A stretch of 24,889 bases of DNA, taken from IMG/VR virus record IMGVR_UViG_3300044701_000134, positions 1 through 24,889 of that record. One strand, written 5' to 3'. This document shows, one piece after another, positions 1 to 24,889 of this stretch. Both the position numbers and the translations under genes were made by a program. Below the pieces are notes generated by a model. The model was not told the DNA's origin, did no database searches, and saw only the letters and a list, made by a program, of their open reading frames with translations. This DNA is from a virus. Position 1 is the first letter of the stretch. Every line of letters starts with the position of its first letter.

Positions 1-7
1 TCGCCAT
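1..7 (-). CDS. Start of a further gene, cut by the window edge
   Basis: An ATG on the minus strand at 7-5 is followed by GCG. It is preceded at 7 bases' spacing by a good ribosome binding site (GAGGA, about 15-19). It starts 15 bases after the stop of the large internal-virion-type protein, so it probably continues the same leftward operon. Only the first two codons (Met-Ala) are in the window, so the product cannot be named. Confidence 0.55.
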
Positions 8-22
8 GGTTTAATCCTCGAA

Positions 23-2221
23 TTATTTGCCTAGCGCTCTTTGCGCTGCACCAGGACCAAATATAGCATCAAATTGCTTTCTTGTTTCAGGAGTATCCAT
101 ATTTTTTAACTGCTGAACAGCTGCTTTTGGAGGTGCTTTTACAGGTGCTGCTGGAGGAGGAGTACCTGTGGCTGTTGGAGCTTGGAAGCCAAGAGTATCA
201 CGCAGTTGTGGTGATAGCTCATTCATTGCAGCAGCACGGGCATCCCTGTTCATTGCGGCAGGATCGTCTTTGTACTTCCTATAATTAACGCCACCAGGCT
301 TAGCCGTATCCTTTAGATTGTCTAAGGCATTGTTATATAAGCTGTTATAGGCAGTCTGCGCTCTTGTAAAGTCTAACTGTTTGTTTCTAGATGCAGTTTC
401 TCCACGGGCAGCAGCAGTAGCCTCAGCCGAAGCCCTGCGACCCAGCATCTGACCAAGGGCAGTCTGCTGAGATCCAAGCAACGCAGTCTCACGAGCAAAC
501 TTAGACTTCTCACGATCACCAGCCTGTTGCAAGAGAAGTTTCTGACCTTCATCCTGTTCACGCATAGCTTGGGCGTAGCTCTTCAATCCTTCAATACCAC
601 CTAGTCCTAGGTTAGATAAGGCGTTTTGAGATGTGCCAGCCATTGTTCCAAGACCAGCCATAGCTAGTGCTCGGTATGGTGCAGTTTCTCTGTTTTTCTG
701 TAGGCTTTTCCTAATATTAGCTTCTTCAGCCTCTGCCTTTGCATACGGATCACCTTGCTCTAAAACCTTTTGCCGTCTCTTGATGTCTTCTAACATCATG
801 TCTTCATAGGCAGCAAACTTGTCTTGAACCTTATTGCCCGTGGCAAACGCTACGATACCGCCACCAGCCATTTCCTCTGGAACCATATTGCCTGTAGAAA
901 TGCTGGCTATACCAGAACGTAAGGCAGGAGACATGATTTGATCCGACTCAGGATTCATAGCCATGCGCCTACGAACCATTAACTGCTTTTCAACCATGTC
1001 TACTTCTAGCGGGGTTAGACCTGGGTTTTCTAATAATGCCTCTAGCTGGTCAGTGCTCATCATCTTGATATCACCGCCAGTAGCATAGGCTAGACCGCCT
1101 TTTGCATAACTCTTAAAGTCTTTTGGCAAACCACCTGATGCACCTTTAAATCCACCTGACATTCCATATATACCAAGGGCTGACATACCTAGACCACCAA
1201 GCTGGGAGGCTGCACTTGGAGGTGCGGTATATACCTGTTGGGCAGCTTGAGACAAAGGAAGACCACGGGTCATATCAGACATAAATGCCAATTGCTGATA
1301 TGGGTAATTACGTTGTTTGAGGAAGTCTTGATATGCCATGTCCAGACCCTGTTGTGCCTGAGCTTGCTGAACAGCCCCTACGTTTTGCAGTCCCTGAGTA
1401 ATGGCCTGTTGCTGACCAAATTGCGTTTGACCTAATTGACCTAGTGTGCCAGCCATTTGACCAGCTTGACCATAGCCAGCTAATTGACCTTGAAGACCTT
1501 GTAATCCTAAGTTAGCACCATACTGTTGGGCTTGTTGAGCAGCTTGGAAAGCATTTTGCGATCCTGTAGCCTGAATGTTAGCCATCTGTTGTTGGAGATT
1601 ACGATTGCGCTCTTGCTCGGCTAAGACTTGTCTAGCACCGCCATAGGTTCCTTGACGGGCAGCTCCTAGATTGGCGCCAACGTTACGCATCTGTGCATCT
1701 CTTAGCGCCTCATTCTTTTGTACGTCTACAACATTTTGCATGTATGGAGACATGTAAGATTGTGTGACATATGGATTGGTAACTTGACTAGCATACTGCT
1801 GACCAAGTTGACCAAGCTGATTGGCTGTACCAATTGATCCCAACCCAGAAGCACCAGCCATGGTTGTTCCAGCGCCAATCTGACCAGCTACTTGTTGATT
1901 TGCAACATTCTGGAATGCTCTTTCTTGAATAGGATTAAACCCTGCAATCCGCTGACCACCATAAGCTTGGTAAGGATTTTGGTTAATGTCTGTAAGAGCT
2001 TCAGTTTTACCAAGCATGGTCTCAACATATGGTCGAGCATACTCAGGTATAGCAGTTTGGGTAACAGTTTGGGTTGCTGGAGGAGGAGGACTACCACCAC
2101 CGCCACCGCCTTTACCACCGCCACCACAAATGTATCCACCACCGAGCTTACGCTGGGTGACGCTATCGCCTAGGGGCTCACCAAAGGCTTCTAACTCTCT
2201 ACGAGACCAATTCTGTTTCAT
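23..2221 (-). CDS. Gln/Ala-rich internal virion (DNA ejection) protein, 732 aa
   Basis: This is a large protein at the end of the visible structural block, probably carried inside the virion and ejected with DNA; that role is inferred from composition and position. Residues 26-48 are a Gly-rich then Pro-rich linker. Residues 80-340 are Gln/Ala/Gly-rich and predicted helical, containing YMSPYMQNVVDVQ (157-169) and YPYQQLAFMSD (306-316), which I recognise from a widespread phage protein of unknown biochemistry. Residues 372-383 hold an AKGG-type motif (YAKGGLAYATGG), and MAGGG occurs again further on. The C-terminal part is Lys/Glu/Ala-rich with a Pro-rich segment near residue 690. The start overlaps the GNAT-like gene by 23 bases; the ATG at 2221 has GGGAG upstream. 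No enzymatic motif is visible. Phage membership is firm, ejection role moderate. Confidence 0.75.
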   Translation of the reverse strand: MKQNWSRRELEAFGEPLGDSVTQRKLGGGYICGGGGKGGGGGGSPPPPATQTVTQTAIPEYARPYVETMLGKTEALTDINQNPYQAYGGQRIAGFNPIQERAFQNVANQQVAGQIGAGTTMAGASGLGSIGTANQLGQLGQQYASQVTNPYVTQSYMSPYMQNVVDVQKNEALRDAQMRNVGANLGAARQGTYGGARQVLAEQERNRNLQQQMANIQATGSQNAFQAAQQAQQYGANLGLQGLQGQLAGYGQAGQMAGTLGQLGQTQFGQQQAITQGLQNVGAVQQAQAQQGLDMAYQDFLKQRNYPYQQLAFMSDMTRGLPLSQAAQQVYTAPPSAASQLGGLGMSALGIYGMSGGFKGASGGLPKDFKSYAKGGLAYATGGDIKMMSTDQLEALLENPGLTPLEVDMVEKQLMVRRRMAMNPESDQIMSPALRSGIASISTGNMVPEEMAGGGIVAFATGNKVQDKFAAYEDMMLEDIKRRQKVLEQGDPYAKAEAEEANIRKSLQKNRETAPYRALAMAGLGTMAGTSQNALSNLGLGGIEGLKSYAQAMREQDEGQKLLLQQAGDREKSKFARETALLGSQQTALGQMLGRRASAEATAAARGETASRNKQLDFTRAQTAYNSLYNNALDNLKDTAKPGGVNYRKYKDDPAAMNRDARAAAMNELSPQLRDTLGFQAPTATGTPPPAAPVKAPPKAAVQQLKNMDTPETRKQFDAIFGPGAAQRALGK

Positions 2222-2651
2222 GTTTTACACGCTCCCTAATCCAGCGACAGTCAGCTTTATTCATTTCTAAAACTACTAAATCTCCACCATCATCGTGCAT
2301 ACCTTCTAAACGCACAACTTCGGTAAAGCCTAATTTCTTGTCATAATTCATAGCCCTAGTATTAAGGCTATTAACTATGGCAATTATCTTCTCTACGCCT
2401 AGGTAGTTAAAAGGAAAGTCAAATGCTCCAAATAACAACCCTTTTGGGGTATACGAATCCACTAGGTTTATAACGTGCATCTGGCAAGTCTTTCCTATAA
2501 AAGCCGTAAACCCTACTACCCATTCAATTTTATTCTCTTCATCTACCCAAAACAAGGCTTCTAAATCACCGCAAGGTTGAACGCCAACATGTTCAAGCAA
2601 TATTTGTGCTGCTCTTTGCTTGGCTTCATATGACTGGGCGCTCTGTAGCAT
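2199..2651 (-). CDS. GNAT-fold acetyltransferase-like protein, 150 aa
   Basis: The chain has the outline of a GNAT N-acetyltransferase: strand-rich residues 30-65 (EWVVGFTAF), an amphipathic segment at 70-85, then IIAIVNSLNTRAMNYDKKLGFTE in two parts around 89-111. The Asn plus (N/R)xxxYxKxGF pattern there matches the usual acetyl-CoA-domain C-terminal helix and the beta strand after it. The Q/R-x-x-G-x-G/A loop is not clear, so cofactor binding is uncertain. Its ATG is immediately after the stop of the 451-aa protein, and it overlaps the following 732-aa gene. GNAT-like proteins occur among virion genes of podoviruses, where their function is mostly unknown. Fold assignment is from pattern recognition only. 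Confidence 0.7.
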   Translation of the reverse strand: MLQSAQSYEAKQRAAQILLEHVGVQPCGDLEALFWVDEENKIEWVVGFTAFIGKTCQMHVINLVDSYTPKGLLFGAFDFPFNYLGVEKIIAIVNSLNTRAMNYDKKLGFTEVVRLEGMHDDGGDLVVLEMNKADCRWIRERVKHETELVS

Positions 2652-4007
2652 TTATGCAGGAAGATACTTCTGGGCTTTAATCTGCTTACCTTGCTTCTTT
2701 GTTCCTGTCCTAGCCTTACGAACCTTATCCATCATGGCATAAAGACGTTTAGCCCCAGCATCAGTAGAGCCATTACCTAAATGACTTACTACATCCGCTG
2801 GAACAACAAACTCCCCATCAGCCAATCGAGCTGGCTGTTTGCTACCGATAACCCCAGGAATAGAATCAGACATGCCATCACCAGGACCTTTAAGCATCCT
2901 ACCTCCATCTGAGTACCCTCCTAAACTAGTCATACCACCAGCCGCCATTGGTTGTGGATTTGTAGAATAACGATCAGTATTTGGATCAAAACTATAACCA
3001 CCAAACGATGGAACAGCGCCCATCATAGGTTGATTATCAACACTGTAGCGTTGCGTGTTTTGGTCAAAGTTGTATTTTGGTATCTGTGCTTGCTGACCTT
3101 GCTGTGCTTGAAGCATCATGTTTTCTATAAGCGCTAAACCACCGAAAGAATATTTCTTTACTGGACCGCCAGCAGCGTACCCCATACCAAATAAACCTTT
3201 TTGTAGGTTGCCCTGATCCATGCCCATAGCTGTGTAATCACCGCCTAGTTCATCATCTATTTGACCGCCTTTTGCTACCATAACTGGTTCATTAGGTTTT
3301 ATATTTGGATTTGGTGTTCCAGATTTAGCGGAATATGGTTGCAGTGCAGCAAATCCCTGATTAAAGTAATTGCGCTCTCTGGTATCCATGATTGGCATAC
3401 CAGCTGCATCATATTGCGCTGTAGCGTATGGGGATGGGTAAATACCTGTTGGTTCATTTGGTGTTGATGAATAGTCAAATGGACGAATTGTTCCAGGATC
3501 TGGCATTTGACCAGCGCCTACTCCTTTTTGTCTGCCACCTAATAAAGATAAAGCGGTTGTACCAGCTAAACCATATCCAAGAGTTTGCATACCAGTTAAT
3601 CCAGTAGCAGCTGGAGCAACTCCTGATGTAACAGTTCCAATTCCAGAAACTGGAGCAGCTGATCCTAGTGTAAGTGCTGGAGCAGCGCTTGGTGCTGCAA
3701 GAGCACCTGCTGGTACTCCTGTACTTACTGCTGTTGACATTGGGGCTGCTGCTTGACTGGCTAATGCACTACCTCCAGCACCAGTTGCTCCACCAGCTCC
3801 AGTTGCTGCGCCAGCGCTACCTGCCGCACCTAAACCCATCAAACCAGCACCAGCGCCACCAATAAGACCGCCAGTAAGCATACTGTTAAGAATATCTCCG
3901 TCACCAGTAATAGCCGAATAAGCGCCACCTACGCCAGCTCCAATTAACATTCCGCCAAGAATAGCGGATCCTCCTCCAACAGCTGTTGCTGTAGCAACGA
4001 ATGCCAT
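2652..4007 (-). CDS. Gly/Ala-rich putative ejection protein with conserved C-terminal domain, 451 aa
   Basis: Residues 1-160 are almost entirely Gly, Ala, Ser, Thr and Val with glycine-zipper-like runs (GGMLIGAGVGGA, GGLIGGAGAGLMGLG), suggesting membrane-active or tightly packed helices. The middle carries several AKGG-type motifs: VAKGGQI, YAAGGPVKKYSFGG and MAAGGMTSLGG. Residues 374-436 form a conserved phage module (GPGDGMSDSIPG, then LADGEFVVPADVVSHLGNG and a DAGAKRLYAMMDKVRKAR helix) that I know from many metagenomic phage proteins without an assigned function. The tail is very basic. It sits with the GNAT-like and Gln-rich proteins downstream of the nozzle, where podoviruses keep internal virion proteins; the ejection role is an inference. 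Confidence 0.7.
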   Translation of the reverse strand: MAFVATATAVGGGSAILGGMLIGAGVGGAYSAITGDGDILNSMLTGGLIGGAGAGLMGLGAAGSAGAATGAGGATGAGGSALASQAAAPMSTAVSTGVPAGALAAPSAAPALTLGSAAPVSGIGTVTSGVAPAATGLTGMQTLGYGLAGTTALSLLGGRQKGVGAGQMPDPGTIRPFDYSSTPNEPTGIYPSPYATAQYDAAGMPIMDTRERNYFNQGFAALQPYSAKSGTPNPNIKPNEPVMVAKGGQIDDELGGDYTAMGMDQGNLQKGLFGMGYAAGGPVKKYSFGGLALIENMMLQAQQGQQAQIPKYNFDQNTQRYSVDNQPMMGAVPSFGGYSFDPNTDRYSTNPQPMAAGGMTSLGGYSDGGRMLKGPGDGMSDSIPGVIGSKQPARLADGEFVVPADVVSHLGNGSTDAGAKRLYAMMDKVRKARTGTKKQGKQIKAQKYLPA

Positions 4008-4008
4008 A

Positions 4009-4428
4009 TTATTTCCCTCCCTCTAACAGAGGCTTTGAGTTATCTACACACATATTTTCCAGCTTTTCTATATCCGTTTCAGGGGTGGAATAGATGTTCT
4101 GAAAGACTACTGTTTCTATAATGTAAGCCACTTTCCTGCCTGGCTTAGCCATAAAGGTCATAGGAGCAACCAATTCTTGGGTTGTGCCGTCTTCTTGTAG
4201 GATTTTCATCCGACCAGATACCATGTTACAAAGGTGATCCATGCGATGGGGCTTGCCAATAATCAAAGCGCCAGATGGCATGGTTACTTCTTTGATATAA
4301 ATATTGGGTCCAAAATGGTGCTTCTCTTCGCACTGAATCTGAGGCTGAGCAATGGCGGCCTCGTATAAAGTATTTACCTTCTGCTCTAACAGAGAAGTAT
4401 CTTTAGGTTTCAGTGCAACAACGCTCAT
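4009..4428 (-). CDS. Cupin-like protein, 139 aa
   Basis: Residues 38-115 read as a single cupin (beta-barrel) domain: GPNIYIKEVTMPSGALIIG, then H61 and H65 in a short PHRMDH segment, VSGRMKIL with the turn glycine at 72, and the second-motif strand turn with KPG at 95-97. The histidine arrangement is compatible with a metal site, but the canonical second-motif histidine is not evident. It starts in a 4-base overlap with the preceding gene and is 1 base from the 451-aa gene, so it is translated with the putative internal virion proteins. A structural or sugar-binding role is as possible as catalysis; substrate unknown. Confidence 0.65.
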   Translation of the reverse strand: MSVVALKPKDTSLLEQKVNTLYEAAIAQPQIQCEEKHHFGPNIYIKEVTMPSGALIIGKPHRMDHLCNMVSGRMKILQEDGTTQELVAPMTFMAKPGRKVAYIIETVVFQNIYSTPETDIEKLENMCVDNSKPLLEGGK

Positions 4429-4952
4429 ATTTGTGCCTTGAACTTGTACTTGGGATTGTCAGACCGCATAACCTGAGCACCTAATCTTTGGAACATTTGT
4501 ATTGTTACAGGCGCTGGGATAGAATCATAGACAGTATTAATGCCTTTGTTTTTTAGGTACTTATAAAAATACTGCATATCATTAGCAAGATCTTCTATAG
4601 CGCCTACTGTAAAGAAATGAATCTGAGCAACGCCTTTTCCTAACGGCTTAAATCCCATAACCGAGCTTTCAAACGGAATTAATTGGAGACCATTTTCAAT
4701 TTCTCTTTGTACTCCAGCTATTGCCTTATCTACGGGTAAACCCTGATTCTTAAAGTAATTAGCAATTACTTTCATTATTTGTACTTGCTTAATATTCTCA
4801 TTAGCAGCGGTCAGTCCACCTTTTGCCATGCCTTGTGCTGGCATTTGAGGCATTGGTTGCTGTGGCAACGCAGCTTGAGGCGCACCAGCTGGTCTCGACA
4901 TTATTTGAGATTGATAGGTAGGCGTGTCTATTAAACTGTCAAAGAATCCCAT
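4425..4952 (-). CDS. Phage protein with AKGG motif and GNAT-like C-terminus, 175 aa
   Basis: Residues 1-45 are a Pro/Gln-rich low-complexity segment ending in MAKGGLTAANE (42-52), the same type of AKGG motif seen in the two large downstream proteins. Residues 55-175 are globular. They contain KGVAQIHFFTVG (106-117) and an YLKNKGINTVYDS...TIQMFQRLGAQ pattern (132-160), which resembles the second half of a GNAT acetyltransferase, including the Phe-Gln-Arg-Leu-Gly turn before the last strands. No acetyl-CoA loop is clear, so enzymatic activity is doubtful. It overlaps the cupin-like gene by ATGA. I assign it to the virion block by position and shared motif, not by recognised function. Confidence 0.6.
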   Translation of the reverse strand: MGFFDSLIDTPTYQSQIMSRPAGAPQAALPQQPMPQMPAQGMAKGGLTAANENIKQVQIMKVIANYFKNQGLPVDKAIAGVQREIENGLQLIPFESSVMGFKPLGKGVAQIHFFTVGAIEDLANDMQYFYKYLKNKGINTVYDSIPAPVTIQMFQRLGAQVMRSDNPKYKFKAQI

Positions 4953-4961
4953 AGTTGTCTT

Positions 4962-5261
4962 TCATATAATAGTCACCGTTACCGTTCCCACACTAGCTGT
5001 GGCTGACACTCCAAATAGATAAGAAATATAGGGTACAACAATCTTTAAATCCCCGCCAACCTGAAATACAGTGCCGTCTGGCAAATTGTACCCTGATGTT
5101 GGTAGATTTAATAGCCTGATTCCGTCCGTTTGTAAAGGAACATTTGAATCCAATTGTGTGAAATAAAGCCGTAAAACCCCAATAAGTTGAGCCAACTGTT
5201 GTTGGTCGTATTCTGGTGTCGCAACTGGAAGAGCTGGCGCTCGGAACTTTTGCATTCCCAT
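4962..5261 (-). CDS. Conserved small phage structural protein, 99 aa
   Basis: A short protein beginning MGMQKFRAP, with a helical segment EYDQQQLAQLIGVLRLYFTQ (18-37), a loop rich in Leu/Pro, and a beta-rich end that closes with SVGTVTVTII. That ending resembles one unit of the 22-residue repeat found in the genes at 16168-17498. Homologues of this kind sit beside the nozzle gene in related environmental phages as I remember them. It shares one base with the nozzle stop. A longer reading in another frame across the same bases (4993-5286) has no such family resemblance. Precise role unknown. Confidence 0.7.
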   Translation of the reverse strand: MGMQKFRAPALPVATPEYDQQQLAQLIGVLRLYFTQLDSNVPLQTDGIRLLNLPTSGYNLPDGTVFQVGGDLKIVVPYISYLFGVSATASVGTVTVTII

Positions 5262-7306
5262 TATCTGCGTCCATCTGGTCTGCCATCCAATCTAGGACTA
5301 CCTAACTGCCACTGGACATTTAAGTCAGAGGATTGAATCTGAATAGCCATCTGCCTAGCCCTAGCCCGCATAAATATCTGCTCGGTATAGACATCCACCG
5401 AGGTTTCAATAACATTTTCAGCCTCTATGTTGGAGTAAGCATTGCCAGGGAAGTTACGAGGCTTGATGTACATTGTGACCGCAGGCAAATTGGCAGTCGA
5501 TCCAGCAAAGTTAAGGTCAGGGATGATCCTCTTAGTCAGGATGAACTGATCCCCATCAACAAGGTCAAAGTCGGAAGAGGCTATATAAGAAGTCATAGCC
5601 GTAGTATTGTCGTTTGTACCCTGCTCGTGGTTATAAATAATGCCATTAGCGGTCATAGAGGTCTGCACAACGAGCTGTGAGATATTAAGGGTGTAAGTAC
5701 CAACCCCGCCTGTGCCTGTTCCTAGAGCCGTTATAACCGTTCCTGTAGCCAATCCAGTCCCAGTAATGACCGAGCCAACCTCTAAAATACCAGAAGAAAT
5801 CGATGTAACTGTTAGGGTTGTACCTGACACTGCACCAGTAAAGTACGTCTCTGTTATGGCTTGAGGGTATTCCCTTAGAGATGAGTCTGACCATGCAGTA
5901 CGGTCAATTGTGCCGTAATACCAAATCTTTTCTAGGTGGTTATAGATTACATAGGCGTTATTAACGTTACTGTCTGCTGTTGGGTAAAACCACCATATTT
6001 CGTTCCAGCCTTCGTTTGTTCCTGAGATAATCTGATCGGCTTGGTTGTAGTTAAGGTTCTCAAATACATGGTTTCTTAAAGAACAAGGCAAAGTCTCAAC
6101 CCGCCCACCATAGGCATAGAATTTATCCTGCCCCATCCAATAAGCCACATTATTGACTCCAGTAACAGCACGGGGACTAATAATAGAAATATTATCCGAA
6201 AGCTCTGTAAGGTTAAATACATCCGTAGTACCTACAAACTGTAAAGAACTTATAGTTCCCTCTGTATATACAAGGATCTCCTGACGAGTTGCTATGGCAC
6301 AGACAATAGCAGAACCACGGGATACCCGCAAAAACCCTGCCGAGTTAGTTATTAGCGGAGTCCATACATTAGGCTGGTCTTGGGTTGCCCAACGGATTAA
6401 TAGTGGGTCAAACGAACCACCACCGTAAGGAGTGGCTCCAAAAGCCAGAAGGTGTTTGTCGTTTTGGGAAACTAAGATTTGGGTTGCTTGGGTAGGCACA
6501 TCCGCAGGAGCAATACCGTCTATAGTTGTGGTGGCTAAAGGCGTAGCTCTAGTTGCTACCCCGCCTGAATACTGCCAATAATAGATCGTGCCATTACGGA
6601 TATTAGCCACAAGGTCGTTATCAAAGTTACCTAAGAACCAATCTCTTTGAGCGCTAAAAACAGGGGTAGAAGCACCAGAATCCCAAGCGCCCCGACCCCA
6701 AGCACCTGCGCCCCAGCCGTATCCTGCAACACCAATATCGTTACCAATGTTGATTTGGAAGGCAGCTGTGATTCCAGTACCACCGCCAGAGGTTGAGGAT
6801 GTAGCTGCTGTAGCCGTGGTAATCCTAAAAGAGTTTGCGTCTACATAAGTAATAATAAATTCAGTATTTAAGTTTGGTGCTGTAATACCTCCTACCGCTG
6901 AAGCACCAGAGAACGTGACATAAGAGCCATCTGTAGCACCGTGGGACGCTATGGCTACCGTAACCGTTTTAGAGCCATTTACCGTTGTAAAGCAATTATT
7001 GGTTGCTGGAGAAACAGAGGTAGCCCGTATTGGGGTAATGTCGTATAGGGTTTGCCCTGCATCAATGTACAGTTTTCTAGACGTTCCCATAGCTAAGTAG
7101 TTATCCGAAGCTGTGGTAATCCAGTTAAAGACTTGCCTACAAGTACCTACTATGGTGTATAGCCCATAGCGTAGCCAGCCGCCTATTTTCTGGGGATAGC
7201 CTGAACGGAAACGGATCTTATTGCACTCAAACCAACCACCCTCATTGGTATAGTTAGTTTGGTCTCGATTAACCCCTGGCTTAAATTGTAGTTTCTGTAG
7301 TGGCAT
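5261..7306 (-). CDS. Tail nozzle / P22 gp10-like stabilisation protein, 681 aa
   Basis: The N-terminus ([14 protein letters not shown], then [22 protein letters not shown]) and the later segments [51 protein letters not shown] and [11 protein letters not shown] are those of the gp10-like nozzle family, which plugs the portal channel and connects to the tail. The chain is longer than P22 gp10 (472 aa). Two beta-rich insertions account for this: residues 100-188 (a Ser-His-Gly-Ala, Thr-Gly-rich module) and 489-556 (a [20 protein letters not shown] module). A Trp-Gly stretch [12 protein letters not shown] lies at 197-208. It starts one base after the endolysin stop codon ends upstream, so it probably shares the transcript. 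Family placement is strong; exact structural position is inferred. Confidence 0.85.
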
Positions 7307-7307
7307 A

Positions 7308-7784
7308 TTAACTCAAGAATAAGGCTCTTTCATCGTTTCTGCGGGTGACTAGCCCTTTCAGTACTTTACCGCCAGCGAGCGTATATTTCAAGAACTCTTC
7401 TGCCGCTTCGTCCATTTCGCCCCGAATAACCTTCTGACGGAGGGTGCTGCGCTGTAGTGTTCCCAGACCAACATTAAAAGCAAAACTAACAAGAGCATCG
7501 AACTGACCTTGAGTGAGCTTAACGGGACAGTAGCGTTCCACACCTCGCTCAAAGCGATTAAGGTCGTCTCTAAGAATGTCATCTACTTCCTCCATTGAAA
7601 AGGTACGATCATCTTTATATTCCAGTGGATAGGCATCCCGTTCTTCCATCTTTAACTGAGCCTGACGGGGGTAAAGCACATGACCAACACCCACCGTATG
7701 CAGCTTGGCGGGACAGCGGTATGGACGCTGACGAACGCCCTCATGGTGCTTAATCATTTTGATGGCTTTATCGCTTACTTTCAC
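7308..7784 (-). CDS. Endolysin, GH24 lysozyme (T4-type muramidase)
   Basis: Degrades the glycan strands of peptidoglycan to release progeny. Residues 13-35 contain the GH24 active-site spacing: Glu15, then eight residues to Cys24, then five to Thr30, followed by VGVGH. The middle residue is Cys rather than the T4 Asp, a known natural alternative in this family. Further family signatures are [14 protein letters not shown] (residues about 92-105), LRQKV and the C-terminal [20 protein letters not shown]. At 158 aa it is a normal-length single-domain lysozyme. It has no convincing signal-anchor, so it should depend on the holin just upstream, with which it overlaps by 4 bases. Confidence 0.95.
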
Positions 7785-8263
7785 TTCTTAAATGCCTGTG
7801 TTCCGAACCAGAAAGAAACAATACTTGCCCAGATAATCTGAGTCTCATCGTCCCATAGGAGGTTTAGCGCTACGTCAAAAGCCACCTCTCTATGAAAGGC
7901 ATACCAGAAGCCAAATATCTCGACAAACATAAACATCAAGAACATCCCGTAGGTAATGGCTGGTCTAACCATTGCCCGTGAATTTGTAACCCACTGGGAA
8001 GCACCCTTGCCAATCTCGATGTCGTGAGCATACAAAGACGCCCTTTCTTGGGCTTGGGTCTGCATCTCAATCTGCTGGGTCTTAATCTCTTCTACATGGG
8101 CTTGGGCTGCAAAGCCACGCTCTGCCATCTGTAGTTCCCGTTCTGTCTGCATAGCAGCCATAGCCAGCTCATGCTTCTTGTCGGACTTGTCTTGGAAAAA
8201 CCCTAATAGGCTAGGTAGTCCGCCCGACAGGAATGATATAAGGGTAGTAAATAGGGTAATCAT
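7781..8263 (-). CDS. Holin, three-TM (GTA-type) family, 160 aa
   Basis: Probably forms the inner-membrane lesion that lets the endolysin out. Hydrophobic stretches lie at about residues 2-23, 96-122 (AITYGMFLMFMFVEIFGFWYAF) and 142-158. Between the first and second is a charged helical segment (KKHELAMAAMQTERELQMAERG). The ending [23 protein letters not shown] is typical of the three-TM holin family known from gene-transfer agents and phages. ATGA-type overlaps with the endolysin and the 86-aa gene place it in a compact lysis cassette. Family recognised by eye; a lysis role is well supported by context. Confidence 0.82.
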   Translation of the reverse strand: MITLFTTLISFLSGGLPSLLGFFQDKSDKKHELAMAAMQTERELQMAERGFAAQAHVEEIKTQQIEMQTQAQERASLYAHDIEIGKGASQWVTNSRAMVRPAITYGMFLMFMFVEIFGFWYAFHREVAFDVALNLLWDDETQIIWASIVSFWFGTQAFKK

Positions 8264-8520
8264 TTCTTTCCTCTTTCTTCAAGGAGTTTGACCCGCACAT
8301 GGAGGTCATGAATATCTTTGTAAATTTCTTCACGCTGTTTTGCTCTGCGTTCGGCTGAAATAGGGCTGTCTGTTGGGACGCCTTCATTAGTAATCAACGC
8401 TGGCATCTTGCCTTCAATCTGGGTCAGGCGAGTCTGAAATGAAGAAACTTGACCGAGTAGCCACGCTATACAGGCTACCAAGATCGGAATAACCGCCTTT
8501 AGTACGTCTTGCATATTCAT
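8260..8520 (-). CDS. Small membrane-anchored coiled-coil protein of the lysis cassette, 86 aa
   Basis: One N-terminal transmembrane segment (about residues 8-27, VIPILVACIAWLLGQV) is followed by a hydrophilic region with a C-terminal heptad-like helix (IHDLHVRVKLLEERGKK). This topology, single N-terminal anchor plus coiled coil, resembles an inner-membrane spanin or a small holin-like accessory, but no family signature is decisive and no matching outer-membrane lipoprotein spanin is evident. It overlaps both neighbours by 4 bases, just upstream of the three-TM holin. Lysis involvement is inferred from location and topology. Confidence 0.6.
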   Translation of the reverse strand: MNMQDVLKAVIPILVACIAWLLGQVSSFQTRLTQIEGKMPALITNEGVPTDSPISAERRAKQREEIYKDIHDLHVRVKLLEERGKK

Positions 8521-8969
8521 TTTTTAGACCCCCATACTATGTAATAAGCAATCCAAGCAGCTACTAAAAAGCACCAGAACTGCACCCATTTAACCTTTGA
8601 CAACTCGGCATCAAAGTACTTCTTGTCTTCCTTCTCAAGCCGTTCAATCTCGGTCTTGATGTCTAGCACTTTTTGCCACTCTTTAGTGCCGTGCTGCTTA
8701 ATGAAATCTACCCTTAGTTTGTACTCTTCATCGCTTATTTTCTTGCGGTGTTTGTACTCCTCAAGGGCTTTGAATATTGCCCGTTCCTTCTTAAACTCTG
8801 CTTCTCTACGCTCACGAATCTTTGCTTGCGCTTGCTGTCTTGCTACATCTACCGCTTCCTTCTGTACTTCCTCAATGTTCTTGCCAATCTCTCGCCCAGC
8901 CTCTCGACCAGTCTTAATCCCTTCGCTTATGCCCTTTGCACCAGCAGATAGTCCGAGTTCGTCTGACAT
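8517..8969 (-). CDS. Long coiled-coil protein with C-terminal membrane anchor, 150 aa
   Basis: Residues 30-125 are highly charged and helical (runs of E, K, R with heptad spacing), and residues 129-146 (VQFWCFLVAAWIAYYIVW) are a Trp/Tyr-rich transmembrane segment followed by three short hydrophilic residues. There is no signal peptide, so the coiled coil should lie in the cytoplasm with the protein tail-anchored in the inner membrane. It is the first gene of the membrane-protein block before the holin. It could assist lysis timing or membrane association of virion parts; I do not recognise a named family. Confidence 0.6.
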   Translation of the reverse strand: MSDELGLSAGAKGISEGIKTGREAGREIGKNIEEVQKEAVDVARQQAQAKIRERREAEFKKERAIFKALEEYKHRKKISDEEYKLRVDFIKQHGTKEWQKVLDIKTEIERLEKEDKKYFDAELSKVKWVQFWCFLVAAWIAYYIVWGSKK

Positions 8970-8977
8970 AATTCAAT

Positions 8978-9190
8978 TTAAAACACCTCTCCGCCAGCGG
9001 CAGGAACAGACGTAGCATGGATAGAAATATGCTGTCTTAGGTTTAAAGGCGCACCGCAGTCTGAACAGGTATCTGCCTCTAGCTCGGCTTTATCTAAGTC
9101 GTATCCACAGGCTGCACAAATAACCTCTACCTCATGGGCTGGTTCAATTAGCCCGCCCTCTAAATTTCTAGCCTCTACAAACTGTTTCAT
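8978..9190 (-). CDS. Zinc-ribbon small protein, 70 aa
   Basis: Two CxxC knuckles, Cys25-Ala-Ala-Cys28 and Cys42-Ser-Asp-Cys45, are separated by 13 residues with a Gly-Tyr after the first and Gly-Ala-Pro after the second, the pattern of a four-Cys zinc ribbon. The rest is acidic N-terminally and ends AAGGEVF. It starts in an ATGA overlap with the APS-kinase-like gene, so the two are co-translated. It may bind protein or nucleic acid; no further function can be read. Confidence 0.7.
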   Translation of the reverse strand: MKQFVEARNLEGGLIEPAHEVEVICAACGYDLDKAELEADTCSDCGAPLNLRQHISIHATSVPAAGGEVF

Positions 9191-10014
9191 GTCAGCCCCA
9201 TTTCTTTGCGGATCTTGGTTGCGGATATGTCTGTTATGGATTTATCAAAGGTCTCTTGTTCAATCTTGTAACCAACATCACGCCCATAGGTAATATTGAC
9301 GATATTAGGAACGACCTGAATCTCATACTGCCCTTGGAATAGGGGGTCTAAATCCCGTTTAATATTGTTCTTAACTTGCTCGATGGCAAACGGGTTACTA
9401 CCTTGCCAGCCCTGACAATCACGAATCTGAATAACTACTTGACCTGTCTTGGCAATGGCTCGTTCAAACAAAGCTCTATGTCCTTCATGCCACGGTTGCC
9501 ATCTGCCTAGCATTTGGACTGTTTCGGCTTGCCAGTTAAAGACGGGTCGTCTGCGGTTCTCAATAATGTGGTTGCCGATGAACTCAGCCCACTTCTCGCA
9601 GTTCTGCTCCGTTACACGGAAGTCATAGACCTCTGGTGGGATAAATGCTTTGTTGGTATCTTCGTACCGACCAGCATCAATGGTGTCCATCCAGATAGTC
9701 CAATCTGCCTTGAAGTTGTTACGCATCTCTACGAGTGGTGCTACAAAGTCGCAGATGACATAATCACCGCCAGCTTCTAAGGCAAACTGAGCCATGCGTA
9801 AGGATTGACGAATACGACCTTCTTTGGAGAAGTCCCAATCGTTGTACTTCTTACGCACTTCGTCTGCATTGAACCAATTAACTTGTGCGTTAAAGCCAGT
9901 AAAGGATTCGCCATAATCTTTGCGAGTACCGTTTGTTTCTAAATACTTCTTTAAGGCTTGTGCTAGGTAAGTCTTACCTGAACCTGGCAAACCCATGATT
10001 AGTATCTTTTTCAT
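9187..10014 (-). CDS. APS-kinase-like P-loop domain fused to HxGH nucleotidyltransferase, 275 aa
   Basis: The N-terminal domain (1-150) has a Walker A loop, GLPGSGKT at 8-15. It also has a conserved NADEVR (49-54), DWDFSKEGRIRQSLRMA (59-75) and VICDFVAP (86-93), which align with the DGDNxR, FSxxxRxENIRR and SFIxP positions of adenylylsulfate kinases; these make PAPS from APS and ATP. YEDTNKAFIPPEVYDFRV (117-134) fits the family's C-terminal part. The second domain (160-275) has GRWQPWHEGH (170-179), an HxGH motif, and ISATKIRKEM (263-272), as in NMN adenylyltransferases, cytidylyltransferases and, in outline, ATP sulfurylases. Whether the second domain makes APS, NAD or an activated sugar cannot be decided by eye. 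It lies in the sulfotransferase/glycosyltransferase block. Confidence 0.8.
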   Translation of the reverse strand: MKKILIMGLPGSGKTYLAQALKKYLETNGTRKDYGESFTGFNAQVNWFNADEVRKKYNDWDFSKEGRIRQSLRMAQFALEAGGDYVICDFVAPLVEMRNNFKADWTIWMDTIDAGRYEDTNKAFIPPEVYDFRVTEQNCEKWAEFIGNHIIENRRRPVFNWQAETVQMLGRWQPWHEGHRALFERAIAKTGQVVIQIRDCQGWQGSNPFAIEQVKNNIKRDLDPLFQGQYEIQVVPNIVNITYGRDVGYKIEQETFDKSITDISATKIRKEMGLT

Positions 10015-10710
10015 TTATCTCTCTAAGTTATCGTTTCTAATGGTGCTTCGGTCTGTTTCTGCTCTGTTTAATATTGTTGTATTTGCAAGACTACCTTCGT
10101 CATAAGCGTATACGCCCATCTGGTGAATTGGGAATATATCTGCTCGTAACATAACATCTAATGAACTATTAATACCATACTTCAAGACATGAGCAAGCAT
10201 ATTTTTTGCTACCGCTGGGTCTATGGAGTAAGAATGCGCCCTGCATATAAAATGATAATTTTTCCCCATCGAACCATGTGGCGGTGTTGGCAACACTTTC
10301 CAGTTACGCTTTACTTGCTCATTACAGCCTAGGTACGAAATAGAGTTATACATAGTATGCTCACGGTAAGGTGCAACCATAATAGCGTCATGCTCCAAAA
10401 CAACCAATGGTACATCGTCTTCTACACATTTTGCCCACAAACTAATGTGGGATAAAGCACAAGCCACTTCTGACTTAGTTAAAAAATGGTCAGCAATCTT
10501 TACCATTTTCATAAAAGGATTTAAGTTTTCTGGTGGATGAATGCCATCCTTTGTCCCATCAAACGCATCCCAATACTGGTACTTCATCCCAACTTTATCG
10601 CATGAATCTGCACATCGCTTGGCTAATGACTCTGACAATTTATGCCCTTTTAGCCTAATAATGTACGCACCGCTAACCCTTACATCATAAGAAAGAAATA
10701 ATGACTTCAA
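10015..10710 (-). CDS. Glycosyltransferase family 25-like protein, 231 aa
   Basis: Residues 14-30 (GAYIIRLKGHKLSESLA) and 81-92 (EVACALSHISLW) are the GT25 signatures, normally YVINLxR and GExGCxxSHxxxW. They are followed by VPLVVLEHDAIM (100-111), where Glu-His-Asp occupies the site of the usual metal-binding Glu-Asp-Asp. GT25 enzymes transfer hexoses, classically in lipopolysaccharide or lipo-oligosaccharide synthesis. The only workable upstream start is TTG at 10710, which overlaps the preceding stop as TTGA; the ribosome binding site is weak, so expression may rely on translational coupling. It sits between the sulfotransferase-GT fusion and the APS-kinase-like gene. Acceptor is unknown: LPS, virion fibre or free sugar. 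Confidence 0.82.
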   Translation of the reverse strand: MKSLFLSYDVRVSGAYIIRLKGHKLSESLAKRCADSCDKVGMKYQYWDAFDGTKDGIHPPENLNPFMKMVKIADHFLTKSEVACALSHISLWAKCVEDDVPLVVLEHDAIMVAPYREHTMYNSISYLGCNEQVKRNWKVLPTPPHGSMGKNYHFICRAHSYSIDPAVAKNMLAHVLKYGINSSLDVMLRADIFPIHQMGVYAYDEGSLANTTILNRAETDRSTIRNDNLER

Positions 10711-11090
10711 ATTAAAGCATCAAGTTCATCATGCGTTGTACAGGCTTCAATAGCGGCTTGCTTTGGTGCAACAGCATCTTTAGCGGCTTGCAGGGCTACT
10801 GGATCATAAGTAGATGGTTCTGCTGCCTGTTTTCTAAAAAGCATATTAAATGTCATAGCAGCCTGTTGTTTCATGCTTTCTTTGCGGGATTCAACAGTTA
10901 TATCAGCAACGCCATAAACAATTTCTACAGGGTCTTTGGTCAAATCAAAAGTATGACCTGTATAGTATTGACGATGTGGGGTAATCGCAGGTCTTACCTC
11001 GATAGCACTTTTCCAGCCAGGTCTGCTGTCTGGTGGGGTATCCCAACAGTCTTTAACTTCACCATTTTCAATACGAACATATAAACTCAT
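10707..11090 (-). CDS. Tail-fibre-assembly-like small protein, 127 aa
   Basis: It begins YVRIENGEVKDCWDTPP and continues with PHRQYYTGHTFDL and PVEIVYGVADITVE, the style of short phage proteins that accompany tail fibres; the C-terminus is a predicted helix (ALQAAKDAVAPKQAAIEAC). It overlaps the upstream fusion gene by 4 bases (ATGA) and the GT25 gene by 4. The position two genes after the receptor-type genes suits a chaperone or adaptor of the fibre, but no function is demonstrated by any motif. Confidence 0.55.
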   Translation of the reverse strand: MSLYVRIENGEVKDCWDTPPDSRPGWKSAIEVRPAITPHRQYYTGHTFDLTKDPVEIVYGVADITVESRKESMKQQAAMTFNMLFRKQAAEPSTYDPVALQAAKDAVAPKQAAIEACTTHDELDALI

Positions 11091-12793
11091 TTTATTCTCC
11101 TAATATTTTGGTTAAATTCACCAGTCACTTTAGCCAAAGGGGTATCCCAATCACCAAATTTCTCTTGCCTAAAAAGTCTGACATTACGATACCAGATGCT
11201 TGTGTCCTTGCCATCAGCCCATAAATAATAAGGCAATATTGGACTAATAATCCAAGTCTCTTTACCCATTGCTGCTGCTAAGTGTGCAACCGAAGTGCAA
11301 GAACTAATGACTTTATCCACACTCTCAATTACTGCCCTAGTATGTAACCAAGTATCTAGGCAAGGTCTTTGCACATGGTCAGGAATGTTTTCTGTCCCTA
11401 TGTCTCTTTGCAAGCTAATTAACTCTGCTGGTATTGTAAATAAAGGTGTTGGGTCAAATACCCTATTATGCTCATGCTCAAATTGTGGGTTGCCTTGCCA
11501 CCGCAGACCAATCTTGCCGTTAGGTTTAATGGTTTTGCAAGGTATATAGGGTGCGTTATTGACTGTTAAAAAGCTCAGATAGCCTGACATACCTAAGACA
11601 TGGTAATCATGGTAAACACCGCCAGCAGCCCTAGATTCAACCACCGCAGATACACCATCAACCAACATCATTAGACCAGCTAACTCAGCCATACAAGCAA
11701 CTACACATACACCGCCACGACTGACAATCTCTCTTGCCCATCTAGCAGAGTGTATTTGGTCGCCTCGACCACCTTCTAATACCAATAAAACAACTTCTCC
11801 ATTTAAAGGTCTGCCATCGTATTTTGGCATTGACGAGGGATTAGGATTACCAAATATTTCTTCGTTACGACCTCTATCTAATAGCTCAAAACCTTCTTTT
11901 AAGTTGCCATATTTTAGTGCGTACCAGCCACGATTAAATGCTGCTCTGTCATCGTGCGGTCTTGTGTCTAAAAGAATTTTGCACATTGACTCGGCAACCT
12001 CAAACTCACCCCGCATAGCAGCTTCTACTTGGAAGTCTAGTACATCCTTTTTAGGTTCTGTTTCACCCTTCCAAAACTTAGGAGCATGGAACCTATACTC
12101 AAACTCACCCAATACTTCTTTAGGGGATGTGCCTGTGTTTTTTAGTTCAGGTTTGATGTCGTGCAGACCAGCAATACCCCAAGCGTTTTCATCATCCTCT
12201 GCAACTGATTTACCATCAATATTATTAAAGTCGTGAGCAAATGGCTGTAGATTCCAAAAGGCTTCTATCTTAGCAATGACCGCCTGTGGGTCTGACATCA
12301 ACTCATCGTACTCAACAAATAGAATGTTTTCAGGATGATTGGTATACCCTTCATACAAAGAAGCGTAAGAATTTTTTAAATGTCCAATTAAATGACCATT
12401 ACAAAACTCAGCAAGGTTCTCTGGTTTAGCAATTTTGGCAAACGATGCTGCACAAGTAGCTACATCCCTGACAGTAGCAACAATTCGCACTGGTGAGCCT
12501 AAGACCTCGCCCATTGTCTTTTGAACCTGCGGTGCTACCCAACCCCTAGACTTATCAACAGTAATCTTGCCATCATCCCGCACAGGGATTAGCTTCCTAA
12601 GTGTTTCGTAAAGATGCTCGTTAGTTTGTCGTTGACCTTTGGTTGATGGGTTGTTTTCCCATGTTTGTACGACAGAACCAAATATATCAATTAGTCCTGA
12701 AGTTGGCGTTACATGGATGTCGTTTCTCTGATTTAGCAACGCAGCTAAAACAGTAGAGCCTGAACGGGGGAGTCCTGATAAAAAGTACATCAT
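11087..12793 (-). CDS. Sulfotransferase-TPR-glycosyltransferase (GT-B) fusion, 568 aa
   Basis: Residues 1-195 are a PAPS-dependent sulfotransferase. The 5'-phosphosulfate loop is SGLPRSGSTVLAALL (6-20). The 3'-phosphate motif is VRDVATCAASFAK (108-120) with Arg109 and Ser117, and ILFVEYDELMSDP (157-169) is the usual following block. Residues 253-308 look like a TPR pair. Residues 333-568 form a GT-B half related to GT9/GT41-type enzymes: LEGGRGDQIHSARWA (339-353), IGLRWQGNP (428-436) and SSCTSVAHLAAAMGKETW (497-514). The protein could sulfate and glycosylate the same acceptor. It starts in an ATGA overlap with the RCC1-protein gene, so it is made with the presumed receptor-binding proteins. 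Domain calls are solid; substrates unknown. Confidence 0.85.
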   Translation of the reverse strand: MMYFLSGLPRSGSTVLAALLNQRNDIHVTPTSGLIDIFGSVVQTWENNPSTKGQRQTNEHLYETLRKLIPVRDDGKITVDKSRGWVAPQVQKTMGEVLGSPVRIVATVRDVATCAASFAKIAKPENLAEFCNGHLIGHLKNSYASLYEGYTNHPENILFVEYDELMSDPQAVIAKIEAFWNLQPFAHDFNNIDGKSVAEDDENAWGIAGLHDIKPELKNTGTSPKEVLGEFEYRFHAPKFWKGETEPKKDVLDFQVEAAMRGEFEVAESMCKILLDTRPHDDRAAFNRGWYALKYGNLKEGFELLDRGRNEEIFGNPNPSSMPKYDGRPLNGEVVLLVLEGGRGDQIHSARWAREIVSRGGVCVVACMAELAGLMMLVDGVSAVVESRAAGGVYHDYHVLGMSGYLSFLTVNNAPYIPCKTIKPNGKIGLRWQGNPQFEHEHNRVFDPTPLFTIPAELISLQRDIGTENIPDHVQRPCLDTWLHTRAVIESVDKVISSCTSVAHLAAAMGKETWIISPILPYYLWADGKDTSIWYRNVRLFRQEKFGDWDTPLAKVTGEFNQNIRRIK

Positions 12794-15264
12794 CCTCTAG
12801 TACTCAATACAGAGTTCCCTGCTTGTGTTGGTATAAGCCAACTTGTTAAAGTACCTATTTGTTTTGGAGAACTAAAAAACGCACCATAACCTTGTCCAGT
12901 TTGCCCAACACCACCGTTACCCCAAGCCCATAGTGTTCCATCTGTTTTAACACACATTGGTGTGGTTGATCCGTTTGCGTTACCTTGACGCAATAAGCTC
13001 CAATTAGTTAATGAACCAATCTGAACAGGAGATGAACGGCTAACAGTATCACCTAAACCTAATTCACCTGTACCGTTATTACCTCCAACAGCCCACAATG
13101 ATCCATCGGTTTTTATGCAAAGAGTTTGCGCATATCCACCCATCGGTTGTTTCCAATTAGTTAAAGCACCAACTTGAACTGGCGATGAGCGTTTAACTGT
13201 ATCGCCCAATCCTAATTGACCTTGAGCGTTATCGCCCCAGATAAATAATTTTCCATCTGTTGTTGTACACGCAGTATGGCTACGACCATTTGATGCTATA
13301 TACCAATTGGTTGATGAGCCAATTTGAATTGGAGAAGAAAAATATGTTGTATTTCCATTTCCTAATTGACCATAATGGTTTCTACCCCAAGCCCATAATT
13401 GTCCATTTGTTTTAGTAGCAATACAAAAATCAAGACCAGTATTGCTAACTCTGTTCCAATCAGTTAATGATCCAACTTGTACTGGAGATGAACGGTTGAT
13501 TGTGTCGCCTAAACCTAAACCACCAAAACTAGCGTTACTTCCCCAAGACCACAATGTTCCATCTGTTTTAATACATATTGAACTTCTATAACCAGCACTA
13601 ATTTTAGACCAATTAGTTAAAGAGCCAACTTGTACAGGCGAAGAACGATAAATTACAGTATCTGATCCTAATTGACCCCTTTGATTAGCACCCCATGACC
13701 ACAAACTACCATCAGCTTTGGTACATAAAGTAAAGCCTAGATTACCATTATTGCTACCACCAGATGGAGTTTTCCAATTTGTTAATGCACCAACCTGTAC
13801 AGGAGAGTCATATCTAGTTGTATTGTTTAATCCTAATTGACCTTGTCCGTTATAACCCCAACCAAATAATCTACCTACATAAGCAGTTACTACAGCTGTA
13901 CTAGCAGAAGTTGCGGGTGTTGAGCCAATACCATTAGTGGCTGTTACTACGCAACGAAGCGTAGAGCCAACATCAGCTGCATCAATTGTATAAGTGCTAG
14001 ATGTAGCGCCAACAATGTTGCTAGTACCTCGTTGCCATTGATAAGCAAAACTGGTTGGGAATTGACGCCATGTTCCCGTGCTGCAAGAAAGAACGCTTTG
14101 CTGTTCTGCTGTTCCTGTAATCACTGGCAATGTTAAATTGCTTGGTGCAGCAGTTGCTACTCCTTCTATAGCGCCAGTTGCCCCTATGCCCCCATCTAAT
14201 GTAAACCACAGGCTTGAAGAACCGATTTGAACAGGAGAAAGACGCTGTGTGGTGTTTCCTAAACCTAGTCTACCAGCACCATTATATCCCCAAGCCCAAA
14301 GAGTACCATCTGTTTTAATGCAAAAACTAGAAAGTGTTGATGCTGATGGAACAGACCAATTTGTTAATGCACCAATTTGTTTTGGAGACGAATAAGCATA
14401 CGGACCACCAAGACCTAATTGACCATATGCACCGCCACCCCATGACCACAAACTACCATTAGTTTTTGTACACAAACTAAAATTATCACCACCTGTTGGT
14501 GTTGCCCAATCAGTTAAACTTCCAACTTGTTTTGGAGATGAGTAACTTGTGGTATTTCCAAGACCTAATCGACCATTACCACCGTTACCCCAAACCCATA
14601 AAGTTCCATCGGTTTTAACACATAAAGAGTGCCGTCTACCTGCGGATGGTGTTGCCCAATTAGTTAAAGCACCAACTTGTACAGGAGACGAACGGTTAGC
14701 AGTATCACCAAGTCCTAGCTGACCATAGTTATTATAGCCCCAAGCAAACAATTTACCATCAGTGTTAACAGCTAAAACAGCATACGATGCTGTTGCTTTT
14801 GACCAATTAGTTAAAGAACCGATTTGTTTAGGGGATGAATAATTAGTTGTGTTTCCTAGCCCTAAACTACCATAATTGCCTCGACCCCAAGACCATAATG
14901 TTCCATTGTCTTTAATACTTAAAGAAAAACTAGCAAAACCCGCTACTGGAGTTGCCCAACCTGTCAATGCGCCAACTTGAACAGGAGAAGAACGCCAAGC
15001 TGTATCATTTAAACCTAATGCGCCATAGTTGTTAAAACCCCAAGTCCATAATGTTCCATCGGTTTTAGTTGCAACTGTGTGATTACCTGTTTCAAATTTT
15101 GCCCAATCTGTTAGTGCTCCAACCTGAACTGGAGATGATCTATTTGCTGTATCGCCTATACCTAATTGACCAAAATTACCTTGCCCCCACATAAATAGCT
15201 TACCGCCAGAAAGTGGGATAGCAGAAATAGCTTTAGCAAATAAGAAATTACGAGAACCGAACAT
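12790..15264 (-). CDS. Double RCC1-propeller protein with central Ig-like domain, 824 aa
   Basis: Fourteen RCC1-type repeats of about 50 residues are visible, each with (T/S)LWxWGxxxxGxLGLGxT, SSPxQ(V/I)G, LTNW and a closing xCxKTDG. Seven cover residues 22-371 and seven cover 465-824, suggesting two seven-bladed beta-propellers. Between them, 374-461 is an Ig-like fold (SCSTGTWRQFPTSFAYQWQ, later LRCVVTATNGIGS). The N-terminal 20 residues could serve as an attachment. It lies directly after the tail-fibre-like gene and before the sulfotransferase fusion, so I infer a receptor-binding or fibre-tip protein rather than the guanine-exchange role of eukaryotic RCC1. It has a good ribosome binding site (AAGGGA). 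No catalytic motif seen. Confidence 0.85.
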   Translation of the reverse strand: MFGSRNFLFAKAISAIPLSGGKLFMWGQGNFGQLGIGDTANRSSPVQVGALTDWAKFETGNHTVATKTDGTLWTWGFNNYGALGLNDTAWRSSPVQVGALTGWATPVAGFASFSLSIKDNGTLWSWGRGNYGSLGLGNTTNYSSPKQIGSLTNWSKATASYAVLAVNTDGKLFAWGYNNYGQLGLGDTANRSSPVQVGALTNWATPSAGRRHSLCVKTDGTLWVWGNGGNGRLGLGNTTSYSSPKQVGSLTDWATPTGGDNFSLCTKTNGSLWSWGGGAYGQLGLGGPYAYSSPKQIGALTNWSVPSASTLSSFCIKTDGTLWAWGYNGAGRLGLGNTTQRLSPVQIGSSSLWFTLDGGIGATGAIEGVATAAPSNLTLPVITGTAEQQSVLSCSTGTWRQFPTSFAYQWQRGTSNIVGATSSTYTIDAADVGSTLRCVVTATNGIGSTPATSASTAVVTAYVGRLFGWGYNGQGQLGLNNTTRYDSPVQVGALTNWKTPSGGSNNGNLGFTLCTKADGSLWSWGANQRGQLGSDTVIYRSSPVQVGSLTNWSKISAGYRSSICIKTDGTLWSWGSNASFGGLGLGDTINRSSPVQVGSLTDWNRVSNTGLDFCIATKTNGQLWAWGRNHYGQLGNGNTTYFSSPIQIGSSTNWYIASNGRSHTACTTTDGKLFIWGDNAQGQLGLGDTVKRSSPVQVGALTNWKQPMGGYAQTLCIKTDGSLWAVGGNNGTGELGLGDTVSRSSPVQIGSLTNWSLLRQGNANGSTTPMCVKTDGTLWAWGNGGVGQTGQGYGAFFSSPKQIGTLTSWLIPTQAGNSVLSTRG
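12793..15201 (-). repeat. In-frame RCC1 repeat array (two blocks of seven, about 150 bases each)
   Basis: Fourteen diverged copies of a roughly 150-base unit encode the RCC1 blades, in two blocks at about 14149-15201 and 12793-13872 with the Ig-like segment between. The copies are similar at protein level but have many base differences, so recombination between blades is possible while exact repeats are short. Confidence 0.75.
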
Positions 15265-15275
15265 TATCGAATCCC

Positions 15276-16130
15276 TTACGAAAGGTTTTGAATAGCACTA
15301 CCATACCAAGTAGACCCAACCGCTATAAAGCTGATGAGGTCTACTGCCGATGCTGTGGCTGTGATTGTAGGAGCAGTACCACCAGCCCATTTAACACCAG
15401 TAAATGTTGCCGTGGTCATGCCTGTGGATGCTTGGGTAAGCGTTAGGATAAACGATGTACCAGCCGTAGCCGTTGGCATAGTAAAGGTGCAAGGTGTAGA
15501 TGCAGTCAATGTAGCGGTCTGCACTGTGCCTGTTGTAATCGTAAAGGTATGTGACGCACCGACTGTACCGATAGCTACGACTGTTTCTGTATAGCCTGTA
15601 AGGGTAGAAGTAATGATAGTTGGCGATGTGCTTAATACGACTGCTACCGTACCTGTTGAGGAAGTAACACCTGTACCGCCAGAAGCTACTGGTAGGGCTG
15701 AACCCAGAGTCAAAGAGCTTAAATGAGTGATTGCGTCTACTACGTTTGTGCCGTTATTAAAGACAAACATCGACTTACCAGCAGGGACTGCAATTCCTGT
15801 ACCAGACGTATTCTTTACTGTAACGGCATCTGCTAATCCGTTGTTTACTAAGTATAATTTTTCAATCTGACAGCCCGAACCAAGAATTAAGTTCCTAGCA
15901 CCGCCAGATGTACCTGTAAGGTTTAGTCGTAAATTACGAGCTGTTTGAGCCGCATTAGTATCTGTAAGGGTGACGGTAACGTCTGCACTGGAAAAAGCAA
16001 CATCCGCAGACCCTGTGATTGCCTCGCCTACAGCTACGGAAAAGTTATTGTTAGTCGTAGTACCCCAAGTACCCGTCTGCTCTCCAGTACCGATTAGCTC
16101 TATTTTAAGATCACTATATGTCGATGCCAT
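15276..16130 (-). CDS. Tail-fibre-like protein, 284 aa
   Basis: The N-terminal half (TYSDLKIELIGTGEQTGTWG, then FSVAVGEAITGSADV and LYLVNNGLADAVTVKNTSG) is a family I recognise from tail fibres of environmental phages. Residues 143-170 contain LPVASGGTGVTSSTGTVAVV, matching the LPVxxGGTGxTxxTG collar repeat that recurs in fibres. The remainder is Thr/Ala/Val-rich beta structure ending in STWYGSAIQNLS. It is the first gene after the candidate promoter and is followed 11 bases later by the double-propeller gene, giving a fibre-plus-tip arrangement. Ribosome binding site AAGGA lies 7 bases before the ATG. It has no enzymatic motif. Confidence 0.8.
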   Translation of the reverse strand: MASTYSDLKIELIGTGEQTGTWGTTTNNNFSVAVGEAITGSADVAFSSADVTVTLTDTNAAQTARNLRLNLTGTSGGARNLILGSGCQIEKLYLVNNGLADAVTVKNTSGTGIAVPAGKSMFVFNNGTNVVDAITHLSSLTLGSALPVASGGTGVTSSTGTVAVVLSTSPTIITSTLTGYTETVVAIGTVGASHTFTITTGTVQTATLTASTPCTFTMPTATAGTSFILTLTQASTGMTTATFTGVKWAGGTAPTITATASAVDLISFIAVGSTWYGSAIQNLS

Positions 16131-16144
16131 GATTTATCCTTACT

Positions 16145-16159
16145 TTATTACGTTAATAA
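16145..16159. repeat. Short AT inverted repeat in the only sizeable gap
   Basis: TTATTA-CGT-TAATAA forms two 6-base arms around a 3-base centre. It overlaps the candidate -10 element. It is too AT-rich and lacks a T-run of the right kind for a rho-independent terminator, so an operator or chance are both possible. Confidence 0.4.
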
Positions 16160-16184
16160 TACTTATTTTATGCTGCTATTTCAA
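16156..16184 (-). promoter_or_regulatory. Candidate sigma70-type promoter for the tail-fibre gene
   Basis: On the minus strand TTGAAA (16184-16179) is followed after exactly 17 bases by TATTAT (16161-16156); each hexamer matches consensus at five of six positions. Transcription would start near 16149, leaving about 18 bases to the ATG at 16130 with AAGGA in between. The -35 lies inside the end of the upstream gene, so coding constraint could mimic it. The location in the longest gap of the window supports it. Confidence 0.5.
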
Positions 16185-16533
16185 CCCAATTCGGGGTCTG
16201 GTTGTCATTAATAGTGATCCAAACCGTTACCGATGTAACACTAGCCGTACCGCTAACACCCACCACATTTACAGGTGTAATAACATTTACATTAACCGTT
16301 CCAACAGACCCTGTAGCTTGCAGACCCGTAACTGGGGTATTAGCTGCTCCTGCTACAGAAACTGACCCTACAAAAACTGTACCCGCTACGCCTGTAACTT
16401 CTACGGGATTTAGTATAAAAGTCACAGAACCTACTGCTCCTGTGGCTACAAGTGATACATTCCCTTCTCCCCAAGCTGCGCTTCCCCATCCTTGGCTACC
16501 AAACCCGCCTAGGGCTATAGTGACATCGCTCAT
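16168..16533 (-). CDS. Short 22-residue-repeat protein with Trp/Gly head, 121 aa
   Basis: A smaller paralogue of the upstream 322-aa gene. The head DVTIALGGFGSQGWGSAAWG (residues 3-22) matches the DVDVVLGGWGYKGWGESPWG head of that protein, and the tail VWITINDNQTPNWVEIAA matches its VWSLIDDNQNPNWTLIRTAA. Between them are only four beta-type repeat units (TGAVGSVTF, GTVFVGSVSVAGAAN, TGSVGTVNV, GTASVTSVTV). It starts by ATGA overlap with the long copy. A virion surface or fibre-associated role is inferred from the neighbourhood; no function is known to me. Confidence 0.65.
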   Translation of the reverse strand: MSDVTIALGGFGSQGWGSAAWGEGNVSLVATGAVGSVTFILNPVEVTGVAGTVFVGSVSVAGAANTPVTGLQATGSVGTVNVNVITPVNVVGVSGTASVTSVTVWITINDNQTPNWVEIAA

Positions 16534-17498
16534 GCTGCCGTCCTAATTAGCGTCCAATTTGGGTTCTGATTATCATCAATTAAGCTCCAAACTAAAACAC
16601 TTCCTACTTGTCCTGTACCCTGCACTCCCGTTACGCTAACATTAGCCGAGGCAGTAGTTGTTACGCTACCTACGCTAACTGTACCTGCAACGCCTGTTAC
16701 TAGAACTTCAATACTAGGGGTTACTACTACTGTCCCTACGGCTACCGTACCTACTACGCCTACAACGTCTACAACTGCCGTGCCTGTTATAGAAGCAGTG
16801 CCTAAACTAATAGTTCCAGCGACTCCTACGACAAAGACGCCAACACCTTCTTCAACCGTTACTGATCCTACGCTACCTGTCGAAGTTACTCCTGTAACCG
16901 CAACATCAGCCCCAGCTTGTGCTACAACAGAACCTACAGCCGCTGTACCAGAAACCCCAGTAACATCAACTAAAAGCGACCCATCAATTTCTACACTGCC
17001 TATCGCTCCAGAACCGCTAACTCCCGTTACAGCAACATTAGCACCAGCCGTTACAGTAACTGTTCCTACCGACCCTGTACCTGACAGCCCAGAAACTGAA
17101 ACATCAGCTCCAGCCTGTGCGTCAACAGAACCTACAGAAGCCGTTCCTGATACACCTGTAACGCTGACATTTGCTGCACCCGTAATAGTGACGCTACCAA
17201 TTTCTCCTGCGCCAGATACTCCAGTTACATCTACAACTGCCGTTCCCGTTACCGTTGCACTACCTAACTGCCCAGTACCAGAAACGCCTGTTACATTAAC
17301 ATTTACATTTTCAGTGGTCTGAACAGTTACAGAACCTACTTGCCCTGTTCCTACTACACTATCACTACCTTGACCCCAAGGGCTTTCGCCCCAACCTTTA
17401 TACCCCCAGCCGCCTAATACAACGTCTACATCAGCGTAATCTTCGCCCCAAGGTCCGCCACTCCAGACTCCCCTGCTCCAGCCTGAATATGTCGGCAC
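16530..17498 (-). CDS. 22-residue-repeat protein with Trp/Gly head, 322 aa
   Basis: Residues 1-49 carry three Trp-Gly motifs (WSGGPWG, GWGYKGWGESPWGQG). From residue 50 there are twelve tandem units of the pattern GTGxVGSVTVTxGAxVxVTGVS, all 22 residues except the first (24), and then a conserved ending DDNQNPNWTLIRTAA. Alternating small and Val residues suggest a beta-solenoid or stacked beta strands with no catalytic residues. The start is GTG at 17498 without a clear ribosome binding site, 4 bases after the upstream stop, so translational coupling is likely. It lies among adaptor and fibre genes; a structural or fibre-like role is inferred. Confidence 0.7.
   Translation of the reverse strand: MPTYSGWSRGVWSGGPWGEDYADVDVVLGGWGYKGWGESPWGQGSDSVVGTGQVGSVTVQTTENVNVNVTGVSGTGQLGSATVTGTAVVDVTGVSGAGEIGSVTITGAANVSVTGVSGTASVGSVDAQAGADVSVSGLSGTGSVGTVTVTAGANVAVTGVSGSGAIGSVEIDGSLLVDVTGVSGTAAVGSVVAQAGADVAVTGVTSTGSVGSVTVEEGVGVFVVGVAGTISLGTASITGTAVVDVVGVVGTVAVGTVVVTPSIEVLVTGVAGTVSVGSVTTTASANVSVTGVQGTGQVGSVLVWSLIDDNQNPNWTLIRTAA
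16587..17351 (-). repeat. 66-base in-frame tandem repeat array
   Basis: Twelve consecutive units encode the 22-residue repeat of the 322-aa protein. All keep the reading frame (66 bases, first unit 72). Peptide pattern is conserved while codons vary, arguing against a very recent expansion. Some pairs, such as the two units containing AQAGADV, are more similar to each other than to their neighbours, suggesting block duplication. Confidence 0.75.
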
Positions 17499-17502
17499 TT
17501 AA

Positions 17503-17955
17503 TCACGCTATGCGGATAATTGCGTTGCTTGCGTCTGCTGTTGGGAACACAATCGTAAATGTACCTGCTGTGGAGGTTTTAGCACCGCCAAAGTCTAGTA
17601 CGCAAACGGTTGGGTTTGTAAGCCCTAAACCTGATGTTGGGGTGGTGTTATAAATCAATGCCCCATATGCTGTAATGGTCGCAGATGTAAACGACAAATC
17701 AGAGAAGTCAGTAAACGCTGTAGTCCCAGAAGTAGTTGGGGTTACATTGACTAAAGTACCGCCACCAGCAGAATATGTACCTGAGTTAGCGACTTCGTTA
17801 GAGCTTGTATAAGCAGTTGTAGCAGCCGTAAAGGATGCTGAGTTGTCATACATTGCTAGTTTGAAGGTATCGCCAGTAGATGCTGTGAAATCGTGAGCAG
17901 CTTGAAGAATCTGTTGCTTAAAGCTGGTACACATAAAGTTGCCTGTAAATGCCAT
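17503..17955 (-). CDS. Conserved phage structural protein, 150 aa
   Basis: It begins AFTGNFMCTSFKQQIL and continues with FKLAMYDNSASFTAATTAYT, GTLVNVTPTTSGTTAFTDFSD and CVLDFGGAKTSTAGTFTIVFPTADASNAIIRIA. I recognise this as a widespread beta-rich protein of environmental phages, usually beside fibre or adaptor genes; its exact virion position is not known to me. The ATG has a strong AGGAG upstream. Length is as expected for the family. Confidence 0.75.
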   Translation of the reverse strand: MAFTGNFMCTSFKQQILQAAHDFTASTGDTFKLAMYDNSASFTAATTAYTSSNEVANSGTYSAGGGTLVNVTPTTSGTTAFTDFSDLSFTSATITAYGALIYNTTPTSGLGLTNPTVCVLDFGGAKTSTAGTFTIVFPTADASNAIIRIA

Positions 17956-17964
17956 TTTGGACTC

Positions 17965-18252
17965 CTATTCGTCTAAAAGTTTAATTAATTCAGGATGACC
18001 AGCTTCCCGTAGCTTATAAGCTAGTGTTACACGGTCAAATTTTACCGCTTCATTCATGTAAAAGACTAGCACTTCCCGAATATGATTACGAAAAGCAGTC
18101 GCCTGCTCCCGAACCAATGGATGAGACTGATCCCCTACCTGAATAATTTTATCTAACGCCCGTTCAGCAACTTCCTCTGGGGTAAAGCCACCGTGGTCTT
18201 TTGTAAATACTTGAATGCCGCTAGACTCGCCTAGCCCTTGTACATTAATCAT
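17965..18252 (-). CDS. Conserved small helical phage protein, 95 aa
   Basis: Signature pieces are GLGESSGIQVFTKDHGGFTPEEVAERA in two parts (residues 6-32), then QSHPLVREQATAFRNHIREVLVFYM and a C-terminal AGHPELIKLLDE. Mostly helical and acidic. This is a recurring protein of unknown function in phages with related adaptor genes. ATGA overlap couples it to the second adaptor gene upstream. Confidence 0.65.
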   Translation of the reverse strand: MINVQGLGESSGIQVFTKDHGGFTPEEVAERALDKIIQVGDQSHPLVREQATAFRNHIREVLVFYMNEAVKFDRVTLAYKLREAGHPELIKLLDE

Positions 18253-18908
18253 CTGACTGGATACCTTACTTGCCCACTTCTGTAGGCGTCTTGACGATTC
18301 TTACCATCGCCCAATTGTTTAAGTTCTGCCATTGCATCGTCATAACGGGACTTATAGACCGTCATAGTATCAGCGTCTGACTTCATAAATAAAGCTGCTT
18401 CTAACAACGCCCCGTATAAAAGAGCAGAGTCAAAATTATCACCTAACCAAGTATTGCCTGCAGTCACAATGGACTGCGGATAATAGAAATAATGCAGTTC
18501 TACGGCATAGTTTTGGTCTGGAGTAGGACCAAGAATAAAGGTATTGTCATCAAAAATAGCGTAATACTCTGGTTTGGCATAAAACGCTGCATCCGTGTCT
18601 GGGTAGGATTGACGGATAAAGTTGACATCTTTATTCAACAGATAGTGATACTCATTTGCCGTATTAATCACCGCCAGGCTAAAGGTGGATAACCAGTCAG
18701 AAGGAGTCGCTAAGTACTTATTCCCCGTGGTAAGCCCACCCGTAACGTTCTTACGTATAGCAGGTAACTGCACCATGTTATAGATGCGTTGCTCTGCTAA
18801 CTGAACAAAACGAGCAATCTGTTCAGCAGAAGTAAAAGAGCCTACTGTCGCTGGGAAGTCGTTCTCAGCAAACCCTTTAATTGCAGAAGTTAACTGCGTG
18901 TAATTCAT
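18249..18908 (-). CDS. Head-tail adaptor (gp4/SU10-type connector), 219 aa
   Basis: Residues 28-60 (IARFVQLAEQRIYNMVQLPAIRK) and 65-76 (KYLATPSDWLS), then PEYYAIFDDNTFILGPTP, ELHYFYYPQSI, the acidic/aliphatic DNFDSALLYGALLEAALFMKSD and a final helix YDDAMAELKQL are typical of the adaptor ring that sits below the portal in short-tailed phages. Length suits the family (about 200-230 aa). It overlaps by 4 bases with the genes on either side. Family recognition is confident; I cannot tell how it divides the work with the other adaptor-type protein at 19806-20732. Confidence 0.82.
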   Translation of the reverse strand: MNYTQLTSAIKGFAENDFPATVGSFTSAEQIARFVQLAEQRIYNMVQLPAIRKNVTGGLTTGNKYLATPSDWLSTFSLAVINTANEYHYLLNKDVNFIRQSYPDTDAAFYAKPEYYAIFDDNTFILGPTPDQNYAVELHYFYYPQSIVTAGNTWLGDNFDSALLYGALLEAALFMKSDADTMTVYKSRYDDAMAELKQLGDGKNRQDAYRSGQVRYPVR

Positions 18909-19174
18909 CCCATCTTCCCGCTAGACATACGACCTTTAGTAGCTGCACCAGCGCCACGCATTTCAATCTTGCCGTATTGATTTACGGGTTTACCATTACC
19001 TTTGCTAATACCGTCAACCGAGATATTCATAGTCGCCATTTGTTCTGCGCCAGTCATACCTTTAGAAGTCAGTCCTTTAGCAGAGATTGTCTTACCCTTC
19101 ATCGTATGGGGAGGAGCATAGACTTTAGCGTCTCCGACTTCCTTGCCCATTACTTTTTTAGAATAGTGAGCCAT
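18905..19174 (-). CDS. Small basic Gly/Lys-rich phage protein, 89 aa
   Basis: A low-complexity basic protein ending in GKIEMRGAGAATKGRMSSGKMG. The MRGxGAATKG motif is one I have seen at the C-termini of other small phage proteins, so it is probably conserved though unnamed. There is no membrane segment or cysteine motif. It shares one base (TAATG) with the upstream 70-aa gene and 4 bases with the adaptor gene. A DNA- or capsid-bound role is a guess from charge. Confidence 0.6.
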   Translation of the reverse strand: MAHYSKKVMGKEVGDAKVYAPPHTMKGKTISAKGLTSKGMTGAEQMATMNISVDGISKGNGKPVNQYGKIEMRGAGAATKGRMSSGKMG

Positions 19175-19386
19175 TATCGACCCCTTCCAGCACTTTTACG
19201 CATCATGCCTTGGTTCTTAACCTTAGCTAGATTACGTCCCATTTTCTTCATGTCCATCTGGTCTTTACCGCCCATCTTGGGTTTAGCTTTCATGCCCAGA
19301 ACAGTAGGACCTGAGTCACCTAAATTTTTACCTTCAGTCTTGCCTTTTTTAGCAATCCCATCTGCGTCTTTCTTAAACATTTTCAA
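19174..19386 (-). CDS. Small basic protein carrying an ADGxAxxGKT motif, 70 aa
   Basis: Residues 4-20 read FKKDADGIAKKGKTEGK, clearly related to the KRADGCAIRGKT tag at the C-termini of proteins encoded at 21243-21915, but here the motif is near the N-terminus. The remainder is Lys/Met/Gly-rich (KPKMGGKDQMDMKKMG) and ends KSAGRGR. A strong ribosome binding site (AAGGAG) precedes the ATG. Unknown function. Confidence 0.6.
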   Translation of the reverse strand: MKMFKKDADGIAKKGKTEGKNLGDSGPTVLGMKAKPKMGGKDQMDMKKMGRNLAKVKNQGMMRKSAGRGR

Positions 19387-19390
19387 CTCC

Positions 19391-19813
19391 TTATGTTGTT
19401 GTTACCGTTACACTACCTACCTGACCTTCTGGGGCTAAGTTGTTGGGGGTTAATCCATCGTCTCTAGCACCGCCAACAGGGTTCCATCCCCACTGAAATA
19501 TTCTACTACCACCTTCTGGAAAACCAACACCTTCTTCAGTATTATCGTTACTTCCATTCAGTTGTAAACCGCTACTTCCAGATACCTGATAGCTTATATC
19601 AGGGCGTGGTTCCCGTACAGCCTGTGGGTCATCAACTGGGTACATCCCTAACGACAATTGTGGTTGATCTGGGTCCCAACAACTAGGGCAAACCTTGATG
19701 TTCTTTATTTGCTGCTTTACAACTAACTTCCGTAGCTCCTTTAACTTATACCGCTGACCACATCGGTCACATTCGGCAATCGCAAATTTGCCACTACTAA
19801 ATTTATTAGGCAT
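19391..19813 (-). CDS. Zinc-ribbon phage protein, 140 aa
   Basis: Residues 15-18 (CDRC) and 42-45 (CPSC) form a four-Cys zinc site, with the basic helix YKLKELRKLVVKQQ between. The segment continues SCWDPDQPQLSLGMYPVDDPQAVREPRPD, which I recognise as a conserved phage protein. The C-terminus has FQWGWNP and ends APEGQVGSVTVTTT, one unit of the 22-residue repeat seen at 16587-17351. It starts 8 bases inside the end of the adaptor-type gene. Role in the virion is unknown; nucleic-acid binding is possible. Confidence 0.72.
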   Translation of the reverse strand: MPNKFSSGKFAIAECDRCGQRYKLKELRKLVVKQQIKNIKVCPSCWDPDQPQLSLGMYPVDDPQAVREPRPDISYQVSGSSGLQLNGSNDNTEEGVGFPEGGSRIFQWGWNPVGGARDDGLTPNNLAPEGQVGSVTVTTT

Positions 19814-20732
19814 AGAAGGTCGTCCTAGGAACGAACCTAGAAGCGGCTTTCTCTCTGTCCTCCGTAGAAGCCAGGAGCCACTGCTCCTCGTATTCTTGCT
19901 TTAAAAATTGCACTCGTGCCTGTCCGTCTGGTAGCTTTTGAGCCATATAGAAAGCCAATCCAGCCACCATACAAGGTAATAGGCGAAAGGGAATATCAGG
20001 CTCTACAGCTCCATTAGATCCAGCATCTTGAATCCTACGCAACCTCCAGTACACAAAGGTATACGGACCACCACCAGCGTCAGGTGTGGGCCAAACATTA
20101 ATGGAAGGAAGATTCTGTATAGTAATTGCTGCACCTGTCGTATGGCTTGCAGCCGTAGTTCCGTTTTGACCACGGTAGCAGTTTGTTAGAACATTCCCTA
20201 TGACATTGGCATAGCTAATTGTTTCGTTATCAATTTTGATAAATCCACCGATAGGAAGGGCGCTTGCATCTGTGACGGTAATAGAAGTAGCCGCAGCATC
20301 AATTGTGCCGTTTAAAGCCACAGCGGTCGAATTAGACTGTCCTGTCTGGCGGTTAAACCAAACTTGAATAGGACGCCCAGTAGTTAGCTTATTAGGAATT
20401 GTAGAGTAGGTAGACTCTGAAATACGGCTAATATTGATGTCAATCTGGTTGCTTGTAACGCCATTATTCTGACGAACGACATGGTCTAAAAGGTCAATCG
20501 TATTAACTGGAATAGGATAAATACCTTGCCCAGTAACCATTGCAACCTGACCCTGCTCAATAGTCCAGAGGTTAATACCACGGTTAGCCCATTCAACTGT
20601 CAATAGGTTCAAAGACCTGCGGGCAGTCCGCATATCGTAACCAGTACGAAGCTCCGTACCACAACGCTCAAAAGCCTCTTCAATGAGGTTATTGAGGTCT
20701 AGGTTGAAGGTTGTAGTTCCAGAAGTACTCAT
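19806..20732 (-). CDS. Head-tail connector/adaptor-type protein with beta insertion, 308 aa
   Basis: Residues 11-62 (LDLNNLIEEAFERCGTELR, then ARRSLNLLTVEWANRGINLWTIEQ) and 69-83 (GQGIYPIPVNTIDLL) are typical of gp4-like adaptor proteins of podoviruses, and PFRLLPCMVAGLAFYMAQKLP plus KQEYEEQWLLASTEDREK fit the C-terminal helices. Between VWFNRQTGQ and INVWPTPDAG, residues about 137-206 are a beta module (ATSITVTDASALPIGGFIKI, then CYRGQNGTTAASHTTGA) that I know as a portable domain in unrelated phage proteins. It overlaps the 82-aa gene by 4 bases. Moderately sure of adaptor function; it could be a second ring or a related tail protein. Confidence 0.78.
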   Translation of the reverse strand: MSTSGTTTFNLDLNNLIEEAFERCGTELRTGYDMRTARRSLNLLTVEWANRGINLWTIEQGQVAMVTGQGIYPIPVNTIDLLDHVVRQNNGVTSNQIDINISRISESTYSTIPNKLTTGRPIQVWFNRQTGQSNSTAVALNGTIDAAATSITVTDASALPIGGFIKIDNETISYANVIGNVLTNCYRGQNGTTAASHTTGAAITIQNLPSINVWPTPDAGGGPYTFVYWRLRRIQDAGSNGAVEPDIPFRLLPCMVAGLAFYMAQKLPDGQARVQFLKQEYEEQWLLASTEDREKAASRFVPRTTFYA

Positions 20733-20977
20733 ATCTTCCTATATGGTTTTACTTTTGCTTTTACTTTTTTTGGCTGCGGGACGAACTGCTTTCCCTGTGC
20801 TTTGCCTTGTCGTTTTGCTCGTGTTGTTGCTGCGTACTCCTGTGGGCTTAGGGCTTCGATTGCTTTTTTTGGCAGGTATCTTTCGCCCGTCTCGGACGAC
20901 TTCTTCCCTGACTTGGTTGTCCATTTCTGGTCTCCCCAAGCCTTTAAAGAACGCTGAGACTTTGCTAAACCACTCAT
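20729..20977 (-). CDS. Small basic phage protein, 82 aa
   Basis: This frame gives WGDQKWTTKSGKKSSETGERYLPKKAIEALSPQEYAATTRAKRQGKAQGKQFVPQP in pieces, a pattern I recognise from many phages (KWTTKSGKxSSETGERYLP and YAATTRAKRxGxxxGKQF). Very basic, no membrane segment. ATGA overlaps at both ends, with the 90-aa gene upstream and the adaptor gene downstream, support this frame over the competing one at 20739-20987. It may bind nucleic acid; function unknown. Confidence 0.75.
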   Translation of the reverse strand: MSGLAKSQRSLKAWGDQKWTTKSGKKSSETGERYLPKKAIEALSPQEYAATTRAKRQGKAQGKQFVPQPKKVKAKVKPYRKI

Positions 20978-21246
20978 TTATAGCCACCGCCAGCTGCCTT
21001 ATATTTTTTAGCTACCAACTGCGCTTTACGAGCTGACCATTGACCTGCGCCAGTACCATGTGTTGCAGCTGCTTTTACCTGAGAAACAATCCGCTTACGC
21101 AAACCTGGTTTGGTATAGTTTCCAGCTGCATTGACCTTGCCACCCTCTTTATATTGAGTAAAGTCGGTGTCGTCCCTACGAGCTTTCTTAACGCCTCTGC
21201 CCATTTTAGTGGGCATAATTGCGCCCATGCCACGACTAGGTCTCAT
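20974..21246 (-). CDS. Small basic phage protein with GQWSARKAQ motif, 90 aa
   Basis: Features are YKEGGKVNAAGNYTKPGLRKR and then GAGQWSARKAQLVAKKYKAAGGGYK, a conserved block of unknown function found in phages and some large DNA viruses (related, as I recall, to DUF5872). I chose the ATG at 21246 (MRPSRGMG) because it forms an ATGA overlap with the previous stop and has GGAAGG 8 bases upstream; a start at 21273 would add 9 residues. The GGKV tag start is shared with neighbours. Confidence 0.72.
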   Translation of the reverse strand: MRPSRGMGAIMPTKMGRGVKKARRDDTDFTQYKEGGKVNAAGNYTKPGLRKRIVSQVKAAATHGTGAGQWSARKAQLVAKKYKAAGGGYK

Positions 21247-21623
21247 ATCTTTGTCCTTCCACGAATAGCGCAACCATCTGCTCGTTTAGAGGCAGAAGAT
21301 ACTTTACCTCCAGCTTTGTAATTCTTAGTAATATCACGGTTAGATTTAGGCATTGCACCGCCACCGCCTTTAGGCAATCTACCCATATCTTGCAATCTTT
21401 CAGTATAGGTTCGTGGACGCTCGGCTTCTGCTTTTGCCTTTGTTTCCTCTGAAATTCTTTTTACTTCGGCTTTAGCTTTTTCAAGATCACTTTTAAACTT
21501 TTCAGCTACTTCAGGGTTTTTATCCTTATCATTAGACATAGAACGAGCTTTAGCTGGTGGCTCTTTGCCACCCTCTAAATTTAATTGGCTCATTATCTCA
21601 GTCGCTTTGATAGGATCAGGCAC
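21243..21623 (-). CDS. Charged protein with C-terminal GGKV-KRADG tag, 126 aa
   Basis: Residues 30-75 are a charged helix (AEKFKSDLEKAKAEVKRISE), followed by ERLQDMGRLPKGGGGAMPKS and the C-terminal tag AGGKVSSASKRADGCAIRG then RTKI. The start is GTG at 21623 with AGAGGA 7 bases upstream; an in-frame ATG ten codons later has a poorer site. It overlaps the upstream gene by 8 bases and the next by 4. No known function; the tag is shared with the 99-aa neighbour almost residue for residue. Confidence 0.68.
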   Translation of the reverse strand: MPDPIKATEIMSQLNLEGGKEPPAKARSMSNDKDKNPEVAEKFKSDLEKAKAEVKRISEETKAKAEAERPRTYTERLQDMGRLPKGGGGAMPKSNRDITKNYKAGGKVSSASKRADGCAIRGRTKI

Positions 21624-21915
21624 GAGTTTTTCCTCTTATTGCACAACCATCAGCACGTTTAGAAGCACTAGATACTTTTCCACCTTTAGCTTTTTTAACT
21701 GGTTCTGGCTTTTTCTTTTCTGGACCAAAGATCTTATCCCGTAGCTTAACCATAGGATTAGCTTCGTTCTCCTCACGGGTAAGACGATCAACCATCTCTT
21801 GTGGGAGCTCGTCTTTAACAACAGTTCCTTTATTAAAGCCTGGAACGCCACGTCCTTTAAGGACGTCAGCACGAGTTACTTTACCGTCATCGTTAAGGTC
21901 TGGGAAATTAGCCAT
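21616..21915 (-). CDS. EF-hand-loop protein with C-terminal GGKV-KRADG tag, 99 aa
   Basis: The N-terminus, NFPDLNDDGKVTRADVLKGR, contains an EF-hand or dockerin-type calcium loop: Asp6, Asn8, Asp10, Gly11, Val13, Thr14, Asp17 fill positions 1, 3, 5, 6, 8, 9 and 12. A helical acidic middle (LPQEMVDRLTREENEANP) and a Lys/Pro-rich linker lead to the tag KGGKVSSASKRADGCAIRGK. I prefer the ATG at 21915, two bases past the upstream stop; a TTG three codons earlier is poorer. Calcium binding is inferred from the loop alone. Confidence 0.7.
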   Translation of the reverse strand: MANFPDLNDDGKVTRADVLKGRGVPGFNKGTVVKDELPQEMVDRLTREENEANPMVKLRDKIFGPEKKKPEPVKKAKGGKVSSASKRADGCAIRGKTRA

Positions 21916-21917
21916 GA

Positions 21918-22472
21918 TTAGCAATATCCGCCTGATTTCATCTTAACCATAGTGCCTTTGGTTTTGCCTTTTACAGCAACGCCATTAGCTTTAGATAACT
22001 GAGCTACTTTGCCACCACTAGCCATGCCGTGCATACGCTTTTCGTGACCTTTAACGGCTTTGGTAGCTACTTTTTTCATGGATGTCATACCGCCATTGTT
22101 CATTTTAGCCTCTGCCATCTCATGTTTAATCATGGATTTAGGAGCGCCTTTTTTCTTCATAAAACCAATTTCTTTCTTAACCATCATCTTAGATTCTTTC
22201 ATTTCTTTTCCTTTCAAGGTTCCACCTTCTTTTTTACCAACATACTTTTCTAAACTAACATTTGGTAATTGCATCATCCCATGATTAGAACGTGGTTTGT
22301 TGAATTTACCTTTGGATGGATTGGTAGATCCACCAGTTCTAAACTTTTTACCTTTATCAGCTTCCATAAAATCCTCTCCAACAGATTTAGGAATGCCAAC
22401 TTTTTTAGCAAACTTAGGGTTATTAGCCACAGCTGCCATTAGGTTGTGCTGTTTTTTGCTAACGCTAGGCAT
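21918..22472 (-). CDS. Lys/Met/Gly-rich phage protein with tag-like C-terminus, 184 aa
   Basis: The start, PSVSKKQHNLMAAVANNPK and then FAKKVGIPKSVGEDFMEADKG, recalls small phage proteins of the PxxSKxQ type (DUF3008-like in outline). The rest is strongly basic and low in complexity, with repeated GG motifs (FRTGGS, MNNGGM, MASGGKV, MKSGGYC). LSKANGVAVKGKTKG near the end is a diverged form of the KRADGCAIRGKT tag. AAGGGA lies 6 bases before the ATG. No catalytic motif; perhaps an internal or scaffold-like protein. Confidence 0.65.
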   Translation of the reverse strand: MPSVSKKQHNLMAAVANNPKFAKKVGIPKSVGEDFMEADKGKKFRTGGSTNPSKGKFNKPRSNHGMMQLPNVSLEKYVGKKEGGTLKGKEMKESKMMVKKEIGFMKKKGAPKSMIKHEMAEAKMNNGGMTSMKKVATKAVKGHEKRMHGMASGGKVAQLSKANGVAVKGKTKGTMVKMKSGGYC

Positions 22473-22716
22473 TTATTTTCCCTTGAATAAGCTGGTCAAT
22501 TTTGACTTCAAGCTTGTTAAAGCGTTGGTCAATATGAGCCATAATTTTGTCAATTTCTGCTTGAGTAACGTTATCACGAGCTACCTCCTCACGGGTTTTA
22601 TTTAATAGGATGTTAAGACGTGCCAGTTCAGAAGACTTCTCTCTTGCCCAAAGACCAACAAGAACTCCTGCTAGTGTTAGAACTGCGTTCCATAGATATA
22701 ACATTTCTTGGCTCAT
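22465..22716 (-). CDS. Small membrane-anchored coiled-coil protein, 83 aa
   Basis: An N-terminal transmembrane segment (LYLWNAVLTLAGVLVGLWA, about residues 6-24) is followed by a charged coiled-coil helix to the C-terminus, with hydrophobic spacing in IDKIMAHIDQRFNKLEVKIDQLI. I start at the ATG at 22716 because GGAAG stands 8 bases before it; an earlier ATG at 22731 lacks a site. Could be a membrane-active accessory (holin- or spanin-like), though it is far from the lysis genes. Unassigned family. Confidence 0.62.
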   Translation of the reverse strand: MSQEMLYLWNAVLTLAGVLVGLWAREKSSELARLNILLNKTREEVARDNVTQAEIDKIMAHIDQRFNKLEVKIDQLIQGKINA

Positions 22717-22718
22717 GT

Positions 22719-22979
22719 TTAGCACTTCCATCTTGCTAAAGAAGCTGCTTTACGGGTAGGTCTGCCTTTTTCATCTTTCATTGGTCCAGGCATCCCAGAC
22801 ATGCGAGCGCAAAATGATTTCTTTCTAGCGCCACCTTCTGGCTGTGGAGCCTTTAGATTAGATCCAGTAGCTTTGTTGTACTTAGCACGACCTTTTGCGG
22901 TTAAGCCAGCACCCTTGGATACTGGTAATTTCTCACCACGACCAATTGCTAAAGAAGGAGTTTTCTTTTTGGTAGCCAT
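22719..22979 (-). CDS. Small basic phage protein ending RWKC (DUF6321-like), 86 aa
   Basis: The block KGAGLTAKGRAKYNKATGSN and then KKSFCARMSGMPGPMKD and the final ARWKC form a pattern I know from numerous phages, including T7-like marine ones (I recall the name DUF6321, not verified here). Two Cys (CARM and the terminal Cys) are conserved in that pattern. Highly basic. TAATG overlap couples it to the glycosyltransferase upstream. Function unknown. Confidence 0.75.
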   Translation of the reverse strand: MATKKKTPSLAIGRGEKLPVSKGAGLTAKGRAKYNKATGSNLKAPQPEGGARKKSFCARMSGMPGPMKDEKGRPTRKAASLARWKC

Positions 22980-23749
22980 TATGCGACATCCTTTTTGGAG
23001 TCAATAGGTCTAATAAGAGGATAGAGATACTCTTCCCCAAAAGATCCTGCAAACTCTTCCATTCCTAGATGACCTAGCTTAATCGTTGGGTCAATCCATA
23101 CCTCGTAGCCATGAGCCGTAGCACGATCACAGAAAAGATAGTCTTCGCCTACATAGCCTTCTGGGGTGGATTTAAAGTCAAAGAATGAATAGCAGAATTT
23201 GTCTGGATTTCCATCTACTACTCGGTCATCGTGATATTTCCACTCAGGATGATTGTCTCTGAGGGTCTCAAATACGTCTTTACGAATCAACATAAAGGCT
23301 GTGGCAATCCGTTTAGCCTTAACTAAGCCGTAGGAGTTCATATAAATCCCGCCATCAGCATCTTGCTCTAAAGTCGATATATAGACCTGACCTTTTTTAC
23401 GGGCAACAGGAACTCCGCCTACGATACCCTTCTTAGGGTCAGTATTCCACGCCATTAGACGGAAGATGTCTTGTGGGTTAAACGTAATGTCCGAATCAAT
23501 AAACATTAAGTCTGTGCAGTCTGACGCTAAGAAGTCTTTAGCAATTAAGTTTCTGACACGAGACACAACTGAGCATCCAGAGATGTTGCAAATCTGAATA
23601 TCAATTCCGTGCTTAGGAGCTTCTACAGCAAACTGAGCCATAGCAATAGCCAGTTTGACTGAGACTTTAAAGTCATAAGCGGGAAGACCAAGCATGACCT
23701 TCCTACCTACTAAGTTAAAAGAACCTTGAGCTTGCGTTGGATTATCCAT
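22979..23749 (-). CDS. GT-A-fold glycosyltransferase, 256 aa
   Basis: Residues 17-25 (KVMLGLPAY) begin a nucleotide-sugar-binding Rossmann-like domain. SRVRNLIAKDFL (63-74) precedes LMFIDSDITF (81-90), whose Asp-Ser-Asp is the DxD metal site. A later GEDYLFCDRATAHGYEVW (about 200-217) is the acceptor-side motif with Glu-Asp, and KLGHLG supplies the third metal ligand His. This is the layout of phage-borne GT2/GT-A enzymes; donor and acceptor are not evident. It sits between the duplicated structural genes and the basic-protein cluster. It overlaps the upstream gene by 8 bases and has no signal sequence, so it is cytoplasmic. Confidence 0.85.
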   Translation of the reverse strand: MDNPTQAQGSFNLVGRKVMLGLPAYDFKVSVKLAIAMAQFAVEAPKHGIDIQICNISGCSVVSRVRNLIAKDFLASDCTDLMFIDSDITFNPQDIFRLMAWNTDPKKGIVGGVPVARKKGQVYISTLEQDADGGIYMNSYGLVKAKRIATAFMLIRKDVFETLRDNHPEWKYHDDRVVDGNPDKFCYSFFDFKSTPEGYVGEDYLFCDRATAHGYEVWIDPTIKLGHLGMEEFAGSFGEEYLYPLIRPIDSKKDVA

Positions 23750-24227
23750 ATATCACCGTTGCTGTTACGCTTGAACCAACCCCAACATAAATCCCGTTAG
23801 GGCAATAAATACCTTCGCCTGGAATCTTAACAGGTAAACCTACTGTATTAAATGTATCAAGTTCAACATAAATATTTGTGTACATTGTTACTGTACCCGT
23901 TGCAGCCCCTGAGGTAACAGAAGTTACTGTAAATGTATTAGTTGTTACGTTAGATACTTCGTACACACCATCACGCATGGTTGTTCCAGGAGCAACATCC
24001 AAAAACACCCGTTGACCATTTACCAAACCATTGCCGTTAATTGTCACCGTAACCGTTGTTCCAGTCCTGCTCCAAGTCCCTGACTTTGAAACTGCTGGGT
24101 CTGCAACTGCCATGTTTCTTGCCGATACCGTACCGCTAGTAACTGTTACATTTTTTAGACGAACAGACTCTGTGGTGGCAGTACCAGATGCTGAAGCATG
24201 ATACGATTTAACGTCATATTGCTGCAT
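23742..24227 (-). CDS. Tandem-duplicated beta-rich phage protein, copy 2 (161 aa)
   Basis: It shares with its upstream neighbour the start QYDVKSYHASASG, a central module VTVTINGNGLVNGQRVFLDV, then DGVYEVSNVTTNTFTV, GTVTMYTNIYVELD and the ending IPGEG, GIYVGVG and SVTATVIYG. The central module, with a Gly-Leu-x-x-Gly-x-x-Val turn and TFTV strand, is common in phage virion proteins. Sequences differ widely between copies except at these motifs, so the duplication is old. Role: presumably a virion protein; exact position unknown. Confidence 0.7.
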   Translation of the reverse strand: MQQYDVKSYHASASGTATTESVRLKNVTVTSGTVSARNMAVADPAVSKSGTWSRTGTTVTVTINGNGLVNGQRVFLDVAPGTTMRDGVYEVSNVTTNTFTVTSVTSGAATGTVTMYTNIYVELDTFNTVGLPVKIPGEGIYCPNGIYVGVGSSVTATVIYG

Positions 24228-24231
24228 AGTG

Positions 24232-24714
24232 TCATCCGTAAAACAGCGTAGTTGTTACAGAAGCTGGTAAACCAACATAAATACCGTCTGTCGCTAAAAT
24301 ACCTTCGCCTGGAATCAGTGTATAAAAAGCCGTAGCAGAAGAACAGTCAAGCTCAACCAAAATACTTGCGTACATCGTTACATTTCCATTAGTTGTTGCT
24401 GAAGCCACTGCAACTGTAAATGTGTTTGTGCCAACGGTAGCTACATCATACGGACCATCAGCAGCAGACCCAGAGGTAAAGTTTAAATAAACCCTGTCCC
24501 CGACTGCTAACCCATGATTATTAATAGTCACAGTACAAACAGTGCTTCCTGGAACATCATAAGTCCCAGACACACTGACGTTATTAGCAAAAACAGAATT
24601 AACTGTTGTAGACGCAGAAGGGGACATAAGAACCCCTTTTAAGCGAGTTCTATACCCTACCGCCACACCTGATGCGCTTGTGTGTGCTGACTTTACGTCA
24701 TATTGCATTGCCAT
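24232..24714 (-). CDS. Tandem-duplicated beta-rich phage protein, copy 1 (160 aa)
   Basis: Paralogue of the downstream gene, with QYDVKSAHTSASG at the start, VTINNHGLAVGDRVYLNF, DGPYDVATVGTNTFTV, GNVTMYASILVELD and IPGEGI, GIYVGLPASVTTTLFYG at the end. Conserved ends and central module, variable residues 15-50 between. AGAGGA lies 6 bases before the ATG. Probably a structural protein near the head genes that should lie to the right of the window. Confidence 0.7.
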   Translation of the reverse strand: MAMQYDVKSAHTSASGVAVGYRTRLKGVLMSPSASTTVNSVFANNVSVSGTYDVPGSTVCTVTINNHGLAVGDRVYLNFTSGSAADGPYDVATVGTNTFTVAVASATTNGNVTMYASILVELDCSSATAFYTLIPGEGILATDGIYVGLPASVTTTLFYG

Positions 24715-24716
24715 AA

Positions 24717-24881
24717 TTAATCCTCTTTATGTTCTGCTGATGGGCGGTCTAATTCGGTTAATAACACGTCCACCATTGCAATTGCTCCGTTAGCCTGTTG
24801 GATAAGATCTAAGTACTTTTGCCGTTGCTCAAGTGCCTGATTTCTTAAATCCAACAGGTACGCTTTATCTAACGCAGCCAT
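24717..24881 (-). CDS. Small helical protein, 54 aa
   Basis: A short complete gene: starts MAALDKAYLLDLRNQALEQR and has a heptad-like pattern (YLDLIQQANGAIAMVDVLL), ending PSAEHKED. Probably one long coiled-coil helix. Its ATG overlaps the stop of the gene to the right as TAATG, and its stop lies two bases before the next ATG, whose ribosome binding site AGAGGA falls in its last codons. The arrangement supports it as a real gene; its function is unknown. Confidence 0.65.
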   Translation of the reverse strand: MAALDKAYLLDLRNQALEQRQKYLDLIQQANGAIAMVDVLLTELDRPSAEHKED

Positions 24882-24889
24882 TAGGCATT
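24881..24889 (-). CDS. End of an upstream gene cut by the window edge
   Basis: On the minus strand the last bases read AAT GCC TAA, with the stop sharing one base with the ATG of the 54-aa gene (TAATG). This is the junction style of the whole operon. Only two codons (Asn-Ala) are visible, so the product is unknown. Confidence 0.4.
   Translation of the reverse strand, partial: NA

Follow-up and report, generated by a model that had tools for sequence, protein, structure and literature searches.

A Predicted Sulfation Cassette with a Putative Compact PAPS Synthase in a Freshwater Phage

Introduction

Can a phage supply activated sulfate to a sulfotransferase of its own? Phage sulfotransferases (PMC10580990) and phage cysC-type genes (BFVD entries) are already known, separately. 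The sulfotransferases of cyanophages S-SRM01 and S-SKS1 and of OM43 phages, which belong to the same superfamily as the one described here, were reported without mention of a PAPS source, and the function of phage sulfotransferases was called unclear (PMC10580990). The question is raised anew by a stretch of freshwater phage DNA of 24,889 nt, referred to here as the window. An earlier note on this DNA had proposed that the phage makes activated sulfate and attaches it to a target during late infection.

Gene Organization of the Cassette

The putative sulfation cassette and its neighbors are all encoded on the minus strand (Table 1). The earlier note had placed three enzymes correctly, but it had missed a fourth gene, encoding the 127-aa protein, and the junctions, described there as 1–4 bases, are 4-base overlaps, with the GT25 and kinase genes directly abutting. 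The run of overlapping genes reaches into the RCC1-repeat gene and the gene of the 70-aa zinc-ribbon-like protein.

Table 1. Positions of the cassette genes, their domains and the adjacent genes in the window.
Feature	Position	Strand	Remarks
70-aa zinc-ribbon-like protein	8978..9190	-	Weak ribbon matches; directly downstream of the kinase gene; at +1 in 14 loci
Fusion of kinase and nucleotidyltransferase, 275 aa; predicted compact PAPS synthase	9187..10014	-	PF01583 over cut-off; phrog_10255
APS-kinase-like domain, residues 1-141	9592..10014	-	APS kinases are the best PDB profile matches
HxGH adenylyltransferase (NT) domain, residues 162-275	9190..9531	-	Predicted sulfate adenylyltransferase
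GT25-family glycosyltransferase, 231 aa	10015..10710	-	PF01755, E 7e-17
127-aa protein without family match	10707..11090	-	Between GT25 and ST; in the cassette of 37 related loci
568-aa sulfotransferase (ST) with TPR/GT9-like C-terminal half	11087..12793	-	Matches to PF13469 and PF00685 exceed the cut-offs
PAPS-dependent sulfotransferase domain, residues 1-260	12014..12793	-	PAPS motifs
824-aa RCC1-repeat protein, candidate fibre/receptor-binding protein	12790..15264	-	PF00415, 13 repeats; upstream of the cassette

The GT25-like enzyme of the earlier note was recovered well above the Pfam cut-off (Glyco_transf_25, 62.4 vs. 24 bits), and in about 15 related loci the kinase gene has a homologue of this enzyme as its direct or close neighbor. 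Many of the related cassettes are flanked by RCC1 genes, and an FkbM methyltransferase is among the glycan genes neighboring kinase-NT loci. With over 590 relatives of the 275-aa protein in IMG/VR, a chance occurrence could be excluded. A DNA-level search for the cassette in named phages gave no match. In 31 loci, the phage kinase gene has a DUF2061 gene as neighbor. On a nodulation plasmid, DUF2061 separates an ST gene from cysD-cysN; as a marker of sulfate activation alone it was rejected, since two of the three plasmid loci examined had other neighbors.

The 275-aa Protein Joins an APS-Kinase-Family Domain to an HxGH Domain

By its sequence, the first half of the 275-aa protein is a P-loop kinase of the APS-kinase family, and conversion of APS to PAPS is its predicted activity. 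Pfam APS_kinase (PF01583) matched with E 2e-7 (31.5 bits vs. a cut-off of 21.1). The kinase motifs comprise the P-loop GLPGSGKT, N-A-D51..R54, F62, R67, F-V-A-P93 and a short cap, GRYEDTNKAF; among 81 sequences, D51, R54 and F62 are invariant and R67 is kept in more than 90%. When the kinase-domain profile was compared with the PDB, the best matches were all APS kinases (E 1e-16), and the next full-domain matches outside this family followed at about 1e-5. An AF2 model of the 275-aa protein built from 81 diverse sequences (pLDDT 89.1) replaced an earlier model built from close relatives only (pLDDT 63.5), and the top Foldseek match of the predicted structure was the APS-kinase domain of human PAPSS1. 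Thus, the concern of the earlier note that a non-APS kinase family might fit better was not borne out in either profile or fold.

The phage kinase departs from the APS-kinase pattern in several respects. Its score against the TIGR00455 apsK equivalog, 24 bits, lies far under the cut-off of 138.7, and it reads NADE in place of DGDN. Compared with the APS-site residues of PAPSS1 (R92, F101, R106 and N109), R54, F62 and R67 are kept, N is replaced by Q70 and the cap region differs.

The second half, an HxGH nucleotidyltransferase (NT) domain of about 115 aa, carries the motifs GRWQPWHEGH, NPF, YGRDVGY and ISATKIR, and a weak CTP_transf_like match in Pfam coincides with GRWQPWHEGH. The fusion of an APS-kinase-like domain to an HxGH nucleotidyltransferase, as read in the earlier note, was therefore recovered. 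The NT profile matched NMN adenylyltransferases best in the PDB (E 2e-10), and no ATP sulfurylase was among its matches at E ≤ 10. The NCBIfam cut-offs for NMN adenylyltransferase and NadR were not reached (26.8 vs. 127 and 20.1 vs. 341 bits, respectively), and 13 profile columns separate the aligned blocks, compared with about 39 residues in MjNMNAT, the second block being a very weak match. Alignment of the phage NT with the NT domain fused to haloarchaeal ApsK gave 99.6% in hhalign. Since a canonical ATP-sulfurylase domain is absent, the 275-aa protein was classed as working like PAPSS, not as being PAPSS.

The Sulfotransferase and Its C-Terminal Half

Two Pfam sulfotransferase families matched the 568-aa protein over their cut-offs, Sulfotransfer_3 (PF13469; E 4e-13, 50.7 vs. 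27 bits) and PF00685 (38.2 vs. 22 bits). The PAPS-binding motifs include the 5′ loop GLPRSGST; PRSGST, R109 and S117 (the R...S of the 3′ site) are invariant in ten relatives. While the PAPS-binding ST of the earlier note was thus confirmed, the GT-B domain fused to it was recovered less clearly. GT9 and TPR_16 signals in the C-terminal half remained under the Pfam cut-offs and occurred in some homologues only, with GT9 (PF01075) in three of ten homologues of this half (best E 0.019). A profile search of this half against the PDB and a phmmer search with the whole ST-GT protein gave no match. The tail is a putative GT-B domain.

Linkage of Kinase and Sulfotransferase Genes in Phages

In the phage lineage of the window, seven members carry both genes, one carries the kinase without the ST, none the ST without the kinase, and eleven carry neither (Fisher p = 1.6e-4); the single exception is a contig that ends inside the ST gene. 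A survey of such co-occurrence had been named in the earlier note as a check on its proposal, and the co-occurrence is strong. Since the kinase matches APS kinases and co-occurs with the ST, production and use of activated sulfate by the phage is the best-supported reading, although the earlier note had overlooked both the possible ATP-sulfurylase role of the HxGH domain and the occurrence of the module outside phages.

STs adjoin the kinase-NT gene in about 48 close and about 30 distant phage loci and fall into at least three groups. Furthermore, STs of unrelated families are neighbors of this kinase-NT protein in further phages as well as in SAR11, SAR86, SAR116 and Bradyrhizobium. A universal linkage in phages was rejected, as many kinase-bearing records, including many large phages with the kinase-NT gene, show no PF13469 ST. 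In three phages in culture, DLP_6, Clavibacter 33 and Bhz60 (about 40% identity), the whole genome lacks a PF13469 ST, and the kinase-NT gene of Bhz60 comes after a NADAR gene. Tandem cluster-7 proteins matched nothing in the PDB, and Pfam gave only weak Stf0 matches for them.

Relatives in Bacteria and Archaea

A phage-specific module was rejected after a genome scan, since SAR11, SAR86, alphaproteobacteria and haloarchaea carry it as well. Haloarchaeal plasmids harbor ST–kinase-NT operons, and the haloarchaeal kinase-NT proteins exceed the TIGR00455 apsK cut-off (147.8 and 160.4 bits). The phage 275-aa protein is homologous to these apsK-NT fusions over its full length. A related ST adjoins the kinase-NT gene in Bradyrhizobium macuxiense.

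In a SAR116 genome, which has sat elsewhere, a stand-alone NT gene is followed by aprM-like, aprB and aprA genes. In the sat-aprMBA arrangement of Allochromatium, this position is held by sat (PMC3779200). In two SAR11 loci, the kinase-NT gene lies upstream of aprB-aprA. A complete SAR86 genome encodes two STs and has adjacent kinase and NT genes, this kinase being its only APS-kinase-family gene; CysC, CysD, CysN, Sat and AprB were not found in it. Among 148 Pelagibacterales, an ST occurs in 123 and an ATP sulfurylase in 7, and the kinase-NT is associated with the ST (p = 8e-5).

Discussion

The cassette is likely to be a phage-borne sulfation module, in which a compact bifunctional PAPS synthase with a non-orthologous ATP-sulfurylase half would serve an ST that sulfates a glycan made by the glycosyltransferases. 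The computed basis consists of the domain identities, the co-inheritance of kinase-NT and ST, the association with several ST families in phages as well as in bacteria and archaea, the NT-ApsK fusion and the SAR86 genome. PAPS supply by the kinase-NT protein is well supported, and the enzymatic activities are predicted; we infer both activities, the NT reaction and the acceptor. The C-terminal HxGH domain would form APS from sulfate and ATP as a non-orthologous replacement of ATP sulfurylase, and the N-terminal domain would phosphorylate APS to PAPS. The adjacent ST would then take the sulfuryl group of PAPS and attach it to a glycan, which the fused GT9-like half and GT25 may build. As acceptor, a glycan or glycoprotein that the phage encodes in its RCC1/fibre region would be most likely, and the host surface less so; gene position is what suggests such targets (fibre, RCC1 protein or host surface), and likewise the late timing proposed earlier.

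An ATP-sulfurylase role of the NT domain is suggested by its context, its sequence being nearest to NMN adenylyltransferase. We lean slightly towards regarding it as an unrecognized ATP sulfurylase of a third class, distinct from Sat and CysDN, and as part of a minimal PAPS synthase that serves sulfation and not sulfate assimilation. Fused to or beside an APS kinase, it would be carried by phages, SAR11, SAR86, rhizobia and haloarchaea, and phages would package it with STs for their own sulfated glycans. The nearness to NMN adenylyltransferase also fits an accessory role, i.e., recycling or another adenylylation, with the kinase half making PAPS for the ST from host APS. Kinase-only genes adjoining an ST, as on a Rhodoferax plasmid, agree with this, and AprBA could be another APS source in aprBA-bearing SAR11. 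However, in the complete ST-bearing SAR86 genome none of the families tested offers another source of APS, aprA is absent in 11 SAR86 genomes, and the stand-alone NT occupies the sat position of an aprMBA operon, so that an accessory NT appears unlikely.

Since the NT domain matches NMN adenylyltransferases and a NADAR gene neighbors the kinase-NT gene in Bhz60, NAD salvage was weighed seriously. The protein would then be a NadR-like enzyme with swapped domain order, combining nicotinamide riboside kinase and NMN adenylyltransferase, that protects the phage from NAD depletion; phages do carry NadR, NadM and NadV (PMC9503650). It was ranked low, with hardly any weight, as the kinase domain matches APS kinases and not the NadR kinase, the stretch between the two aligned blocks of the NT appears to be about 26 residues shorter than in MjNMNAT, fusions of the same NT with a textbook ApsK stand next to an ST, and kinase-NT genes are associated with STs and aprBA. 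The adjoining GT25, GT9-like and FkbM methyltransferase genes would suit activation of a sugar or polyol as in HldE, where the kinase phosphorylates a glycan precursor and the NT adds a nucleotide for the neighboring glycosyltransferases, sulfation not being involved. This is highly improbable given the APS-kinase identity of the first domain, and neither the ST co-inheritance nor the ApsK-NT fusions and aprBA context fit it.

The predicted phage PAPS synthase shares with bifunctional PAPSS the order of kinase and HxGH nucleotidyltransferase, the kinase fold and family and the association with sulfotransferases. In contrast, its NT shares with PF01747 no homology other than the superfamily motif, the kinase shows the NADE and short-cap differences, and the whole protein has only 275 aa. 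With CysC it has the Pfam family and the aligned P-loop, D/R/F/R and FxxP positions in common, whereas it stays far under the apsK equivalog cut-off, which the haloarchaeal relatives with the same NT pass. NadM and NadR share the GR(F/W)QPxHxGH, NPF and ISxTxxR motifs and gave the best NT profile matches, but the phage NT appears shorter between the aligned blocks, is fused to an APS-kinase-type domain and has other gene neighborhoods.

If the proposed sulfation module is real, it would provide donor supply for phage sulfotransferases and open sulfated glycans of phage or host to testing. The module would also explain how SAR11 and SAR86, mostly without known ATP sulfurylases, could run sulfotransferases. 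A search of the open-access literature found no paper that deals with PAPS and the sulfotransferases of SAR11 or SAR86, and none that describes a new ATP sulfurylase of the NT kind. Sulfate activation is central to the sulfur cycle, and a further enzyme for it, non-orthologous to those known, would occur in widespread phages of freshwater and in bacteria that rank among the most abundant of the ocean. A single-chain PAPS synthase of 250–275 aa would also be useful for producing costly PAPS. Among viral proteins, the best structural matches of the kinase domain are phage-annotated APS kinases, i.e., that of Ralstonia phage phiRSL1 (B2ZYE1; BFVD) and CysC of uncultured Caudovirales; in contrast to these, the kinase described here has an ST gene linked to it and an adenylyltransferase as its second domain.

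Organization of the cassette

The window stems from an IMG/VR virus record (24,889 bases), and its genes stand close together on the - strand, within a structural/lysis region. In transcription order, the cassette comprises an RCC1-repeat gene, a 568-aa sulfotransferase (ST) with an additional C-terminal half, a 127-aa gene, GT25, the 275-aa fusion of an APS-kinase-like and a nucleotidyltransferase (NT) half, and a zinc-ribbon-like gene. Neighbouring genes all overlap or abut. The kinase/ST/GT25 module claimed by the earlier note is real. Open reading frames come from a simple longest-first rule, and many of the compared contigs are fragments.

Coordinates of the window genes and of the loci compared with them
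Locus	Source	Position	Feature
Window	virus	9187-10014 (-)	kinase-NT
Window	virus	11087-12793 (-)	ST
Window	virus	22979-23749	256-aa protein
L055	phage	7037-7996	cluster 68 protein
L076	phage	5101-6081	substrate-binding-like protein
L084	Stenotrophomonas phage Bhz60	7559-8735	kinase-NT, NADAR
L094	phage	3419-3871	adenylyltransferase
L165	SAR11	3788-8893	kinase-NT, aprB-aprA
L166	SAR11	8001-13642	kinase-NT, aprB-aprA
L209	SAR116	8100-11700	NT, aprB, aprA
L397	Microvirga symbiosis plasmid	4319-10767	NodJ-like to cysN
L398	haloarchaeal plasmid	5980-6834	'cysC'
L399	haloarchaeal plasmid	5992-6849	'cysC'
L404	haloarchaeal plasmid	5773-6843	'cysC'
L402	Rhodoferax plasmid	3519-5582	fibre assembly, ST, kinase

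The kinase half resembles APS kinases

The kinase half matched Pfam APS_kinase above the cut-off. With a profile built from 25 diverse relatives, APS kinases (archaeal, plant, fungal and human) scored 1e-16 to 1e-9; full-domain matches to other kinases were weaker, from about 1e-5. A second AlphaFold model of the 275-aa protein had a pLDDT of 89; the top structural match was the APS-kinase domain of human PAPSS1 and, among viral models, the annotated phiRSL1 APS kinase. Thus, by profile and by fold, APS kinases match best, not another kinase family. The P-loop and the positions aligned with what we take to be D89, R92, F101 and R106 of PAPSS1 are conserved, DGDN is replaced by NADE and presumed N109 by Q or H. 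The cap consists of a short GRF-DTN-F segment. NKDLGFS-EDRIEHARRMG, found in some distant relatives, is nearer to textbook APS kinase.

Kinase and sulfotransferase genes go together in related phages

More than 590 viral relatives of the 275-aa protein were found. By neighbour clustering, 48 close loci have an ST that belongs to the window's group and lies no more than five genes from the kinase. The kinase neighbours in distant phage loci were tandem Stf0-like proteins (14, a weak match), the window's ST group (7), another Sulfotransfer_3 group (7) and a Sulfotransfer_2-like protein (2). As a control, phages were fetched via the 681-aa structural protein, whose distant relatives include proteins of Pelagibacter and other phages, rather than via the kinase. 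Of these, 19 contigs had 5 kb or more upstream: seven carried both kinase and ST, 11 neither and none just the ST, and in one with the kinase the contig ended within the ST (p=1.6e-4; near-duplicates among the contigs number at least two). Thus, the genes paired by the earlier note go together in related phages. In close relatives, the kinases are more than about 85% identical and the adjoining STs down to 26-45%; therefore, the supplier is constant and the consumer variable.

In two phage contigs (L159, L160), kinase and NT are separate adjacent genes behind an ST. About 13 contigs, including L094, have an adenylyltransferase resembling RfaE domain II upstream of tandem Stf0-like proteins and kinase-NT. 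In L055 and L079, a second protein (cluster 68) lies upstream of the kinase; in L055, a kinase domain of this family follows another domain in a single protein, with residues 185-274 matching phrog_10255. Two large phage contigs of 260-345 kb (L076, L077) encode what seems to be a secreted substrate-binding protein, TctC-like by eye and with no PHROG match; its gene stands a few genes ahead of the kinase.

Distribution outside phages

Bacterial and archaeal genomes were scanned too: kinase-NT is fused in SAR11, SAR116, Bradyrhizobium, Rhizobium and others, and encoded by two neighbouring genes in SAR11 and SAR86. STs of several kinds are adjacent in eight non-phage loci (Pfam-confirmed): the ST adjoining kinase-NT in Bradyrhizobium macuxiense resembles that of the window, and in SAR86 an ST lies directly upstream of the kinase. 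On the Microvirga plasmid, NodJ-like and ST-like ORFs are followed by kinase-NT and cysN, which suggests a use in Nod-factor sulfation. Three haloarchaeal plasmids carry an ST gene followed by a gene annotated cysC. Its product combines a textbook APS kinase, which passes the curated apsK cut-off in 2/2 tested, with a domain homologous to the phage NT (hhalign 99.6%, 34% identity). This C-terminal NMNAT-like domain is unannotated. The Rhodoferax plasmid carries genes for a tail-fibre-assembly protein, an ST and a kinase, in that order; this phage-module-like run lies near a recombinase gene.

Function of the NT half

The motifs GR(Y/W)QP(F/W)HxGH, NPF, YGRDVGY and ISATxIR are near-invariant across 81 NT sequences. 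The NT profile matched NMN adenylyltransferases first (2e-10), then NadR and PPAT, and ATP sulfurylase was absent from its matches; therefore, sequence alone does not give the substrate. Between two aligned blocks, the NT is about 26 residues shorter than MjNMNAT.

The NT half may nevertheless be an ATP sulfurylase non-orthologous to known ones, an activity predicted from strong genomic context: its homologue is fused to genuine ApsK, its gene takes the place of sat ahead of aprM-like-aprB-aprA, and known ATP sulfurylases are rare or missing in the ST-bearing SAR11 and SAR86. In SAR116 (L209), NT is a stand-alone gene, followed by a QmoC/AprM-like membrane gene and then by aprB and aprA; in Allochromatium, sat holds the corresponding place, co-transcribed with aprMBA (PMC3779200). 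This SAR116 genome has sat elsewhere too, which does not fit that reading. In SAR11 loci L165 and L166, fused kinase-NT lies upstream of aprB-aprA, again where sulfur oxidisers have sat, and next to genes for a cystathionine-lyase-family protein and a SorU-like cytochrome. SAR11 was reported to lack cysDN and sat, with a cysC listed (PMC5069961). Among 148 Pelagibacterales genomes, an ST was present in 123 and a PF01747 ATP sulfurylase in seven, and the kinase was associated with ST (p=8e-5, uncorrected for phylogeny or completeness); many SAR11 have AprBA as an alternative possible APS source. In 11 SAR86 genomes, aprA was absent. One complete SAR86 chromosome, examined in full, has two STs and adjacent kinase and NT genes; CysD (searched in this one genome), CysN, canonical CysC, Sat and AprB were not found, and positive controls were recovered. 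Thus, if these STs use PAPS, kinase and NT are the only candidate PAPS source seen there. DUF2061 is beside the phage kinase in 31 loci, and on a Mesorhizobium nodulation plasmid it lies between ST and cysD-cysN.

The resemblance to NMN adenylyltransferase counts against an ATP sulfurylase. Gene context in some phages does not fit a sulfation module. PF13469 STs were not found in cultured phages of Stenotrophomonas and Clavibacter whose proteins are about 40% identical, nor in many large kinase-bearing phages, some of which carry Stf0-like STs that this model misses. In Bhz60, whose genome gave no PF13469 match, the kinase-NT neighbour is NADAR, a better fit to NAD metabolism, and the function may differ there; kinase-NT overlaps the NADAR gene, and a DNA methyltransferase follows. 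The 275-aa protein is likened to PAPS synthase in its predicted working but was not filed in the PAPSS family because its sequence was not recognized as ATP sulfurylase.

Proposed target of sulfation

PAPS supply and use by the phage module, as the earlier note proposed, is the best explanation. As to the target, FkbM methyltransferase, GT25 and further glycan genes occur in related cassettes, which sit between RCC1/fibre and structural or lysis genes; this content and position suggest that the virion, or its receptor-binding protein, bears a sulfated glycan, with modification of the host surface as the less likely alternative. At the far end of the window, the 256-aa protein matches Glyco_transf_21 weakly (phrog_1574) and is a possible further glycosyltransferase.

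Follow-up and report, generated by a model that had tools for sequence, protein, structure and literature searches.

A near-invariant C-terminal peptide on small, variable proteins encoded in one head-gene slot of podoviruses

Four related peptides in one gene cluster

Why should neighboring phage genes that encode otherwise different small proteins share one short peptide? The question is raised by the window analyzed here, a 24,889-nt stretch of viral DNA (IMG/VR record IMGVR_UViG_3300044701_000134), in which two overlapping genes end in almost the same sequence (tag 1) and two others nearby carry diverged versions of it. The features concerned are listed from upstream to downstream.

22719..22979, minus strand: 86-aa DUF6321 protein, upstream border of the slot; untagged in the window
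22465..22731, minus strand: 88-aa protein, slot neighbor with one apparent transmembrane helix and a coiled coil
21918..22472, minus strand: 184-aa protein, N-terminal PSVSKKQ domain (phrog_16759), diverged tag near the C-terminus
21921..21995, minus strand: diverged tag of the 184-aa protein with extended C-terminus, SKANGVAVKGKTKGTMVKMKSGGYC, the form typical for the whole PSVSKKQ family
21616..21924, minus strand: 102-aa protein from a TTG start (99 aa from the ATG at 21915), C-terminal tag in the short form IRGKTRA
21619..21696, minus strand: tag 1 copy KKAKGGKVSSASKRADGCAIRGKTRA in the 102-aa protein (profile and codon comparison)
21243..21623, minus strand: 126-aa protein, C-terminal tag in a short form ending IRGRTKI; orthologue in record G013
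21246..21320, minus strand: tag 1 copy YKAGGKVSSASKRADGCAIRGRTKI in the 126-aa protein (profile and codon comparison)
20974..21273, minus strand: 99-aa basic GNYTKP...GQWSARKAQ protein (phrog_17747), downstream border of the slot
20729..20977, minus strand: 82-aa basic protein (phrog_14910), slot neighbor
19806..20732, minus strand: 308-aa protein, orthologue by sequence and position of a gene annotated as portal/tail adaptor in related isolates
19391..19813, minus strand: 140-aa protein with a zinc-ribbon-like start, CxxC...CxxC
19174..19386, minus strand: 70-aa basic protein of a conserved family, motif near the N-terminus
19330..19371, minus strand: N-terminal motif KDADGIAKKGKTEG of the 70-aa protein (profile and orthologues)
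18905..19174, minus strand: 89-aa basic protein, part of the conserved head-tail block
18249..18908, minus strand: 219-aa virion structural/tail protein (PHROG family phrog_2941)

The 18-residue identity that the first-pass annotation had described between the 126-aa protein and the 99-aa (102-aa from TTG) protein is exact, with GGKVSSASKRADGCAIRG present in both and the ORFs lying where it had placed them. Its codon count is likewise correct: from GG through the last Thr, 8 of the 20 codons are identical, 11 are synonymous and 1 is nonsynonymous (Lys/Arg). Because the peptide has been kept despite differences at many synonymous sites, we conclude that the tag is under purifying selection. An origin of the shared tag by recent duplication, already doubted in that annotation, is ruled out by the near-equal synonymous difference between tags within a record (0.525) and between records (0.582).

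A profile HMM built solely from the C-termini of other phages (cut-off E < 1e-3) matched the 126-aa and 102-aa proteins with E values of 3e-10 and 7e-12, respectively, and both carry the core G-[ICV]-A-x-[RK]-G-K-T at the C-terminus. The proposed diverged copies are probably real as well, because this independent profile detects both of them and no reversed ORF; the 184-aa protein, whose copy is diverged and extended at the C-terminus, had an E value of 3e-3 and so missed the cut-off, and the 70-aa protein had 6e-4 with its motif at the N-terminus. Further support for the 70-aa copy comes from its orthologues in several additional loci, which have the motif at the corresponding N-terminal position, and from some relatives of the 184-aa protein that end in RDGVAVKGKTKGKNLGDSGKTVGI, a bridge to KGKTEGKNLGDSGPTV of the 70-aa protein.

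As to the proteins carrying the tag, the 102-aa protein has an N-terminal EF-hand/dockerin-like loop (FPDLNDDGKVTRADVLKGRGV; pattern DxNDDGxVTxxD), for which Pfam gave no match and which recurs as a segment in HTVC027P gp44. AlphaFold, given the 99-aa form with an alignment of 84 tag proteins, returned no fold (pLDDT 67, pTM 0.24) and no confident structure for the tag. For the 184-aa protein it predicted three helices in residues 6-38 (pLDDT about 90 or more) and a further pair of helices at residues 90-125, with low confidence elsewhere, also for the tag; this model had no PDB match, and its BFVD relatives came only from jumbo phages and uncultured phages. The N-terminal domain, MP[ST]xSKKQHNxM...FAKKxGxPxSVG, matches phrog_16759 (E 4.2e-22), and phiKZ gp165.1 shares 68% identity over 53 aa with the 184-aa protein (PSVSKKQ domain; phrog_16759, phrog_22033). 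However, gp165.1 ends without the tag, which was not found in phiKZ/CBB phages. For CBB_322, which starts with the same domain, mass spectrometry of purified CBB virions recovered 30 unique peptides (PMC5259590), a virion link that concerns the N-terminal domain of the 184-aa protein and not the tag.

One peptide at the C-terminus of many proteins

Across IMG/VR, the tag 1 profile matched at least 547 ORFs (497 unique) in at least 276 loci, and none of 48,046 reversed ORFs. These lower bounds were taken from six-frame profile searches, because in GC-rich records a greedy gene caller had overlooked many of the small genes. The consensus, about 25 residues long, reads [KM]KGG[KS]V-S-SAS-x-R-A-D-G-[IC]-A-x-[RK]-G-K-T-[RK]-G-[KR]-hydrophobic-[VCI]-COOH, with a short form ending IRGKTRA; the patterns used to fetch loci fixed core residues, which by itself accounts for part of the conservation within R-A-D-G-x-A-x-R-G-K-T. 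They placed no condition on where the tag lies in the protein, on gene order or strand, or on the diversity of the attached proteins (bodies).

Searching phage proteins for the tag and tabulating what it is attached to, a check proposed in the first-pass annotation, yielded about 100 body families and a fixed C-terminal register. Of the unique tag proteins, 84% terminate no more than 1 residue from the end of the profile, and 98% no more than 20. A looser pass over 239 proteins gave about 102 families, mostly low-complexity and basic, by single-linkage clustering, which is rough; in a larger set of 141 groups, 230 of 485 bodies fell into a single group, partly merged via common low-complexity stretches. 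For 100 body representatives compared with Pfam, DUF6321 was the sole match apart from a weak one that is probably spurious. The window's own DUF6321 (PF19846) protein scores 84 bits against a curated cut-off of 28.5, and its relatives in other phages of the clade have a tag of their own.

The 28-aa tag and a tag-2 protein (see below), both too short as tblastn queries for the search to have power, found nothing in 50,697 phage records; PDB and PHROG held no convincing relative of the tag. Our literature searches found neither the tag peptides nor any proteome of virions from a tagged phage. The exact tag pattern turned up twice among 84,980 host genomes, on a phage contig and at the end of a probable chimeric contig. 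A scatter over random positions in unrelated host proteins, which the first-pass annotation had named, together with absence of the proteins from virions, as refuting its proposal, was not seen, nor was any use of the tag by a host protein.

A single slot between capsid and adaptor genes

Every tag gene lies in one slot of a clade of podoviruses (tailed phages), known almost only from metagenomes, with the gene order portal > scaffold > major capsid protein (MCP) > DUF6321 > tag genes > adaptor. All 1,753 matches to head and adaptor markers are on the same strand as the tag, with 0 on the opposite strand. MCP, scaffold and portal are upstream of the tag genes in every case, the 219-aa structural protein is always downstream, and the 308-aa adaptor is downstream in 221 of 234. 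Records carry one to six tagged proteins, and slots one to four. The capsid protein of the clade is of the Phage_capsid_4/Mu-like gpT type.

Such a location might mean that the tag addresses proteins to the tail, adaptor or portal vertex, so that they would lie where portal, adaptor and nozzle meet, or beside the large ejection proteins, and not in the head interior. The slot directly precedes the adaptor genes, those just after it are annotated as portal adaptor in related isolates, and the window also encodes a 732-aa member of a DNA-ejection protein family. We nevertheless consider this placement quite unlikely, since number, length and sequence of the tagged proteins vary strongly from phage to phage, which would be unusual for parts of a symmetric machine.

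The strict register at a free C-terminus would also suit non-virion late proteins whose end is read in the cytoplasm by a host or phage partner such as a protease adaptor, the ribosome or a membrane component. MuA, with its basic C-terminal signal for ClpX, is a case to compare, and host takeover typically involves small variable proteins. Against this stand the invariable location of tag genes within a structural operon, on its strand, the restriction to one phage clade in the scans made and the lack of any tagged host protein, so that we regard a cytoplasmic role as improbable.

Relatives with the same capsid narrow down what might read the tag. HTVC023P-type phages (Pelagibacter HTVC027P, HTVC023P), DSL-LC04 and Pag-Yong1/MinM2 carry a capsid homologue (65-70% identity) and arrange their head genes similarly, small basic genes included, but among them only Pag-Yong1/MinM2 are tagged, on a 308-aa protein ending in IGRDGCAKRGRTKGRFI; the Pag-Yong1 tag was detected by the profile only. 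Pag-Yong1, MinM2 and Pra-JY27 are reported to have been cultured. In DSL-LC04, an apparent orthologue of a tagged protein (judged by eye) ends in KGQGRVIRSKKTRIC in place of the tag. No tag was detectable in the stretches read of Pelagibacter HTVC027P and HTVC023P and Roseobacter CRP-902, same-capsid relatives from which we argue that the receptor is not a universal capsid one.

A second label on the same bodies

The slot holds another C-terminal peptide, tag 2, with the pattern KKGG[AS]V[KR]GWGxARGARxAKVY-COOH (KGGAVKGWGKARGARKAKVY-COOH). It is C-terminal in 62 of 62 ORFs and occurs at 57 loci, all with clade markers and 32 also with tag 1. Homologues bearing tag 1 exist for 18 of 43 tag-2 bodies, at up to 85.5% identity, and in this best pair DNA similarity stops directly after the KKGG codons. 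Judged from these sequences, tag 2 can replace tag 1 on the same body. Both labels end in R/K-G-x-x-x-(G,A,C)-K/R-hydrophobic-x-COOH, a common end whose tag 1 part is affected by the pattern-based fetching; the short form IRGKTRA is without the hydrophobic end common to tag 2 and the medium form of tag 1.

An exchange at the KKGG junction, together with the variable bodies, is what one would expect of a selfish or inert 3'-end module, functionless and spreading fast through a recombination hotspot at these codons. This account is highly improbable in our view, because the peptide is kept while synonymous sites differ, as seen both in the 8/11/1 codon comparison and in the near-equal divergence within and between records.

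A candidate C-terminal docking label

Charge offers another route to an explanation. The median pI is 10.7 for the tag and 9.4 for the body. Most of the gene cluster is strongly basic, the untagged 99-, 82-, 86- and 89-aa neighbors as much as the tagged proteins. Together with the low complexity of the bodies, these values would suit proteins that act like histones or protamines, as counter-ions to the packaged DNA, the tag being a basic DNA- or RNA-binding peptide. We find this unlikely, since charge neutralization would not require an invariant D-G and G-K-T fixed from the C-terminus, two different sequences occupy the same position on homologous bodies, and about 5% of the bodies have a pI near 5.

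The first-pass annotation had offered a common docking partner (portal, capsid interior or DNA) or a maturation-protease site. Docking is the part that gains: about 100 bodies, a fixed register, one head slot, absence from hosts and the exchange with tag 2 all point toward it. DNA as the sole partner has become less likely, as binding DNA needs neither the invariant Asp-Gly nor a fixed register nor a C-terminal end-point; some contact with DNA is conceivable, because most of the cluster is strongly basic. The protease site loses ground as the main role, and a cleavage signal for a phage head protease appears very unlikely. T4-type internal proteins do join targeting and cleavage (PMC5694885), and record G013 has an SprT-like gene near its capsid gene. 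Yet the core is nearly always the C-terminal end, so that cleavage would free the tag peptide alone, and tag 2, with a different core, still replaces tag 1. Moreover, no classical (Pfam) prohead protease was seen among the ten head-region proteins of G013 that were scanned.

We tentatively favor the reading that the tag is an interchangeable C-terminal docking, or address, label through which variable cargo enters the virion, much as the capsid-targeting sequences of T4 or P1 act from the opposite end. The variable slot in the head cluster would encode one to four small, mostly low-complexity basic proteins that differ between phages, and a component of the assembling head would read the label via its C-terminal end. 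The reader would most likely be the acidic scaffold, the portal or the inner capsid surface; by net charge the portal (-42), scaffold (-21) and MCP (-12) are acidic, and the tag proteins are basic. Tagged proteins read in this way would enter the particle, and might be ejected along with the DNA. Tag 2 would do the same job and be able to replace the first label on the same body. Several observations count against this reading: untagged neighbors are just as basic, so the tag is not the only mark of the cluster; it sits at the other end from the T4 and P1 signals; same-capsid relatives showed no tag in the stretches read; and the short form lacks the hydrophobic end. A bolder version, which we think rather doubtful, makes this a two-label C-terminal loading code kept by the whole clade, with one head component reading both labels and the hypervariable slot supplying fast-evolving early effectors for delivery into the host.

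Comparison with known systems

Should the tag prove to be a loading label, proteins carried in the virion could be recognized from sequence across many uncultured phages, in which almost none of the tagged proteins has an annotated domain. Targeting by a shared peptide, as in T4 and P1, would then extend to short-tailed phages, where the peptide is C-terminal and exchangeable, and the short peptide could serve for packaging foreign proteins in phage capsids. If the tag is no such label, a free-C-terminus peptide nearly unchanged on about 100 unrelated bodies still calls for an explanation.

In T4, a short peptide, the capsid-targeting sequence (CTS), is common to the internal proteins IPI-III and Alt, which join the core in head assembly (PMC5694885). 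Like the tag, it is found on several otherwise different proteins of one phage. However, the CTS is an N-terminal propeptide of 10-20 residues that the head protease removes, whereas the tag is C-terminal (within 20 residues of the C-terminus in 98% of unique tag proteins), about 25 residues long and attached to about 100 body families across a clade, with a targeting role that is only putative here. For P1 DarB, the N-terminal 30 residues suffice for entry of a reporter into the capsid (PMC9024508). This, too, is a short label, on a defence-related protein and again N-terminal; the P1 Dar proteins have no common consensus, in contrast to the nearly invariant tag. The cargo-loading peptides of encapsulins are likewise short and C-terminal, occur on varied cargo and dock inside an HK97-type shell. 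By comparison, the shell here would be a phage capsid protein (Phage_capsid_4/Mu-like gpT), and the tag is longer and basic, its docking being what we propose.

Four copies of a tag in the window

A whole IMG/VR virus record of 24,889 bases makes up the window, and its evident genes all lie on the minus strand. The first-pass annotation had placed a shared basic tag in four neighboring small proteins, and the open reading frames bear this out:

19174-19386, minus strand: 70-aa protein, diverged copy
21243-21623, minus strand: 126-aa protein, tag at the C-terminus
21616-21924, minus strand: 102-aa protein (99 aa from ATG), same tag
21918-22472, minus strand: 184-aa protein, diverged copy

The 126-aa and 102/99-aa proteins share an identical tag, GGKVSSASKRADGCAIRG, and over 20 codons the earlier count of 8 identical, 11 synonymous and 1 nonsynonymous was reproduced. 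That the tag is simply a neutral mobile 3′ module is disfavored, since the peptide is under purifying selection. The two diverged copies are probably genuine relatives: a profile built solely from tags of other phages, without those of the window, retrieved all four proteins, while reversed ORFs gave no match to it.

Several other window genes deserve mention. Scattered [YM]AKGG or MAGGG motifs resembling the tag start occur in a 451-aa protein (2652-4007) and a 732-aa ejection-family protein (23-2221, phrog_4287). An 824-aa protein (12790-15264) has RCC1-like repeats (WGxGxxGQLGxGxT); an RCC1-like protein is among the virion proteins of jumbo phage GAP32 (PMC5259590). VxVTGVSGTxxVGSV units repeat along a 322-aa protein (16530-17498), which has a shorter relative encoded at 16168-16533. 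By eye, 9187-10014 encodes a P-loop kinase-like N-terminal part fused to a nucleotidyltransferase-like C-terminus (RWQPWHEGHRALFERA), as in NAD-salvage enzymes; this putative fusion might be relevant to NAD-depleting defense.

One C-terminal peptide on many bodies

As the first-pass annotation had proposed, we searched phage sequences for the tag and tabulated its attachments. A DNA pattern for the core, R-A-D-G-x-A-x-R-G-K-T, hit at least 120 stretches in IMG/VR, and two further patterns at least 120 (some loci the same as before) and 56, giving 547 tag ORFs (497 unique) in the 276 loci listed. Among unique tag proteins in the matches listed, 84% stop no more than one residue away from where the profile ends and 98% no more than 20; a profile search of 48,046 reversed ORFs found none. 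Tags come in short ([RK]A before the stop), medium ([KR]G[KR][MIVFY][VCI]) and long (...GTM[IV]xM..GG..) forms. In the 276 loci listed, 11 tags are not C-terminal: 8 belong to relatives of the 70-aa protein, in which the motif is N-terminal, 2 to longer-tailed relatives of the 184-aa protein, and 1 to a seemingly out-of-place frame.

By approximate clustering, the bodies of 239 unique tag proteins fall into about 102 families, 72 of them singletons. They are small and mostly basic (median 89 aa, pI 9.4); Ala, Lys, Gly, Glu and Arg abound, and Cys accounts for 0.1%. Against 100 representatives, Pfam returned the neighbor family DUF6321 once and one weak anchor match that is probably spurious; PHROGs added just DUF6321-type, PSVSKKQ-type and one unnamed match. 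The 102-aa protein has an N-terminal EF-hand-like loop, also present, tagless, in gp44 of Pelagibacter phage HTVC027P. Homologous bodies that can be compared are as little as about 42% identical, against about 90% for the tag core, a figure partly built in because loci were fetched by core pattern.

A single slot in the head module of one phage clade

Tag genes stand beside the same markers in every listed locus with a complete tag ORF, except two 1-kb fragments, and all 1,753 marker matches share the tag's strand. On the head side the order is portal, scaffold, pre-MCP, major capsid protein (MCP), sometimes cement, DUF6321, a small transmembrane protein and one to four tag genes; there follow the 99-aa basic GNYTKP protein, an 82-aa protein, a 308-aa adaptor, a zinc-ribbon protein, an 89-aa protein and a 219-aa structural protein.

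Judged by sequence, the tag phages belong with the HTVC023P-type podoviruses and their relatives. In G013, the window's closest relative, the capsid protein matches Phage_capsid_4/Mu-like gpT and shares 65-70% identity with its counterparts in Pag-Yong1, DSL-LC04 and HTVC027P/023P; directly after its gene in G013 lies a SprT-like metalloprotease-family gene (PF10263, 13242-13595). Pag-Yong1/MinM2 alone among the related isolates read encodes a tagged protein; it has 308 aa and ends IGRDGCAKRGRTKGRFI, and its gene comes soon after that of the capsid protein. Planktothrix phage Pag-Yong1 shares an identical stretch of 15,976 bp with Synechococcus phage MinM2 (OL906435.1, 14377-30352; OQ594354.1, 1-15976), and these two and Pra-JY27 (PP438419.1) are each 65,014 bp despite assignment to different cyanobacterial hosts, possibly as phage of a common contaminant or associated bacterium.

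Scattering through host proteins was not seen: among 84,980 genomes of bacteria and archaea, the exact pattern gave only two matches. The first falls on a phage contig inside a metagenome-assembled genome (MAG), with the gene order of the tag loci; in the second (Patulibacter MAG contig JALRCL010000652.1, 1-600) the tag is abruptly joined, in frame, to an acyltransferase close to where the contig stops, and the assembly there is most likely chimeric.

Exchange of C-terminal tags

Two loci, L117 and L120, encode orthologues 85.5% identical over 173 aa, one carrying the tag and the other ending KKGGSVRGWGMARGARAAKIR instead; DNA similarity runs through the GYKKGG codons and ends there. A scan for this second tag found 57 stretches, all with head or adaptor markers of the clade and 32 also with the first tag. 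Of 62 ORFs in the loci examined, 60 place this ending exactly five residues before the stop. Its profile collected 62 C-terminal ORFs (none in reversed sequence), and 18 of 43 bodies have a homologue bearing the first tag. Counted back from the stop, both tags have G at -8, preceded at -9 by R or K; position -4 is G, A or C, position -3 mostly K or R, and position -2 hydrophobic; we infer that they may be two ligands of the same kind of C-terminal reader. A third ending, KGQGRVIRSKKTRIC, appears in DSL-LC04 on an apparent orthologue, matched by eye, of another tagged protein.

The 184-aa protein and virions

The N-terminal 40 residues of the 184-aa protein are predicted to form a compact three-helix unit (PSVSKKQ, phrog_16759), common to ΦKZ gp165.1 and many jumbo phages. 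The first locus set of the tag clade contains 84 PSVSKKQ-type proteins. A diverged tag closes nearly all of them; a few (e.g., L027, L114) end in DUF6321 instead, and some finish with two tandem tags, GGGIESRGKTKGTIIRMASGGSVSSASRRADGIAQRGKTRC (L020, 430-1080, plus strand; L100). CBB_322 of Pectobacterium phage CBB starts with the same domain and was detected by mass spectrometry in purified virions (30 unique peptides, 43.6% coverage; PMC5259590). It is the sole experimental link between the tag gene cluster and virions, and applies to the N-terminal domain, not the tag; the open-access literature searched yielded no virion data for a tag-bearing phage.

A possible docking label

The reading we favor, tentatively and as a possibility rather than a probability, is that the tag is a C-terminal docking label: small proteins that vary between phages would dock through it and be taken into the particle. 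In its favor are the fixed free C-terminus and near-invariant core, including D-G, some 100 bodies, a single slot in the head module, the exchangeable endings, and a charge opposite to that of the scaffold, portal and capsid proteins, which are acidic. The same peptide could alternatively serve in DNA condensation, mark a portal or tail position, bind a cytoplasmic host partner or be a protease site. As for known systems, we reject membership in the family of the T4 capsid-targeting sequence (CTS), which is defined by an N-terminal position that the tag does not share; for docking by a label, the T4 CTS and the P1 DarB signal are working precedents.
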